Below are positions 1 to 64,000 of a stretch of 64,000 nucleotides of DNA, in pieces (the stretch's first letter is position 1; each line of letters begins with the position of its first letter). The position numbers were made by a program, and so were the translations under genes. Origin of the DNA: Carboxylicivirga linearis (GTDB lineage Bacteria > Bacteroidota > Bacteroidia > Bacteroidales > Marinilabiliaceae); NCBI RefSeq assembly GCF_018271995.1, contig NZ_JAGUCO010000011.1, positions 1 through 64,000 of the forward strand, in the 5' to 3' direction. The notes under the pieces were generated by a model. That model searched no databases, was not told the origin of the DNA, and was given only the letters and a program-made list of their open reading frames with translations.

Positions 1-82
1 TTGGGTAATATAACGAAATTGAAAACAAGCTAATGAGCAGTAAATGAACCATTAAGCAATATTAAGAAATAAAAAGTAAGTA

Positions 83-3000
83 GTGTACAATGTATTAAGA
101 ACAATTCTGTTCTTTTGCTTTATTCTTTTAGTAAATAACATCATTTGCGGAACTACTGAACCATCGAAGATTTTATATATACATTCATATGATTATAGTT
201 TCCCGACTGTTCAGGATGCCATGAATGGAATCCATTCTGTTTTTGACACTTGCAACATAATTGTAGATGTGGAGTTTATGGATTCTAAAAGACATGCGGA
301 AGAAGAAAACATCCATAACTTTTATAAATCTATTGAATACAAATTACAAAATAGAAAAAAGTACAATGCAGTTATTGTAAGTGATGACATAGCACTACAT
401 TTTGCTTTAAAATACCAACATGAATTATTTCATCAACTACCTATTATATTTACAGGTATAAATGATGATCATCTGGCAACACAGCAGATTCAAAATGAAT
501 TAATTACAGGAGTAACCGAAGTCATTTCAATAAAAGAAAACATTGATTTGATGCTTGACATATTTCCAAATACTAGACAAATTCACTGCATTATTGATAA
601 TAGAATAAGTGGTAAAAGTGATTTTAAGTTATTAAAAAGCTACCAATCACATTACCCTAAGGTCATTTTTAATGCATTAGACCTATCCCACTTGTCATTT
701 GAAGAATTGGCAAATAAACTAAGACTTATCCCTAATAACGAACCTACTCTGCTCATATCTGCTTATCAGGATAGTTTAAATCAGAACTTAAGTTTTTATG
801 AAAGTTTACATCTAATTAAAACTAACCTTTCTTCTCCTTTATTTCATATGTATCAACATGGATTGGGCAAGGGTATTTTAGGAGGAAAAATGGTTTCTCA
901 TCTGGATATGGGAAAAGAAGCAGCCAATATTACCTATAAAATACTCAAAGGTAAGAACATCAAGGACATTCCTATTCAAAACCACGGACATAACAAGTTC
1001 TATTTCGATTATAACCAATTGAATAAATATAACATTTCACAGAACAACCTCCCTCGCCACTCAATCATTATTAATTCTCCTAGTTTGTTCTATAAAGTTA
1101 GTAAGAATTCACTAATCTTAATTGGCATTTTTCTCACTCTTCAAGGTGTTGTAATTATCTTCTTATATAAGAGTAATAAAACGAAAAAAAGAGTAAAGCA
1201 AGCATTGAGGAGTAATGTACAAGAATTAAAAAACTTAAATGAAGAACTTTCGAATTCTTTAAAAATATTAGAAATTCAAAAACAAGAGATTAAGAATAGT
1301 GAAGAAAGATACCGATTAGTTTTAAAAGCATCGAACGAAGGTATTTGGGAATGGGATTTATTAAGCAATGAAGTGTTTTTTTCTGAAAGATGGAAATCAA
1401 TGTTGGGCTATAATAAAGATGAGCTAATCAATTGTTATCAAACCTGGGAAAACCTTCTTCATCCAGAAGATAAGAAAAAAACAGTCCAACAAGTTCAAGG
1501 CTTCATTGAAGGAGACAATCTTAAATATGAAGTTGAGTTTAGATTAAGGCATAAGAAGGGTACCTATGTTAATATCGAATCACGCGGCCTGTTAATGAGA
1601 AATGAAAAAGGGAAAGTATTTAAGTTAATAGGTGTACATAAAGATATCACTGCCCAATATAAATACGAGGAAAACCTAAGAACCCAGGCAAATAAAAATT
1701 TAGCCTTATACGAAAAATACAAAACGATAAGTGATGAATTATTGACTAAAAACAATGATTTATTGGCTATTGAAGAAGAATTAAGAGCTAGTAACGAAGA
1801 ACTTTATACAACGAATGAAATCATTTCAATAAGTGAAGAAAAATACAGGATGCTTTTTGATAATATGTCTGAAGCATTTGCATTAATAAAAATGGTATTT
1901 GATAAAAATAACACCCCAGTTGATTATATAATAAAAGAAGCAAATATTAAGTTCTTTGAAACTTTCACTTATCTGGATGATACCATTATTAATAATAGTG
2001 TAAAACAAATTGATCAATTAGATCCAGAAAGGGCTAAATTATTTGGCGATGTTGCAAAAACGGGTATTCCCAATCAGTTTTGTGCATATTACTATCAAAT
2101 TGATAAATATTTGAATGTAAACGTGTATTCTCACAAAAAGGGATATTTCGCAGTTGTTTTCACCGATATAACTAATTTAAGGTTATCGACCGTAGAACTA
2201 AAAAATAGCCTAAAACAATTAAAACAAAAGGAACAACTCTTTCAATCAGTTTTTAATCAATCACCTGTTATTATGCTGATTATAAACAACGACCTAACAA
2301 TCACAAACATTAACCATTCAGGAATCCAACTTGCCCAAAAAGATTTAGCAAAAGCCCTAGACCAGCAACCGGGTAATTTTCTCTCATGCATAAAGGCCTC
2401 TTTACATCCTAAAGGTTGTGGGCATTCTGAAGAATGTCATCAATGCGATCTTAGAAACAGTGTCAAAAAAACATTCAAGCAAAAAAGAAATGTGAATAAA
2501 TTGGAAACGAAAATCACTGTTTACAATCAGTCTAATCACCCCAGAACGCTAAATGTTCTGATCTCTACCCTATCATTACCCATTGAAAATGAAGACAGAA
2601 CTTTGATTTACATAGAGGATATTACCGAGTTAAAGTGCAGAGAGATTCAACTTCAACAAATAAACACAGAATTAAATAAGGTAAACCAACGCTTTAAGGG
2701 GCTTGAGAATATAGTAAGTTATAAATCTAAATCTATTGCTGATCTCTTAGATTTTACTCTTAAAAACATAATTGACTTTACTGAGAGTGATTTGGGGGCA
2801 GTATATCATTACAATCAAAACTCGAAAGTATTAATTCTTAATAATGCTTCGCATGATTTTGAACTTACCTTGAACATAGAAGAAAACAAGATGAATTGTT
2901 TATATGATGCTATTCAAACTAAAGAACCTGTAATACTAAATGATCAAAGCATTAAATATTCATTTATCGACCAAAACCAAAAAGAGAAAAAGTTGAATTC

Positions 3001-3169
3001 TTTAACAATTCCAATTCTTGAGAATAAAGAAGTGGTTGCGATATTTTGGGTTGCCAGTGAAAACAACACGTATCATAATTTTTACGCACAACAAGTCAGA
3101 CTACTTCTTGAAACAACTTGGATTATAGTAGAAAAAGAAAAACTAAGAACTAAAAACTTTATGAATTAA
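83..3169 (+). CDS. Membrane-anchored multi-PAS/GAF sensor without a recognisable output domain
   Basis: The protein has 1028 residues and starts at a GTG; no in-frame ATG lies nearby. A hydrophobic signal (about residues 5-22) precedes a periplasmic domain of the ABC-transporter-substrate-binding type (about 28-325, beginning ILYIHSYDYSFPT). A membrane helix follows at about 345-367, then a coiled coil, a PAS_3 domain (about 409-530), a second PAS (about 585-695), a third PAS (about 718-848) and a GAF domain (about 872-1020). The third PAS carries Cys769, Cys779, Cys785 and Cys788 in a C-x9-C-x5-C-x2-C arrangement. Proteins of this build normally end in a histidine kinase; here the chain stops right after the GAF domain, with no H-box or ATPase. 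The next gene is convergent, so no split partner lies downstream. It is probably a ligand sensor acting on a partner encoded elsewhere, or a truncated kinase. Confidence 0.8.
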   Translation: MYNVLRTILFFCFILLVNNIICGTTEPSKILYIHSYDYSFPTVQDAMNGIHSVFDTCNIIVDVEFMDSKRHAEEENIHNFYKSIEYKLQNRKKYNAVIVSDDIALHFALKYQHELFHQLPIIFTGINDDHLATQQIQNELITGVTEVISIKENIDLMLDIFPNTRQIHCIIDNRISGKSDFKLLKSYQSHYPKVIFNALDLSHLSFEELANKLRLIPNNEPTLLISAYQDSLNQNLSFYESLHLIKTNLSSPLFHMYQHGLGKGILGGKMVSHLDMGKEAANITYKILKGKNIKDIPIQNHGHNKFYFDYNQLNKYNISQNNLPRHSIIINSPSLFYKVSKNSLILIGIFLTLQGVVIIFLYKSNKTKKRVKQALRSNVQELKNLNEELSNSLKILEIQKQEIKNSEERYRLVLKASNEGIWEWDLLSNEVFFSERWKSMLGYNKDELINCYQTWENLLHPEDKKKTVQQVQGFIEGDNLKYEVEFRLRHKKGTYVNIESRGLLMRNEKGKVFKLIGVHKDITAQYKYEENLRTQANKNLALYEKYKTISDELLTKNNDLLAIEEELRASNEELYTTNEIISISEEKYRMLFDNMSEAFALIKMVFDKNNTPVDYIIKEANIKFFETFTYLDDTIINNSVKQIDQLDPERAKLFGDVAKTGIPNQFCAYYYQIDKYLNVNVYSHKKGYFAVVFTDITNLRLSTVELKNSLKQLKQKEQLFQSVFNQSPVIMLIINNDLTITNINHSGIQLAQKDLAKALDQQPGNFLSCIKASLHPKGCGHSEECHQCDLRNSVKKTFKQKRNVNKLETKITVYNQSNHPRTLNVLISTLSLPIENEDRTLIYIEDITELKCREIQLQQINTELNKVNQRFKGLENIVSYKSKSIADLLDFTLKNIIDFTESDLGAVYHYNQNSKVLILNNASHDFELTLNIEENKMNCLYDAIQTKEPVILNDQSIKYSFIDQNQKEKKLNSLTIPILENKEVVAIFWVASENNTYHNFYAQQVRLLLETTWIIVEKEKLRTKNFMN

Positions 3170-3210
3170 AGCGGTTTTCCTTTTGGTTCCAATTTATTTT
3201 AGGAAAATAA

Positions 3211-4074
3211 CTAGAATTTGCTAAACAGAACTTCTAACTTTGGAACAATCTTTTCAAGCAATTCATCCGGTACTTTAAAGTCTCCTTCTCCAACACCTAA
3301 TTTAATATGAGGTCTGTTTGCACCATGAAAATCTGTTCCCCCTGACTTAATAAAATCAAAATCCTTTATATAGTTTTCACATCTAAGTTGGTCATATTGC
3401 GAAAAAGAAGGATAATAACACTCTAAGCCATCCAAGCCCAAATCCTTTAGCTCTTTTAATTTTAATTGAACTTCTTCTTCTGAATAACCTTTTAAACCAA
3501 TAGGTAAATGATAATGAGCTAAAAAAGCCTTTCCACCAGCGGCATGAATAGCTTTGAATGCATCTTCGGGTTGTATCAACTCTCCTTCAGTGTATACAAT
3601 CTTATCTAAATATTTTATCCACGACTCTTTTACACTTGAAGTATAACCTTGAGCAACCAAACATTTAGCTATTGCCTGCCTATCCATATATCCACCCGAA
3701 ACAAAGAGTTGTACATCATCAATTCCGATTGCAACTCCCATTGATTGTAGCTTTTCAAAGACGGTAGCAAGTTTTTCTGATCTTTCTTTCCTGTAATTAC
3801 TGTAAATCTTGTCAAAACCATCATTATGAATATCAATACCTAAACCGAGAATATGAATCAAACGATTTTCACCAAATTTGGCACTAAATTCAATTCCGCT
3901 TACTAATGTAATTCCCAACTTATCAGCTTCTTCTTGTGCTTCAGCCAGTCCTGCAATACTATCATGATCGGTTATAGCAACTGCCTCCAAACCTGTTTCT
4001 TTAGCCAGATGAATAAGCTCTTTGGGAGTTAATGTTCCGTCAGAAATGGTTGTATGCGCATGTAAGTCAATCAT
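3211..4074 (-). CDS. PHP-domain phosphoesterase (RNase AM / nucleoside 3',5'-bisphosphatase type)
   Basis: This 287-residue protein has the metal-binding signature of the PHP family: His5 and His7 in DLHAHT, Asp12, the ITDHDS motif (Asp36-His37-Asp38) and Glu62. Length and motif spacing match the YciV/RNase AM group, cytosolic enzymes that remove 5' nucleotides from short RNAs or dephosphorylate nucleoside 3',5'-bisphosphates. Substrate cannot be decided from sequence alone. The gene is single, convergent with the sensor gene, and has a TAnnTTTG -7 box on its own strand 35 bases upstream of the ATG. Confidence 0.87.
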   Translation of the reverse strand: MIDLHAHTTISDGTLTPKELIHLAKETGLEAVAITDHDSIAGLAEAQEEADKLGITLVSGIEFSAKFGENRLIHILGLGIDIHNDGFDKIYSNYRKERSEKLATVFEKLQSMGVAIGIDDVQLFVSGGYMDRQAIAKCLVAQGYTSSVKESWIKYLDKIVYTEGELIQPEDAFKAIHAAGGKAFLAHYHLPIGLKGYSEEEVQLKLKELKDLGLDGLECYYPSFSQYDQLRCENYIKDFDFIKSGGTDFHGANRPHIKLGVGEGDFKVPDELLEKIVPKLEVLFSKF

Positions 4075-4108
4075 GATATATTTTTGTGAAGAATCAAAAA
4101 ACTAGCCG

Positions 4109-4116
4109 CAAAAATA
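4109..4116 (-). promoter_or_regulatory. Bacteroidota -7 promoter box for the PHP gene
   Basis: Read on the minus strand this is TATTTTTG, a perfect TAnnTTTG. It lies 35 bases upstream of the PHP start codon. No clear TTTG -33 element sits at the expected 19-21 base spacing, so only the -7 half is supported. Confidence 0.45.
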
Positions 4117-4229
4117 CATTATGATTCTCAAACAGATAAGTAAGTCAATTTAATTTTTTATTAAGTCGGCCTACAAAAGCAGCTAGAACTAGATAGTCAA
4201 CTTTTAACTTAATACTCAACTACAGTTGT

Positions 4230-4556
4230 TTAGAAGAGATTATTAATCTTAGCAGCCAAAATAAAGTCATTGTCGTGCAAACCATCAATTTTATGAGTCC
4301 AAATACGGATAACTACCTTGCCCCATGTAAAGCAGATTTCGGGATGATGATTTTCTTGCTCGGCTACTTGTCCTACCTGATTAACAAAGTCCAGAGCTGA
4401 CTGAAAATCCTTAAATTTTAAAGATCTTTGAAGGTGATGATTATTCACGGCCTTCCACCTCTCTAACTGTTCCATTCGCTTTGTAACCTCTTCTTCATTC
4501 AGCGGGGGTATTCCTCCTTTACAAGGAACACAGTTTCTATCGATAAAATCTTTCAT
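4230..4556 (-). CDS. Pterin-4a-carbinolamine dehydratase
   Basis: The protein has 108 residues, the usual length for the PCD/DCoH family, which dehydrates 4a-hydroxytetrahydropterin during regeneration of the aromatic amino acid hydroxylase cofactor. The active-site region is visible as ENHHPEICFTW (His70, His71, Pro72), followed by a third histidine (His88) in RIWTHKIDGLHDND. The N-terminus has an unusual Cys pair (Cys9, Cys12). No phenylalanine hydroxylase lies nearby, so the gene may serve a cofactor encoded elsewhere. It is divergent from the response regulator gene. Confidence 0.9.
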   Translation of the reverse strand: MKDFIDRNCVPCKGGIPPLNEEEVTKRMEQLERWKAVNNHHLQRSLKFKDFQSALDFVNQVGQVAEQENHHPEICFTWGKVVIRIWTHKIDGLHDNDFILAAKINNLF

Positions 4557-4772
4557 TTTTATTAAAAGATAAGGAAAATGAAATAGTCATTCAACTTTAA
4601 AAACCGGATCGATTAAACCAATATTTGATCAAAAAAAAGAATGAATATGGCATACTCATTAAATAATTGAATGAATTCATAAAATAGTATGTTCTATCAA
4701 AAAACAATTATCCATCATAATTGTAAACTGTTATACAATTAATCAAAACTAACCATATAATATCTCTTTCAA

Positions 4773-5438
4773 ATGGAAAGATCAGAAAGCAATACTATAC
4801 CTGTTTCCAAAAGCATTGTAATAGTTGATGACCAAAATCTATTTGCAGAAGGAATATCAAAAATAATAAGCGGAATAGATCATGTAAAAGTCATTGCAAC
4901 TTTAGATTCGGGTGAAAATATTGCAGATAAACTGTCAATCTTAAATCCTGATGTTCTTTTTCTGGATTTAAACCTGCCAGGTAAAAATGGTCTGGAAATA
5001 TTAAAAGATATCAGATTTCGATTTCCTAAAATTGTTATAGCCATTTTAACCATGTATGAAGATGCCTACCTGATTAAAAAAATCAAAGAAAATAGAGCCA
5101 ATGCCTACCTTTCAAAAAAAGCGAGCATTGATGAATTAAAGCAGGTAATATTCTCCTCTACAGATGATTCATTTTTCACCAGTGGCAATGTTGAGACACC
5201 TGATAATAAATCTTTTGAATTGGCAGAAGATTCCTTTACCATTAAAGCTCAAATAACCCAGCGCGAGAAGGAAATTATTCGATTAATTGTTGATGGCAGA
5301 AGTACCGAGGAGATTTCTGAAATGCTTATTATTAGTTATGAAACGGTAAAGTCACATCGGAAAAACATTTTTCGTAAACTCAACCTTAATAAAGTTACCG
5401 AACTTATTAAATATGCCTATGAACATCAGCTTTTATAA
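4773..5438 (+). CDS. NarL/FixJ-family response regulator
   Basis: This 221-residue protein has an N-terminal receiver domain (about 14-130) with the acidic pair Asp19-Asp20, the phosphoacceptor Asp65 in LFLDLNLPG, a Thr in the AILTMYED strand and the conserved Lys in YLSKKAS. A LuxR-type helix-turn-helix follows (about 155-216; ITQREKEIIRLIVDGRSTEE). The 3' end overlaps the downstream histidine kinase gene by up to 26 bases, so the two are surely co-expressed as a two-component system. The genes it controls are unknown; the secreted-protein genes just downstream are possible targets. Confidence 0.93.
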   Translation: MERSESNTIPVSKSIVIVDDQNLFAEGISKIISGIDHVKVIATLDSGENIADKLSILNPDVLFLDLNLPGKNGLEILKDIRFRFPKIVIAILTMYEDAYLIKKIKENRANAYLSKKASIDELKQVIFSSTDDSFFTSGNVETPDNKSFELAEDSFTIKAQITQREKEIIRLIVDGRSTEEISEMLIISYETVKSHRKNIFRKLNLNKVTELIKYAYEHQLL

Positions 5439-7284
5439 GTATACTTTAGTCGGTAAGAAAATACCTTTGATACTATTGATAGTGTCACTTTTTGCGTGTA
5501 CCCCACAGTTTACTTCAAATAAGAACCAACCCATCAATCTTACAGAAGAATTTACGACTCAATCGCTTAACGACCACTATTTACTATACTCTTCTGTTGA
5601 AGATATATCAATTGAAAAAAGTATTGCAATTTTCGATACCATTAACCGCCCTTTTGATAAAATAAACTTCAATGAATACCAATGGATCTATTTTCAATTG
5701 AAGAATAGATCGACTCACAATAACTTTACATTTGAAATAAATAATAACTACCTGCATAAATATGAACTCTATCAAATATTTAATGACAGTATTCAATTAA
5801 AAGCTGAAGGAGGAATAGCTTATCCCTATCATCATCGAAATATTGAAAACAGACGCTTTATTGAAAAGCTGTCTATCCCCTATGACTCAACTTACACATA
5901 CATACTAAAGATAGATGATAGAGAAAGAGAAACCAGCTTATCATTAAGAGTTTGGGATCAATCAGCCTTTAATAAAAATGAAGCTAAAGATTTATTGTTC
6001 TACAATTTGTATTTCGGAGGATTGGTATTTATCGCCTTATTTAGCTTGTTAATTGGCTTGATATTAAGGATGAAGGTTTTTTATGCATATAGTTTTTATA
6101 CCTTAATTATGGCCTGGTTTATGTTTGACAACCTTGGGTTTGCCTATGAATTTTTCTATCCTACCCACCCAAATATCAAACGCTTTTTGGATACAATGTT
6201 AATTTCTCCTTTGCTATTCTCATTTTTAAACTTTGGAGCAACCTATTTTAACATACCTCAAAAACACCCTGTTTTGTTTAAACGCATTAAAGTGTATTAT
6301 TGGGCCATGTTGGTATACATTATCTTTTGGGTTTTAAGTGGAGCTCAATTAACAATACATTATTATCTGCTTGCCAACTACACCTTTGTACTCATCACTT
6401 TTAGTTTACAGATTATTATTGTAATCCAAGGCGTAAGATACCAACGCCAAAAAGCATACTTTTTTATGTCTGCCGTTTTGGTATTATTGGTAGGTGCCAT
6501 ATTATTTGCCCTGTCATATGCAGGTCATATCCCCTACGAATGGTTTCCAACCAACCCACTTTTGATGGGATCAGTAATCGAATTCGGTATTTTTTCAATT
6601 GCCTTGATTTTTGAAGTACACCAGATTAATAAAACCAAAAATGATTTGCTGATTGCCAATGCCGAACATCAGAAAAAATTACTGGCTGCCTTTGTTGAAG
6701 GTAGCGAAAAAGAACGTGCCCGATTATCAGCTGAGTTGCACGATAATGTGGGCAGCCGACTGGCACTACTTAAACACAAACTTAACAACACTTCAAGCCA
6801 ACCCAGTGAGGTAAATGATGATTTGGATAATCTATACAAAAATGTGCGCTCCATGTCACATGAGTTATCTCCTCATGAATTTGAAATAGTTAGCTTGCAA
6901 GAATACCTGGAGATTTATTTAAATGATTTTCAGAAAAACACATTCATTACAACTAAATCATACTTTAATAACCTACCACAACAGTTAAATGCTGAAATTA
7001 CCCGACAAATATTCCGCATAATACAAGAAGCTTCACTCAATGTGCAAAAACATGCTCTGGCAAACTCTCTGGAGGTTCAATTAATAGGGCACCCCCACGA
7101 ATTGATTCTCACCATTGATGATGATGGTAAAGGTTTTGATCCTCATACTGTGGACACTAATAACTCAAACGGCTTATTTAATATGAAGACTCGCGTTCAG
7201 GCATTGGATGGTACCTTCGAAATTTCATCTCAGCCTCAAAAAGGAACACATATCCTGATTTCAATCCCTCTGCAAGACCAATAA
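5413..7284 (+). CDS. 7TM-DISM sensor histidine kinase (HisKA_3 type)
   Basis: The 623-residue protein starts at ATG 5413 or at the second ATG, 5419; both overlap the regulator gene. A lipobox-like LIVSLFAC ends the signal. Residues of about 45-185 resemble the 7TMR-DISMED2 extracellular carbohydrate-binding-like domain, followed by seven predicted membrane helices (about 195-400). A dimerisation/phosphoacceptor domain carries His443 in RLSAELHDNVGSR, and an HATPase_c domain shows IIQEASLNVQKHA and DDDGKGFD. This is the kinase type that pairs with NarL regulators, and its partner is directly upstream. It likely senses a periplasmic or surface ligand. Confidence 0.92.
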   Translation: MPMNISFYKYTLVGKKIPLILLIVSLFACTPQFTSNKNQPINLTEEFTTQSLNDHYLLYSSVEDISIEKSIAIFDTINRPFDKINFNEYQWIYFQLKNRSTHNNFTFEINNNYLHKYELYQIFNDSIQLKAEGGIAYPYHHRNIENRRFIEKLSIPYDSTYTYILKIDDRERETSLSLRVWDQSAFNKNEAKDLLFYNLYFGGLVFIALFSLLIGLILRMKVFYAYSFYTLIMAWFMFDNLGFAYEFFYPTHPNIKRFLDTMLISPLLFSFLNFGATYFNIPQKHPVLFKRIKVYYWAMLVYIIFWVLSGAQLTIHYYLLANYTFVLITFSLQIIIVIQGVRYQRQKAYFFMSAVLVLLVGAILFALSYAGHIPYEWFPTNPLLMGSVIEFGIFSIALIFEVHQINKTKNDLLIANAEHQKKLLAAFVEGSEKERARLSAELHDNVGSRLALLKHKLNNTSSQPSEVNDDLDNLYKNVRSMSHELSPHEFEIVSLQEYLEIYLNDFQKNTFITTKSYFNNLPQQLNAEITRQIFRIIQEASLNVQKHALANSLEVQLIGHPHELILTIDDDGKGFDPHTVDTNNSNGLFNMKTRVQALDGTFEISSQPQKGTHILISIPLQDQ

Positions 7285-7313
7285 ACAGAACTTTTTTCTC
7301 TTTTATGGTAATT

Positions 7314-7329
7314 TCCCCCTTTCGGGGGA
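7314..7329 (+). terminator. GC-rich hairpin after the two-component operon
   Basis: TCCCCC and GGGGGA pair around a four-base loop (TTTC) 30 bases after the kinase stop codon. No U-tract follows, so it may act as a weak terminator or a 3' stabiliser. Confidence 0.45.
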
Positions 7330-7401
7330 TAGCGCTTGGTTAGGTACTGATTTAATTTTGACTTAACAACAAGTATAAATTATGATTCTAATACACTAAC
7401 T

Positions 7402-8727
7402 ATGAAAAAACTTTATCTTTTTACAATTTTACTAGTCATATTACCAAATCTGGCAAAGGCTCAGGACTATACAATAAATTTCACAGCAGGAGGAGATGCT
7501 TCAGGCATTGATGAAATTACAGCTACTAACTTAACTACTAATGAAACGATAACCGTACCAGGAAGTGACGCAATTATTCTAAGAAGTGTATCAACTCAAA
7601 TAGATGGTATATCAGCTTCAGAAACTTTACAAATTGCGTCCAATCCATACAATAGTAGTACAACTTTGAAATACCAATCAAAGAGTATTACAAGCGGCAT
7701 AATTTCCATAAATAGTTTATCCGGAATGGTCATACAATCATTAAACGTATCTCTTAGTGCCGGGGATAACCAATTTAAAATTGCTGCCAATAATCCCGGA
7801 ATTTATATTGTTACCTTAATTACCGAAGAGAGTCGAAACAATATAAAAGTAATACAAACAGGATCTGGGGTTGGGCAAATTACCTATGAAGGGTCGATAA
7901 ATAGTATTCAAAAGGTCTTAAAGTCATCGCAGGCAGAAAATGTATTAAATATTTCTCCAGAAGATATAGTTTCCATGAAAATTAGACAAGGCAACCTGGT
8001 TACAATATTAAATGACGTACCTGAAGCATCAACAACCATTGATGTAGAACTTTACGAATGCAAAGATGGTGATAATAACACCTATCCCATTGTTCAGATT
8101 GGTAATCAATGGTGGATGGCAGAAAATTTAAAGACAACCACCTATTCAAATGGAACTCCTATCCCAAATATTACCAGTGATAATGATTGGAGTAATCTGG
8201 AGAATAGTAATTCAAACAAAGCTTACTGTTTTTTTAATAATAATGCCGATTTAAACTTTGGAGCACTCTATACTTATGGTGCTGCCGTGAATGGAGAAAC
8301 TCAGGTTGGTGACAAACCGATTCAAGGTGCATGCCCTACTGGTTGGCATGTTCCAAATGACAAGGAATGGAATGAAATGTTGACCTATTTGATAAATAAT
8401 GGGTTTAATTATGATGGTTCAACCGATGAGAATAAAGTAGCCAAGGCATTAGCTTCCAATCGTGAATGGGAATCATACTATTATGAAGAAGGATTTATCG
8501 GCATAGATTTATCGAAAAACAATAAAAGTGGATTTACGGCTTTATCAGTGGGAGTTCGTTATAATGATGAAGGGTTTTCTGGTCCTGATGGTGCATCTTG
8601 GTGGAGTTTTACCGAATCAGATAGCCAATATGCCTACAATTGGTATCTAACCTCTGATAGTTATGGATTGGGAACAGAAGACACTCAGAAGTCTCATGGA
8701 CTATCTGTTCGCTGTATCAAAGATTAG
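7402..8727 (+). CDS. Secreted FISUMP-domain protein
   Basis: This 441-residue protein has a signal peptide (about 1-20, ending KAQ). The C-terminal half (about 220-441) is a Fibrobacter-succinogenes-major-paralogous (FISUMP) domain: YPIVQIGNQWWMAENLKT, then GALYTYGAAV, then CPTGWHVPNDKEW, ending GLSVRCIKD. These domains occur in many secreted Bacteroidota proteins of unknown role. The part between about 60 and 140 (SNPYNSSTTL, NNPGIYIVTL) looks like a T9SS C-terminal sorting domain fold, yet lies near the N-terminus. The gene sits between the two-component pair and another secreted protein; function is unknown. Confidence 0.82.
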   Translation: MKKLYLFTILLVILPNLAKAQDYTINFTAGGDASGIDEITATNLTTNETITVPGSDAIILRSVSTQIDGISASETLQIASNPYNSSTTLKYQSKSITSGIISINSLSGMVIQSLNVSLSAGDNQFKIAANNPGIYIVTLITEESRNNIKVIQTGSGVGQITYEGSINSIQKVLKSSQAENVLNISPEDIVSMKIRQGNLVTILNDVPEASTTIDVELYECKDGDNNTYPIVQIGNQWWMAENLKTTTYSNGTPIPNITSDNDWSNLENSNSNKAYCFFNNNADLNFGALYTYGAAVNGETQVGDKPIQGACPTGWHVPNDKEWNEMLTYLINNGFNYDGSTDENKVAKALASNREWESYYYEEGFIGIDLSKNNKSGFTALSVGVRYNDEGFSGPDGASWWSFTESDSQYAYNWYLTSDSYGLGTEDTQKSHGLSVRCIKD

Positions 8728-8824
8728 AAATATCATCATTAATCAAACAACCGATTCAATAACATAAAATAAATCGATACAATTTCCTGCTTTTAATCTT
8801 ATAACCTATTTACATTTTAGAGAT

Positions 8825-10444
8825 ATGAAAAAAAGATCAATCTTATTTTACCTGATCATTAGCATTATTGCATTGCAATCTAATGCTCAAAAAGGGACAC
8901 AACAGATAAGTAAAGGTTTCATTCCTGGTGAAAATGATACGAAATCAGCATCTAACACCATACTTGAAATTAATGCTGCTGAAATTCATCAAGACAAAAA
9001 AAACACCTTACTTAAATCAGCAAACAGTACAGCTGAGTTACTTGATAGTATTGTGAGAACATATGATAATGGAGATTTTCGCTCAAAAACAATTTATGAG
9101 TATGATGAAAACGGGAATAGAACCCTTATTCAACACCATAATTGGGATATTGAAAATAAGGCCTGGTTAAATACCAACAAATATGTCTATGATTACAATT
9201 CAAACGGAGATCAAACTTTATATGAAACATATAAATGGGAAGATTCATGGATATGTACTCATAAAACAGAACGAGAATGGGGTGTTGATTCAGAAGGCAA
9301 TACAACCTTGACAACCACTGTTTACGATTGGGATTCTGAATTAGAACAGCTTACCCCTACTCAAAAGCAAGACTTTGTATATTATAACAATAGTAATACC
9401 ATCAAGCAACGAATTGGCTATTTATGGGGAAATGATACTTGGGAGCCTTATAGTAAACTTGATCAATTATATGATAACGAAGGATATGATTTAACAAGTA
9501 CTGAATATTATTGGGATTCCGAAATTAATAGCTACCGAGGCAGTAAGAAAGTTGGATACATCTATAGTATTGATAAAGATTATACAAAAATCATGGCTAA
9601 TTTCCACTGGGATGAAAATAAATGGGATTGGCTGACTAAAACAGAGCGAGAAAATAATGAATTTGGATCCATTTTATCGAATACTGAATTTATAAAAGAA
9701 GGTGATGTTTGGGTTCCTGTGAGTAAAATTGGATATGATGGAGGCTATATTGTATACTATAAATTTATTGACCAAGACTTTATACCTGATTATAAAGAAT
9801 CCACTTATTATGAAAATAACAATTTAATTAACAGAATAATATACAACTGGGATAAAAACAACCAGGAATGGTATCTAGCATATTACTTAAGCAATTATTG
9901 GGATTATTATTACTCTTCAGAAGACGCCTCAATGGATACCTGGAAAATTATTCAAAAAGTAGAATTACAGTACGATAATAATGGCAATGAAATAGCACGT
10001 GTTCAATTAGTTCGTAACAGCCCATATGATCCATGGACAGAAAACTACACATATAAACAAATTTCTGAATATAATGAAAACAATCAAACCTTGTATAGTC
10101 TGGTATACCATTGGGCGGAAGAAGATTGGGATGATGAAAATCCAAATAAAGATAGTTGGATATATATTTACAGAAGTGACTATTATTACTCAGATCAAAT
10201 GGCAACTAATACAGGTGAAACCTATGCTATTCAGTTTCAAACTTATCCTAATCCGGTAAAAAACAACCTAATTGTTTCAGGTACTAAAGAAGGAGAGTCA
10301 ATCCGTATTTTTGATCTAAATGGTGGTATAATTGGAGTATATAAAGCCTCTACCAATGAAACATCAATAGAATTAGGGCACTTGCCCAATGGCATATATA
10401 TGATTAACATTGACGGAACAAGTATTAAAATAGTTAAAGAATAA
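8825..10444 (+). CDS. T9SS-secreted protein with YD/W-rich repeats
   Basis: The protein has 539 residues: a signal peptide (about 1-21, ending SNAQ), then roughly ten irregular repeats of about 40-50 residues rich in Tyr, Trp and Asp (for example YEYDENGNRT and YDYNSNGDQT, each followed by a W-containing strand). The C-terminal 70 residues form a type A T9SS sorting domain (TYPNPVKNNLIV ... IFDLNG ... LPNGIYMINI). The repeats resemble RHS/YD-type beta repeats of surface proteins. It is probably exported through the outer membrane and anchored or released by T9SS. Ligand unknown. Confidence 0.82.
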   Translation: MKKRSILFYLIISIIALQSNAQKGTQQISKGFIPGENDTKSASNTILEINAAEIHQDKKNTLLKSANSTAELLDSIVRTYDNGDFRSKTIYEYDENGNRTLIQHHNWDIENKAWLNTNKYVYDYNSNGDQTLYETYKWEDSWICTHKTEREWGVDSEGNTTLTTTVYDWDSELEQLTPTQKQDFVYYNNSNTIKQRIGYLWGNDTWEPYSKLDQLYDNEGYDLTSTEYYWDSEINSYRGSKKVGYIYSIDKDYTKIMANFHWDENKWDWLTKTERENNEFGSILSNTEFIKEGDVWVPVSKIGYDGGYIVYYKFIDQDFIPDYKESTYYENNNLINRIIYNWDKNNQEWYLAYYLSNYWDYYYSSEDASMDTWKIIQKVELQYDNNGNEIARVQLVRNSPYDPWTENYTYKQISEYNENNQTLYSLVYHWAEEDWDDENPNKDSWIYIYRSDYYYSDQMATNTGETYAIQFQTYPNPVKNNLIVSGTKEGESIRIFDLNGGIIGVYKASTNETSIELGHLPNGIYMINIDGTSIKIVKE

Positions 10445-10682
10445 ACTGTTGTATTCTTCAAATGAGAGGTGGACCGAATCAATTATCAAAAAACCTTTCT
10501 CATTAATAAATCACTTAATTATTTTATATTATCTTACTTGATATCATCTTTGATTTGGACTTTAAACAACAAGCAAAAATAATAAGCAATCAGAGTATCT
10601 ATTTTATAGAAATTCCCTCGACTGCAAACAAAAAGGAAATACATAAAATCAATAAACACTAACCCTATTTTTAAATTTTCAG

Positions 10683-10714
10683 ATGCAGGATACTAAAATA
10701 ATTGTATCCTGCAT
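10683..10714 (-). terminator. Hairpin terminator after the GH28 gene
   Basis: ATGCAGGATAC and GTATCCTGCAT form an 11-bp perfect stem around a ten-base loop, 28 bases past the GH28 stop codon on the minus strand. It can also serve the plus strand, where a T-rich stretch follows. The rest of the 298-base gap between 10445 and 10742 shows nothing recognisable. Confidence 0.6.
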
Positions 10715-10742
10715 TTGTATTTCTTAAAAATACCCTCTTACA

Positions 10743-12158
10743 TTATTGATTATCATTTATCAGATTCTCATTTAAATAGTTTGCTTGAGAAATACTGTCA
10801 CACTGCACATTTTCCAACACAACATTTCTAACCGGCAACTCCTCTTGCCCCTGAATACGTGATACGAACTTACCTTTTTTGGCACTAATATTCTTTAGGT
10901 AAATGTCAGATATAGGCGTTAATCGTCGTTCGATGGTAGGCACCAAATTTCGCCACTGATACAACACATCGGTTTCTATCCCCAACAATCCTTCACGCAT
11001 TGAGTCGGCTGTTATATTACTAACATGTATATTTTTCACATATCCTCCGCGTCGCTCATTGGTTTTAATAAACACCAGATGAAACATACTGGCACCGTCA
11101 GCTACCTCGCAATTATCCATAAATACATTTTCAATACCTCCAGATAATTCACTTCCTACAGCTAATAACTGATGACCGTTTTTCACCTTGCAATTTCGGA
11201 TAACAAGATTTTTGGTAGGAGTATCTAAACGCCAAGCATCTTGGTTACGACCCGATTTTACAGCTATGGCATCATCACCCTGATCAAACACGCAATTTTC
11301 AATCAGCATATTCTGCGTCATCTCCGGATCTACACCGTCGTTATTATGTCCGTGTGCATACACTGTGAGGTTACGCAACACCACATCTTTACACAAATAT
11401 GGATGAATGGTCCAGAAAGGGCTGTTGGTGATCTTCACACCGTCGAGCAACACATTTTCACATCGGTTAAACTGAATAAAATGAGGACGAAGATGAGACG
11501 TATCATTCACCATTACTCTTTCTTCCACAGGCGCATATTCCGAAGCTCTCATATATAACCATTTCAAACTGTTCATGTGAGCTGGCGGACGCTTATACCA
11601 AACCTTCCAGGTATCCAGTTTAGCCTTCAACTCCCCCTCTCCTGTAATGGCTACATTCTTACATTCGTAAGCATATACCAATGGCGAATAATTATAACAT
11701 TCCATACCTTCCCAGGTAGTATGAACAGCCGGCAAATAATCATCCGGATCATCCGAGAATAAGAGAACCGCATCTTTTTCGAGATGCAAATTTATATTAC
11801 TTTTAAAATGAATGGTTTTAGTCAGCCACTCACCTGCAGGAATCAGCACTGTTCCACCGCCTGATTCATTTGCTTTGGCAATTGCCTGAACAATAGCTGC
11901 CGATGTCTTTTCTTTATCTCCGTGAACGGCTCCGAAGTCTGTAATCGGGAATACTTTACAACTGCCAAAATCGGGAATTGTTATATCAGGCATCTCAAAA
12001 GGAGCCTCAACCTGAACTTTCTTCAACAATACAGTATTCTTATCTTGCAGACAAGAAACCAACAAACCATTCATTAATACAGAAAGAGTTACAAGAAGCA
12101 TTTTTATTCTTATCTCTTTAATGAGTAAGCCTTTAATCTTAACAAAAAATCTTTTCAT
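10743..12158 (-). CDS. Glycoside hydrolase family 28 lipoprotein (polygalacturonase-like)
   Basis: This 471-residue protein has a long N-terminus and a lipobox (LLVSC); a start at the internal ATG of MLLVTLSVLM is also possible (12101). Right-handed beta-helix features of GH28 are clear: NNDGVDPEM in place of the NTDG motif, the catalytic pair in DQGDDAIAVKSG, then GSELSGGIENV and RRGGYVKNI. The GSExSGG form is typical of exo-acting pectin or rhamnogalacturonan enzymes rather than classic endo-polygalacturonases. It is divergent from GH2-GH35 genes across a 279-base promoter region, which suggests joint action on a pectic glycan at the cell surface or in the periplasm. Confidence 0.9.
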   Translation of the reverse strand: MKRFFVKIKGLLIKEIRIKMLLVTLSVLMNGLLVSCLQDKNTVLLKKVQVEAPFEMPDITIPDFGSCKVFPITDFGAVHGDKEKTSAAIVQAIAKANESGGGTVLIPAGEWLTKTIHFKSNINLHLEKDAVLLFSDDPDDYLPAVHTTWEGMECYNYSPLVYAYECKNVAITGEGELKAKLDTWKVWYKRPPAHMNSLKWLYMRASEYAPVEERVMVNDTSHLRPHFIQFNRCENVLLDGVKITNSPFWTIHPYLCKDVVLRNLTVYAHGHNNDGVDPEMTQNMLIENCVFDQGDDAIAVKSGRNQDAWRLDTPTKNLVIRNCKVKNGHQLLAVGSELSGGIENVFMDNCEVADGASMFHLVFIKTNERRGGYVKNIHVSNITADSMREGLLGIETDVLYQWRNLVPTIERRLTPISDIYLKNISAKKGKFVSRIQGQEELPVRNVVLENVQCDSISQANYLNENLINDNQ

Positions 12159-12437
12159 AAAACTGTTTTAAGGATTTTTAAAGGTAAAAACCTAATAATC
12201 TAATAGCTATTAAAATTGTTCAATTTAATGTAAGATAGTACTTCGCACCTGCCCATATTATATATCGCAAAATCTAATAATTCTGTACTTTCAGATCATG
12301 CATCAAATACTTTTAATTAAATTATTGTCCATTTATTAAGTATTATATTCCATTCCACTTGTTTTTAGCATTCCTAATTTTATCCAATATATATCAATAA
12401 GCTTAAATTCATCAAAAAAAGTAAAGGTGGCAGCAAT

Positions 12438-15281
12438 ATGAAAAATCCAATAGCATTTATACTCATCCTGGTATTATCACTCTGCAGTTGTCGAAAATCA
12501 AATGAATTACAGATAGATTTAAATGGAGAATGGACCTATCAACTGGATGAAAAAGAAATTGGAATTAAAGAAAAGTGGTTTAATACCAATTTTAATAATA
12601 CCATTTCACTCCCCGGAGCTCTTCGCGATTATGGCATAGGTCATGAACCTGATTTGCATACCAACTGGACGGGAAGTATTTATGACAGCTCATGGTATTT
12701 CAATCCTGCGATGGAAAAATATCGTCAGGCGGGCAATGTTAAATTCCCGTTCTGGTTAACTCCTGACAAACACTATGTAGGGAAGGCATGGTATCAGAAA
12801 GAAGTTGAAATACCTGCCAAATGGCAAGACAAAGATATTGTCATTTTTCTGGAACGTCCTCATTGGCAAACAACGGTTTGGTTTGATAAAGTAAAAATCG
12901 GATCAGACAACAGCTTATCTGTACCTCATCAGTTTATTATACCTGCTGAAGCTGTAACAGAAGGCAAACATCGTCTGACAGTGTTGGTCGATAATGCCAT
13001 TCGTGATATTGATCCCGGAATTAATTCTCACAGTATCTCCGATCATACTCAGGGCAACTGGAACGGAATAGTTGGTGCCATGAAGATGTTTCCCAAATCA
13101 GATGTACGTATTCAGCAATTAAAAATCACTCCTAATTTACAAGGACAGTCAATAACAGCAGAGGTAATCCTGTCTTCAGCCTTGCCCAACGGTAAACTGA
13201 CTTTTGAGGTCAAAGGAAAGAATCACAATCATCAGTTACCAGCACTGACTAAAGATTGTAAAGTTGAAAAGGATACGTTGGTTTACAACATTCCAATGGG
13301 TGATGATTTCAAAACCTGGAGCGAATTTTCACCGGATATTTATGAACTAAGCGTTCAATTATCTGATTCATCAGGATCTATCGATTCATTTGCATCATCA
13401 TTCGGAATGAGGGAATTCACCATTAACGATAAACATTTCGAAATAAACGGCGTTCCTCTGTTTTTAAGAGGTACCACCGAATGCTGCGTATTTCCGCTGA
13501 CAGGTTACCCGCCAACCGATGAAAAAGATTGGGATCGTATTTTCGAAATTTGTCAATCATTTGGATTGAACCATATGCGCTTCCATTCATATTGCCCGCC
13601 CGAAGCAGCTTTTAAGTCGGCTGACAGAGCCGGTTTTTATTTGCAGGTGGAAGGTCCGAGCTGGGCAAAATATTCCACTTCGCTGGGATATGGTAAACCC
13701 GTTGATCAATACCTGATGGACGAAACCAAGCGCATCATTGATACTTATGGTAATCATCCGTCGTTTTGCATGATGGCATATGGCAACGAGCCATCGGGTA
13801 AATATGTGCCATATCTCGAAAACTGGGTGGATCACTTCCGAAAATACGATCCACAACGGGTATTTACCGGCGCTTCTACAGGCAGAAGCTGGGCCATTAT
13901 CGATAACAGCGATTTTATTGTTCGGTCTCCGCCACGAGGTCTGCAGTGGAAAACCAAACAACCCGAATCGGAATTCGATTACCGCGATAAAACCGAGAAT
14001 CAAGAGCGCCCTTATGTAACATTTGAAATGGGACAATGGTGTGTATTCCCCAATTTTAAAGAGATTGAAAAATATACAGGATCGCTCAAAGCTAAAAACT
14101 TTGAGCTATTTCAGGAAGATCTGGCTGATCATCATATGTCTGATTTAGCCGATGATTTTCTGATGGCTTCGGGTAAAATGCAGGCATCGTGCTACAAACA
14201 AGAGATAGAAGCTACCATGCGAACGCCTAATCTGGCAGGATTCCAGCTGTTGTCATTGATTGATTTCAGCGGACAGGGAACTGCGCTAGTTGGTGTTCTG
14301 GATGCTTTTTGGGATGAGAAAGGTTATATTACAGCCAAAGAGTTTTCGTCGTTCTGTAACAAAGTGGTGCCATTAGTACGACTTCCAAAATTCACCTTCG
14401 AATCCAACGAAAATCTGGAAGCTGCAATCGAGATTGCTAATTTCAGTGGTAAAGCTATCAACAATGAACCCGTAAAATGGCAGTTGCTAAGAGATTCAGC
14501 CACCGTAGTTAAACAAGGAAGTATCAAAACCTCAACCATTTCGGTTGGTCACAACAATCCGATTGGTAATATTGAGGTCCCTTTAAGTTTTGCTGAAAAA
14601 GCCGAACAACTAACGCTTGCTGTATCTGTGGGCGAATATCAAAACCAATGGAATATATGGGTTTACCCTGTTGCTCAACCAGAAATTAAAACGGATGATC
14701 TGATTATTACCGATCAGATTAATGCAAAAACCTTACAGGCATTAGAAGATGGTAAATCAGTATTATTGCTTGCTGCAGGTAAAGTTGAGAATGGTAAAGA
14801 TGTGGTTCAGCATCATACGCCTGTTTTTTGGAATACATCTTGGTTCCGCATGCGTCCGCCACATACAACGGGTGTATTAATTCAAAATGAGCATCCTGTG
14901 TTTAATGATTTCCCTACTGATTATTACAGCGATATGCAGTGGTGGGAAATTGATAACCTGCAACAAGCCATGAATCTGGAGTATTTCCCTGTAGATTTTC
15001 GTCCGTTGATTCAACCCATCGACACCTGGTTTATGAATCGAAGACTGGCAATGCTTTTTGAAGCAAATGTGGGAAAAGGTAAGTTGATGGTTTGCAGCAT
15101 TGATCTATCAGACAATATGAATGAAAGACCAGTGGCACGTCAGTTGAAGCAAAGTATTCTCAACTATATAATATCCGATCAGTTTTTTCCTTCTTCTGAT
15201 ATTAATTATGAAGTGATAGAAGAACTTTTTGAGAAGAAAGAACGTGAGGGGTGGAAATCGTATGTACGGGAAGATCCTTAA
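12438..15281 (+). CDS. Glycoside hydrolase family 2 lipoprotein
   Basis: The 947-residue protein has a lipoprotein signal (LILVLSLCSC). It holds an N-terminal GH2 sugar-binding jelly roll (about 25-200), an immunoglobulin-like domain (about 225-325), and a TIM barrel (about 330-640) with the acid/base Glu451 in AYGNEPSG and the likely nucleophile Glu530 in TFEMGQW. About 300 further C-terminal residues lack an obvious family. The class covers beta-galactosidases, mannosidases and glucuronidases; the specificity cannot be read from the sequence. GH35 follows after 20 bases, so the two form an operon that likely removes side chains of the same glycan as the divergent GH28. Confidence 0.88.
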   Translation: MKNPIAFILILVLSLCSCRKSNELQIDLNGEWTYQLDEKEIGIKEKWFNTNFNNTISLPGALRDYGIGHEPDLHTNWTGSIYDSSWYFNPAMEKYRQAGNVKFPFWLTPDKHYVGKAWYQKEVEIPAKWQDKDIVIFLERPHWQTTVWFDKVKIGSDNSLSVPHQFIIPAEAVTEGKHRLTVLVDNAIRDIDPGINSHSISDHTQGNWNGIVGAMKMFPKSDVRIQQLKITPNLQGQSITAEVILSSALPNGKLTFEVKGKNHNHQLPALTKDCKVEKDTLVYNIPMGDDFKTWSEFSPDIYELSVQLSDSSGSIDSFASSFGMREFTINDKHFEINGVPLFLRGTTECCVFPLTGYPPTDEKDWDRIFEICQSFGLNHMRFHSYCPPEAAFKSADRAGFYLQVEGPSWAKYSTSLGYGKPVDQYLMDETKRIIDTYGNHPSFCMMAYGNEPSGKYVPYLENWVDHFRKYDPQRVFTGASTGRSWAIIDNSDFIVRSPPRGLQWKTKQPESEFDYRDKTENQERPYVTFEMGQWCVFPNFKEIEKYTGSLKAKNFELFQEDLADHHMSDLADDFLMASGKMQASCYKQEIEATMRTPNLAGFQLLSLIDFSGQGTALVGVLDAFWDEKGYITAKEFSSFCNKVVPLVRLPKFTFESNENLEAAIEIANFSGKAINNEPVKWQLLRDSATVVKQGSIKTSTISVGHNNPIGNIEVPLSFAEKAEQLTLAVSVGEYQNQWNIWVYPVAQPEIKTDDLIITDQINAKTLQALEDGKSVLLLAAGKVENGKDVVQHHTPVFWNTSWFRMRPPHTTGVLIQNEHPVFNDFPTDYYSDMQWWEIDNLQQAMNLEYFPVDFRPLIQPIDTWFMNRRLAMLFEANVGKGKLMVCSIDLSDNMNERPVARQLKQSILNYIISDQFFPSSDINYEVIEELFEKKEREGWKSYVREDP

Positions 15282-15301
15282 TACACCCAAATTAATAAGC
15301 T

Positions 15302-17701
15302 ATGAATATGCGAAAGATAACAACATTTATACTGGCAGTTTTTCTGATATCGGGCATAAAAGCTCAAACCACCTATACCATCAATATTGATCAGCCGGAG
15401 CAGGAAATTATCCGTGGACATCTTGATTTAGGTGGTTCTAATCCTGCCGGAGAAGAAATTACAGTTAACAGTTATTATATCGAAAAAGACGGTAAACCTT
15501 TCTTTCCGATTATTGGGGAATTTCATTATGCTCGCTTTGATGAGAAATACTGGGAAGAAGAGGTCCTAAAGATGAAAGCCGGTGGTATCAATACCATTGC
15601 TACTTACGTATTCTGGAATCTTCACGAACGTAAGGAAGGTATTTTCGATTGGACCGGAGACCTGAACCTGAAAAAGTTTCTTGAGTTGATTAATAAACAT
15701 CAGCTATATGCCATTGTTCGTGTGGGTCCGTTTTGTCACGGTGAAATGCGTAACGGAGGCTTGCCCGACTGGCTCTACGGAAGAACATTTGAAGTAAGAA
15801 GCAACGCTCCTGAATACCTTGATTACGTTGACCGTTTGTATGGAGAGATTGGCAAACAAACAGTCGGTCTTTTGTATAAAGACGGCGGACCGGTAATTGG
15901 CATTCAGCTCGAAAACGAATATCAGCATTCATCAGCTCCCTGGGAATTTATGTATCCAGGAAGTAAAAAAGACGGAACAGTTCCTGATCGTGAAGCTGCT
16001 TTTTCGCACACTCAAATTACCGTTACCGATGGTGTAAATCCATGGTCGGAATACGGAAAGCAACACATGGTCAACCTGAAAAAACTGGCTAAGAAGAATG
16101 GATTGGATACACCTATCTATACAGCTACTGGTTGGGGAAATGCCACCATAGTTGAAAAAGGAAGCTTACCGGTTACCGCTGGTTATGCCTACCCTTTCTG
16201 GTCTGATCCGCGACCTTCAAGCTTTTATCTCTTTAAAGACATCAGAAAAAAACCGGACTATAGCCCGGTAAGCTACAATACCGACCTCTACCCTTCCATC
16301 TCCGCCGAAATTGGTCCCGGTATACAGGTTAAATACTCACGTCGCCCGGTGGTTGATTACCGAAGTGTTAATCCTTTAATGACCCGCATTATCGGAAGTG
16401 GCTCAAATGGCATCGGATATTACATGTATCATGGTGGTTCAACCCCGGTGCTCGAAGGTAAATACTATAACGAAGAAGCAAACGGAATACCTCGGATCAA
16501 TTATGATTTTCAGGCTCCCATTGGGCAATACGGACAAGTACGCTACCATTTTAAACATCTGCGTATGCTGCATCTATTTTTAGATGCATATGCTGATGTA
16601 CTTGCTCCGATGAAGACTGTTTTACCAGAAACAAATACCGGTATCAAAGCTGATAACACAGAAACATTACGATATGCAGTCCGCTCATACGGTAATTCCG
16701 GATTCTTGTTTATCATCAATTTCCAGGATCATATCGATCTGAAGAATATTGAAGATGTACACATTGATATACATGCTAAAAACGAAACCTTCTCGTTCCC
16801 TTCTATAGGAACTTTTGATGTTAATGAAACCACCAGTGCCATACTTCCTTTTAATCTACAACTGGAAAAGGCACTGATTAAATCAGCTACCGTTCAACCG
16901 CTGACTATCCTTAAAAAAACGGAGATGAATTACTATGTATTCCATAGCATCACCGGAATAGATGCCGAGATTAATTTTCCAACAGACACTAAAATATCGA
17001 AACTAAATAACGCACGAGTTACAATGGTTAACGGTATACGTAAGGTAAGCTCCAATACATCGGGGCCTTTTTCGTTTACCGCAAATGAAACCAGCATATT
17101 AGTTATACCGGAAGATATGGCGGTTAATGCCACTAAAATAAACGAAGACTTATATATTTCGGATGCATTAATTCTGAAGGATACTAATAAATTGCAATTA
17201 ATAACGCGCGAAACAGAAAATCAAATTCACATCTTTCCGGCTCAAAAAAGAGATTTAGCAGCTTCTTCGGCAAATATTAAAAAAGCGAACACTTTGCATA
17301 AAGGTTTTGATTCGTATACCGTGACTTTTGACGAAATAAAACCCGATGTAGTGATTGAAAAAGCAACCTCGCGAAAATATACTTTGCAACTGCAATCTAT
17401 CATCTCCAACCTGAATGATGTATTTGTTGATATTGATTACATCGGCGATCGTGGTCTGGCATTTATTGACGGCAAAATGATTACCGATCATTTTTACCAT
17501 AATCGCACATGGGAACTCAGCTTAAAAAACTTTGCTTCTGAATTGAATGATAATCAGATGGTATTTGTTTTTCACCCTATGTACTCCGACTATAGTTACT
17601 TGAAAGATCTGAATGAAGTTCCTGAATTTATAAAAGGGAAATATTTAGAGATAAAAGATTTTAAAGTCATTCCGGAATACAAAACAGTTATCTCTCTCTA
17701 A
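15302..17701 (+). CDS. Glycoside hydrolase family 35 beta-galactosidase
   Basis: This 799-residue protein has a signal peptide (to about residue 21) and a GH35 catalytic barrel: GEFHYARF, INTIATYVFWNLHE, VRVGPFCHGEMRNGGLP, the acid/base Glu206 in QLENEY, and the nucleophile Glu336 in SAEIGPG. C-terminal beta domains (about 440-799) fit the jelly rolls of the family. It should release terminal beta-galactose (or arabinose in some members) from oligosaccharides. Second gene of the GH2-GH35 operon, without SusC/SusD partners in view. Confidence 0.92.
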   Translation: MNMRKITTFILAVFLISGIKAQTTYTINIDQPEQEIIRGHLDLGGSNPAGEEITVNSYYIEKDGKPFFPIIGEFHYARFDEKYWEEEVLKMKAGGINTIATYVFWNLHERKEGIFDWTGDLNLKKFLELINKHQLYAIVRVGPFCHGEMRNGGLPDWLYGRTFEVRSNAPEYLDYVDRLYGEIGKQTVGLLYKDGGPVIGIQLENEYQHSSAPWEFMYPGSKKDGTVPDREAAFSHTQITVTDGVNPWSEYGKQHMVNLKKLAKKNGLDTPIYTATGWGNATIVEKGSLPVTAGYAYPFWSDPRPSSFYLFKDIRKKPDYSPVSYNTDLYPSISAEIGPGIQVKYSRRPVVDYRSVNPLMTRIIGSGSNGIGYYMYHGGSTPVLEGKYYNEEANGIPRINYDFQAPIGQYGQVRYHFKHLRMLHLFLDAYADVLAPMKTVLPETNTGIKADNTETLRYAVRSYGNSGFLFIINFQDHIDLKNIEDVHIDIHAKNETFSFPSIGTFDVNETTSAILPFNLQLEKALIKSATVQPLTILKKTEMNYYVFHSITGIDAEINFPTDTKISKLNNARVTMVNGIRKVSSNTSGPFSFTANETSILVIPEDMAVNATKINEDLYISDALILKDTNKLQLITRETENQIHIFPAQKRDLAASSANIKKANTLHKGFDSYTVTFDEIKPDVVIEKATSRKYTLQLQSIISNLNDVFVDIDYIGDRGLAFIDGKMITDHFYHNRTWELSLKNFASELNDNQMVFVFHPMYSDYSYLKDLNEVPEFIKGKYLEIKDFKVIPEYKTVISL

Positions 17702-17830
17702 ACCAATGATAAAAAACATGAATAACAGCATGCGGTAGGACTAATTATATTGTTGTTAGAAAGGTAGTTGTTGAACTATTGCATTTATTACTGTACCTTA
17801 AAAATCATAGTAATAACAAATTCTAACACA

Positions 17831-18661
17831 ATGGAAAAATATCAAAATCTAATTGAGAAAGCTTATGAAGTAATATTAGTGTATGGCCCTAAAGTAATTC
17901 TGGCCCTTATTGTTCTTGTTGTTGGTTTGTGGGTTATCAATCGCTTCACCAAGATGGCTCGAAAGGTAATGACAAAACAAAATGTAAATATTTCATTAAT
18001 TGGTTTTGTATCAAGCCTTACTAACCTTGGATTAAAAGCACTTTTACTGATTAGTGTAGCAGGAATGATAGGTATTCAAACCACCTCATTTATTGCCATT
18101 TTGGGAGCTGCGGGACTAGCTGTTGGACTTGCTCTTCAAGGTACCTTAGCAAATTTTGCTGGCGGAGTTATGGTTTTAATTTTCAAACCCTACAAAGTGG
18201 GTGATTTAATTAAAGCTCAAGGCCATCTGGGCGTGGTGAAAGAAATTCATATTTTTGTCACCATACTTTTATCTCCTGAGAGCAAAACCATTATTATACC
18301 TAATGGAGCTATTTCTAACGGTGATATTACCAACTACACAACCGAAGGTAAAATAAGGGTTGATATGACATTTGGCATTTCATACGAATCAAATATCAAG
18401 AAAGCCAAAGAACTATTATTAAATGTGATGAGTAATCATCCGAATGTATTAGAAGATCCCGCTCCTTTTGTTGGAGTCAGTGAATTAGGTGATAGCTCGG
18501 TAAATCTGGCTGTAAGACCCCATACTAAACCACAGGACTATTGGACTGTTTATTTTGACGTTTACGAACAAGGTAAAATTGCTCTCGATGAAGGTGGTAT
18601 TACCATTCCATTCCCTCAAGTGGATGTTCATTTTGATAAAGATGCTCGTATTTCAAATTAG
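17831..18661 (+). CDS. Small-conductance mechanosensitive channel (MscS family)
   Basis: Starting at ATG 17831 the protein has 276 residues; an upstream in-frame TTG at 17768 would add 21 residues with no family match and is not preferred. Three membrane helices (about 15-110) include the pore helix with its Gly/Ala-rich face (AILGAAGLAVGLALQGTLANFAGG), followed by the beta domain (FKPYKVGDLI, IPNGAISNGDITN) and the alpha-beta C-terminal domain. These match MscS, an inner-membrane tension valve against hypo-osmotic shock. A strong hairpin terminator closes the single-gene unit. Confidence 0.93.
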   Translation: MEKYQNLIEKAYEVILVYGPKVILALIVLVVGLWVINRFTKMARKVMTKQNVNISLIGFVSSLTNLGLKALLLISVAGMIGIQTTSFIAILGAAGLAVGLALQGTLANFAGGVMVLIFKPYKVGDLIKAQGHLGVVKEIHIFVTILLSPESKTIIIPNGAISNGDITNYTTEGKIRVDMTFGISYESNIKKAKELLLNVMSNHPNVLEDPAPFVGVSELGDSSVNLAVRPHTKPQDYWTVYFDVYEQGKIALDEGGITIPFPQVDVHFDKDARISN

Positions 18662-18685
18662 AATGATTACCAATAAACATAAACT

Positions 18686-18709
18686 AAGCCGGGTCCTCCG
18701 GCTTTTTTA
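18686..18709 (+). terminator. Rho-independent terminator after mscS-like gene
   Basis: AAGCCGG and CCGGCTT pair around a GTCCT loop (with a flanking G), followed directly by a run of Ts. It lies 24 bases past the stop codon. Confidence 0.88.
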
Positions 18710-18803
18710 TTATCAGAATAATAAACACCTATAAAAATCTACTGACATACTGTTGTCACTACCGCCATGTTTCTTTGCATTATCAATCTAAAACAAACAA
18801 AAG

Positions 18804-19256
18804 ATGGAAACAAAAAAAGTAGCACCCACAACAGTAGCAATTCACAGTATCAAAATTTCGTTATCAACCATTAGCAATGCCGTTGGAGTAATTCCGAATA
18901 TGATAATGGAAGAAATTCAGAAGCAAAACATCAAGCCTACAGCTCCGCAAATCTGGCATTACATCGATTGTGATGGCCAGATGGATACTGAATTCAACCT
19001 TGATATTTGTGTGCCGGTAGCTGAAACCGGTAAGGAAAATAATCTGATATCCTTTAAAGAATTAAATGCCTTTAAATGTATTACAGATATGCATCATGGA
19101 CCTTGGAGTGAGTTAGGTGCAGCCTACGAAAAACTATTTGGCAAACTGGCACAACAAGGCTTTAAACCAACAGGCCAATGTCGCGAAGTGTATCATCATT
19201 GCGATTTTGAAGATCAGAACAAATGTATAACCGAAATACAAGTAGAGGTACTCTAA
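18804..19256 (+). CDS. GyrI-like small-molecule-binding domain protein
   Basis: The protein has 150 residues and resembles the stand-alone effector-binding (GyrI/AraC_E_bind) fold: an N-terminal strand, a central DGQMDTEFNLDICVPV motif with the conserved acidic and aromatic positions, and a C-terminal LGAAYEKLFGKLAQQGF helix. Such proteins bind or hydrolyse small hydrophobic molecules, or act as companions of regulators. It lies upstream of a DUF3795 gene and a WYL regulator, with its own weak terminator after it. Confidence 0.75.
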   Translation: METKKVAPTTVAIHSIKISLSTISNAVGVIPNMIMEEIQKQNIKPTAPQIWHYIDCDGQMDTEFNLDICVPVAETGKENNLISFKELNAFKCITDMHHGPWSELGAAYEKLFGKLAQQGFKPTGQCREVYHHCDFEDQNKCITEIQVEVL

Positions 19257-19276
19257 TTTAATTACATTTATACAGT

Positions 19277-19305
19277 CGAACGGTTTATTCTAGCCGTTTG
19301 GCTTT
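19277..19305 (+). terminator. Weak hairpin terminator after GyrI-like gene
   Basis: CGAACGG and CCGTTTG make a 7-bp stem with one G-T pair and a ten-base loop, followed by GCTTTT. It lies 20 bases after the stop codon. Confidence 0.6.
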
Positions 19306-19319
19306 TAATCCAGACTAGA

Positions 19320-19685
19320 ATGAAAACAGACAAACCAATTGTTAACAACCCTGAACTAGTAGCCTATTGCGGATTGTACTGTGGTTCCTGTTCAAAATTA
19401 AAAAATGGCAAATGCCCAGGATGTGCTGCCAATCAAAAGGCAACCTGGTGTAAGATACGTACCTGCAACATCGAAAATGGCTTTATCAACTGTGCTCATT
19501 GTACTATCACTGAACCTGAAAACTGTAAGAAAATAAACAATGCCATAGGAAAAGTCTTTAAATTTATCTTTAAAACCGATCGCATTGCCAGTCTGCAATA
19601 CATTAAAACTAACGGAGAAGCACTTTATGTTGATAAGATGGCTGATCTAAAACAAATGTCAATCAAAACCAAACAAACTATTTAG
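19320..19685 (+). CDS. DUF3795 cysteine-rich protein
   Basis: This 121-residue protein holds the DUF3795 signature of clustered cysteines: YCGLYCGSC, then KCPGC, WCKIRTC, NCAHC and ENCKK. The pattern suggests a bound metal or iron-sulfur centre; the family has no settled function. The WYL regulator begins two bases after its stop codon, so the pair is one transcript and may be functionally joined. Confidence 0.85.
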   Translation: MKTDKPIVNNPELVAYCGLYCGSCSKLKNGKCPGCAANQKATWCKIRTCNIENGFINCAHCTITEPENCKKINNAIGKVFKFIFKTDRIASLQYIKTNGEALYVDKMADLKQMSIKTKQTI

Positions 19686-19687
19686 AA

Positions 19688-20635
19688 GTGAACCGCATTG
19701 ACCGCTTAAGTGCCATATTAATTCAGCTTCAGAGCAAAAGGGTTGTTACAGCTAAAGAAATTGCCGATCGATTCGAGATTAGCCTGCGAACGGTTTATCG
19801 CGACATCAGAGCTTTGGAAGAAGCTGGTATACCCATTGGAGCCGAAGCCGGAGTTGGTTACTTTATCAACCCGGGATTTCACTTGCCTCCTATCATGTTT
19901 ACCAACGAAGAAGCTTGCGCCTTTTTACTGGCCGAGAAGCTAGTTGGACAGCTATCAGATTTAAATATAGCTGCATCGTTCGAGAGTGCTTTGTTTAAGG
20001 TTAAAGCTGTTTTGAAGCAAAATGATAAAGATCATCTTAATAATTTATCTGATAAAATCACCGTTTTTAATCATGGAAGTGAAGATTGTAAGCAAAACCT
20101 GTTTTTGCATGAGATACAGATAGCCTTAGCGAGTAAACAAATATTACAAATTGAATACACTGCCAATTATAATGGTAAACAAAGCGTTAGAACAATTGAG
20201 CCGATAAGTTTATGTAATTACGATATGCGATGGCATTTGATTGCCTATTGTCGATTGCGCAATGATTATCGAGATTTCAGACTTGATCGGATTTCTAAGT
20301 TAACCATACTTTCCGGAACCTATGATGAAAAGAACCATCTGTCGCTGAATGAATATTTCGAACGGATGACCAAAGAAACTGACCTAGTTACCATCGAAAT
20401 AAGAGTTCATGAAAGTATTCTCGAAAAACTGGCTTCGTCGAAGTATTGGTTTGGTTTATTGGAAGAAACCAAAGAAGGCAACCATTACAAGATGCGATTT
20501 GCCAATTCCGATTTGGAATCGTTTAGCAAATGGACGTTAAGCATGGAGGATAAAGTGGAAATTCTTTCGCCTCCAGAATTGAGTGAAATGGTTATTAAGA
20601 ATGTGGAGCTGTTAGCCAAACATTACCTTAAATAA
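19688..20635 (+). CDS. WYL-domain transcriptional regulator (YafY type)
   Basis: The protein has 315 residues and starts at a GTG two bases after the DUF3795 stop. An N-terminal HTH_11 winged helix (about 1-60: TAKEIADRFEISLRTVYRDI) is followed by the WYL domain (about 135-230, with the RTIEPISLCNYDMRWHLIAY core) and the WCX C-terminal extension. Such proteins are DNA-binding regulators that sense a ligand through the WYL domain. The last 41 bases of its coding region recur with four mismatches at 27250-27290, after the neighbouring minus-strand module (see findings). Confidence 0.9.
   Translation: MNRIDRLSAILIQLQSKRVVTAKEIADRFEISLRTVYRDIRALEEAGIPIGAEAGVGYFINPGFHLPPIMFTNEEACAFLLAEKLVGQLSDLNIAASFESALFKVKAVLKQNDKDHLNNLSDKITVFNHGSEDCKQNLFLHEIQIALASKQILQIEYTANYNGKQSVRTIEPISLCNYDMRWHLIAYCRLRNDYRDFRLDRISKLTILSGTYDEKNHLSLNEYFERMTKETDLVTIEIRVHESILEKLASSKYWFGLLEETKEGNHYKMRFANSDLESFSKWTLSMEDKVEILSPPELSEMVIKNVELLAKHYLK
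20588..20628 (+). repeat. Direct repeat, copy 1 (3' end of the WYL gene)
   Basis: These 41 bases, starting ATGGTTATTAAGAAT, match 27250-27290 at 37 of 41 positions in the same orientation. The two copies bracket the six minus-strand genes between 20654 and 27074. Confidence 0.8.
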
Positions 20636-20653
20636 CCGGTAGAAAAGGCATTA

Positions 20654-21319
20654 TTATTCCTCCTTTAATTTCTTCAGCGCCTTTATATCATCTCCCGTAA
20701 GAATTTGTACAGCTTGTGTTATCTTCTCAATATTCCAATCCCACCATTGTAGTTGTAAAAGAATCTCTATCTGTTCATCTGAAAAACGCTTTCGTATTGT
20801 TTTTGCTGGATTCCCTCCAACAATGGTATAAGGTTCAACATCTTTGGTAACAGTTGAATTGGATGCAATAACAGATCCATCACCTACTGTAACACCCGGC
20901 ATAATGGTAGCATTATACCCAATCCAAACATCATTACCAATTATCGTATCTCCTTTTGTTGGATAACTCTTACCGTTCATAGCGTCTTTCCACGCACCAC
21001 CAAAAATGGCGAATGGATAACTACTGATTGTATTACTTAAATGATTGGCTCCATTCATTATAAACGTAACATCTGAGGCAATCATACCGAATTTACCAAT
21101 AATCAGTTTGTCACCAATAAAATCAAAATGGTACTTCACATTTTTCTCAAAATTATGCGGATCCTCAAAATCATCGTAATACGTATAATCACCCACCAAA
21201 ATATTAGGATTGCGAATTATATTTTTAAGAAAAACCAGGTTTTGGTAATGTGCTAATGGATAAGTACTGTTTTTATCAGGAATATTCATTGTATTATCAT
21301 GTTTTGTGAATGTTTTCAT
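20654..21319 (-). CDS. CatB/Vat-like xenobiotic O-acetyltransferase
   Basis: The 221-residue protein is a left-handed beta-helix (hexapeptide) acyltransferase. Visible are VGDYTYYDD, the catalytic His in [40 protein letters not shown] and [10 protein letters not shown]. This pattern marks the CatB/Vat group, which acetylates chloramphenicol or streptogramin A in resistance members; most chromosomal members have unknown substrates. Its ATG overlaps the stop of the upstream NmrA-like gene by four bases (ATGA), so translation is coupled. An internal start at MNIPDK is possible. Last gene of the module. Confidence 0.88.
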
Positions 21320-22179
21320 TTACTGAATTCATGACTTATGCCTTGGTAATAATCTTCCAATTTATGAACGCCATACTTAGGTGCAATCATATCCGAAGCC
21401 ATAGCCGATAAGAAAAACTCAATTGGGCCATATATTTTCGAAGGTAAAAAAGTTCGTACCAAACCCAATGTAAAACTCCTTATCCAGTCAGATAAATGTA
21501 CAATCTTTACTGGCTTATTTAGCGTTTTTAATGCCAGAGAAGCTATTTGATTTTGCGTAAAAACCTCGGGACCTCCCACTTCTATTTCTTCATCATCAAC
21601 ATGAATACTATCCAAACAAACTCTGGCTAAATCATCACCATGTATTGGATTTAAAGAATTTTCGCCAGTACCAAACAAATACACCTTGCCTTTTTGAGCC
21701 ATATTCAAGAAATCCTTCATATCGGAGAAAAAGCCATTAGGCCGAATAATGGTATATTCTAGCCCTGAAGTTTTTAACTCATCAACAAACCGTTCTTTTG
21801 CCTCACATATTTTCAGATGCCTCATATTCTGACCATTTAGCACCGAAACATACACAAATTTTCTGACGCCTGCTTTTTTGGCTTCCTCCAGCAAATTATG
21901 ATTGGCTCCATAATCAACATCCATATAGCTTAACCCATCTTTTTGCCGGGTTATACCTACAGTTGAGATTACAGTATCTACTCCATTCAACATCCCTTGT
22001 AAAGTTATGTTATCTGTAAACTCAACTTTTACTTTTGTAATATTTTCACCTTCGTAAACTGCTAACTTTTCCAGATTTCGGGCTAGCAATAAAGCATTGA
22101 TGCTTTTTTGTGATACTACAGCTTCTGCAATGCATTTTCCTAAGTAACCGGTTGAACCGGCTATGGCTATCTTTTTCAT
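21316..22179 (-). CDS. NmrA-like NAD(P)-binding reductase (atypical SDR)
   Basis: This 287-residue protein starts with a Rossmann fold ([20 protein letters not shown]) containing the GxxGxxG motif, followed by [20 protein letters not shown] and [13 protein letters not shown]. This matches the atypical short-chain dehydrogenases of the NmrA/SDR_a5 group, which bind NAD(P) for catalysis or sensing. The substrate is unknown. It lies 18 bases after the upstream serine hydrolase gene and is translationally coupled to the acetyltransferase. Confidence 0.88.
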
Positions 22180-22197
22180 ATTACTGCAAGAAAGAAT

Positions 22198-23265
22198 TTA
22201 AAATTCGTTATGTAAGATGGTTTCAATAATGGTATTGCGGATAATGGCTGTATTATCCTGCTCATTACTCAAAGCGATAATAACACCTTCCGATTCGGGT
22301 ATAAATCCAATTAACGACGAAAAGCCATCAATATCACCTCCATGCCAAATAAAGGTTTTATTATTGATGTTGCTTACAAACCACGACATTCCGAAAACAG
22401 TTGTTTCTGCTGCAACATCTAATCCCCATATTACATTCTTCTCTTCTTCGGTTAACCATTCATCTTCCATCACAGCCTTGCACCATATTTCCATATCTTC
22501 AACACTACTGGTCCAGCAACCGGCTCCTATTGTAATGGCCATTGGATAATCAGAAACATTTTGGGTTCCATTATACCCTTGTGCATATCCTTGAGAAGGA
22601 ATAGAGTTAGTACCCATTTCGGTATGCTGCATATTTAAAGGTTGTAAGATATTCTGATGAATGTAATTCTCATAACTACTACCGGCTAATTTCTCAATCA
22701 ACACAGCCGCTAACAAATAATTAGAATTTGAATATTGCATTGAAGTGCCTGGTGTAAACACCAATCCTTCGGATGAAATGTGCTCTTCCAGCAACTCACA
22801 AATTTTTATTGGTGAAATAGCCTCACCTGTTTTTGCAGCATCTTCAACCATTGGAATATAATCAGGTATGCCACTTTGATGCATTAATAACTGACGAAGT
22901 GTAATTTCAGAGAAAGAAGAAAACAAAGGATCTAAATCGCTTAATGATTGATCAAAACTGGCAATTAAACCATCCCTTTTTAATTGAATAATACCCATTC
23001 CTGTAAGCGTTTTACTAACTGAACCAATCCTGAATTTTGTTGTAACAGTATTCGATTCACCTGTTTCGTGGTTTGCCATACCAAACCCTTTACGAATAAT
23101 ATCATTGCCTGATTTCGAAATCAGGACTGCTCCATGGTATTCCAATTCTTCAAAAAACAACTGCGGATTGGTATAATCTATACTATAGTTTGCCGGCACT
23201 TCATCCTTAGTACACGAAGCACAAACCAACAATATAGAGATAACTGAATATATGTACTTTTTCAT
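22198..23265 (-). CDS. Serine hydrolase lipoprotein (class C beta-lactamase fold)
   Basis: The protein has 355 residues from ATG 23265, which gives a clean lipoprotein signal (SILLVCASC); a start six codons earlier is possible. The catalytic SxxK motif is GSVSK, the YxN motif is YSNSNY, and the third motif is WHGGD. The fold covers esterases, D-aminopeptidases and beta-lactamase-like proteins, and resistance should not be inferred. It is the second of two tandem, only distantly related, serine hydrolases in the module, which suggests sequential action on a periplasmic substrate. Confidence 0.88.
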   Translation of the reverse strand: MKKYIYSVISILLVCASCTKDEVPANYSIDYTNPQLFFEELEYHGAVLISKSGNDIIRKGFGMANHETGESNTVTTKFRIGSVSKTLTGMGIIQLKRDGLIASFDQSLSDLDPLFSSFSEITLRQLLMHQSGIPDYIPMVEDAAKTGEAISPIKICELLEEHISSEGLVFTPGTSMQYSNSNYLLAAVLIEKLAGSSYENYIHQNILQPLNMQHTEMGTNSIPSQGYAQGYNGTQNVSDYPMAITIGAGCWTSSVEDMEIWCKAVMEDEWLTEEEKNVIWGLDVAAETTVFGMSWFVSNINNKTFIWHGGDIDGFSSLIGFIPESEGVIIALSNEQDNTAIIRNTIIETILHNEF

Positions 23266-23301
23266 AAGTTTATTAAGTAGCATGTTTATATTGCCTACTT
23301 T

Positions 23302-24471
23302 TTAATTTTTATTGAGTAACACTAATATCTTAACTAATAATTTCACCGACTCTTTCACCTCGTCAGTTTGATTCAATGTACCTGATAAATAAACATCTAT
23401 CTCTGGACAATAGTACATAAACGAACCTGTAATACCCGAATGACCAATTAAAGTTAAATCAGGTAAGATGGGAAATAATTCTTTGAACACTATTCTTCTT
23501 AATCCGTATCCGTATTCCATCCCGTAGGTTTCCGGAATCCATTGTTGCATTGCCGCCAACGTATTTCCCTTAACTATTTTTCCAGAGAACAAAGTCTCCT
23601 GAAATCTAATTAAATCAGCACCTGTTGAAACCAATCCTCCACCTGCCCAGTCTGCACTTAAGCTTTTCATGCCTGACACCTCATTATCACCCACAAATAT
23701 TTCGGACAACATCGCTGTTTGATTGATTGCTTTAGAGCGATATAACATGTAGGAATACTTCATATTCAAAGGAATGAAAAAATGCTCCCTGAAAAAATGA
23801 TGCAAGGCCGTACTGCTTACTTTCTCAATAATAAGCCCCAATAAAACATATTCTGTATCGGTATAATGATAATCGGTACCGGGTTTAAATAACGGTTTCA
23901 TCTTTGTTTTGGCAAACTCAATGGTTTCGGTTGGATACCAATATTTATCCGGATTAGAAAACAGTAATTCCATTACATTCGTACTTCCATCAATAGTTGA
24001 ATCTTCAAAATAATCAGGCAGACCAGAAGTATGCTGAAGCAAATGCGCAATGGTTATTTCATGAGAATAATCGATACCCTTAAAATGATGCAGGTTTAAC
24101 ATTACCGAATCAGGCAAATACATATTTATCGGATCATTGAAACTGAGCTTTTGTTGATCAACCAACAGTGCTATGGCTGTTGCTGTAAATGTTTTACCAA
24201 TGCTGGCGGTGTAAAATGGATTTGAGGCTGTTACCTCCCTCCCATCTGCAAAGTGACCTCCAGAAAAAGTCCAATCTATTTCTTTCGAAGGAGAATAAAT
24301 AGTTAAGAATGCATTGTGTATATGCTTCTTCTGTAATTCATCACTGAAGTATTCTTCAGTTTTTGAATGGATCTCTTCCAGACTCATTCTATTTGTGCAA
24401 CCGGAGAAGAGTAATGAAGTAATTGTGATTGCAAGCAACACCCAAATAATATGTACAAATATATTTCTCAT
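23302..24471 (-). CDS. Serine hydrolase (class C beta-lactamase fold), second paralogue
   Basis: The 389-residue protein has a lipoprotein signal (SLLFSGC). The nucleophile motif is ASIGKTFTA, the second motif is YTDTEY (Asp in place of the more common Asn), and the third is HSGITGSF. These define a penicillin-binding-protein-like hydrolase located in the periplasm or on a membrane. It lies 23 bases after the barrel-protein gene and 36 bases before the next hydrolase, within one operon. Confidence 0.87.
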   Translation of the reverse strand: MRNIFVHIIWVLLAITITSLLFSGCTNRMSLEEIHSKTEEYFSDELQKKHIHNAFLTIYSPSKEIDWTFSGGHFADGREVTASNPFYTASIGKTFTATAIALLVDQQKLSFNDPINMYLPDSVMLNLHHFKGIDYSHEITIAHLLQHTSGLPDYFEDSTIDGSTNVMELLFSNPDKYWYPTETIEFAKTKMKPLFKPGTDYHYTDTEYVLLGLIIEKVSSTALHHFFREHFFIPLNMKYSYMLYRSKAINQTAMLSEIFVGDNEVSGMKSLSADWAGGGLVSTGADLIRFQETLFSGKIVKGNTLAAMQQWIPETYGMEYGYGLRRIVFKELFPILPDLTLIGHSGITGSFMYYCPEIDVYLSGTLNQTDEVKESVKLLVKILVLLNKN

Positions 24472-24494
24472 TTTAGCCTGATTTACAAGATCTC

Positions 24495-25130
24495 CTAAAA
24501 GGCATATCCTAAGGAAAATTCTCCCAAAAAACCATTCATAAAAGTATAATCATCACGAAATACATCAATTGCATCCATGGCATCCTGACTGGAATTACTT
24601 ACTGTTAAATTATCAATGGCATATCCATAACCCAGTGCGAAATTTAAGGTAATGCCACTTTTCCAAATCCATCTTTTTCCCACATTTAAACCAATAGTGT
24701 ATTCGGGTAACGAAAAATTAAATTTACCGGACTCTAACGTTCCATCACCTTTTATTTTACGATAACGCGAGAAAATGCCTGCGTACGATGAATTCAGTCC
24801 TCCCCCAATATGGTAACGATAATTTAAAATCACGGCTTTGCCATTGGCGTCTATCTCAGCATCGGAATAGCTTTGCGGAATAGTTTCCAAATCACCTCTT
24901 AAAACCACCCCATGATTTTCACCAAATAAATGCTCTACATTAGCCGAATAAAATCCCATAAAAAAACCACCTGGACAAACATTAATGGCTGTTTTAGCAG
25001 GGCTAATCCATTTCTCTTTTTCTTCCTTATTTGTATTTAGCGTGCTTTGTGCATTTACTTTAACACTGAACAATAAAACAGCTAGTGCTACAACATAACT
25101 TCTTCTTACTTTAGTAAAACCTTTTTTCAT
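24495..25130 (-). CDS. Small outer-membrane beta-barrel protein, unknown
   Basis: This 211-residue protein has a signal peptide (to about residue 27, ending VNAQ), then alternating hydrophobic strands with a terminal aromatic residue (LGEFSLGYAF), as expected for an eight- to ten-strand outer-membrane barrel. Motifs such as GFYSANVEHLFGENHGVVLRG resemble DUF3575-type proteins, but the assignment is loose. It is the first gene after the regulator in the module and may be the outer-membrane component. Confidence 0.7.
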   Translation of the reverse strand: MKKGFTKVRRSYVVALAVLLFSVKVNAQSTLNTNKEEKEKWISPAKTAINVCPGGFFMGFYSANVEHLFGENHGVVLRGDLETIPQSYSDAEIDANGKAVILNYRYHIGGGLNSSYAGIFSRYRKIKGDGTLESGKFNFSLPEYTIGLNVGKRWIWKSGITLNFALGYGYAIDNLTVSNSSQDAMDAIDVFRDDYTFMNGFLGEFSLGYAF

Positions 25131-25286
25131 CTGTGTTATCGATTAAATTAATAATTTTCTACTTATCAACGATACAAAGATGGCATGTAAATAAGAGTAA
25201 TTCGTCTTAATATATGATTCAGGACGCATTTATGAAAATCAGTACTTTTAAACACAACACAAACTAACGCTAACAGAACAATAGCA

Positions 25287-27074
25287 TCACTTTATTTCCT
25301 TTAACCAATTACCAGGGGTAATACCTGTGGCTTTTTTAAAGTAGGCGTTAAAAACCGATTTAGAGTTAAATCCACTTTCATAAGCCAAACCAATAATAGT
25401 AAGGTGCGCATACTTATTATCTTTTGCTATGCTTTTAAAATACCTGAGGCGATACTGGTTTATAAACTCATTAAAATTCATCTGCGTTCTTTCATTAATA
25501 AGAAAAGATAGTTTATTGGGATGAATTTGAATGGCATCAGCCAGGCCAGTTAAACTAAGTTGAGGATCAAGATAAGGCTTTTTAGTATGAATAAAATCCT
25601 CCAATCTCTGCATTTGAATATCTAAATCCTTATGATGACTATTTAATGGAGCTTGTAAATTAGCATTACTAACATCAGCACCTTCAATTGTTAAGTTGGA
25701 TTGATGTAATTGATGAAATTCTCCAAAGACCTGCAAAGCCTCAAGAGATGGATCGAACCGATAATTAATAATTTGTCCTCGCTTCTGATCAACATATTGC
25801 CTCAGTAATTGCAATGCTTCTGTTTTATGGTTAGAATTAGCCATGATAAACAATTCATAAGGTACCATATGCGACTTTATAGCAGCATCTTTCCACTCAT
25901 CAACCAATGTGCTGTTTAATGAATTCTTCCCATTGTTAATAACATCAAAAAAGATCCTTTTAAGGTCAGCATCCTCCATCCCTGCTACCATCATATCAAA
26001 TGCATCTTTTTGATTTAACCATATCAAACAAAGAGTTTTTAACTCGTAAGCCAATACAAAATCAGGATTGATAAAAAGAGCCTGTTCAACTAATTGGAGT
26101 GCTTTCTTAAAAAACTTTTGATAATAGCAGATATGCGCCTGCGTATAGTAATGATTGGCCGACATGGGATCTACCTCCATGGCTCGTTTGATATATTCTT
26201 CGGCTTTTGACCATTTACCATGAGCAATAAATAACTCAGCCATGGCTTCCAGTCCGTCTGTATATTTAGGATGCAGATGTAAGGTTTCTTTTAGTTGTTT
26301 GTAGGTGGCTTTAAAATCCCACTCCATCCAAAAGGTTCTCCCTACAAATGACTGCCCGTACTCAGGCAATGATTTATTCAAATCCTGAGCTATCATAAAA
26401 TATTCGATGGCTTTGGCAAACCCTTCTTCTGATGGCATATAACCCCAGGCAGCCATTAGACCATATGCCTGAACCAGCCCATAATACGCGCGGGCAAATT
26501 CAGCATCGTGAACGATGGATTGTTTATAATATTCTGTGGCTTTTTTTATGGAATCAGGATCCCATTTGAGTTGAAAGAAATGTCCTTTTAAATAAAGCTC
26601 GTAGGCTTTGATATTTTTTGTTTCGGTAGATACCAGCTGATCCTGAATATTAAAATGCCCGTAATTCTCCCTTATTTTATCGGCTATCAGTAAACTTATT
26701 TCATCCTGTAGGGCGAAGATATCATCTATTTCTCTATCGAAATTATGCGACCAAAAATGAGTACCATCACTGGCATTTATCAACTGAGCTGTAATACGTA
26801 CCCGGTTCTTATATTTTCTTACACTACCTTCCAATACCGCAGCAACGCCCAGTTGGCGAGCTATTTCCCGAATATCAATATTCTTACCCTTAAACGAAAA
26901 AGAGGACGTTCGGGCAATTACTTTTAACGCTTCAATTTTAGTTAAAGCATTTATTATTTCTTCGGTTATACCATCGCTAAAATACTCGTTATCCTCATCG
27001 TTACTGATGTTGATAAAAGGCAAAACAGCAATCGATTTATCTGCTGCCTTGTGGGCTCCCCTAATACGATTCAT
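25287..27074 (-). CDS. TolB-like / TPR / AraC-family regulator
   Basis: The protein has 595 residues with three parts. An N-terminal TolB/FlgO-like domain (about 12-135: KSIAVLPFINISNDEDNEYF, then GVAAVLEGSVRK and ITAQLINASDGTHFW) is known from adenylate-cyclase-linked and TPR regulators. TPR repeats fill about 150-420. A C-terminal AraC HTH (about 495-593: LTGLADAIQIHPNKLSFLIN ... AYESGFNSKSVFNAYFK) binds DNA. No membrane helix is seen. It heads the minus-strand module 156 bases upstream of the barrel gene and is the natural candidate to control it. Confidence 0.9.
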   Translation of the reverse strand: MNRIRGAHKAADKSIAVLPFINISNDEDNEYFSDGITEEIINALTKIEALKVIARTSSFSFKGKNIDIREIARQLGVAAVLEGSVRKYKNRVRITAQLINASDGTHFWSHNFDREIDDIFALQDEISLLIADKIRENYGHFNIQDQLVSTETKNIKAYELYLKGHFFQLKWDPDSIKKATEYYKQSIVHDAEFARAYYGLVQAYGLMAAWGYMPSEEGFAKAIEYFMIAQDLNKSLPEYGQSFVGRTFWMEWDFKATYKQLKETLHLHPKYTDGLEAMAELFIAHGKWSKAEEYIKRAMEVDPMSANHYYTQAHICYYQKFFKKALQLVEQALFINPDFVLAYELKTLCLIWLNQKDAFDMMVAGMEDADLKRIFFDVINNGKNSLNSTLVDEWKDAAIKSHMVPYELFIMANSNHKTEALQLLRQYVDQKRGQIINYRFDPSLEALQVFGEFHQLHQSNLTIEGADVSNANLQAPLNSHHKDLDIQMQRLEDFIHTKKPYLDPQLSLTGLADAIQIHPNKLSFLINERTQMNFNEFINQYRLRYFKSIAKDNKYAHLTIIGLAYESGFNSKSVFNAYFKKATGITPGNWLKEIK

Positions 27075-27172
27075 TCACACAATTTACAATGTCAGGTTTT
27101 TCTATTAACAAATGTGAGGTTTTAATGTTGAATTTCAATAACCCATTGTATCAATTTTTAAGTCGAAATAAA

Positions 27173-27300
27173 TCTGGAATCATATGCCATATATAGACAT
27201 GACATGAAAAGTAGAGAGGATAATATTTACCTTTCGCATGTTACAGTATATGGTTATTAAGAATATGGAGTTATTAGCCAATCATTACCTGAGGCACTAA
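27173..27300 (+). pseudogene. Decayed 3' remnant of a WYL-regulator gene
   Basis: The segment from 27250 encodes MVIKNMELLANHYLRH and a stop, against MVIKNVELLAKHYLK at the end of the WYL gene (19688-20635). The last 41 bases agree at 37 positions. Shorter matches upstream (TGGAATC near 27175, GAGGATAA near 27216, TTTCGC near 27232) occur in the same order as in the WYL gene, but with indels. No open frame remains upstream. It lies in the gap between the AraC/TPR regulator and the DUF4405 gene, so it also forms the regulator's upstream region. Confidence 0.72.
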
Positions 27301-27321
27301 CTCCAAATCATTTAAAACATC

Positions 27322-28020
27322 CTACTTAATAAGCATTTCTTCCACATATTCACGCAAATCATTCATATCAAAACCATAGTCACGTTTTAAACGTCCTAAT
27401 CGTTCGTCAGCCATAGAAACAGGAACATCAATTGCATTAGCCAAATCGTTAACAGGGATATTATATTTCTCGGAAACTTCTTTTAATGTCATAGAACCAT
27501 AAATATCAACACCATACTCCTCGTGCTGTTTTACATTTTCGTTATTCTTAATGACTTTACTTTCTATATGATTCTCCGAAGAACGATTACCTCTAACACC
27601 ACCATTATGATCACCTTTTCCTCCTTCCTGTATTTCAGGTTTTACAAAAATGGGGGCAACTGCAAGTATTAGTGTCAGAAATAGTAAAATAATACCCAGA
27701 ACGATTCTTATACTTTTGCCAGATATCATTCTTCTATAAATAGCAACAATTAGTTTCCAATGAAAAATTATATGAAGTAACAGCAAAAAGATTAGAACAA
27801 AACCAAAAATCAAGTGAATATTGCCCCATTGATGACGATCCATATTCCAGAATGATAATTCAACATTCCTTCCGTATACCTCATGTCTTTCGGAGCCAGG
27901 AATAAGCACATATTCCATTAGGAAACCTATACCCACCACAATCATCATGCTGAGATACATTAAAATGTCAATAATAAAATTCAGTTTAACTTTACTAATT
28001 CGAATTTCATTTGTTTGCAT
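27322..28020 (-). CDS. DUF4405 membrane protein
   Basis: This 232-residue protein has three predicted membrane helices (about 12-34, 66-88 and 100-124) with a conserved WGNIHLIFGFVLIFLLLLHI stretch containing paired histidines, as in the DUF4405 family (possibly heme or metal binding). The soluble C-terminus (about 172-232) holds a helical tail beginning MTLKEVSEKYNIPVNDLANA. That motif is found at the ends of several membrane redox proteins. Function is unknown. The gene stands alone. Confidence 0.8.
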   Translation of the reverse strand: MQTNEIRISKVKLNFIIDILMYLSMMIVVGIGFLMEYVLIPGSERHEVYGRNVELSFWNMDRHQWGNIHLIFGFVLIFLLLLHIIFHWKLIVAIYRRMISGKSIRIVLGIILLFLTLILAVAPIFVKPEIQEGGKGDHNGGVRGNRSSENHIESKVIKNNENVKQHEEYGVDIYGSMTLKEVSEKYNIPVNDLANAIDVPVSMADERLGRLKRDYGFDMNDLREYVEEMLIK

Positions 28021-28214
28021 AATATTAGGTTTAAGTTAAAGCAATTATTCATTATAAATACACTCTAAATTAGGCATAATTATTTAGGTAAACACTATGC
28101 TTAATAATGGATTTATCAACTTATTGGTCATTACAATTATTTGTAATTTCTTAATCAATATTTAAACTGTTTGGTCGGTACATTTTATATTTTCACAGCT
28201 TAATAGTAAAAGAA

Positions 28215-29615
28215 ATGAAAAGAAGAGAATTTTTAAATACAGGACTACTTGCAGCTGTAACAGGTGCATTTGCTGCACCTACCATACTAAATGCCAAAAG
28301 TCCATCAGCAAGAAAAAAAGCTAAGAATATCATTTTTATGGTGAGTGACGGTATGAGTTCCGGAACATTAAATATGGCTGATTTATTGCTTCAGAGGAAG
28401 GAAGGTAGAGGAAGTACCTGGATTGATCTATACCGACAAAACCGTGTTAAGAAAGCCTTTATGGATACAGCTTCTGCCAATTCATTAGTCACGGATTCGG
28501 CTGCAGGCGCCTCGGCATGGGGCGGCGGTAAAAGAGTCAAAAACGGATCGCTGAATGTTAATCCCGACGGAACGTTTAATAAACCTATTCTGCAAAAATT
28601 TAAAGAGGCCGGTAAAGCTGTTGGATGTGTTACAACTGTGCCTATTACCCATGCCACACCAGCAGGATTTAGTGTTAATTTCAAGCATCGTAATATGCAG
28701 GACAAAATTGCATCGAAGTACCTGGATTTAAAATTTGATGTAATGATGGGTGGCGGATTGGAATATTTTGATGGTACCAAAAGAGATGATAAAAAGAATA
28801 TTTTTGAAGATTTTAATCAGGCTGGATTTCAAGTAGTGAGAGATAAATCTCAAATGAAAAATACAATTAAAGGGAAACCTGTGATAGGTGTATTTCATGA
28901 AGATGGACTTCCGTATGATTTGGATCTACAGAATAATGCAGAGCTAAAAGATAAAATACCAACCTTATCGGAGATGACAAAAAAAGCCATTGAGTTAATG
29001 AGTAGTAATTCTGATGGTTTTGTTTTACAGGTTGAAGGTGGAAAAGTTGACTGGGCTGCACATGCTAACGATACTGCTGCTTTAATTTATGAGCAGGTTG
29101 CTTTTGACAAAGCAGTTGCTGAAGCAATAAAGTTTGCAGAAGGAAGAAATGATACTCTGGTTGTCATCACCACAGATCACGGAAATGCCAATCCTGGACT
29201 AATTAAAAGCAAGAAGGTTGATAAGAAGTTTGAAACTTTGTTTTCGGCAAAATACACCAACGACAAACTATTATTTGAAATAACTAAAAACGACAAGCCA
29301 TCTGATGTTATTGAGCGAATTAAACATGCGCAAAACATTGTCATTTCTGATTCGGAGGCCAAGGAAATACTGAAAGCCTATGATTCACATGAAGAAGGAT
29401 TGTATAACGCATACAATTTACCTTTTGAACCGTTGGCACAGATCCAACAAAACTACACTTCCGTTGGGTGGTCAGGAATGAATCATTCCGCTGATTTTGT
29501 TGAACTGGCTATGTTTGGAGCAGGTAGCGAAAAACTCACTCCTTTTGTTAAAAACTACGAGTTACATAACTATATGCTGCAAGTGGCTGAAGTAAATGAC
29601 CTAGCTTTGGTTTAA
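28215..29615 (+). CDS. Tat-exported alkaline phosphatase (PhoA family)
   Basis: The 466-residue protein opens with a twin-arginine signal (KRREFLNTG, then a hydrophobic stretch to AAP). Alkaline phosphatase motifs follow: metal ligand Asp45 in MVSDGMSSG, nucleophile Ser95 in VTDSAAGASAWGGG, VEGGKVDWAAHANDT, and ITTDHGNAN. It should hydrolyse phosphomonoesters in the periplasm. Export folded through Tat is usual for this Bacteroidota subgroup. A strong terminator follows. No pho regulator is nearby. Confidence 0.92.
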   Translation: MKRREFLNTGLLAAVTGAFAAPTILNAKSPSARKKAKNIIFMVSDGMSSGTLNMADLLLQRKEGRGSTWIDLYRQNRVKKAFMDTASANSLVTDSAAGASAWGGGKRVKNGSLNVNPDGTFNKPILQKFKEAGKAVGCVTTVPITHATPAGFSVNFKHRNMQDKIASKYLDLKFDVMMGGGLEYFDGTKRDDKKNIFEDFNQAGFQVVRDKSQMKNTIKGKPVIGVFHEDGLPYDLDLQNNAELKDKIPTLSEMTKKAIELMSSNSDGFVLQVEGGKVDWAAHANDTAALIYEQVAFDKAVAEAIKFAEGRNDTLVVITTDHGNANPGLIKSKKVDKKFETLFSAKYTNDKLLFEITKNDKPSDVIERIKHAQNIVISDSEAKEILKAYDSHEEGLYNAYNLPFEPLAQIQQNYTSVGWSGMNHSADFVELAMFGAGSEKLTPFVKNYELHNYMLQVAEVNDLALV

Positions 29616-29645
29616 AACACTTAGTCAAGTCATGAATATATATCA

Positions 29646-29678
29646 AAGAGGCATCTTTAATGGGTGCTTCTTTTTTAT
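29646..29678 (+). terminator. Rho-independent terminator after alkaline phosphatase
   Basis: AAGAGGCATC and GGTGCTTCTT form a 10-bp stem with two wobble pairs and a seven-base loop, followed by TTTTATTT. It lies 30 bases past the stop codon. Confidence 0.82.
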
Positions 29679-29784
29679 TTGACGCGATACTTTATTATCA
29701 ATATTTTTTGTATATTAACATCTACTTAATCGGAAGAAATAATTGCAGGGTCATTAATTACTAACAATAATTAATACCTCAATT

Positions 29785-30360
29785 ATGAAATTTAGAGAAA
29801 CACAAGAAGTTAACGCAGGCTCAATGGCCGATATCGCGTTTTTATTATTAATCTTCTTCCTAGTATCAACTACAATGGAAGCCGATTTAGGACTTGGAAC
29901 GTTATTACCTCCTTACCAGGACGAAATTGATACAAAAACTCCACCTAAAAACGATCGAAATGTTTTTGAAGTGTTAGTGAATGCTGATAATCAATTAATG
30001 GTTGAGAAAAAGCTAATGAAACTGGAGCAATTAACTGATGCTACTAAACAATTTATAGTAAACCCTACCAATGATCCTAACCTATCTGCCAATGAAATAA
30101 AAGACATAACTTTTTTTGGGCCGATAGCAGTCAGCAAAGGAATCATTTCACTGCAAACAGCAAACGACACCAAGTACCAAGTATACTTAATGGTTCAAAA
30201 CGAGATAGTCAGAGCTTTTAACGAGCTCCGAAATGATCTGGCAAAAAGTAAATTTGGCAAAGACTATCAGAAACTAAATACGAAAGAAAAAGAAGCTGTT
30301 CGTCAAGTATATCCAAAGTTAATATCTGAAGCCGAACCTGTTAGACTTGCATCCAAATAA
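29785..30360 (+). CDS. ExbD/TolR-family biopolymer transport protein, unlinked
   Basis: This 191-residue protein has the single N-terminal helix of ExbD (NAGSMADIAFLLLIFFLVST), including the proton-path Asp in the MADIAF motif, and a periplasmic domain beginning LPPYQDE. ExbD works with ExbB/TolQ as the proton-driven stator energising TonB. Here the gene is alone, between an alkaline phosphatase and a convergent barrel gene, with no exbB or tonB in the window. The periplasmic part is longer than in typical 130-150 residue ExbD proteins. Confidence 0.88.
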   Translation: MKFRETQEVNAGSMADIAFLLLIFFLVSTTMEADLGLGTLLPPYQDEIDTKTPPKNDRNVFEVLVNADNQLMVEKKLMKLEQLTDATKQFIVNPTNDPNLSANEIKDITFFGPIAVSKGIISLQTANDTKYQVYLMVQNEIVRAFNELRNDLAKSKFGKDYQKLNTKEKEAVRQVYPKLISEAEPVRLASK

Positions 30361-30366
30361 TAATAA

Positions 30367-30407
30367 AACAGGACATGCTACTCAAAAAAATAGTACCATG
30401 TCCTGTT
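30367..30407 (-). terminator. Bidirectional hairpin terminator between convergent genes
   Basis: AACAGGACATG and CATGTCCTGTT make an 11-bp perfect stem. An inner TACT/AGTA pair extends it after one mismatch. On the minus strand it is followed by TTTATTATT, so it best serves the PorV-like gene; it also closes the exbD gene on the plus strand. Confidence 0.75.
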
Positions 30408-30429
30408 CTATTCAAATATCAATATGTTA

Positions 30430-31347
30430 TTACATCTTCCAGGAAATTGATAGACTATAGTTGTTTTTCAAGGCATTATCCGCAATTAAATAGGCTAAAT
30501 CAATACAAAAACCGCCCAAACGGACACCTCCTCCTAAACTATAAAAACTAATTCCAACATCTTTATGACTATTGAAATAACCAGTTCTAACATTAAAACG
30601 GGACAGATATGCATATTCTAATCCAAGGCCAACCGCTTGTCCTTTTTCATTCTCATCTCCATTAATATATGATGCATCAAACTGAGCTCTTATACTATGA
30701 TTTTCTGATAAATCTTTAGTATACCCCACACCTGCTGCAAAAGTTAGAGGTAGAACACTTTCACTTATTGGGTAACTCAGTTTAGCCCCCAGGTTACGAA
30801 CCATCACTCCATAATCTAACTGCTTTACTTTACTTTTAAATCCCAAATCGACATAATAAGTGCTGGCCGAATAATCTTTACTTAAATCACTATTGATATA
30901 GTTAAAGGTAACAGAAAGTGCACTGGTTGAATTTAATTTATATGCATAACCCAAACCTATGCTATAATCTTGCGGAGAATAGCTTTCTAAAACATTTCCA
31001 TAATCATCTGTCAGGTCAAAGTCTGGTTTAGTGAACTTTTTATATCCAATGGAAAAGTAATGTTTAAATCCTGCAGAATAACCAGCCGTAAAACTGTTAA
31101 AACTGTATCCATCAGATATATTAGTTATCCAAGGACGATAATTATACCCAACATCAATTTTATTATCCTCTAAAGCATAAGCAGCCATATTAGTATATAT
31201 ACCGTTAGAAGAAGATGAAGTCAGATAAGTATTACCCAACGAAATGCTACGAGTATCGATGGGCACAGATAAAATGGAACCCGATTGGGCTGATATATGC
31301 GTACCCATTATAATGAATAGGCATCCAACGAATATAGATCTGATCAT
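30430..31347 (-). CDS. PorV/PorQ-like outer-membrane protein
   Basis: The 305-residue protein has a signal peptide (to about residue 20) and an opening typical of PorV/PorQ barrels of the type IX secretion system: PIDTRSISLGNTYL, SNGIYTNMAAYAL. The C-terminal strands (NVRTGYFNS ... YSLGGGVRLGGFCIDLAYL) fit the same family. PorV shuttles T9SS cargo from the translocon to the attachment complex. Its ATG overlaps the stop codon of the upstream subtilisin-like gene by four bases, so the barrel is made together with one specific T9SS client. Confidence 0.8.
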   Translation of the reverse strand: MIRSIFVGCLFIIMGTHISAQSGSILSVPIDTRSISLGNTYLTSSSSNGIYTNMAAYALEDNKIDVGYNYRPWITNISDGYSFNSFTAGYSAGFKHYFSIGYKKFTKPDFDLTDDYGNVLESYSPQDYSIGLGYAYKLNSTSALSVTFNYINSDLSKDYSASTYYVDLGFKSKVKQLDYGVMVRNLGAKLSYPISESVLPLTFAAGVGYTKDLSENHSIRAQFDASYINGDENEKGQAVGLGLEYAYLSRFNVRTGYFNSHKDVGISFYSLGGGVRLGGFCIDLAYLIADNALKNNYSLSISWKM

Positions 31348-34091
31348 AATTTTACAATATTTCTTTCAAAAGTTTGGGATTTGTAATGAATCTTTAGGTT
31401 ATAGCTTCCTGCCGAAAGATTACTAAGATCTAATTGTGCCGGCGAAAAAGTTGAAATATCAGTATCTTTAGTATCTCGAAGCACACCATCACTGTTAAAT
31501 ATTTCCACTGATATAGATCCTTCAACCGAATTACCCATTCGAATATTTAGTTTATCAACTACAGGATTTGGAAATACATCCACATCGCTGGAATCATCAC
31601 GAATCATAATCTGAAAAGTAAAAGAAGCTGATTCTTCCAACGCATCAGATGCTGTAACAGTAAAAGTTGACAGTCCATAAGAAGTTGGCTTAATTGTTAA
31701 TTGACCTGAATTAACACTTGCCGACATCATCGACTCATTATAGCTTATTGAGTAGCTCAATGTCTCACCGTCTTCATCATTAAAATATTCAGTCAGATTA
31801 AATGTATACTCTTTATCCGGATCACCTATATAGGTATCTTCCATAGGTATAGTAACTACCGGAGCATGATTTTCTTCAACCGTGTATGTAAAATTATAAG
31901 TTGATGAAGCCCCCCACTCATCCTGTGCAGTAATCGATGCCGAATAGGTACCTGCTGGAGTTGTTAATCCATTAATATAAATTCTGGCAACATAAGAGGA
32001 ACCAGAAGAAATAGCATATCCCGACGGGTCATTCAAAGACCAACTAACCTCATGTGCTTCCGGATCTTGAATATTAAATACCAGTTGTTTAGTTTCATGA
32101 GCCTTCAAGGTTAATTCGCTTTCTTGTTCTGCTATTATTTTCGGTGGATTATTATCATCGGTTAAAACGGTGACAACATTAGATAAGCCAGATGAAATTC
32201 CAACCAGGTCGGATGCTACTACGCCTACATAATATGTTGTACTAAAATCCAATCCTTCAATAGTATGCGTTATAGATTGGCCAATTTCTTTATGAGGCGA
32301 ATATGACAAATCATTCTGTATATCAGACCTTTCACTTAGCACATCGTCCATTGAGAATGATGAGTTTGAATAATAAAAAGTGTAGTTGGTAGCCTTTAAC
32401 AAATCAGTATTGCCTGTAACACTCCATCTACAATCAATTGTATTCTGATAGGACTCAACATATAAATCACTAACAATAGCTGGAGCCGGAGCATTTAGGT
32501 CTGCTAAAGCAGCAGCGGCATTTACAATACCTATTCCAAGCTTACCCTCATAATCTGGATTATATGAATCAATATCAACAGTTCCTTGAAAGAGACGATC
32601 CTTTAAATCGCTGGGAGTAAAACCATCTCCACCAAATTCTGAGGCAATTAGTGCCGCAACACCTGAAACGTGAGGACAAGCCATTGAAGTTCCCATATTC
32701 CATACATATTCATCATTGATTGAAGTACTGGCAATCATATAACCTGCATCAGCATATTTTCCATTATCATCGTATGTTCCACCGGGAGCAGAAATATCAA
32801 CCCAGTTACCATAATTGGTATAATAGGTTGCTTTAAAATCAGGAGCCACAGCCGCCACTGCTACAACGGGCTCATAACTGGCTGGTAATCCAGTCTCCAA
32901 TCCATCGTTTCCTGCAGCAAAAATAACCACTCCTCCTTTCATTGGACCAACCTGATTACCATGCTCGTCTAATCCAGCATATTTAATAAAGTAATCAATT
33001 GCTTCTTGCATATGTGTAGGAATAGAGGTTGCACCATCGTAACCCCAACTATTTTGTGAAATAATTGCACCATTATCTGCTCCATACTTAATTGCTTCGG
33101 CAAAACTTTGTGCACTAACATCATTTCCATCAGCATCTTCTTCAAACACCTGACATGACATAAGTCTAACACCTTGAGTGATTCCATCACCGCCGGCAAT
33201 ACCACAAACACCAATTTTGTTATTGTTAACTGCTCCAATGGTACCGGCAACATGAGTGCCATGAGAATGCGCTGCAATTGATCCTGTTCTGCTTACAAAG
33301 TTATAACCATAAACATCATCTGCATATCCATTGCTATCATCATCCATACCATTTTGTGATTCATTAGAATTTACCCACATGTTGGCTTCTAAATCCTCAT
33401 GATCAAATTCAATTCCTCCATCTACAACTGAGACAATTACTTCAGGACTGCCCGTTTGAATTTTCCACGCATCAAACAAATTTATATCACATCCTTCAAT
33501 TCCATCATCTAAACTTCCATCATTATAGTAATGCCATTGCAGACTCAAAAAATTATCATTAAACGGATAAGTAGTTGTCGTTGCTTTTAATGCAGCAGCT
33601 CTCTCAACAACTTTTTGAATTGATCTGAATCGGCTTCCGGTTGATTTAACATGCGGTACTCCTTCTGTTTTTACCACTTCATTAAGGTTGCTGAACCTAC
33701 TAAGAACACTTGCTAATTTAACCTGAGTTGTATCATATATCACATCGTACCATAAATCTAACCCGCTTTCAACTGTTCTGGCCTCAAATTTACCGGCATA
33801 TGGAAAAGTTCTCTTAAATGTGCGTACGCCAATTGAATTAAACAAGGTATCCATATTACTGATATCCGTCTTTACTTTTCCTGATTTTAAAGACACAGAC
33901 ATTGATTGGGAAGTTGTTCGCTCTAGTTTTATACGAACGAGTCCTTCCACCATTGCTTCTGAATGAATTTCCTCAACAACATTTTCATCTACCTCATTTG
34001 AAACTTGAATATCATCTCGTTCGCAGGAAAACATGAATAAAACAATAGGTAAAAGCCAGGGGATAGCTATTCGCAACTTTATTTTTTTCAT
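31344..34091 (-). CDS. Subtilisin-like (S8) protease with T9SS sorting domain
   Basis: The 915-residue protein has a lipobox-like signal (IVLFMFSC, Cys23), a propeptide (about 45-165), and a subtilase domain (about 185-525) with Asp224 (VSVVDGG), His277 (SHGTHVAG) and Ser469 (GTSMACPH). A fibronectin type III domain (about 530-645), cadherin-like Ig domains (about 650-830) and a T9SS type A sorting domain (VFPNPVVDKLNI to the end) follow. It should be an active secreted or cell-surface protease. A lipoprotein signal combined with a T9SS tail is unusual. Coupled by a 4-bp overlap to a PorV-like gene. Confidence 0.92.
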   Translation of the reverse strand: MKKIKLRIAIPWLLPIVLFMFSCERDDIQVSNEVDENVVEEIHSEAMVEGLVRIKLERTTSQSMSVSLKSGKVKTDISNMDTLFNSIGVRTFKRTFPYAGKFEARTVESGLDLWYDVIYDTTQVKLASVLSRFSNLNEVVKTEGVPHVKSTGSRFRSIQKVVERAAALKATTTTYPFNDNFLSLQWHYYNDGSLDDGIEGCDINLFDAWKIQTGSPEVIVSVVDGGIEFDHEDLEANMWVNSNESQNGMDDDSNGYADDVYGYNFVSRTGSIAAHSHGTHVAGTIGAVNNNKIGVCGIAGGDGITQGVRLMSCQVFEEDADGNDVSAQSFAEAIKYGADNGAIISQNSWGYDGATSIPTHMQEAIDYFIKYAGLDEHGNQVGPMKGGVVIFAAGNDGLETGLPASYEPVVAVAAVAPDFKATYYTNYGNWVDISAPGGTYDDNGKYADAGYMIASTSINDEYVWNMGTSMACPHVSGVAALIASEFGGDGFTPSDLKDRLFQGTVDIDSYNPDYEGKLGIGIVNAAAALADLNAPAPAIVSDLYVESYQNTIDCRWSVTGNTDLLKATNYTFYYSNSSFSMDDVLSERSDIQNDLSYSPHKEIGQSITHTIEGLDFSTTYYVGVVASDLVGISSGLSNVVTVLTDDNNPPKIIAEQESELTLKAHETKQLVFNIQDPEAHEVSWSLNDPSGYAISSGSSYVARIYINGLTTPAGTYSASITAQDEWGASSTYNFTYTVEENHAPVVTIPMEDTYIGDPDKEYTFNLTEYFNDEDGETLSYSISYNESMMSASVNSGQLTIKPTSYGLSTFTVTASDALEESASFTFQIMIRDDSSDVDVFPNPVVDKLNIRMGNSVEGSISVEIFNSDGVLRDTKDTDISTFSPAQLDLSNLSAGSYNLKIHYKSQTFERNIVKL

Positions 34092-34309
34092 TGATTAAGT
34101 ATTATTTTTTTTGATGCTAAATCAGATTATTAGGGCAGCACATTATTTTATAGTTAAAAACAAAATTCAAAACTAGTATTTATTTGTATACTGATGTCAG
34201 AATGTATGTGTAAGTGAGAATAATTTACGTTAAAGTGGGAATTTTACTTATAGACCAATCGGTCGGAATGATTAGATGAAGAGAAATATTTTTACAATTT
34301 ATTGCATAT

Positions 34310-34334
34310 AAAAAAACCCCGGCAAAACCGAGGC
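34310..34334 (-). terminator. Rho-independent terminator of the Nif11-like operon
   Basis: On the minus strand CCTCGG and CCGGGG pair around TTTTG, followed by seven Ts. It lies 25 bases past the stop codon of the 104-residue gene and so closes the two-gene operon. Confidence 0.85.
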
Positions 34335-34358
34335 TAATACATATACTTAATATTCAAA

Positions 34359-34673
34359 TTAATCTTCAAAAACAAGATCTATTTGCTCTTCCGCTTCAGA
34401 CTGTTTAATTGTATAGGTGCCTTTAAACACCAAGTTTAGTTTTTTAGCTTTAGGACTTTCAATGAGTTGTTTTTTTAAATCCTCACTTGCTCCTTTTTTT
34501 AATTCGCTATTAAAATGAATGAAATAGCTGAATTTTTTAGAATCATCAAACTGAATCAAAAAGGCATTACTATCAATAAAAACCAAATCATCGTATGGAT
34601 ACGAAATAGCAAATCCTAAATCTTCAATTAAATCTTTAATCTCGGTAAGAGAACGATATGAAACGTTAGTCAT
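34359..34673 (-). CDS. Unknown 104-residue protein, partner of the Nif11-like gene
   Basis: I do not recognise a family. The protein is soluble, with mixed alpha and beta content (LTEIKDLIEDLGFAISYPYD, then alternating hydrophobic strands around FLIQFDDSKKFSYFIHF) and an acidic C-terminus. It has no signal peptide or cysteines. It begins 18 bases after the Nif11-like gene and the pair ends in a strong terminator, so both belong to one small operon and may act together. Confidence 0.6.
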   Translation of the reverse strand: MTNVSYRSLTEIKDLIEDLGFAISYPYDDLVFIDSNAFLIQFDDSKKFSYFIHFNSELKKGASEDLKKQLIESPKAKKLNLVFKGTYTIKQSEAEEQIDLVFED

Positions 34674-34691
34674 TTTCCAATTGTTTTAAGG

Positions 34692-34982
34692 TTAAACTTC
34701 TTTTTGATCTCCAAGCACAAGTTGCAATAGATGTAAAACATTATAAAGTCTGTCTGCCTGTTCTTCAAATTGGCATTCGGTATGCAAATGATTAAATGCT
34801 TCTTCAAATTCGCCCGGTGTATAAAATAAGTCGCGCTGATGAAGAAAGTTGTTTAATCCATCCCACCCCCCTTTAACACGATACAGCGATTTTCGAAAGC
34901 TATCATCTGTATCAACTGTTTTTATAAACTTAATGGCATTTCCAATTGACATAGGCTTCAATTTTACATTTTTGTTAGACAC
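34692..34982 (-). CDS. Nif11-like small protein
   Basis: The 96-residue reading starts at GTG 34982; an ATG at 34952 gives 86 residues beginning MSIGNAIKFIKTV, which matches the usual Nif11 start better. The pattern AxxFIxxVxxDxxFRxxL, then a loop, then FLHQRDLFYTPGEFEEAF is the Nif11 profile seen in nitrogen-fixation-associated proteins and in RiPP leader peptides. The C-terminus has no Cys/Ser/Thr-rich core peptide and no double-glycine cleavage site at the domain end, so a RiPP precursor is unlikely. Family call by pattern only. Confidence 0.6.
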   Translation of the reverse strand: MSNKNVKLKPMSIGNAIKFIKTVDTDDSFRKSLYRVKGGWDGLNNFLHQRDLFYTPGEFEEAFNHLHTECQFEEQADRLYNVLHLLQLVLGDQKEV

Positions 34983-34991
34983 ATCTCCAGT

Positions 34992-35013
34992 TTTCCTACA
35001 ATAATGTAGGAAA
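34992..35013 (-). promoter_or_regulatory. Perfect 9-bp hairpin upstream of the Nif11-like gene
   Basis: TTTCCTACA and TGTAGGAAA pair perfectly around ATAA. It lies 9 bases before the GTG start, or 39 before the ATG start, of the Nif11-like gene and about 90 bases past the SNF2 stop. It could be a 3' end signal for the helicase gene or a translational control element; no U-tract follows. Confidence 0.5.
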
Positions 35014-35104
35014 GAAGTATTCCTGATGTTCGATTTATCAACAGATAGAGCCCAAACAACAGGAATCTAATAAATGTAATACAATAGCCTTGCCATTAAT
35101 TGGA

Positions 35105-38100
35105 TTAGGAAAACAGATCCTGAATATCATCAATACCGATATTCTTCATCACATTTTCATCGGTTTGTACAATATCGTTTGCAATTTTGGTTTTCTTCTC
35201 CTGAAGCTTTAAGATTTTTTCTTCCACTGTATTTTTACATATCATTCGATAAGCAAATACCTTTTTATCCTGACCAATACGATAACAACGGTCGATAGCC
35301 TGATTCTCGACTGCTGGATTCCACCAAGGATCGACAATATAAACATAATCAGCTGCCGTTAGGTTAAGCCCTGTACCTCCAGCCTTTAAACTGATAAGAA
35401 AAACACGTAATTCATCATCATCCTGGAAATTATTCACCGATGCTTCGCGCTGCTTGGTGGTACTTTGACCATCAAGATATTCAAACTTAATATTACGCTT
35501 TTGCAGTTCATCGCGAATCAATCCCAACATTTTAACAAACTGAGAAAATATAAGTAGTTTATGATTGGCCGTTTTTTCTGTGATATGCTGTACTAATTCA
35601 TCGATTTTTACAGAAGCATTCGATTCAATACTTTCATCATTGATTAATTGTGGTGAATCGCAAATCTGACGCAAACGGGTAAGAGCCTCTAATACCATCA
35701 TCTTTGACTTAGCCAGACCATCGGATTCAATCTGCCCCATCAGCTTATCGCGAAAATGATTACGATATGCATCATATACCTTACGCTGTGCAGGTTCCAT
35801 CTCGCAATAAATCACATCTTCCGTCTTATCTGGTAACTCAGTTGCCACCATCTCTTTTGTTCTCCTTAATACAAAAGGATTAATGAGTTTTTGCAACTCT
35901 GCAGCTCGTATCTCATCTCCATCTTTATCAATAGGATTGGAATAGTTTTCTTTAAAAGCTGTTACTCCTCCCAGGAATCCCCGGTTAACAAAACTCATTT
36001 GAGCAAACAAGTCGAAAGTACTATTTTCAATAGGTGTACCGGTAAGTGCTAATCGGTTGTATCCTTGCAACAAACATGCTGCTTTATATCTTCTCGATGC
36101 CGGATTTTTGATGGCTTGAGATTCATCCAGAATGATATAATTAAAAGTAAATTCGCTTAACATTTGCACATCACGAAGCAGGACTCCATAACTCGTAATC
36201 ACTACATCGTATTCCTTAAAAGCCTTAGCATCAGTTGAACGTCCCACTCCATAGTGATAATATGCATTTAACTCAGGAGCAAATTTTCTTATTTCGTTCT
36301 CCCAGTTAAACAGAAGTGAAGTTGGCACCACAATTAAGTTAGTAGTACTGTTTTTCTTTAACACATGCTGCAAAAAGGTAAGTACCTGAAGTGTTTTACC
36401 CAATCCCATGTCATCAGCCAAAATACCTCCCCATTTCATTTCGTTCAGGAAGTTTAACCAGTTTAAACCTTCCTTCTGATAAGGTCGTAACTCTGCGGTA
36501 ATAGACTGTGGAATATTGGTTTCTTCAATATGCGTAAAATTAGACAAGCGACGGTGTTTCTCGCTCAACTCCTCCAGCACTTCGTTATTATCAATATTGT
36601 CAAATAACTCATCAACAATAGAAAAACCTAACTTTGAAACCGTTAACTTATTATCCTGCACCTCACCATGACGAAAATACTTCTCGAAACGATGAAACCA
36701 TTCTTTAGGTAAAATACCTACCGATCCATCATTCAGCTGTATATAGCGTTGATTATTTTTAACCGCTTTTCTGATATCATTCAACTGCACAAAGTTATCT
36801 CCAAAACTAACCTGCACATCTACCTCAAACCAATCTAAACCAGAAGATATAGTAGTACTGATTTTACCTTTATGAGGCGAATATTTAAATTTCTTTAGTT
36901 CATTCAGTCCAAAAACTTCAACATCATTTCGTATCAAAGCATCATAGAAACGATAGAACCAAAGGCCATCAACAAACTCATTAAACTGAAGATAAAACTT
37001 ACGTTCGGCAACCTGCTCCTCAAACTGAGGGTGAAGAGTGCTTAAAAATTCAGCAAATCCTTCTTCCAACTCAAAGTTTCGCTTGTACTGAATCCATTTA
37101 CCATCTTCCTCAATAAGAATATCACCTGTATTTACCAGTGGCACTGAAACCATGTGATGATACTCAACCTCTGGTGTAATTATCAGGTAATTCTCTTTCT
37201 CGCTCAGATATACTCTTTTATTATGAAAATCAAGCTCAATAACTTCAATACCGTATGCTCCAGAAGTAAAGTCAATTTCAACATGCTGTGCCATCGGTCG
37301 AATAACATTCTCCCAAAACAGTCCCTTTTGACTGCGTACCATTTTCACATCATGAAGATGATTATTAATAAGGTTAGCAACCCTGAAATCGCGCGGTATG
37401 CAAAATAAATTATTTATTTCGTAAACATATTGTCCTTCATATACTTTACTTACAACCTCCTTAGGCAGGACCTTGCCATCCATTCTTAGCTTCAGCTGAA
37501 GCATGATGAAATCGCTATCTTCAACAACCTTATAAAAAGCATCAATTGGTTTAGGCGAAATCTTTATTACCCGAAGATCACTTTTTCGTATTTTATACGA
37601 ATCGGAAGTTTGCATATACACATATGGCTCCAGAGCCAACAGTTGCATCACTTTGCTTTGCCATTGGAAATATTCGTAAGGAACATCTTTTGATTTTTCT
37701 GCATCAAGTAATTCCAATAGCTCATTGGTGGTTTCTTGCTTCTCTACATTAAAAGATCCGTCATTACCATCATAAAAATCGAGGTTAGATGAGATCTGAG
37801 TGCGCGCTTTATTTGGCTTACCAATTATGGCCTTTACTTCAAAATAAGGTTGTTTGTTCCACTCCGAAGTCTCTTCACGCAGCTCCATTAAAAAGCCAAT
37901 CACTCGCTCCTGCTTCAAGTCAATTTCGGTACTCTGCAGCTTTAATTTTTGCGGTTGAACACCACTTAACAACGGCTGAAGAAAACTATTAATTGGATTA
38001 TTAACAGGCAACAAGCCAATAGTAGTGTCTTTATTAATTGGTGTTAATCCTTTATCTGGATGAAAATGGAATTTAAAAAACTGATTAAAACTTGAATGTG

Positions 38101-38824
38101 AAGGTAAACCATACCTTTCCATCAACTGCTGACTATTCTCGATGTATTTTTGATTCAACAACTGATCGAGCATGTCAGGAGTTTTTGATTTTGCCATCTT
38201 TAGCAAACAGATTATTTCAGACTCTCCTAATCCTTTACCAGTTTTCTCGTTCTCGGAATTAACATATACTTTATCTTGCTTTTTCTCAAACCATACGGTA
38301 TCTTCTTTGTATCCGTAATTGAGAGTAAACTCCACTTTTCCTTCTTCTATCTCACCAATTCCCATTAAAATAGATCCGTAGGCATACCGAAAGCGATTAA
38401 ATAAACTTGGCAATGTATTTTTACGGATAACATCCAAAGTAATATTTTCATAACTCTCTAATATATACCCATCCGAAGTACGCAAAGGCAATGCCTCGGT
38501 TTTTCCGTCAGAGCTATCCTGCACCGTTTGAGTTCCTCCAAAATCCATCAGATGATAAATAGATGCCACACCGTGCTTACAAATATTACCCCATATAAAT
38601 GGACATGAACAGCTACACTTAAGATTACGTGTGCTAAGATTACTTAACTGTATCTTGTAATTCTGACCGCCTTTTACCGAGTAGATGTAAGTATCCGTTT
38701 CTTTATTGTACAACCTATAATTGACTTTACCGTCTAAATAAAGCTGTTTACCCTTCGCCTTAATCTCCTCATTGGCGTATAAATCAATCTGTTCTTGTAA
38801 GTAGTCTATTTTGCCTTGCTCCAC
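35105..38824 (-). CDS. SWIM zinc-finger SNF2-family helicase
   Basis: The 1239-residue protein has an N-terminal SWIM zinc finger (about 68-95: CSCSCPFIWGNICKHG), a long central region of unknown fold, and a C-terminal SNF2 ATPase (about 785-1230) with DDMGLGKTLQVL (Walker A), LDESQ (Walker B), LTGTPIEN, ISLKAGGTGLNLT and QAIDRCYRIGQ. Bacterial members are Swi2/Snf2 DNA translocases like RapA or the HepA group, of largely unknown role. A TATTTTTG -7 box lies upstream. Single gene. Confidence 0.93.
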   Translation of the reverse strand: MEQGKIDYLQEQIDLYANEEIKAKGKQLYLDGKVNYRLYNKETDTYIYSVKGGQNYKIQLSNLSTRNLKCSCSCPFIWGNICKHGVASIYHLMDFGGTQTVQDSSDGKTEALPLRTSDGYILESYENITLDVIRKNTLPSLFNRFRYAYGSILMGIGEIEEGKVEFTLNYGYKEDTVWFEKKQDKVYVNSENEKTGKGLGESEIICLLKMAKSKTPDMLDQLLNQKYIENSQQLMERYGLPSHSSFNQFFKFHFHPDKGLTPINKDTTIGLLPVNNPINSFLQPLLSGVQPQKLKLQSTEIDLKQERVIGFLMELREETSEWNKQPYFEVKAIIGKPNKARTQISSNLDFYDGNDGSFNVEKQETTNELLELLDAEKSKDVPYEYFQWQSKVMQLLALEPYVYMQTSDSYKIRKSDLRVIKISPKPIDAFYKVVEDSDFIMLQLKLRMDGKVLPKEVVSKVYEGQYVYEINNLFCIPRDFRVANLINNHLHDVKMVRSQKGLFWENVIRPMAQHVEIDFTSGAYGIEVIELDFHNKRVYLSEKENYLIITPEVEYHHMVSVPLVNTGDILIEEDGKWIQYKRNFELEEGFAEFLSTLHPQFEEQVAERKFYLQFNEFVDGLWFYRFYDALIRNDVEVFGLNELKKFKYSPHKGKISTTISSGLDWFEVDVQVSFGDNFVQLNDIRKAVKNNQRYIQLNDGSVGILPKEWFHRFEKYFRHGEVQDNKLTVSKLGFSIVDELFDNIDNNEVLEELSEKHRRLSNFTHIEETNIPQSITAELRPYQKEGLNWLNFLNEMKWGGILADDMGLGKTLQVLTFLQHVLKKNSTTNLIVVPTSLLFNWENEIRKFAPELNAYYHYGVGRSTDAKAFKEYDVVITSYGVLLRDVQMLSEFTFNYIILDESQAIKNPASRRYKAACLLQGYNRLALTGTPIENSTFDLFAQMSFVNRGFLGGVTAFKENYSNPIDKDGDEIRAAELQKLINPFVLRRTKEMVATELPDKTEDVIYCEMEPAQRKVYDAYRNHFRDKLMGQIESDGLAKSKMMVLEALTRLRQICDSPQLINDESIESNASVKIDELVQHITEKTANHKLLIFSQFVKMLGLIRDELQKRNIKFEYLDGQSTTKQREASVNNFQDDDELRVFLISLKAGGTGLNLTAADYVYIVDPWWNPAVENQAIDRCYRIGQDKKVFAYRMICKNTVEEKILKLQEKKTKIANDIVQTDENVMKNIGIDDIQDLFS

Positions 38825-38854
38825 TATCTATTTATTTTCAAATTGGTCAATCTT

Positions 38855-38885
38855 CAAAAATAACAAATGCTGGTGGTAATCCAAC
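38855..38885 (-). promoter_or_regulatory. Candidate promoter of the SNF2 gene
   Basis: On the minus strand, GTTG (38885-38882) is 19 bases from TATTTTTG (38862-38855), fitting the Bacteroidota -33 TTTG / -7 TAnnTTTG layout with one mismatch in the -33 box. The -7 box lies 31 bases upstream of the start codon. Confidence 0.5.
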
Positions 38886-39054
38886 AACTTTAAAGAGGTT
38901 AATATTGAAACATTTTTAGATTATTACTGACCAAAGGCCATCAAGTGCATAGTATCAGGCTATAACATTCTAAAAGTATATTTACTTCCTCGTTCATAGG
39001 AGTGCACTATCTGAATCATCATCCCTTGAACTTCCCTCTTCTGTGTTGTTTTAT

Positions 39055-39062
39055 TAACTTTG
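39055..39062 (+). promoter_or_regulatory. Bacteroidota -7 box for the single-domain DEAD-box gene
   Basis: TAACTTTG matches TAnnTTTG. Because the in-frame TTG at 39060 is part of this box, the true start is more likely ATG 39081. Confidence 0.5.
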
Positions 39063-39080
39063 CGCGAAAAACAGGCCATT

Positions 39081-39695
39081 ATGAAATTAAAAAAGCTGCT
39101 ACCTGAACTAGCTTCAAACCTGATTGATCTGGGTTATGAGAAAGCCCCGCGTGAAATTCAGACATTAGCTATTCCTAAAATTAAATCGGGTGCCGACTTA
39201 GTTTTAATTGCACCGGATAAAAATGGAAAAACTAACGCTTTACTAATAGGTCTGATTCAACAGTTAAAACAACCTTTTGAAGAAGCTCCACGTGCCATAA
39301 TGATAGTGTCATCAAGAGAAAAAGCTTTTGAAGCAGAAGAACAATTTCAAATTCTTGCAAAAGGAACCAAACTACGCAGTTTTGTTGCTTTTGACCAAGG
39401 CATTCTTCAGTATCAAAAAGATGAGATTTATGATGGACTGGATATTTTATTTGTAACACCCAAGCGATTAACGGAATTGGTTAATATAAATGGTGTTCCT
39501 ATGACTAAAATTAAAATGTTAGTTGTGGATGATGCTATAGAATTTCTTCGTCATTCAAATCACGCTATTCTTCATCGCATTGCTGACGGAATTAAAAATC
39601 CACAAATTATTTTAGCAGCTAATGAATGGAGCAATAAGTTTGAAGACCTGGAAGAGCGTCTCATGAAAAACCCAATGATAATTGAAGCAGAATGA
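39081..39695 (+). CDS. Single-domain, degenerate DEAD-box helicase-like protein
   Basis: From ATG 39081 the protein has 204 residues and corresponds only to the first RecA-like domain of a DEAD-box RNA helicase. A Q-motif-like segment (GYEKAPREIQTLAIPKI) is followed by APDKNGKTNA where AxTGxGKT is expected, LFVTPKRL (motif Ib) and VVDDAIEF in place of the DEAD box. The second RecA domain is absent. It is probably unable to act as a normal helicase, and may bind RNA or nucleotide as a cofactor. The stop codon overlaps the start of the YchJ-like gene. Confidence 0.75.
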   Translation: MKLKKLLPELASNLIDLGYEKAPREIQTLAIPKIKSGADLVLIAPDKNGKTNALLIGLIQQLKQPFEEAPRAIMIVSSREKAFEAEEQFQILAKGTKLRSFVAFDQGILQYQKDEIYDGLDILFVTPKRLTELVNINGVPMTKIKMLVVDDAIEFLRHSNHAILHRIADGIKNPQIILAANEWSNKFEDLEERLMKNPMIIEAE

Positions 39696-40084
39696 TGAAT
39701 TGTTACTGTGGATCGGGTAAGCCATACGAAGTCTGTTGTCAACCATATATTACAGGATCAATGGTTGCTCCAACTGCCGAAGCTTTGATGCGATCGAGAT
39801 ATTCGGCATATGTAGTGGCTGATATCAATTATCTGATGAATAGCCATCACCCATCAACACGTCCAACCAAAGAGCGTAAAAGTATTTTACGATGGACCAA
39901 ATCAGTGCAATGGATTAAACTTGAAGTTAAAAACACCATTGCAGGCAATATAAATGACCCCGAAGGTTGGGTGGTATTTATTGCTTATTTATCCGATGGA
40001 GGAAAAATCGAAACTATTCATGAGAATTCACGATTTGTTAAAGAAAATGGCAAATGGTATTATATTTCAGGCGAACACCAGTAA
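39692..40084 (+). CDS. YchJ-like SEC-C motif protein (UPF0225)
   Basis: The 130-residue protein opens with a SEC-C zinc-binding motif (CYCGSGKPYEVCC) and continues with the YchJ-type domain (APTAEALMRSRYSAYV ... WVVFIAYL ... HENSRFVKENGKWYY). The cytosolic family has no established function. The ATG overlaps the stop codon of the DEAD-box-like gene by four bases, so the two are translated together, which suggests a shared RNA or translation-related role. Confidence 0.87.
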   Translation: MMNCYCGSGKPYEVCCQPYITGSMVAPTAEALMRSRYSAYVVADINYLMNSHHPSTRPTKERKSILRWTKSVQWIKLEVKNTIAGNINDPEGWVVFIAYLSDGGKIETIHENSRFVKENGKWYYISGEHQ

Positions 40085-40122
40085 CCAATCTTTACCCAAT
40101 AGCCTATTAAATAAAAGATGAC

Positions 40123-40395
40123 ATGAATACAGACCCTAAGCATTATCAATTAAACTCAAGAACTAAATTGGAGGAGTTGGGCAATAACCATATTGGCATT
40201 GTAAAACTAATTAAGAGTAGAATCATTAGAAAAGATGCCGAAAAGATTGTGGAAGCAGCAAAACAAATTCAAAGCATCGATCCCAAAGTTAAAGTAAGCT
40301 TAGTGTGTACATCTAATATTTGCTCTAAATCGATTGCTCTTCTGGCTGAAGAAAACATTGACGTAATTAAAAAGCCTTTAACTAATAGCCTCTAG
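40123..40395 (+). CDS. Small unknown protein, 90 residues
   Basis: No family is recognised. The sequence is soluble and begins with a polar segment, followed by a strand-helix pattern (HIGIVKLIKSRI, EKIVEAAKQIQ, VKVSLVCTSNIC) that could form a small alpha-beta fold. Two cysteines lie close together (VCTSNIC). It starts 38 bases after the YchJ-like gene and may be the third gene of that operon. Confidence 0.55.
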   Translation: MNTDPKHYQLNSRTKLEELGNNHIGIVKLIKSRIIRKDAEKIVEAAKQIQSIDPKVKVSLVCTSNICSKSIALLAEENIDVIKKPLTNSL

Positions 40396-40461
40396 ATCTT
40401 TCCATACCTCTTTTATAATTTTTAGCGTGAACCTTTTTTTCGTAAAAGCCTTAAATTAATA

Positions 40462-40469
40462 TACATTTG
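40462..40469 (+). promoter_or_regulatory. Bacteroidota -7 promoter box for the DUF493 gene
   Basis: TACATTTG matches TAnnTTTG perfectly and lies 23 bases upstream of the DUF493 start codon. The T-rich stretch ending near 40440 is a poor match for a -33 box. Confidence 0.5.
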
Positions 40470-40492
40470 CAGTCCAAAAAAATTAGGTAAGT

Positions 40493-40771
40493 ATGTCGTC
40501 AACAATGCAGAATTACGAAAAACTAAAAGCCTTACTTCTTGAAAATAAAAAGTGGCCAATGGTTTATATGTTTAAATTTATTGTGCCCAATAAAGATGGT
40601 ATGGTTGATAATGTTAAAGATAAGTTACCCAAACATGGTACCTTCAGTTATAACCATACAAAAAGTCTTAGCCATGTAGCAATTACTTGTAAGGCAAGCA
40701 TGAAAAGTGCCGATTCTATTATTAAAGTAACCGAAGAAATTGCTTCCATAGAAGGAGTTATTAGTTTATAG
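40493..40771 (+). CDS. DUF493 family protein (YbeD-like)
   Basis: This 92-residue protein matches the DUF493 fold: WPMVYMFKFIVPN, then a helix, TFSYNHTKSLSHVAIT, and the C-terminal IIKVTEEIASIEGVISL. The alpha-beta ACT-like domain is thought to be regulatory; in enterobacteria it neighbours lipoate genes, but no such genes are nearby here. It has its own promoter box and a strong terminator. Confidence 0.88.
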   Translation: MSSTMQNYEKLKALLLENKKWPMVYMFKFIVPNKDGMVDNVKDKLPKHGTFSYNHTKSLSHVAITCKASMKSADSIIKVTEEIASIEGVISL

Positions 40772-40793
40772 AAGTTTCTCAACTTATTATATA

Positions 40794-40823
40794 AAAGGCC
40801 GCAAATTGCGGCCTTTGTTTTTA
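40794..40823. terminator. Strong bidirectional terminator
   Basis: AAAGGCCGCAA and TTGCGGCCTTT form an 11-bp stem with a one-base centre in DNA; in RNA a 9-bp stem with a short loop. GTTTTTAT follows on the plus strand. It separates the convergent DUF493 and GH13 genes. Confidence 0.88.
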
Positions 40824-40838
40824 TCTCCTAATTCACTC

Positions 40839-42692
40839 CTATTCAATCCTTAAAACTAATGATTCTAAAGGATCTAGCTCAACGTTAATTATTCCTTTAC
40901 TTTCGGTAACTTCTAACTCTGATTCGCTCCCATAAAGTTGATCAGTCATAATGTAAAAACTATCCGGCAAATCCCATTCTCCAATTAACTCAGATGGTAT
41001 TTGTAAATCAAACGATTTTGTCTGCACATCAAAATTAGAAACAACTATCAAATGCTCATCTTCACTCCATCTCGCAAATGAGAATACTTTTGAATCATAT
41101 CCATTTGAACGATTTCGGTTATAGGAATGAATTTCTTTGTATTCGCCCATCAAAGCTTTGCTATTGGTTGTGAAATTCAATAATCGTTTGTAAAAATCAC
41201 GTAAATCCTTTTCTGCCGGGGATAATCGTCCTCCATCGAAAGCTCCGTCATTCATCCATCTCTGATGATGGGGTACTCCAATATAATCGAAGATGGAAGT
41301 ACGCGATGGATCACCAAAACCAGCATCTTCAGCTCCAGGTTCACCCACTTCCTGACCAAAATAAATCATGGTAGGCGAAGTACTGATTAATGCTGAAACC
41401 ACCATAGCCGGTTTCCCTTTGGCAGCATCACCTGCAAATTCGGGGCTGGCAATTCGCTGCTCATCATGATTCTCCAGAAAATGTAACATATGATGTTCAA
41501 TATCTTTCAATCCGGTTTGAATAGCCGGAATATTATCGGTAAGCCCATAACCTTGCATCACATGCTTTAATGTATCGTATAATTCCACTTTATCGTAGAG
41601 ATAATCCATCTTACCTTTGTGGATATACTCTCGATACAATCCGGGATTATACACTTCAGCCAGCAAAAAGGCATCAGGATTAGCATGTTTGATGGATGAA
41701 TTCATATAACTCCAAAACTCAACCGGAACCATTTCAGCCATATCAAACCTGAAACCATCAATTCCAAAATCAGTCCAGTACAATGCAATATCTCTAAACT
41801 TTACCCACGAATCAGGAACCTCTTTACCCTTCCAAAACTGAAAATGATCTTCAGTACTCATTAATTCATAACCGTCAGGAAGTGAATCAAAATCATGCGT
41901 TCCATCCGGATGAACTCCATAATTAATTTTCACGGTTTCGTACCAATCATAAAAATGTGGTTGTGCTTTTCTCGATCCGTTACCTGTCCATTTAGCTGGA
42001 TTTTCATCAAATTTCCCATCAACCATCTGATTTTCTTCCCCTCCCAGTGGTTGATATCCATTTAATGGTTCAGGCACCTCAAACGGTTTTCCAGGGATAT
42101 AGTAGAAATTGTTATCCACTGCATATTCAACCGATGTATCATCTGCAGCACCAAAATCCTCCACCCCATTAGGATTGTTTAATCCTTCGTAATGACGGGC
42201 AACATGGTTAGGTACAATATCTATAATTACCTTCATCCCATGCTGGTGAGTACGTTGAACCAAGGCTTTAAACTCTTGCAAACGATTGGCAGGATCAATA
42301 GCCATATCAGGATCTACCTGATAGTAATCCTTTACAGCATAAGGAGAACCGGCTCTTCCCTTCACCACATCCGGATCATCCAATGAAATGCCATATTGTG
42401 TGTAATCGGTCACGACTGCATGATGCGGAACACCCGTGTACCAAATATGAGTAACGCCCAAATCTTTAATTTCACTCAGGGCTTTATCTGTAAAATCGTT
42501 AAACTTACCTACCCCGTTTTCCTGAATCGTTCCCCAGGGTTTATTGGTTTCGTTGGTATTACCAAACAAACGGGTGAATACCTGATAAACCACTGCTTTG
42601 CCTTTAAACTCTTCATCTGTTTTTGAAGGTTGAGTGGCACAGCTAATCAACGTAGCAATAAAAGCTAAAATAAACAGTAATCTGGATTTCAT
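40839..42692 (-). CDS. Alpha-amylase family (GH13) lipoprotein
   Basis: The 617-residue protein has a lipoprotein signal (FIATLISC). GH13 catalytic motifs are intact: IIDIVPNHVARH, nucleophile Asp317 in GFRFDMAEM, acid/base Glu346 in LLAEVYNPG, and Asp410 in FLENHDEQR. A beta C-terminal domain (about 515-617) follows. It should cleave alpha-glucans at the outer membrane or in the periplasm. A LacI-type operator palindrome lies 208 bases upstream, suggesting sugar-responsive control. No SusCD genes accompany it. Confidence 0.92.
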   Translation of the reverse strand: MKSRLLFILAFIATLISCATQPSKTDEEFKGKAVVYQVFTRLFGNTNETNKPWGTIQENGVGKFNDFTDKALSEIKDLGVTHIWYTGVPHHAVVTDYTQYGISLDDPDVVKGRAGSPYAVKDYYQVDPDMAIDPANRLQEFKALVQRTHQHGMKVIIDIVPNHVARHYEGLNNPNGVEDFGAADDTSVEYAVDNNFYYIPGKPFEVPEPLNGYQPLGGEENQMVDGKFDENPAKWTGNGSRKAQPHFYDWYETVKINYGVHPDGTHDFDSLPDGYELMSTEDHFQFWKGKEVPDSWVKFRDIALYWTDFGIDGFRFDMAEMVPVEFWSYMNSSIKHANPDAFLLAEVYNPGLYREYIHKGKMDYLYDKVELYDTLKHVMQGYGLTDNIPAIQTGLKDIEHHMLHFLENHDEQRIASPEFAGDAAKGKPAMVVSALISTSPTMIYFGQEVGEPGAEDAGFGDPSRTSIFDYIGVPHHQRWMNDGAFDGGRLSPAEKDLRDFYKRLLNFTTNSKALMGEYKEIHSYNRNRSNGYDSKVFSFARWSEDEHLIVVSNFDVQTKSFDLQIPSELIGEWDLPDSFYIMTDQLYGSESELEVTESKGIINVELDPLESLVLRIE

Positions 42693-42899
42693 ATAAGTGG
42701 AATTTAATATTCTGATTCGGGTAAATATCAGGAAGCAAGTTACAAAGCAAAGTCATCAAAAAGAAAAGAATCAAATGGTTATGGAGTCTCTCTACACTCA
42801 ATAGGATAACACTATATCACTAAAGAACAAACCTTTACCAACTACAAACAGTAACCATTTTTGATCTTTCCTCTGCTGAATAATTCAAAATACAAGATT

Positions 42900-42913
42900 C
42901 GAAAACGTTTTCG
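42900..42913. promoter_or_regulatory. LacI-type operator palindrome
   Basis: CGAAAACGTTTTCG is a perfect 14-bp palindrome with a central CG and A-tracts, the shape of LacI/GalR-family operators. It sits in the 362-base divergent gap (42693-43054) between the GH13 and MaoC genes, otherwise holding only the -7 box at 43003. No LacI regulator is in the window. Confidence 0.6.
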
Positions 42914-43002
42914 GAACGTGGCTAGTATCAAAACTTTATTCTTATTTATGATTAAGATTTGATCCGAATTTTATCAATAAGGTACATTTTAAATGATTAT
43001 CC

Positions 43003-43010
43003 TATATTTG
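43003..43010 (+). promoter_or_regulatory. Bacteroidota -7 promoter box for the MaoC gene
   Basis: TATATTTG matches TAnnTTTG perfectly and lies 44 bases before the MaoC start codon. No TTTG is seen at the expected -33 distance. Confidence 0.5.
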
Positions 43011-43054
43011 CGCTGAATTTTATTTGAAAATAACAACGTTCAAAATATAGAAAG

Positions 43055-43519
43055 ATGAGTAAAGTAATCATCAAAAGTTTCGATGAACTGGAAAAACTAA
43101 TTGGTAGCGAGCTGGGTATTTCCGAGTATCACCAATTTACACAGGAACAAATTAACCTTTTTGCTGATGCGACATTAGATCACCAATGGATTCATGTTGA
43201 CGAGGAAAAAGCAAAAGAAGGACCTTTCGGATCAACTATTGCACACGGTTATCTAACAGTATCAATTCTTCCACATCTATGGAATCAGATTGTTGATGTT
43301 CAGAACCTAAAAATGCAAGTAAATTATGGTATTGAAAAGTTGAAATTCAATGCTCCGGTGAAAGTAAACGACAAAGTACGTTTGCATGCATGGGTGGTTG
43401 ATGCTAAAAATCTGAGAGGTGTAACAAAAGCAACCATTGGTATTAAATTGGAAATAGAAGGTGGCCGCAAGCCAGCTTACGAAGGTGAGATTGTTTTCTT
43501 ATATCACTTCAACGCTTAA
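43055..43519 (+). CDS. MaoC-like (R)-hydratase
   Basis: The 154-residue protein has the hot-dog fold signature of MaoC/PhaJ hydratases: QINLFADATLDHQWIHVDE with the catalytic Asp and His, then GSTIAHGYLTVS. This subgroup hydrates 2-enoyl-CoA, either for fatty-acid or polyester metabolism; the precise chain specificity is not visible. It is a single gene with its own promoter box and terminator. Confidence 0.9.
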   Translation: MSKVIIKSFDELEKLIGSELGISEYHQFTQEQINLFADATLDHQWIHVDEEKAKEGPFGSTIAHGYLTVSILPHLWNQIVDVQNLKMQVNYGIEKLKFNAPVKVNDKVRLHAWVVDAKNLRGVTKATIGIKLEIEGGRKPAYEGEIVFLYHFNA

Positions 43520-43541
43520 GAAAGTATTAATATTATATAGT

Positions 43542-43571
43542 AAACGGCAGCCAATTGGTTGCCGTTTTTTT
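43542..43571 (+). terminator. Rho-independent terminator after the MaoC gene
   Basis: AAACGGCA and TGCCGTTT flank an inner CCAATTGG, with a G-T pair between, giving a long stem followed by a T-run. It lies 22 bases past the stop codon and separates convergent genes. Confidence 0.88.
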
Positions 43572-43639
43572 ATATCCTGAGATTAGGGAACGGTTCTTTA
43601 TTACCAAATCGTAATTAAAGAACCATTCCTTAAAAATAT

Positions 43640-44788
43640 TTATTTCCACTCCTTCAAAGCTTTTTCCAATCGAATCAAACCTTCTTCCAGTTCAAAGGAA
43701 GCTAATGAAATTCTCAGGTATTCGGGCGCTCCAAAAGCTTCTCCCGGAATGACCACCACTCCATTCTCCTCTCCTGCGGTTTGGATGCAGAACTCTTTTA
43801 CCTTATCACCCAATATTCCTGAAACCTTTGGAAAAATATAAAAGCTCCCTCTAGGCGCATTGTAAGTAATATTCATCTTCTCAAGAAAAGAAACAACCTT
43901 GTTTCGGTTTTCAAGTAGGGTTTTATTATAATGTTTAATGGTTTCTTTGGTATCACCTTTTACAATTGGTATGGCAGCCCACTGGTTAGGAGTAGGCGGT
44001 GTACTAATAACAGTTGCATTATTTGAGATAATGGCCTTTGCCAATTTTTCGTTTTGAGTAATTACCCACCCCACACGTAAACCTGCCACAGCACCACTTT
44101 TTGAGATTCCATCAACCACAATGGTTCTGCTGAAATATTTCGAAAACGAATGAAAGTCCTCGCCATCGTAAACCAGTTGACCATATATCTCATCAGAAAT
44201 TACATAACCTTCTGTTAGTTTTGACTTCAGTAGATCGGCTAATGCTTGTAACTCTTCATCAGAATAAACTCTACCCGTTGGATTAGATGGTGAATTAAGA
44301 ATCATCACATCATCCTTTTGCAGCATTGATTCCAGCGATTGCAGGTCAATACTAAAATCATCATATAAAGGATACGTAATTACTTCTAACCCAAATTCTG
44401 CTGGTATTTTTTTGTAAATACCGAAATGAATCGATGGAATTAAAACACGTTTAGCGCCCAGTTTTGCGAGCGTTTTTATGCTTGAATAAACAGCATTCTG
44501 AACACCAATAGTTATAATAACATTATCGACTGTATACGAACATCCATCTTCATGATGTTGACGATCAGCCACCTCTTTTCGCAATTGTGGCAAACCGGCA
44601 TTTTGAGTATAACAGGCAGCACCATCATCCCAGCTTTCTGTCATGGCTTGTTTTATTTTGTTATCAACTTCAAAGCCTTTCAACTCGCCCAATCCCAGGC
44701 TTATGCCTGTTGCATGTTTTGCCATGTTAACTTGCCTTATTGCAGGTAAAGGAAAATTGGTATTCGCCAAACGCTCATCTATACTCAT
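43640..44788 (-). CDS. PLP-dependent class I/II aminotransferase
   Basis: From ATG 44788 the protein has 382 residues; the in-frame TTG at 44815 overlaps a -7 promoter box and is rejected. Fold type I features are clear: LNSPSNPTGRVYS, the Asp and Tyr of VISDEIYGQLVYDG, the PLP lysine in VDGISKSGAVAGLRVGW and the C-terminal EYLRISLA. It belongs to the aspartate-aminotransferase-like Ib group and is cytosolic; the exact amino acid is not resolved. Confidence 0.92.
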   Translation of the reverse strand: MSIDERLANTNFPLPAIRQVNMAKHATGISLGLGELKGFEVDNKIKQAMTESWDDGAACYTQNAGLPQLRKEVADRQHHEDGCSYTVDNVIITIGVQNAVYSSIKTLAKLGAKRVLIPSIHFGIYKKIPAEFGLEVITYPLYDDFSIDLQSLESMLQKDDVMILNSPSNPTGRVYSDEELQALADLLKSKLTEGYVISDEIYGQLVYDGEDFHSFSKYFSRTIVVDGISKSGAVAGLRVGWVITQNEKLAKAIISNNATVISTPPTPNQWAAIPIVKGDTKETIKHYNKTLLENRNKVVSFLEKMNITYNAPRGSFYIFPKVSGILGDKVKEFCIQTAGEENGVVVIPGEAFGAPEYLRISLASFELEEGLIRLEKALKEWK

Positions 44789-44812
44789 TTCTTTAATTCT
44801 CTTGATTTGGCG

Positions 44813-44820
44813 CAAAGATA
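44813..44820 (-). promoter_or_regulatory. -7 promoter box deciding the aminotransferase start
   Basis: The minus strand reads TATCTTTG, a perfect TAnnTTTG. Transcription would begin a few bases on, leaving ATG 44788 as the first usable start codon. Confidence 0.55.
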
Positions 44821-44995
44821 AAAATTAAGATTCTGACAACCACTTTAAACTTAAATTATCATCTTTTGCAGGTATTCATGTTTACTGCAGTTATGTGACT
44901 TGAAAATAATCGAAATCAACCATCTACTGACACTTACTAAACATTTTTAAATTATTGTTCATTTTAATATATTGCAATAACCTAATATCCTAGCT

Positions 44996-45421
44996 ATGTA
45001 TAAATACATTTTCATCTTTGTATTGATTGCAATTTCCAACAACATTTTAAGTCAGAGATTTATCTCACCTCTACAATTTGAATATACAGAGGCAAGTTTC
45101 GAAAAAGTTGCTGATTATATTGATTTCGATGTCAACAGAAGCGTCAGTCTGTATGACAAAGATGACAGCTTAACCATCAAAACATTAACCAATTATTCTT
45201 GGGAAGCTTTTTATAATCTACTCGTTGCAAGCGATACTTTATTAATCAGACAAATCTCTCAACAAGACCTCAACATTTTGAAATACCAAAGTATCTGGAG
45301 CTCTTATTATCATGTAAAGTCCAACGGTATTACCTATTCCTACGGAGACCATAAAAACATTAATTACAGATACCTAACAGAAAGCCTATTGGATGCAGAA
45401 AACATTACACTTGACTACTAA
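44996..45421 (+). CDS. Secreted unknown protein, 141 residues
   Basis: No family is recognised. A signal peptide (about 1-19, ending ILSQ) is followed by a small soluble domain. Segments such as ASFEKVADYIDFDVNRSV, and a Tyr/Ser-rich end (WSSYYHVKSNGITYSYG), give no catalytic pattern. It is probably periplasmic. The gene is single, convergent with the DUF423 gene, with 28 bases between their stops. Confidence 0.6.
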   Translation: MYKYIFIFVLIAISNNILSQRFISPLQFEYTEASFEKVADYIDFDVNRSVSLYDKDDSLTIKTLTNYSWEAFYNLLVASDTLLIRQISQQDLNILKYQSIWSSYYHVKSNGITYSYGDHKNINYRYLTESLLDAENITLDY

Positions 45422-45449
45422 TATTCTATCTGAACGAATGATAGAAAGT

Positions 45450-45851
45450 TCAAGTTTTAAGCTCTGTATTATCCATTTTCAAGACATTAAACAGAAGAAG
45501 TATCCAGCCTGTTATCATCAATAATCCTCCCAAGGGTGTTATTGGGCCCAAAAATCCCAGAGACATCCCCAAAGTATCGGCCAGGCTTAAAAAGAAAATA
45601 CTAATTGAAAATAAAAATGTTCCAACTATAAAACTCCACCCCATCGATTTTTGCAAGCGTGTTTGATAATCAAAAACAAAACCAACTATCAGTAATACCA
45701 ATGCATGAATTATCATATATCGAACACCGGTTTCAAAACTTTGCAATTTATCTACACTCAAAACACTTTTAAGAGCATGAGCGCCCATTGCACCTAAAAC
45801 AACCGACAAACTTCCGTATACAGAGGCTATTATTAAAACGAATCTTTTCAT
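45450..45851 (-). CDS. DUF423 membrane protein (YgdD-like)
   Basis: This 133-residue protein has four membrane helices and the DUF423 signature GAMGAHALK near the N-terminus, FETGVRYMIIHALVLL in the middle and the Pro/Gly-rich GPITPLGGLLMITGW at the end. It is a conserved inner-membrane protein of unknown function. Single gene. Confidence 0.92.
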   Translation of the reverse strand: MKRFVLIIASVYGSLSVVLGAMGAHALKSVLSVDKLQSFETGVRYMIIHALVLLIVGFVFDYQTRLQKSMGWSFIVGTFLFSISIFFLSLADTLGMSLGFLGPITPLGGLLMITGWILLLFNVLKMDNTELKT

Positions 45852-45920
45852 TCTAAACCATTAAATTAACTTATATGAAGACAATTATTTAGTTGGATAG
45901 TTCAGAATATACTATTGATG

Positions 45921-46193
45921 TTACATTTTCACCTTTACCAAATCCCTGATTTCGAATTGGAGTTCTTTGGAGAAATCAATTTTAAGTGATTCAAATTCTT
46001 CGTCCATTACAAACTTATAGCCTTTGATTTTTTGGCTGGGAAGAGGTTTCTTTCCTTTATTGGCTTTATGATAGGCTTTAATTTGTTTACAATCATCACG
46101 ATTAATTGCTACAAAGCACTCCTGGCTTTGATTTTCGTACATTTCGTAATCGCTCTTTATTGTTCGTAGTATTCCCATTTTTTTAGTATTCAT
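45921..46193 (-). CDS. Small basic unknown protein, about 90 residues
   Basis: No family is recognised. The start at ATG 46193 (MNTKKMGILRTIK) is chosen because the longer reading to 46304 runs into a hairpin- and repeat-rich sequence with no protein character. The product is Lys-rich and charged, with a KANKGKKPLPSQKIKGYKF stretch, and has no signal or membrane helix. It follows the repeat-like segment at 46201-46275 and may depend on it for transcription. Confidence 0.45.
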   Translation of the reverse strand: MNTKKMGILRTIKSDYEMYENQSQECFVAINRDDCKQIKAYHKANKGKKPLPSQKIKGYKFVMDEEFESLKIDFSKELQFEIRDLVKVKM

Positions 46194-46200
46194 TTTTTTA

Positions 46201-46275
46201 TAATGGGGCTTTGCCCCAAACCCCACCTCATTTTTTGTCTTGACACAAAAAACGGAAGCAAAAAAAGTCAAGACT
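46201..46275. repeat. Hairpin-bearing, repeat-like intergenic segment
   Basis: GGGGC-TTT-GCCCC (46205-46217) is followed by inverted GTCTTGAC (46237-46244) and GTCAAGAC (46267-46274). This kind of block recurs next to genes in other Bacteroidota genomes to my recollection, but a second copy is not present here. The sequence to 46429 holds no convincing gene. Confidence 0.4.
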
Positions 46276-46429
46276 GCACTTGAAACATTCTCTGAACTTA
46301 ACACCTCTTAAGTTCGGCCGCGTGATCTTCGAACAAGTTCTCAGCTTCACGGTCTTACTAAAGAGTTGCTACACTTCAGAAAATATTTCAACTGAGGTCA
46401 TTCTTGGTATTCCATATTTTGTATTTAAT

Positions 46430-46909
46430 CTACAAGATTTCTTCCAATTCGTTCTCATAATCCAATCTTAAATCCTCATGCATTGAGGCCATGGCTTTTG
46501 AGATGGCTACTATCTGTCGATCGTATAAATTCTTTAAAACCTTGCTTCGTTTATAGCTCACTTTGCAGGCTCTCATTTGTTTGCAAAAGTGAATCAACAA
46601 ATCAACCTGCGTGGTTTTCTTACCTGAGTAGCGAATGTATTTTGTCAACATCCGATGCACCCGCTGAACTCCTTTTTTAGCATAATACACAGATGAATAA
46701 TTGATTGAAGCAAGCTCTTTTTCTATCTCCTCTTTTACTTCTTTTATATAATTGGCCTCGTCATCAGCTTCAAACAAAAGGTAACTCAACAGCTCTTTAC
46801 TCTCTTTCTTATACTTGGCTAATCGTAATAAGTGATCAACTAAAACCTCTTTGGGCAATCGTTTTAACTCCTTTTTAATTATGCTGATGCTACCTGTTTC
46901 TAATGCCAT
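46430..46909 (-). CDS. Conserved helical protein, 159 residues (DUF6155-like?)
   Basis: The protein is mostly alpha-helical and charged. Its opening, KKELKRLPKEVLVDHLLRLAK, resembles the DUF6155 group (a Lys-Glu-rich N-terminal helix pair), but the match is from memory and uncertain. The body contains a Tyr/Lys-rich segment (SVYYAKKGVQRVHRMLTKYI) and no signal peptide. It starts seven bases after the C92-type lipoprotein gene and belongs to the same minus-strand run. Confidence 0.55.
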   Translation of the reverse strand: MALETGSISIIKKELKRLPKEVLVDHLLRLAKYKKESKELLSYLLFEADDEANYIKEVKEEIEKELASINYSSVYYAKKGVQRVHRMLTKYIRYSGKKTTQVDLLIHFCKQMRACKVSYKRSKVLKNLYDRQIVAISKAMASMHEDLRLDYENELEEIL

Positions 46910-46916
46910 AAATAAT

Positions 46917-47537
46917 TTAGTTTGACAAATATCCTAAGAAATCGAGTTTATCTGATGCAGCCATTCCATTGGGATTACACCCTGGTTTTCCTTCCGGAAT
47001 ATCAATTCCCATTTTCTGATAATGATCAATCCATCCCTGATGATATTCTCCAGTTTCCGGATTTTTAAACGTCATTGGATCCAATACAAATACACTGTCT
47101 TGTTCAAAAATTGTATAAACAAACTCTGAGCAATAAAAACCCTCACTTTCCATTATGTAAGTATAATCGTATGGCTGTCCTTTATACTTATTTGCCAGTT
47201 CCAAAGCTTCTTCAATTGAGTGGTTGGCAATACCCTTAATTCTGAAATGACCAACAACCACTGAATCTTTTCCATTTCCAGAGGTAAAATCTTCCAAAGA
47301 TTCACATATAACTCCTTTTTCCGGGGCAGCGTGCCAAACCATAACTTTTCCATCCTTCACTTCAACCACCCCAATATGTGTAAAATGAAAATCATGCCCT
47401 GTTTGAGTTACCTCATCAATGGCAGACGACAAACTACCATTGCTTTTCCCTCTAAAAATGATATCTCCATTTTTTAAGTCTGTTGGGGCCTGACAGGCAG
47501 TTAAAAGAATTGTCATCAGTAAAATTATAATTCTCAT
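46917..47537 (-). CDS. YiiX/C92-type cysteine peptidase-like lipoprotein
   Basis: From ATG 47537 (206 residues) it has a lipoprotein signal (MTILLTAC). The NlpC/P60-like YiiX/YebB fold is visible as LKNGDIIFRGKSNG, HFTHIGVVEVKDGKV (catalytic His), and the Cys in EGFYCSEFVYTIFE. These are likely amidases or thioesterases of the cell envelope; the substrate is unknown. Its ATG overlaps the stop of the upstream 89-residue gene by one base (TGATG), so the two are translationally coupled. Confidence 0.85.
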   Translation of the reverse strand: MRIIILLMTILLTACQAPTDLKNGDIIFRGKSNGSLSSAIDEVTQTGHDFHFTHIGVVEVKDGKVMVWHAAPEKGVICESLEDFTSGNGKDSVVVGHFRIKGIANHSIEEALELANKYKGQPYDYTYIMESEGFYCSEFVYTIFEQDSVFVLDPMTFKNPETGEYHQGWIDHYQKMGIDIPEGKPGCNPNGMAASDKLDFLGYLSN

Positions 47538-47806
47538 CACTTAAAATCTATTGTAATTTTAATGGGCTTTGTACTAAAATCATTCATCATAAATCGTAAC
47601 CCTTTCATTGATTTCGATTTTATCTCTGGCAGCCACTTCTCCAGGGGTTTACCTTTTGCTTTTCCTTCCTGATCAATAACCTCCAGAAGCACATCCTTAC
47701 AATTACTTCGCGATACTCCAATTTTCACCTTTGATGTGCCATCAGGCAATGTCACTTCTTTGATTCTGTTCTGAACATTTAATTCAAATTCCATACTACA
47801 AAACAA
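47537..47806 (-). CDS. Small unknown protein, 85-89 residues
   Basis: No family is recognised. ATG 47806 is possible, as is ATG 47794 (MEFELNVQNRI), which starts the ordered part. The sequence shows strand-rich segments (TLPDGTSKVKIGVSR) and ends in IKITIDFK, resembling a small beta domain. It lies seven bases after the TPR-like gene and overlaps the C92-type lipoprotein gene, and so is part of a run of five minus-strand genes. Confidence 0.55.
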   Translation of the reverse strand: MFCSMEFELNVQNRIKEVTLPDGTSKVKIGVSRSNCKDVLLEVIDQEGKAKGKPLEKWLPEIKSKSMKGLRFMMNDFSTKPIKITIDFK

Positions 47807-47813
47807 CAGCTTA

Positions 47814-49325
47814 TTATTGGTAAATCGAAATTAATTCAAGTAATACTTCGTAGCAGTCACGCCCTTGAAGCTTGGCTTTTAACCAGGCATAAAACACCGA
47901 GGCATGCAAATCTTCTTCGGCAATCGGCTGCCAATCAAACGACTCTTCCACCTCATCATAAAAAATCTCAGATTTAGCTACTTCCGGATCTTCAACAATC
48001 TTGCCAATCAGCTTGATAAAAACCTCTACCCGCTCATACTGTTGATGATTTTTGAACAATGCTCTTTGACGCAACAAAGCCCTTACTCTATTGGAAGCAA
48101 TCTCATAGTGTCCCAACTCAAACTGAATAAAGATATCTAACAAATCTTTTTTAACCACCCACTCTATACCTGCAAACTTGGCACACCACGCATTAGAATG
48201 TCCAATGGAAGCCAGCAGTTTTGCGGCCTGTCCATAATCCCGGTTAAAAAAATGATAGATAGATTGATTGAGCTTTAGATTCAGACTTTCTTCCTGTTGA
48301 ATACTCAACTTCTCAGTAAAATTGGCATCCACAACCCTTATCGCCTCAGCTATTTTCCCCGTAAAAAACAAATTAGCTCCATACAGTTGTGTTAACTTTG
48401 GCAACATGCGTGCATATTCAGTTTTAACCAACAAACGCAGAGTTTCTCGTAATATCTTCAAGTATTTAATGGACTCGGCAAATTTCTTATTTCTGAACAA
48501 TGTATGAGCAACCATATATTGCAAACGAGCCAACATTACACGATTTGACTTTTTTTGAGCTGCTTCTTTATCTATCTGACTGTAATAGCTTACTAGTATG
48601 GGTTCGAAATGATAATAATCTTTGTTTGATGCAGCCACACTGCGTAAAATAGACATCAGCTTATAAACAACAGAAGGACGATTCGAAAGGGCTTTATTCA
48701 ACTGATACTCATCAAAAATCCATTCTACTTCTTTCTCCAAATCCACTTCTTCCTTTGATATTTTGGCCTCTCGATGCAAGTGCTTGATGATTTTGTACGC
48801 CGTATCTGCATTTTCATCTTCAACAGCAAGACGTAAATAGTTTTGCTTGCGAACTAATAACTTTCTCAAATCCTGATTGAGATCTTTAAGTGGCATATCC
48901 AGTTGGAGACTAATAATATTGTTAGCCAAAGCAAAATGCTCAGCACTCACAGCCATATTTTCAGCTTTTTGCAAATACTTCCAGGCCGTAGTTGTAATAT
49001 TATGCTCTTTCAGGTAACGAGCCATGCTCACTTGAGCGTTTATCTGTGATTCCAACGTATAATCGTTTCGGATCTGTTTGTGATAAATAAAATCATTCAA
49101 ATGCTTGTACAACTTCTTACGCAAAGCATGATACGCCTCCTTATTCCCGTCAGGATATAAATGATTGATGATTTCACCTGAATCAGCTTCCTTATTTTTA
49201 TACAAAAGCTGAAAAAGCTGTAAATCTTTCCGTCCTTCTTTCTTTTTCATCCGATGAATAAAAGCTGAAAAATCACTTACATCATTCTTCGAAAAGGTAT
49301 TTATTAACTGAACCAACGCATCCAT
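47814..49325 (-). CDS. Helical-repeat (TPR-like) protein, 503 residues
   Basis: The protein is almost entirely helical with hints of TPR-like repeats (for example ALARLQYMVAHTLFRNK and the NKKFAESIKYLKIL segment). The N-terminal part (VQLINTFSKNDVSDFSAFIH, GNKEAYHALRKKLYKHLNDF) is typical of a Bacteroidota-specific cytosolic family without a described function. It heads a five-gene minus-strand run and is divergent from the DUF2339 gene. Confidence 0.7.
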   Translation of the reverse strand: MDALVQLINTFSKNDVSDFSAFIHRMKKKEGRKDLQLFQLLYKNKEADSGEIINHLYPDGNKEAYHALRKKLYKHLNDFIYHKQIRNDYTLESQINAQVSMARYLKEHNITTTAWKYLQKAENMAVSAEHFALANNIISLQLDMPLKDLNQDLRKLLVRKQNYLRLAVEDENADTAYKIIKHLHREAKISKEEVDLEKEVEWIFDEYQLNKALSNRPSVVYKLMSILRSVAASNKDYYHFEPILVSYYSQIDKEAAQKKSNRVMLARLQYMVAHTLFRNKKFAESIKYLKILRETLRLLVKTEYARMLPKLTQLYGANLFFTGKIAEAIRVVDANFTEKLSIQQEESLNLKLNQSIYHFFNRDYGQAAKLLASIGHSNAWCAKFAGIEWVVKKDLLDIFIQFELGHYEIASNRVRALLRQRALFKNHQQYERVEVFIKLIGKIVEDPEVAKSEIFYDEVEESFDWQPIAEEDLHASVFYAWLKAKLQGRDCYEVLLELISIYQ

Positions 49326-49430
49326 TTACCACCTTTCTAAAGTCCGTTATTATATTTAAATATCACTATTTATTGCGTAATATATAAAATCCATTCATAT
49401 TTTCAAAAGTCCGTTAGTAATTCATATTGG

Positions 49431-49463
49431 TTTGATTTCACTAGCAGATCACACCTAAGTTTG
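49431..49463 (+). promoter_or_regulatory. Full Bacteroidota promoter of the DUF2339 gene
   Basis: TTTG (49431-49434), 21 bases, then TAAGTTTG (49456-49463) match the -33 TTTG / -7 TAnnTTTG consensus with allowed spacing. The start codon is 36 bases downstream. This is the clearest complete promoter in the window. Confidence 0.75.
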
Positions 49464-49498
49464 TATCGTCAATTAATTTATAACCTAAATTTTTAATC

Positions 49499-51094
49499 AT
49501 GATTGACCTGATAAAAAAGCATTGGATTACGTCACTGGGAATTTTGTTTTTGTTTTCGGCATTTACCTATTTCCTGAAAATAGCCTTTGAAAGCGGATGG
49601 TTTCCACCTGAGATTCGCGTCCTTTCAGGCTTTACCATTGGAGTGACCTTGCTATTTAGCGGATTTACCTATTACCGCAAAAGCGCTCTTTACACCTATC
49701 AGATTCTGTCAGGCTCAGGCATCAGCATTATTTATGCAACCTTTACCTACATTGCCTTTACCGATAATCTGAACTGGCCTTACAATGTAATGCTCATCTC
49801 TGTTCTGGCTCTATCAGCCCTAACAACTTTAATCAGCTATAAGTATGAACTGAGAGGTTTAATATTCATTAGTGTGTTGGGAGGTTTACTTTCCCCCATT
49901 TTGATGAAAGCCAAGCCCGAGCACGACATGGTTTTGTTTGCATATGTATTGATTCTTAACCTTGGATCGCTTTACGTGAGTATTGCTAAAAAATGGCAGG
50001 AATTAAGAGTGATGACCTTTATTGCAACTGTTTTAGTATACGCCACTTACTACATCTATTTCGATCCAACATCATGGGGACGACCATTCTTTTATGCTGC
50101 ATCATTGTTTATGGTATATATGGCCGGAATCATCTTTGCCTCTCATAAAGAAAAAGATCAGTTTACTGGCTGGAACCTTTATCTGAGCTTGCTGAATGCC
50201 ATGTTGTTTATCTTCTGGTCGATATTTATTCTGGGTAGTTTCGACATCTCTTTTACCGTGCCTTTGTTGGTGGTTGGTTTCACCTTTATGATTGCATCGG
50301 TATTTGTTTACCTTTTATCGGGTAAAAATATCTTTCCCGGGTTGATTTATGTTTGTTTGGGATTGGTCCTTTTCGCCATTTCAGCTGCTAACATCAAACC
50401 CATGAGCATCTATGGAATGGAATATGTTGTAACCACTTTACTTTGGTTTATGGTTGTTACAGGTGCTTATACCATCGGACAATTTGTGAAATCATACGAG
50501 CTACGTTATGTCAGCTATGCCGCCTGGATGCTGCTAATTATTTATTGGTTTACCGTTGCATGGGATGTTCAATGGATTACCATTTGGGGAATAAAATACA
50601 TTCCTTTTATTAATGCAGGTGCCTTTACCTGGATGCTACTGGCTAGTTTTGGATTTTACATGGGCAAAAAAGAACAAAAAGAGAATCCGGTATTGAGTAA
50701 TCTGTTTGCCATTGTATCAAATATTATTTTAGCAGGATTATTTACAATTCAAATCCGAAATATCTGGACTGCCTACGACATTGATCATTTCAGTCGACCA
50801 TTGGCTATTTCTATTTCATACATTGTATATGCTTTATTGATTTTCCTTTGGGGAGCTCATACTAAAGCCAAGTCTTTCAGAATTATGGGAACCATTGTGA
50901 TTCTTTTCACTTCGGCTAAAGTATTTTTCTGGGATTTATCAGGAGCTGCTAACATCAGCAAAATGATTTTTCTTATGATTATTGGTGTATTAACCTTGGG
51001 TATTGCCTACATAAATAAACGCTGGATAGATAAAGAAGAAACAGAACTTCCAAACCCAATAAAAGAAACAGAGGATAATACTGAAAATGCATAA
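49499..51094 (+). CDS. DUF2339 polytopic membrane protein
   Basis: The 531-residue protein has about fourteen to sixteen predicted helices and matches DUF2339: WITSLGILFLFSAFTYFLKIAFESGWF at the start, followed by short paired helices. The family is widespread in the bacterial inner membrane and has no settled function. It has its own promoter and is followed by a long hairpin (51128-51166). Confidence 0.85.
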   Translation: MIDLIKKHWITSLGILFLFSAFTYFLKIAFESGWFPPEIRVLSGFTIGVTLLFSGFTYYRKSALYTYQILSGSGISIIYATFTYIAFTDNLNWPYNVMLISVLALSALTTLISYKYELRGLIFISVLGGLLSPILMKAKPEHDMVLFAYVLILNLGSLYVSIAKKWQELRVMTFIATVLVYATYYIYFDPTSWGRPFFYAASLFMVYMAGIIFASHKEKDQFTGWNLYLSLLNAMLFIFWSIFILGSFDISFTVPLLVVGFTFMIASVFVYLLSGKNIFPGLIYVCLGLVLFAISAANIKPMSIYGMEYVVTTLLWFMVVTGAYTIGQFVKSYELRYVSYAAWMLLIIYWFTVAWDVQWITIWGIKYIPFINAGAFTWMLLASFGFYMGKKEQKENPVLSNLFAIVSNIILAGLFTIQIRNIWTAYDIDHFSRPLAISISYIVYALLIFLWGAHTKAKSFRIMGTIVILFTSAKVFFWDLSGAANISKMIFLMIIGVLTLGIAYINKRWIDKEETELPNPIKETEDNTENA

Positions 51095-51127
51095 GCAAGT
51101 TAATGGGTTATTTCCTATTTTAGCTAA

Positions 51128-51166
51128 ATACGCAAGACGATTGATTTATTCAGTCGTCTTGCGTAT
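51128..51166. terminator. Long 17-bp hairpin between DUF2339 and MFS genes
   Basis: ATACGCAAGACGATTGA pairs with TCAGTCGTCTTGCGTAT (one G-T pair), around a four- to five-base loop. No T-run follows on either strand, so it may be a factor-dependent terminator, an RNase barrier or another RNA element. Confidence 0.5.
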
Positions 51167-51190
51167 AATAAAAAGCATAAAACTTTTGTT

Positions 51191-52438
51191 ATGGAACATT
51201 CAAAATTCAGATGGATACCTTTGTTTATCACCAATTTCTTAGGTGTATTAAACGATAATTATCTGAAATACCTTATATTTTTTATTGGAACAACCTGGTT
51301 AGCTGCTGATAAAGAATCAATAATTATATCATTGGCTTCGGGGCTATTTGTTATTCCTTACATCTTATTTTCGCCATTAGCTGGTAAACTGGCCCGCGAT
51401 CATTCCAAGGCCAGAATTATTCAGAAAGCTAAGCTATTTGAAATCCCAATTATGGCGATTTCTGCAATTGGATTTATATTACACAATGTTCCTATTGCCA
51501 TGTCTGGTATTTTTCTGATGGGATTGCAAAGTGCGTTATTCTCTCCTGCCAAATACGGAATTATTCGCGACATTGGAGGAAAAGAAGGAATCCCTTACGG
51601 TACAGGAGCCATGGAAATGCTAACTTTTATTGGTGTTTTGATCGGAACTTTTGCCGCAGGTGTGGTCTCTGATACCATACAAAATGAAACCTTAGCACCC
51701 TATCGCATCGTTATTGTTTGTTCAACCATCATCCTGTTTGCCTTTCTAGGCTGGTTAACCAGTTTAAAAATTCATCCAAAAGAAACGGTACCGGATGAAG
51801 AAGCAACATCTTTGAATCCTTTTGTTTTTATAAAAGATTCATTCAAATGGAGCAAACAAGTTAAAGGATTAAACACCGTAATATTTGGATTAGCAACTTT
51901 TTGGGCCATTGGCTCATTACTACAAATGAACATTATTCCGCATTGTCGCCAGGTTTTAGAACTATCTGACACTGCCACAGGAACCATTATGGCACTAGTT
52001 GCGATAGGCATTGGGGCAGGTTGTTACGTCACGGGAGTGATTTCGAACCATAAATTAAAAATGTATTTAGTTCCGATAGGTGGATTAGGGATGGGAATCA
52101 GCGTTACCCTTATATTTTTATTAAATCCGTCAACAACCTTATTTACAATTTTAATTGTACTGACAGCCTTTTTTGCAGGAATTTTTAAAATACCATTAAA
52201 CTCATTTATTCAATCAAAAGTTGAGGGTAGAAAACTGGGAGTAATTCTAGCTTATAATAACCTCGTTCTATTTACGTTTATTTTAGCATCAGCAGGAATT
52301 TTCGGATTAGTGGAATCAGCCACCAACTCTGTTGTTGTTTTTGCAACCATTGCAGGTATAATTTGGATAATTACTCTCATTACCTGGTTGAAAATACCGG
52401 GTGCAAAACAATTAAAGGCAGAAGAAGTAGACAATTAG
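51191..52438 (+). CDS. LplT-like MFS transporter (lysophospholipid flippase)
   Basis: The 415-residue protein has about twelve membrane helices and MFS motifs (ASGLFVIPYILFSPLAGKLA ... GLQSALFSPAKYGIIRD). It resembles LplT, which flips lysophospholipids across the inner membrane. The downstream gene encodes the acyltransferase/acyl-ACP ligase that re-acylates these lipids in the LplT-Aas system; here they sit 95 bases apart, so this reading is well supported by context. Confidence 0.85.
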   Translation: MEHSKFRWIPLFITNFLGVLNDNYLKYLIFFIGTTWLAADKESIIISLASGLFVIPYILFSPLAGKLARDHSKARIIQKAKLFEIPIMAISAIGFILHNVPIAMSGIFLMGLQSALFSPAKYGIIRDIGGKEGIPYGTGAMEMLTFIGVLIGTFAAGVVSDTIQNETLAPYRIVIVCSTIILFAFLGWLTSLKIHPKETVPDEEATSLNPFVFIKDSFKWSKQVKGLNTVIFGLATFWAIGSLLQMNIIPHCRQVLELSDTATGTIMALVAIGIGAGCYVTGVISNHKLKMYLVPIGGLGMGISVTLIFLLNPSTTLFTILIVLTAFFAGIFKIPLNSFIQSKVEGRKLGVILAYNNLVLFTFILASAGIFGLVESATNSVVVFATIAGIIWIITLITWLKIPGAKQLKAEEVDN

Positions 52439-52466
52439 ATCATTAGATACTTAGACTTCTAGAATA
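52435..52466 (+). repeat. Four phased 8-bp units, TTAGA-type
   Basis: TTAGATCA, TTAGATAC, TTAGACTT and CTAGAATA follow each other without gaps; the first overlaps the MFS stop codon. This is a small degenerate microsatellite. Confidence 0.45.
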
Positions 52467-52533
52467 CTGAATGTAGATTTTCTTATAAAAAGTTTTTCTA
52501 CTGACTTCTGCCCACTGACTAAAAAATATAAAA

Positions 52534-55206
52534 ATGAAACAACATCATCCATTAATTATAAAATTCGCCAGAATATTTTTCAGTTGGTTAAGAGCTATTT
52601 TAAGCTTACGCTACACCATTGAAGTTAAAGGTGAAGAGGTATTGAAACAGGATTCTCCTAAACTAATATTGCCCAATCATCAGGCTATAATGGATCCGAT
52701 TGTTTTGTTTGCTCATTTATATAAATACACAACGGCTGTGCCAGTAGTCACCTCCGGCTATTACGATATGCCGGTAGCCAAAACCATGTTCTCGTCGTGG
52801 GGAGCGGTTCGCGTGAGTGATTTGGAAGCAGGCAGCCGTAACACTAATGTTCTGGAAGAGATAGTTAAATCGGTGAATCATGGATTTGAGCTAAAAAAGA
52901 ATATCGTCATTTACCCAAGTGGTCAGATTGCCACACAGGGATATGAGAAGATTTTGAACAAACAAAGTGCCTATCGGGTAGTTAAAGAACTGCCTCAGGA
53001 TGTTGAAGTCATTGCAGCACGAATTAGAGGTTTTTGGGGAAGTCGCTGGTCAAAAGCCTGGACGGGTAAATCGCCCAATTTCTTCGGTATGCTTTTGAAA
53101 ACAATTGGTTTTCTTTTTGTCAATCTGCTATTTTTTATGCCTCGAAGAAAAATTACCATTGAATTTGTAAACGTTTCTGAGCAAACAAAAAGCAATAGTC
53201 AATTAGGTAAAAATGAGTTTAATACTTTTCTGGAAGAAACATACAATGTTCATGGAGAAGAACCGGTTAATTATTTAAAAGCACACTTTCTGGCTACAAA
53301 ACTCAATCGTGATTTACCAGCCAGAATAAAGAATGCATTAAAAAAAGTAAAACACAGAAAACAAGAAACCAAAGAAGACGAAATACCTGCCAACACTTTA
53401 AAATTAGTGTGCTTATGCGTGGGAGAAGTTCTGGATATTCCATCAGAACAGATAAAAGAAACGGATTATTTACAGGTTGATCTGGGTGCTGACTCGTTAA
53501 ATCTGGTTGAAATTTTATCTGAAGTAGAAAACAGCTTCCCTACATTTTCGGCTCCTCAAATAACTGAAATCAGAACTATTACTGATTTATGCATGGCCGC
53601 CATGGGAAAGTTTCAAAGTGACTCAGATCTTCCCCAAAGTAATCTGGATAAAGATTTAACTCAGATAGAGAATATTAAAATCAATCCTTACAAAAGTATT
53701 TCGGAGTTATTTGTTAGTACTTTCAGTAATAACAAGCAAGATTCGTTTACCTACGATGCCATGTTGGGATCAACCAATCGCAAGGATTTCTTTCTGAAAG
53801 CATGCGTTGTTGCTGAACTATTAAAAAATAAAGTACCCGAAAAACATGTTGGTATCATGCTTCCTGCTTTACAAAGTACTACTTTGTTAATTGCAGCCTG
53901 CTACCTTTCCGATAAAATACCTGTAATGCTCAACTGGACAGTTGGAAACAAGGTTTTAGAACATTGCATAGAAACAGCAGGGATAAAAAAAATACTTTCA
54001 GCAGGATCTTTTATCGACAAGGTAAAAGAAATGCTTCCTGAGAGCATTCATTCTAAAATTATTCTGCTTGAGAAAGAAGTTCCTAATATCAATCTAATCA
54101 CAAAGCTGAAAGGTGCATTTAAAGCCACCTTTCCAGCATTTACACAAACCAATCAACCCGATGATACTGCTGTAATTCTTTTTACATCAGGAAGTGAGGC
54201 TCTGCCCAAAGCTGTGCCCCTATCGCATAAAAATATTGTGAGTGATTTATCTTCTGTTTTTGATATGATTGAGGTTAGCAATAATGAGATCTTCCTTTCC
54301 TTCTTGCCTCCTTTTCACAGCTTTGGTTTTACTGTTTTAAGTATTCTACCGCTAATTACAGGAGTAAAGATTGCCTATACTCCAAATCCAACGGATGCAC
54401 GCGAAGTGTTGAAAATATTGAAACACGTACAAGCCAATGTACTTATTGGAACGCCAGGCTTTCTAAAATTACTTTTATCGCAAGGAACATCTTACTTTTT
54501 TAAATCAATTCATTACGCCATATCAGGTGCCGAAGCCATGCCATTAGAAGTAAAAGAAAAATTCGAGAGCATGACTAAGGATGGACTGATATTAGAAGGG
54601 TATGGCATTACAGAGTGTTCGCCTGTTATTTCGCTAAACCCGGTAGAAAAACAAAAATTGAATAGTGTTGGTAAGTTACTTCCTGGATTATCAGGTTTGA
54701 TTATTGATATTGAGACAGGCAAGAAACTGGCAACAGGTGAAACAGGTATGATTTACATCAGTGGTGACAACGTTTTTGGCGGTTACCTTGATCAACCTGA
54801 ACTAAAACCTTTTAAAACTATCGATGGCAAGCAATATTACAAAACTGGCGACCTGGGTTATATAGATGATGAAGGATACTTGTTTATAACAGGTAGGTTG
54901 AAACGATTTATTAAAATTGCCGGTGAGATGATTAGTCTGCCTTTTATCGAGAATATTCTGTTGGAAAAATATGGTGAAGAAGATCAACAGGTGCTGGCAG
55001 TGGAAGGAAGCGACAAAGTCTCTCCTGCCGACATTGTATTATTTACAATCAAAGATATTGACCTAATGGAAGCCAATAATTATTTATTAAAAAACGGAGT
55101 GGCAGCCATTGCCAAAATCAAACGCATTGAAAAAGTGGATGAGATTCCTTTGTTGGGAACAGGAAAAATTAACTATCGAGTACTAAAGGAAAAAATTGAA
55201 AAATAG
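52534..55206 (+). CDS. Aas-like acyltransferase / acyl carrier / AMP-ligase fusion
   Basis: The 890-residue protein joins three modules. A PlsC acyltransferase (about 25-240) has the HX4D motif His49-Asp54 in LPNHQAIMD. An acyl carrier domain (about 285-360) has the phosphopantetheine serine Ser321 in LGADSLNLVEIL. An AMP-binding ligase (about 390-890) shows ILFTSGSEALPK and EGYGITECSPV. E. coli Aas has the first and third modules only; the integral ACP means the acyl chain could be loaded and transferred within one chain. With the MFS partner upstream, it likely re-acylates 2-acyl-lysophospholipids. Confidence 0.88.
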   Translation: MKQHHPLIIKFARIFFSWLRAILSLRYTIEVKGEEVLKQDSPKLILPNHQAIMDPIVLFAHLYKYTTAVPVVTSGYYDMPVAKTMFSSWGAVRVSDLEAGSRNTNVLEEIVKSVNHGFELKKNIVIYPSGQIATQGYEKILNKQSAYRVVKELPQDVEVIAARIRGFWGSRWSKAWTGKSPNFFGMLLKTIGFLFVNLLFFMPRRKITIEFVNVSEQTKSNSQLGKNEFNTFLEETYNVHGEEPVNYLKAHFLATKLNRDLPARIKNALKKVKHRKQETKEDEIPANTLKLVCLCVGEVLDIPSEQIKETDYLQVDLGADSLNLVEILSEVENSFPTFSAPQITEIRTITDLCMAAMGKFQSDSDLPQSNLDKDLTQIENIKINPYKSISELFVSTFSNNKQDSFTYDAMLGSTNRKDFFLKACVVAELLKNKVPEKHVGIMLPALQSTTLLIAACYLSDKIPVMLNWTVGNKVLEHCIETAGIKKILSAGSFIDKVKEMLPESIHSKIILLEKEVPNINLITKLKGAFKATFPAFTQTNQPDDTAVILFTSGSEALPKAVPLSHKNIVSDLSSVFDMIEVSNNEIFLSFLPPFHSFGFTVLSILPLITGVKIAYTPNPTDAREVLKILKHVQANVLIGTPGFLKLLLSQGTSYFFKSIHYAISGAEAMPLEVKEKFESMTKDGLILEGYGITECSPVISLNPVEKQKLNSVGKLLPGLSGLIIDIETGKKLATGETGMIYISGDNVFGGYLDQPELKPFKTIDGKQYYKTGDLGYIDDEGYLFITGRLKRFIKIAGEMISLPFIENILLEKYGEEDQQVLAVEGSDKVSPADIVLFTIKDIDLMEANNYLLKNGVAAIAKIKRIEKVDEIPLLGTGKINYRVLKEKIEK

Positions 55207-55280
55207 TCCGAGGCGTTAAGTTCAAATTCCGTCAATCACTCACAATATTCCTTTCGGACTGCGGTCTATGCACTTCGGAC

Positions 55281-56624
55281 TTAATAATTATCATCTAACT
55301 TCCCAATAGGAATATTAATACCAAAATACATTTCACCTCTTCCTGCTTCAGGTTTAAAAAGGTTACTCACAAAAGTGCTTGAACCTATAAACAAATACTT
55401 CCATCTCATAGCCAATCCTACTTTAGTAACAATAGTGCTGCTGGTTATTGGCAAATAAGCGCCCCATGTTTTATTTTCGAAACGAGGAGTTAAATTCACT
55501 TTCCAAATATTATTATTGACAACGTTTAACAGGTTTTGATAATAACCCGGCTGATAAGATATTAAACCATTTATATACCAATTAGGATGAAAACAATAAT
55601 CTGCTGTAACCGCAAATGTGGTTGAAAGATTCATCCTATATGCCTTACTATTTATCTCTTGAATATCCACCGAATTATGAAGCGAATCAACCAAGGCTTC
55701 AAAACTTTCAATTCCTTCAAAACGCGAATACGGTACATCATGTACAGACACCTTGAAAGTGGACCTTTCAACATCTTTGCTATGCTTTATATAACCAAGG
55801 TCGCCTATTAGCAAGCCTAACTTATACTTATAAGGAATATTAACTTCTCCTTCAGGCTTGTATCGATAGGCCACCCCTAAATCAATCCCAAGTCCGTTAT
55901 CACCAAACAAATCAACCTTACCGTCATCAATGGTTTCACGAAGATTATTATTAATGGCATAGGAAACATTAACTTCAAAATAATCTATTTTTTCTTTCCC
56001 ATACATCACCTTTATCCCATCTAAATCAACATAGCCCGATCCTCCTCCAACCAAATACTTAAGATTTGCTCCGCCACTGACTATATGCTCGCCTTTATCC
56101 CAAAGAATGCCTGACCAGGATAAAGAATACTCCATCCATTGATTTACTACCGATTGGAAATGCTCATCTGATAAATCATTTAATATATCAGGATTATCAT
56201 ATCCTCTGAATAGATTGGTAATCTCATCATTTGATGACTTATAAATACCATCAACACGCAGGTTGGTCGAAAAAGCTACAGCATGTTTTGAGTTTATCCG
56301 ATACGAAACGGAAGGTAACATCATATGCCCTGTTGCCAATAACAAAGTTTGATCGGAAGCTAAAAAATATTTCAAATCATTAAACCCAACCCTTCCTAAG
56401 GCCTTCAGAAAATCCGACTCATTAAATGCAATGTTGTTTACCAAACTCACTTGAGGTGATAAAACATTAATGTTCCATTTATAATTAGAGAAAATTAAAT
56501 CGGCAGGCTGATTGTAAATATTTTGTAAAGGATAATAACAACTTGTATGCACACCTTGATACACCTGTGCATAGGCATAAGCACTGAAAAATGCAGCAAG
56601 CAGGATTATCAATGTTTTTTTCAT
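55281..56624 (-). CDS. DUF5723 outer-membrane protein
   Basis: The 447-residue protein has a signal peptide (to about residue 19, ending YAQ) and the DUF5723 pattern: SCYYPLQNIYNQPADLIFSN, VSYRINSKHAVAFSTNLRV, and repeated strands up to FGINIPIGKLDDNY. It is a beta-barrel protein of the Bacteroidota outer membrane with no described function. Single gene, convergent with the Aas-like gene. Confidence 0.8.
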   Translation of the reverse strand: MKKTLIILLAAFFSAYAYAQVYQGVHTSCYYPLQNIYNQPADLIFSNYKWNINVLSPQVSLVNNIAFNESDFLKALGRVGFNDLKYFLASDQTLLLATGHMMLPSVSYRINSKHAVAFSTNLRVDGIYKSSNDEITNLFRGYDNPDILNDLSDEHFQSVVNQWMEYSLSWSGILWDKGEHIVSGGANLKYLVGGGSGYVDLDGIKVMYGKEKIDYFEVNVSYAINNNLRETIDDGKVDLFGDNGLGIDLGVAYRYKPEGEVNIPYKYKLGLLIGDLGYIKHSKDVERSTFKVSVHDVPYSRFEGIESFEALVDSLHNSVDIQEINSKAYRMNLSTTFAVTADYCFHPNWYINGLISYQPGYYQNLLNVVNNNIWKVNLTPRFENKTWGAYLPITSSTIVTKVGLAMRWKYLFIGSSTFVSNLFKPEAGRGEMYFGINIPIGKLDDNY

Positions 56625-56750
56625 TGGGCTATGATTGAAAACGCAAGTTAATCAATTCGTGAGTTTAAATTTAAATCAACTTGCCGTTTTTTTATAATTA
56701 ATACAAAATAGTATTTTAGGATTTTAAAACTGAATTTTACACAGTATCTA

Positions 56751-57446
56751 ATGAACCTTATTTTAATAGCCACCGCGCCAGTTCTTATCATTCTGTTCTA
56801 TATTTACTATCGCGATAAATACGAGAAAGAACCTTTTGGATTATTGATTAAATCTCTGATTGGCGGAATGCTAATTTGTATCCCTATTATATTTGGTGAA
56901 CAATGGACGGCTTCTATGCTTCTTCCTTACAAAAACAATCAGTTTATCGATGCTTTTATGGATGCCTTTTTTGTGGCCTCGTTTTGGGAAGAATCATTTA
57001 AGTTGACAGCAGTTATGTTATTGGTATGGCGAAATAAAAATTTTAACGAACGCTTTGATGGTATTGTTTACGCTGTATTTGTTTCTTTGGGATTTGCCTT
57101 AATTGAGAACATCATGTATGTGGTGAATACTGATAATGGATTGCATACAGGTATTGCCCGTGCATTTACAGCTGTACCGGCCCATGCCATGTTTGGTGTA
57201 ATGATGGGATATCATCTGGGCTTGGCTCGTTTTATTGGTAAGCATCAGAGCTTTCATTTGTTTAATGCATTCTTTTACCCATTCCTGTTTCATGGATTAT
57301 ACGATTTTATTCTGATGAGCCAAAGCAAATGGTTACTACTTACTTTTGCACCATTAATGGTTTATTTATATATCCGCATAAAAAAAAGATTGCTGCAGCA
57401 CTCCAACGACTCTGTTTTTAAACCCTTAAATTTGTCGGATGACTGA
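56751..57446 (+). CDS. PrsW-like intramembrane metalloprotease
   Basis: The 231-residue protein has about seven membrane helices and the three PrsW family motifs: FWEESFKLTAVMLL with the EExxK core, FAVPAHAMFGVMMGYHLG, and FHGLYDFIL. In Bacillus, PrsW cleaves an anti-sigma factor; the substrate here is unknown. The last eight bases overlap the ArfB gene, so both are transcribed together, although the link between them is not obvious. Confidence 0.9.
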   Translation: MNLILIATAPVLIILFYIYYRDKYEKEPFGLLIKSLIGGMLICIPIIFGEQWTASMLLPYKNNQFIDAFMDAFFVASFWEESFKLTAVMLLVWRNKNFNERFDGIVYAVFVSLGFALIENIMYVVNTDNGLHTGIARAFTAVPAHAMFGVMMGYHLGLARFIGKHQSFHLFNAFFYPFLFHGLYDFILMSQSKWLLLTFAPLMVYLYIRIKKRLLQHSNDSVFKPLNLSDD

Positions 57447-57852
57447 GCAACAATTAAAGAACAGGGATTTTTCGTCAGAACTGAAATTTTCTGCATCGCG
57501 CAGTGGTGGTCCTGGCGGTCAGAATGTGAATAAGGTGAATTCTAAAGTAGAACTTCGTTTTCATATTGAATCATCACAGCTTTTAACTGATCATGAAAAG
57601 TCAATCCTCATTCATAAACTGGCAAATAAACTCAGTCAGGAAGGTGAATTGATATTAACAGCACAAACCGAACGCTCTCAACTGAAGAATAAACTAATTG
57701 TAACCGAACGGTTTTATAACATACTGGCATCTGCATTAACGCCTCAGAAAAAACGAAAGCCAACACGAAGAACCAAATCATCCATCGAAAAAAGATTGAA
57801 TAGCAAACGCAAGCAAGCTGAGAAAAAAGCTAACAGGCGGTTCACATCTTAA
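57439..57852 (+). CDS. arfB: Alternative ribosome-rescue hydrolase ArfB (GGQ)
   Basis: The 137-residue protein has the GGQ tripeptide (Gly26-Gly27-Gln28) in RSGGPGGQNVNKVNSKVE and a basic C-terminal tail (TPQKKRKPTRRTKSSIEKRL), which enters the empty mRNA channel of stalled ribosomes. It hydrolyses peptidyl-tRNA on nonstop ribosomes. Length and tail match ArfB rather than the longer release factors. It overlaps the PrsW-like gene by eight bases. Confidence 0.94.
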   Translation: MTEQQLKNRDFSSELKFSASRSGGPGGQNVNKVNSKVELRFHIESSQLLTDHEKSILIHKLANKLSQEGELILTAQTERSQLKNKLIVTERFYNILASALTPQKKRKPTRRTKSSIEKRLNSKRKQAEKKANRRFTS

Positions 57853-57862
57853 AAGCATTCTG

Positions 57863-57870
57863 TACCTTTG
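57863..57870 (+). promoter_or_regulatory. -7 promoter box for the acidic unknown gene
   Basis: TACCTTTG is a perfect TAnnTTTG 22 bases before ATG 57892. It overlaps an in-frame TTG at 57868, which rules out that codon as the start. Confidence 0.5.
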
Positions 57871-57891
57871 CCCCAAAATAAAAAAATAGCC

Positions 57892-58365
57892 ATGCAAGAA
57901 ATAACACTTGGACAAGGATTTGGTCAATTGACCTTTGGAATGAGCAGAGACGAAGTAAAAAAGTTAATGGGTGAGCCAAGTGAGATTGAAATGATTGATG
58001 GCGATGAGGAGTCGGGTGCCATGGAAGCCTGGCATTACGACGAAGAGGAATTATCTCTTTCGTTTGAAGAAGACGGCGAATGGAAACTGTTATCTATCAC
58101 CACAGCATCGCCTGATGTAATGTTCGAAGGCATCGACCTGATTGGATTAAGCCAGGGTGAAGTGATGGAACAAATGGAAGTCTTTAATCTGGGCGAATTT
58201 GAGATGGAAGACCTTTCTGACGATGGCAGTGCAAAAGAAATGGTGGCCACTAACAACGACTTCAGTCTGAACCTGTTTTTCGAGAATGATTTGCTGGCCG
58301 AAATTCAATGGGGACCTTTCTTTGATGATGAAGAAGGAGAAGTAATCTGGCCTGAAGAAGAATAA
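57892..58365 (+). CDS. Acidic unknown protein, 157 residues
   Basis: No function is recognised. From ATG 57892 the protein is soluble and strongly acidic. It contains two copies of a short strand-helix unit: GQLTFGMSRDEVKKLMG near the start and IDLIGLSQGEVMEQM near the middle. The GxxFGMSxxEVxxLxG pattern resembles the SmpA/BamE-like repeat found in small signal or immunity-like proteins. It is a single gene with its own -7 box. Confidence 0.6.
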   Translation: MQEITLGQGFGQLTFGMSRDEVKKLMGEPSEIEMIDGDEESGAMEAWHYDEEELSLSFEEDGEWKLLSITTASPDVMFEGIDLIGLSQGEVMEQMEVFNLGEFEMEDLSDDGSAKEMVATNNDFSLNLFFENDLLAEIQWGPFFDDEEGEVIWPEEE

Positions 58366-58498
58366 AAAGCGACTAGTTGAGAGCCTTAGCTATTAGCTTC
58401 TTGTTTCTGCACTTTCAACTTATATAAATCTAAAAGCTATCGAATAGTTTTATGGCTGTTTAATATAGTTTATAATTGAAGCGTCCAATTATTGGGGC

Positions 58499-58747
58499 GT
58501 TAGCATTTGTTTATTCGTCCGCCTTGTGTTGAGAAAGCAATTATTATTTACAAATTCACTACTTACTCGGAAACAATCAATTAATAAATGCTAATTCGCT
58601 CTTTACTCAAGGAAACGCCCTATTAACATTTACTTATTGGCTCACCTGGCCCGGAGTGAAGCTTTTAATATTTACATATTTGTCCAATCCTGCAGAAATT
58701 GACAAATTAGCATTTACATATACCTCCACCCCGAAAGTCTCTGATAT
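58499..58747 (+). repeat. Degenerate 41-42 bp tandem array, at least six units
   Basis: Units begin at 58499, 58540, 58580, 58622, 58664 and 58706. Each begins with a variant of ATTARCATTTACWTATT, followed by a C-rich middle and a GAAA-type segment. Weaker units may continue to about 58870. The array lies in the 590-base gap upstream of the ABC-F gene; apart from it and the -7 box at 58925, the gap shows nothing recognisable. Confidence 0.55.
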
Positions 58748-58832
58748 TATTTATTAACGCCATATCGGTTCAACTACATTATATCAAATCATTATTTACT
58801 ATACTAATACAATTATTATCACCAAAAACTGA

Positions 58833-60566
<1,734 letters not shown>

Positions 60567-60593
60567 CAGCAAGTAACAACTCATATATATTTC

Positions 60594-60630
60594 AAAGGGT
60601 CAGTTCTATTTTTGAGCTGGCTCTTTTTAT
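60594..60630 (+). terminator. Rho-independent terminator after the ABC-F gene
   Basis: AAAGGGTCAGTTC and GAGCTGGCTCTTT form a 13-bp stem with wobble pairs, followed by TTTAT. It lies about 28 bases past the stop codon. Confidence 0.75.
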
Positions 60631-60679
60631 TTGTATCAGATTATTATTTATTTTTAAAACTATAAATACTAACTAATCT

Positions 60680-61312
60680 ATGAAGAAAATATTCCTATTG
60701 TTTTTGCTAATTCTTCCACTTACTGCCTATTCGCAGGAGAGCCATACAATTAAAGAACTGGGATTAATATTTGGAGAAGGAAACAGTCCCGGCATTACAT
60801 TTAGAGTAGGAAAACCAAACTCTTTATTTCGATTTAGCAGTTTACTGATAAACGGAGAAAAAACTACTTTATCTACTGCAAGTAATGATATTGATCAAAA
60901 ATACTATGGTTTGGGATTGATGGTTGGTAAAGAATTTAGAATTCAATTAACTGATAATTTATGGGCTCGTCAGGGTATTGATCTTACTTTTCGTTACCAG
61001 TATGAGGAAGTTTATTATCCAAATGGATCCTACAATCAGACTGTTTACGGTTCATACTATTCTAACTCAGGTGATTTGACAGAAGAAACTAACACCTACA
61101 TACCCGGGTTTGATTTGGTATTCGGATTAAATTATGAGCTAACCGATAATTTAATTGTTGGTATCGAATTACTACCTTACTTCCAAATGATTAAATCAAA
61201 AGAATCAATTACCCAAGGAGATAATCCTACGGAAGACATAAAAACGAGACAGTTTAAATATGGAATTGATAGCAATTCCGCACTGTTATCCATAGTTTTA
61301 AGGCTAAATTAG
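60680..61312 (+). CDS. Small outer-membrane beta-barrel protein
   Basis: The 210-residue protein has a signal peptide (to about residue 19, ending YSQ). Alternating strands (ITFRVGKPNSLFRFSSLLI, YGLGLMVGKEFRIQL) and a terminal hydrophobic strand (LLSIVLRLN) suggest an eight-strand barrel. No specific family is recognised. It is 24 bases upstream of the corA gene and may be co-transcribed. Confidence 0.65.
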   Translation: MKKIFLLFLLILPLTAYSQESHTIKELGLIFGEGNSPGITFRVGKPNSLFRFSSLLINGEKTTLSTASNDIDQKYYGLGLMVGKEFRIQLTDNLWARQGIDLTFRYQYEEVYYPNGSYNQTVYGSYYSNSGDLTEETNTYIPGFDLVFGLNYELTDNLIVGIELLPYFQMIKSKESITQGDNPTEDIKTRQFKYGIDSNSALLSIVLRLN

Positions 61313-61336
61313 TATTGAATTCTCAAAATAAAAAGG

Positions 61337-62386
61337 ATGCAGATTCTAAATCGAAAAAAGATTAATCCGGCCATAGCCCATTATACAGGTAAAGTTCACC
61401 ACGAAGAAATAAGTATTCAACTCTTTAATTATAATGCCGATCAACATACTGAAAACATTGAGTTTGACTACAAAGCTATAAAAGAATTTCCTCAGGATAA
61501 TCAATCGCACTGGTTGAATATACATGGCATTCACGATGCTGAAAAAATACAGTTTATATGCCAACAATTAGGTATTCATCAACTGGCCATGCAGGATATA
61601 TTGGATATCAATCAGCGACCTAAATTTCAGGAATACGACGAATACTGGTTCTTCTCGCTCAAATCAATTCTTCCATCGGATAATAACCATGTTGATCTGG
61701 AGCAAATCAGTTTTATTCTTGGTGATAACTTTTTGATTTCATTTCAGGAGAAAAAAGCTGATTATTTCGATCATATCCGGTCGCGCATCAGACAAAACAT
61801 TGGAATTGTTCGGCAACGAAAAACCGATTATCTACTTTATCTATTATTAGAATCCATACTGGATAATTATTTTAAAACCTTAGCTCGTATTGACGAAAAG
61901 ATAAATGAAATTGCTATTACTGATAAAAAAATAGACCTGAGTCCTGACTTATTGGAATACATTGAATCCTTTAAGCGTCAGATTTATCAAATAAAGCGGA
62001 ATGTTACTCCCATTAGAGATTTTGTTTCAATGATTGAGCGTGAAGAATTTCAGATGATAGAATCGAAACACGTTAAATATTACTTCGAAATAAAAGATCT
62101 TTGCCTCACTATAATTGATGATTGCGAACAAATTAATATGCGTTTAGAAAGTAATATCAACTTATTCTTTTCTGTTCAGGGAGACCGCATGAATCAGGTA
62201 ATGAAAACACTCACCATAGTAGCCACTTTCTTTATTCCTCTCACATTTGTTGCCGGTATTTATGGTATGAATTTTAACAATATGCCCGAGTTAGGCTGGA
62301 AATATGGTTATTTAAGTGTTTGGATACTAATGATAGTATTGACCGTTATAATGATTGCTTACTTTAAAAGAAAAAGATGGTTCTGA
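61337..62386 (+). CDS. corA: CorA-family magnesium/cobalt transporter
   Basis: The 349-residue protein has the large cytosolic N-terminal domain and long stalk helix of CorA, then two C-terminal membrane helices. The selectivity motif YGMNF is present in AGIYGMNFNNMPELGW, and a basic C-terminal tail (KRKRW) ends the chain. It forms a pentameric divalent-cation channel in the inner membrane. Confidence 0.93.
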   Translation: MQILNRKKINPAIAHYTGKVHHEEISIQLFNYNADQHTENIEFDYKAIKEFPQDNQSHWLNIHGIHDAEKIQFICQQLGIHQLAMQDILDINQRPKFQEYDEYWFFSLKSILPSDNNHVDLEQISFILGDNFLISFQEKKADYFDHIRSRIRQNIGIVRQRKTDYLLYLLLESILDNYFKTLARIDEKINEIAITDKKIDLSPDLLEYIESFKRQIYQIKRNVTPIRDFVSMIEREEFQMIESKHVKYYFEIKDLCLTIIDDCEQINMRLESNINLFFSVQGDRMNQVMKTLTIVATFFIPLTFVAGIYGMNFNNMPELGWKYGYLSVWILMIVLTVIMIAYFKRKRWF

Positions 62387-62437
62387 TTTATACCTGTATA
62401 ATCATTCATACATTTATCAAAACACGATCAAATCAAA

Positions 62438-62456
62438 TGTTAAATATTTTTTAACA
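62438..62456. promoter_or_regulatory. Inverted repeat upstream of the TonB receptor
   Basis: TGTTAAA and TTTAACA are perfect inverted arms separated by five bases. It lies about 180 bases before the receptor start and could be an operator. The 250-base gap otherwise holds only the -7 box at 62599. Confidence 0.35.
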
Positions 62457-62598
62457 CCCATTATCTCCCTAATTATTCTACAATTACTCACAAGTGCTTC
62501 ATTTTTCACATAACCTTAACTTAACAACTTAACTTTTAAAAAGCATTGTAATCATCTAATGTTGATATTGGTTTAATTTCCTGCTTACCTCCCACCTC

Positions 62599-62606
62599 TA
62601 CATTTG
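62599..62606 (+). promoter_or_regulatory. -7 promoter box of the TonB receptor gene
   Basis: TACATTTG matches TAnnTTTG and lies 30 bases before the start codon. No convincing -33 TTTG is found at the right spacing. Confidence 0.5.
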
Positions 62607-62636
62607 CGGCAGAATTACTTAAACCTATTAGCAATC

Positions 62637-64000
62637 ATGAAAAAAATGAAACAACTTGCCTTGTTGTTAGTAACATTGGTAAGTATCTCAACTTATGCTC
62701 AAAGTGGATTTATACACGGACGTGTTACTGACTCTAAAAATTTTCCACTACCCGGTGCAGCTGTGTATGTTCAAGGACAAACAGAAACCGGAACAATAAC
62801 TAATGTGGATGGATTTTATCGTTTAAAAAACTTATCAGATGGAAGTTATACTTTAGAAGTTAACTACATTGGATTTGAAAAGGCATCCATTACGGTTGAA
62901 ATAAAAGGAGGTAACGGAACAGAAGCAAATTTTGTTTTGAAAGAAGGAATTGAACTTCAGGAAATTAAAATTAACGGCCAGCTACAGGGTCAAACCAAAG
63001 CTTTAAACCAGCAAAAAAACAGCATTAATGTAACCAATATTATTGCTGCTGATCAGGTAGAGCGCTTCCCTGATTCAAACATAGGTGATGCTTTAAAGCG
63101 TATACCGGGTATTAATGTTCAGTACGACCAGGGTGAAGCACGCTTTGGTAACATCCGTGGTACTGCACCTGAATTAAACTCGGTTACCATAAACGGAGAC
63201 CGAGTTCCTTCTGCCGAAGCTGAAACACGCTCTATACAGCTCGATCTTATTCCTGCCGACATGGTTCAATCCATTGAGGTAAATAAAGTAGTTACAGCCG
63301 ATATGGAAGGAGATGCCATTGGAGGTTCAGTTAACCTGGTTACCCGATCTAAGCCAGGCGGACGACGTATTTCTGGGTCGTTAGGTAGCGGATACAATTT
63401 CCTTACTCAAAAACCTATGGCTATTGGATCGATTGTTTACGGAGAAAGATTTTTCAATGATAAGCTGGGTATGGTTATTTCCGGATCTTATTTCAATCAT
63501 CAGTTAGGTTCTGATAACATCGAAGCCGAATGGGACGAAAATGGTAATATGGTAGATTTCCAGGTTCGGACTTATGAAGTTCAACGCGAACGTCAAAGTT
63601 ATTCTGCATCATTCGATTATGCTATTAATGAAAATCACACATTAGAATTCAAAGGTATTTATAATCGTAGAAAAGACTGGGAAAATCGTTACCGACTTCA
63701 ATACAAAGATATTGAATTAGATGATGACGGAAATATGGTAGCTGAAATTCGACGTCAAACCAAATCAGGTACCGAAGACAATAAATATGCCCGTTTGGAA
63801 GATCAGTCAACTATGAACTTTTCATTAGGCGGTGAACACCATTTCGGCATTGTAACGGCTGATTGGAAAGCTTCTTACTCAAAAGCCAAAGAAGAACGTC
63901 CAAACGAACGTTACTTAACCATGCGCTATAAAGATGTAAGCGTTAGTCAGGACCTGAAAGACACAGAAAAACCAAATGTAATTGTAAATGATGCCGATGC
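62637..64000 (+). CDS. TonB-dependent receptor, N-terminal part (runs off the window)
   Basis: The frame opens at ATG 62637 and stays open to the window end (about 454 codons). A signal peptide (to about residue 22, ending YAQ) is followed by a carboxypeptidase-regulatory-like domain (about 25-110: GRVTDSKNFPLPGAAVYV) and the TonB plug (about 125-240: FPDSNIGDALKRIPGINVQY, then NIRGTAPELNSVTINGDRVP, MEGDAIGGSVNLVT). Barrel strands begin after about residue 245. It lacks the longer plug signature of SusC proteins. Ligand unknown; the rest, and any SusD-like partner, lie outside the window. Confidence 0.92.
   Translation, partial: MKKMKQLALLLVTLVSISTYAQSGFIHGRVTDSKNFPLPGAAVYVQGQTETGTITNVDGFYRLKNLSDGSYTLEVNYIGFEKASITVEIKGGNGTEANFVLKEGIELQEIKINGQLQGQTKALNQQKNSINVTNIIAADQVERFPDSNIGDALKRIPGINVQYDQGEARFGNIRGTAPELNSVTINGDRVPSAEAETRSIQLDLIPADMVQSIEVNKVVTADMEGDAIGGSVNLVTRSKPGGRRISGSLGSGYNFLTQKPMAIGSIVYGERFFNDKLGMVISGSYFNHQLGSDNIEAEWDENGNMVDFQVRTYEVQRERQSYSASFDYAINENHTLEFKGIYNRRKDWENRYRLQYKDIELDDDGNMVAEIRRQTKSGTEDNKYARLEDQSTMNFSLGGEHHFGIVTADWKASYSKAKEERPNERYLTMRYKDVSVSQDLKDTEKPNVIVNDAD

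Follow-up and report, generated by a model that had tools for sequence, protein, structure and literature searches.

The question raised by this locus was whether a short direct repeat of the 3' end of a WYL regulator gene, which brackets six genes of the minus strand, was the mark by which those genes had moved. The window, i.e. the whole stretch of 64,000 nucleotides that was analysed, was compared with related genomes. G001, a complete genome of the same genus, was the sole genome close enough for base-level comparison, and "private to the lineage" here means absent from G001. It was concluded that the six genes probably do not move by means of this repeat. The features were as follows.

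18731..27141, no strand assigned: nine-gene block common to the present genome and G001 (84% nucleotide identity)
18804..19256, plus strand: GyrI-like small-molecule-binding protein (PF06445, 44.8 bits, cut-off 26)
19320..19685, plus strand: DUF3795 protein (PF12675, 23.3 bits, cut-off 22.6)
19688..20635, plus strand: HTH_11-WYL-WCX regulator, either donor or sister of the gene end that is repeated
20588..20628, plus strand: 41-bp repeat, copy 1, within the 3' end of the WYL coding region
20654..21319, minus strand: Vat-like hexapeptide acetyltransferase (NF000311, 278.9 bits, cut-off 300)
21316..22179, minus strand: NmrA-like NAD(P)-binding reductase (PF13460, PF05368)
22198..23283, minus strand: serine hydrolase BL1 of the beta-lactamase/DD-peptidase family (PF00144)
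23302..24471, minus strand: serine hydrolase BL2 of the same beta-lactamase/DD-peptidase family (PF00144)
24495..25130, minus strand: small putative exported barrel protein (weak DUF3575 match, below cut-off)
25287..27074, minus strand: regulator with FlgO-like N-terminal part (TolB-like in the preliminary description), TPR repeats and AraC-type HTH
27172..27249, plus strand: possible further decayed WYL homology (anchored extension, weak)
27250..27290, plus strand: 41-bp repeat, copy 2, a stray WYL 3' end (in frame, stop 27298-27300)
27322..28020, minus strand: DUF4405 protein, with which the right flank begins

The two copies of the repeat were identical at 37 of 41 bases, lay on the same strand and were offset by 6662 bases. 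A search of the own 6-Mb genome retrieved the second copy at E = 2e-8 and no third one at E <= 0.001, so the repeat was found in two places only. It was the longest direct repeat within the surrounding 17 kb, where the remaining 11 repeat families of at least 24 nt measured 24-30 nt with 70-84% identity. A degenerate pattern matched the window twice and none of 100 shuffles, and this result tests rarity only, because the pattern was derived from the two copies themselves. The recurrence of the WYL end at 27250-27290 in the same orientation, as given in the preliminary description, was thus confirmed, and the module of six minus-strand genes between the copies was found as claimed. The statement that the second copy kept the WYL frame and its own stop held in part. 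The remnant reads in the WYL frame as MVIKNMELLANHYLRH, but it diverges from the WYL gene past base 41 and its stop codon lies two codons later in the alignment, so the stop was not copied from WYL.

The remnant agreed with the own WYL gene at 37 and with that of G001 at 33 of the 41 bases. At the five sites where the two WYL genes differ, it matched the own base at four and the G001 base at none, a pattern that leans towards a copy made in the own lineage and is weak in itself (1 in 16, one-sided). When the DNA of the WYL 3' end was searched against 71 genomes of the family, it was found only in the present genome and in G001. The other row of that search was a match to the acetyltransferase gene.

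Identity fell sharply at 27249/27250, from 90% to little or none. The ordered matches described earlier as reaching back to about 27173 proved weak. An extension anchored on the repeat and running to about 27172 was equalled or bettered in 12 of 2000 shuffles that preserved dinucleotides, and also in 12 of 441 placements that served as coding controls, for which the 3' ends of 21 other genes were taken. Free local alignment of the upstream part was weaker (equalled by 558, 46 and 82 of 1000 shuffles in three scoring schemes), and the ungapped comparison was at chance (1763 of 5000). For the upstream part, the WYL genes of G001 and of the present genome fitted about equally (scores 20 and 15, respectively). 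These alignments weakly support a real homology back to about 27172. If the copy were a recent local duplicate, the upstream similarity would have to be chance. The count of 12 in 2000 shuffles was fewer than expected if the upstream similarity were chance.

The comparison with G001 separated the bracket from the unit it brackets. G001 carries the GyrI, DUF3795 and WYL genes followed by the six genes in identical order, and a second WYL end is absent there. The proposal that the repeat was the footprint of an insertion or duplication at the WYL 3' end is therefore not supported. The left neighbours of the block differ between the two genomes, and DUF4405 is the next common gene to the right, from which the right flank is collinear with G001 up to 62.4 kb. 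A collinear left flank was rejected, as ten genes from 83 to 18661 had no match in G001 between 3347 and 3446 kb. Two genes at 12438-17701 were located about 60 kb from the block in G001 and on another contig in G006, a further member of the genus, in different company in both genomes.

The homology of the block to G001 ends at 27141. Between the regulator and DUF4405 the present genome holds the WYL scar, G001 a pair of TonB receptor and DUF4249 genes at the place of the remnant, and G006 an AMP-binding/aminotransferase gene. The DUF4405 side is a breakpoint, occupied by different DNA in each of the three members of the genus that were compared. The TonB receptor itself is patchy: a relative of 65-66% identity occurred in 3 of 13 other genomes of the genus (G003, G009 and G011), the best own match reached 43%, and in G003, which alone among these had a DUF4405 match, the relative lay on another contig. 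A gain of the receptor in G001 is accordingly as likely as a loss in the own lineage.

It had also been suggested that relatives be inspected for a WYL gene directly beside DUF4405 with the six genes missing. No such empty site was found among the relatives, and the one informative relative, G001, had the same gene order, which is the outcome that the preliminary description named as refuting its proposal. Of 60 relatives searched for WYL, 30 gave a match, and of 36 searched for DUF4405, 8 did; nowhere were the two seen directly adjacent. Apart from the block's own, none of the fetched stretches (10 with DUF4405 and 34 with WYL, the latter including some places that were cut twice) held both genes. 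In G006, DUF4405 adjoins other genes. Within the genus, a WYL gene of at least 60% identity was present in 3 of 14 genomes (G000, G001 and G002).

The gene pairs came from tblastn alignments that set own proteins against G001, and identity at fourfold sites was calculated for a fixed list of 40 genes, which omits the ORF at 57868-58365 and smaller ORFs. Among the 31 genes outside the block, 11 were without a match, and the 20 with a match, all pooled, gave 1131 of 2654 sites (43%). The segment at 18.7-24.48 kb gave 371 of 557 (67%) and that at 24.48-27.1 kb gave 106 of 224 (47%), with the split at 24.48 kb picked after the per-gene values were known. The regulator and the barrel gene were at background divergence from G001. 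The contrast suggests a lateral exchange of a segment of about 18.7-24.5 kb, which would take in the WYL trio and leave out the regulator end. Codon bias could explain the higher identity in part, and fourfold identities of 56-59% were reached by three flank genes of high protein conservation (91-97% amino-acid identity). The boundaries of exchange indicated by the synonymous sites do not coincide with the repeat copies.

A search for the gene set elsewhere, recommended in the preliminary description, was productive. With the barrel protein as the marker, an operon family without the WYL trio nearby was found in four Draconibacterium genomes, Maribellus and Sunxiuqinia. The regulator and barrel genes come first, the hydrolases and reductase vary in the middle and the Vat-like acetyltransferase lies toward the end; regulator and barrel were present at 9 of 9 loci and the acetyltransferase at 8 of 9. 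WYL, GyrI, DUF3795 and DUF4405 were absent from the fetched flanks of all 7 loci found elsewhere, one of which is a short G006 contig. The contig scan is confined to genomes that carry one of two peptide patterns, and it did not retrieve G001; the gene-order search covered 393 genomes drawn from a larger group, and G001 and G006 were not among the matches listed. The trees were unrooted and small (5-9 rows), with the NmrA protein of D. orientale entered as its best piece only. Operons that spread laterally and keep their ends while the genes in the middle vary are a general kind, which this family resembles in its constant regulator and barrel and its changing middle genes. Since the six genes belong to a kind of unit found elsewhere without WYL, the module came to adjoin WYL at some point.

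With 18700-26600 as the query, blastn matched 99 plasmid and 8 phage records. The best of the 10 plasmid matches listed covered 8% of the query, 9 of these 10 lay at the acetyltransferase gene, and so did all 8 phage matches. Carriage of the block by a plasmid or phage was rejected, as no record covered 80% of the query. The gene set did not turn up among the listed results of full-text literature searches.

The locus was probably formed by two separate things, namely the exchange of a variable operon and a scar at the junction of the regulator and DUF4405, and we hold this with somewhat more confidence than doubt. An operon of the Prolixibacteraceae kind would have come to adjoin the GyrI-DUF3795-WYL trio. 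The segment reaching from the trio through the second hydrolase (18.7-24.5 kb) would have been exchanged after the own and G001 species split, either between these lineages or from a third source common to both. The WYL 3' end stranded at 27250-27290 would have been left at the junction as a short piece copied in illegitimate repair or as the last trace of a lost second WYL copy. We infer this order of events and the mechanism of the scar from the comparisons above. The best reading of the locus is ordinary genome plasticity, and an insertion or duplication confined to the own lineage is possible.

Two routes to such a scar were considered. A deletion between regulator and DUF4405, e.g. of a TonB/DUF4249 pair as in G001, may have been sealed with about 41 bases templated by the WYL end 6.6 kb away. 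We hold this tentatively, as one possibility. The sharp drop of identity, the closeness of the remnant to the own WYL gene, and its absence from G001, where two extra genes stand, all agree with templating, but the patchy receptor makes a gain in G001 as likely as an own loss, and the anchored extension points to a copy longer than 41 bases. The other route, which appears doubtful, is a homology-driven integration in the own lineage: a resident trio with its own WYL gene would have stood beside DUF4405, and an incoming trio with the module would have recombined through a crossover in the trio on one side and, on the far side, a break into the 3' end of the resident WYL gene, of which the remnant would be the surviving end. 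The direct orientation, the correct frame, the position next to DUF4405 as a convergent gene end, the coincidence of the junction with the end of block homology at 27141 and the weak upstream homology, for which the G001 gene serves about as well, are consistent with this route. However, no relative was seen with WYL beside DUF4405, few genus genomes have the WYL gene at all at 60% identity or above, and the own WYL gene is the closer match to the 41 bases, whereas a resident outgroup allele should show the opposite.

Integrative elements such as genomic islands can rebuild a gene 3' end, e.g. at tRNA or other gene ends, and the present locus resembles them in that a direct gene-end repeat brackets a gene set that is also found elsewhere. 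It differs in that neither a recombinase nor an empty site was found and that in G001 the module sits at this same WYL end with the second repeat missing. In line with the preliminary description, no integrase was found: Pfam and NCBIfam named no recombinase among the ten proteins of 18804-28020, and no tRNA lies within the window. Aligning the block edges gave scores of 19 in direct and 18 in inverted orientation, inside the range of 12-23 that other, unrelated comparisons produced, and module copies in other genera had no WYL in their fetched flanks. An integrase-like element inserting at the WYL 3' end and rebuilding it is thus disfavoured as very improbable, and as a general mechanism of moving the module such insertion was rejected on the evidence of G001 and the other genera. 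The module's five joints comprise a 4-base overlap, three short gaps (18, 18 and 23 bases) and one of 156 bases; an attC site, of the kind that separates the genes of integron cassette arrays, would probably be too long for the short ones. Chance similarity may account for the upstream part alone, but for the repeat it is negligible in view of the E value over the whole genome and the shuffles without a match.

For the acetyltransferase the CatB-like label was replaced, as Vat was closer both in the model score and among solved chains. It resembles the Vat streptogramin A and CatB-type xenobiotic acetyltransferases in its nearly full-length match to the Vat model, and its nearest solved chains are virginiamycin A acetyltransferases. 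Unlike the curated Vat enzymes, it scores below the model cut-off and is encoded in a Bacteroidota operon, and any activity on streptogramin A is putative. Flp, ClbP and DD-peptidases are among the solved chains nearest to BL1. Among the matches listed (25 of 42 for BL1 and 24 of 24 for BL2), both hydrolases scored far below each NCBIfam beta-lactamase cut-off and are hence not assignable as resistance enzymes. In the regulator at 25287..27074 the TPR and HTH_18 matches were above cut-off and the FlgO match below it. Judged from family names only, the TPR/AraC regulator may sense or relay foreign peptide-like or macrocyclic compounds, which the hydrolases, reductase and acetyltransferase would break down or modify.

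A bolder proposal, which we consider unlikely, is that the operon is an undescribed, laterally spread Marinilabiliales locus, constant at its ends and exchangeable in its middle, that senses and destroys foreign peptide or macrocyclic antibiotics and, at the same time, that the 3' side of DUF4405 is a recurrent landing site where units of this kind are captured through short gene-end homologies. If true, the operon would act in nature as a reservoir that maintains Vat-like enzymes alongside peptidase-like hydrolases. The operon family lets one ask whether the Vat-like enzyme acts on antibiotics, and the nine loci, with interchangeable enzymes between constant ends, form a natural series for the response of the regulator. 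The unit without the scar, in G001 and elsewhere, is what detaches so striking a bracket from it.

Patterns for terminators and promoters were no commoner than in shuffles. A defence island was rejected: PADLOC, run on the ten proteins, matched the WYL regulator only (8 models, the best named WYL, 192 bits) and none of the six module proteins. In the WYL regulator PF08279, PF13280 and PF25583 were all above cut-off, which corresponds to HTH, WYL and WCX domains, and a marginal RepL match was recorded in its HTH part.

The 3' end of the WYL regulator gene was found at two places, as the preliminary description had stated. Positions 20588-20628, near the end of the WYL frame, were identical to 27250-27290 (the remnant) at 37 of 41 bases on the same strand, with no third place in the genome matching the repeat at E <= 0.001, and no longer direct repeat occurred in the surrounding 17 kb. 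A degenerate pattern derived from the two copies themselves was not reached in 100 shuffles. The features considered were:

18804-19256, plus strand, GyrI gene
19320-19685, plus strand, DUF3795 gene
19688-20635, plus strand, WYL regulator gene, stop included
20654-27074, minus strand, six-gene module: Vat-like acetyltransferase, NmrA-like reductase and the four genes below
22198-23283, minus strand, serine hydrolase BL1
23302-24471, minus strand, serine hydrolase BL2
24495-25130, minus strand, barrel protein
25287-27074, minus strand, TPR/AraC regulator
27250-27290, plus strand, remnant of the WYL 3' end
27322-28020, DUF4405 gene

The remnant was translated as MVIKNMELLANHYLRH and the C-terminal end of the WYL gene as MVIKNVELLAKHYLK. 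The remnant did possess the stop attributed to it (27298-27300), but it was one codon longer than the WYL end, therefore this stop was not a copy. Shorter matches had been described back to ~27173. When the 41 bases were fixed as the anchor, leftward extension of the alignment reached ~27172, with a score that 12 of 2000 shuffles equalled; in a smaller first run under three scorings, the counts were 2-4 of 300 for shuffles and 0-6 of 300 for real-sequence controls. However, of 441 placements against 3' ends taken from 21 other genes, 12 scored as well. Free local alignment of the region before the 41 bases gave little or nothing beyond chance under three scorings (558, 46 and 82 of 1000 shuffles), and the ungapped comparison was at chance (1763 of 5000). 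WYL homology might possibly extend back to ~27172.

The sole informative relative was G001, a genome from the same genus assembled in one contig, whose WYL protein had 90% amino-acid identity. GyrI and DUF3795 were followed there by WYL and all six module genes, in the order and strands of the window, and the nucleotide homology formed a single alignment (18731-27141, 84%) that stopped just upstream of the regulator gene. Past 27141, a DUF4249 gene and a TonB receptor gene preceded DUF4405 in G001, when the remnant occupied this place in the window. The WYL 3' end was sought in both G001 spacers, where scores of 12-21 did not exceed those of unrelated sequence pairs; the window spacer scored 62. 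The repeat was confirmed and its interpretation in the preliminary description was partly supported, but the proposed footprint of insertion was unsupported by G001, which carried the module there without a second WYL end. The TonB gene had relatives of 65-66% in three other members of the genus (G003, G009 and G011), and its best match in the C. linearis genome was 43%. The second serine hydrolase of G001 (L033:14417-15586) was broken by an in-frame stop; the window copy was open.

Strains in which WYL adjoined DUF4405 and the six genes were missing had been anticipated, and none was seen: WYL and DUF4405 did not occur together in any of 34 WYL and 10 DUF4405 stretches from other places, several of these being double extracts of a single locus. 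When 71 genomes of the family were searched at the DNA level, the WYL 3' end was recovered in C. linearis and G001 only. In G006 (Marinilabiliaceae bacterium A049, same genus), DUF4405 was followed by an AMP-binding/aminotransferase gene. The DNA on the 3' side of DUF4405 was different in the three genus members compared (window 27142-27322; L033:8289-11809; L067:10064 onward), and the other side was common to them; the 3' side is possibly a recurrent insertion spot.

The scar could have arisen by short templated insertion where a deletion was sealed, or it could be what recombination left of a WYL copy. The two WYL genes differed at 5 of the 41 bases, where the remnant had the C. linearis base at four, neither at one and the G001 base at none, which leans towards a copy made within the C. 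linearis lineage; three further bases were private to the remnant. The weak upstream similarity, about equally good to the G001 and the C. linearis WYL (scores 20 and 15), leans the opposite way, towards an older, decayed WYL copy. Under either origin, the remnant is a scar and not part of the module movement.

Further, the module was found to exist as a unit without the WYL trio (GyrI, DUF3795 and WYL) and with a variable middle, since loci elsewhere lacked the trio and differed in gene content. A pattern-based scan of an 84,980-species collection, built on the alignment of three barrel proteins, gave seven loci: A049, four Draconibacterium, Maribellus maritimus and Sunxiuqinia dokdonensis, all but A049 being Prolixibacteraceae. 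Together with C. linearis and G001, the regulator and barrel were present in nine of nine loci, the acetyltransferase and BL2 in eight each, the reductase in five (broken in one of them) and additionally as a fragment in A049, BL1 in four, and all six genes in three (C. linearis, G001 and L098). The A049 module (regulator, barrel, reductase fragment, acetyltransferase) lay on a 4302-base contig, identical throughout to that of the named A049 record, that does not give its chromosomal position. Two of the nine loci thus had a decayed or broken reductase gene: a C-terminal fragment in A049 (L066:957-1058) and two overlapping pieces in D. orientale (L096:13672-14521). An unnamed 226-aa gene separated regulator and barrel in L095, which also held two alpha/beta hydrolases, a DUF4386 protein and an S41-type peptidase; L094 had an alpha/beta hydrolase and no acetyltransferase within the fetched stretch, and similar extra genes, judged by first residues only, occurred in L096-L098. 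WYL, GyrI, DUF3795 and DUF4405 were sought in the fetched flanks of L093-L099, and none was found. The barrel search across a sample of 393 genomes from the order gave the C. linearis protein and four weaker matches (22-38% identity); the neighbourhoods of two of these matches were read (L100, L101), and no other module gene was present there. C. linearis and G001 clustered in all five gene trees built, each of them small and unrooted (bootstrap 96-100). G440, of another genus of the family, had the acetyltransferase gene (70% identity) without other module genes. The GyrI/WYL trio was likewise a recurrent unit in its own right: a GyrI-WYL pairing recurred in six further genomes (L035-L040), one from this genus and five from other genera in the family, with DUF3795 in four and no module gene in the stretches.

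The right flank followed the gene order of G001 from DUF4405 to 62.4 kb, one listed gene (60680-61312) being without match, when none of the ten genes before 18661 matched the G001 stretch 3347-3446 kb. Fourfold sites were counted only where the first two codon bases agreed. Identity to G001 was 371/557 for 18.7-24.48 kb, 106/224 for 24.48-27.1 kb and 1131/2654 for 20 matched flank genes; the former differed from this background (p = 5e-25, sites taken as independent) and the second did not (p = 0.18), with the 24.48-kb border picked after the per-gene values were seen and the best single split at ~24.9 kb. The simplest reading of these identities would be an exchange of the trio-to-hydrolase part that postdates the split of the species. 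Part of the high identity may come from codon bias, because fourfold identity reached 56-59% in three flank genes conserved at 91-97% of amino acids. A two-gene unit at 12438-17701 had 86-93% protein identity in G001 and G006 (L130:1691-7291; L127:8829-14395), with different neighbours in each genome; in G001, ~60 kb separated it from the block. Its gene 15302-17701 was read by eye as a beta-galactosidase-like glycosidase.

The acetyltransferase scored 278.9 bits against the Vat model (cut-off 300), and its closest solved chains were virginiamycin A acetyltransferases. BL1 and BL2 belonged to the beta-lactamase/DD-peptidase family, far from the beta-lactamase cut-offs among the matches listed, and the closest solved chains of BL1 included Flp, ClbP and DD-peptidases. 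Based on these family matches, it was proposed that the module may respond to foreign peptide-like or macrocyclic compounds. Among the matches listed, the Vat-like gene was nearly the sole part of the block with DNA relatives (64-72%) on plasmids or phages of other bacteria; one listed plasmid/phage match was an SDR gene.
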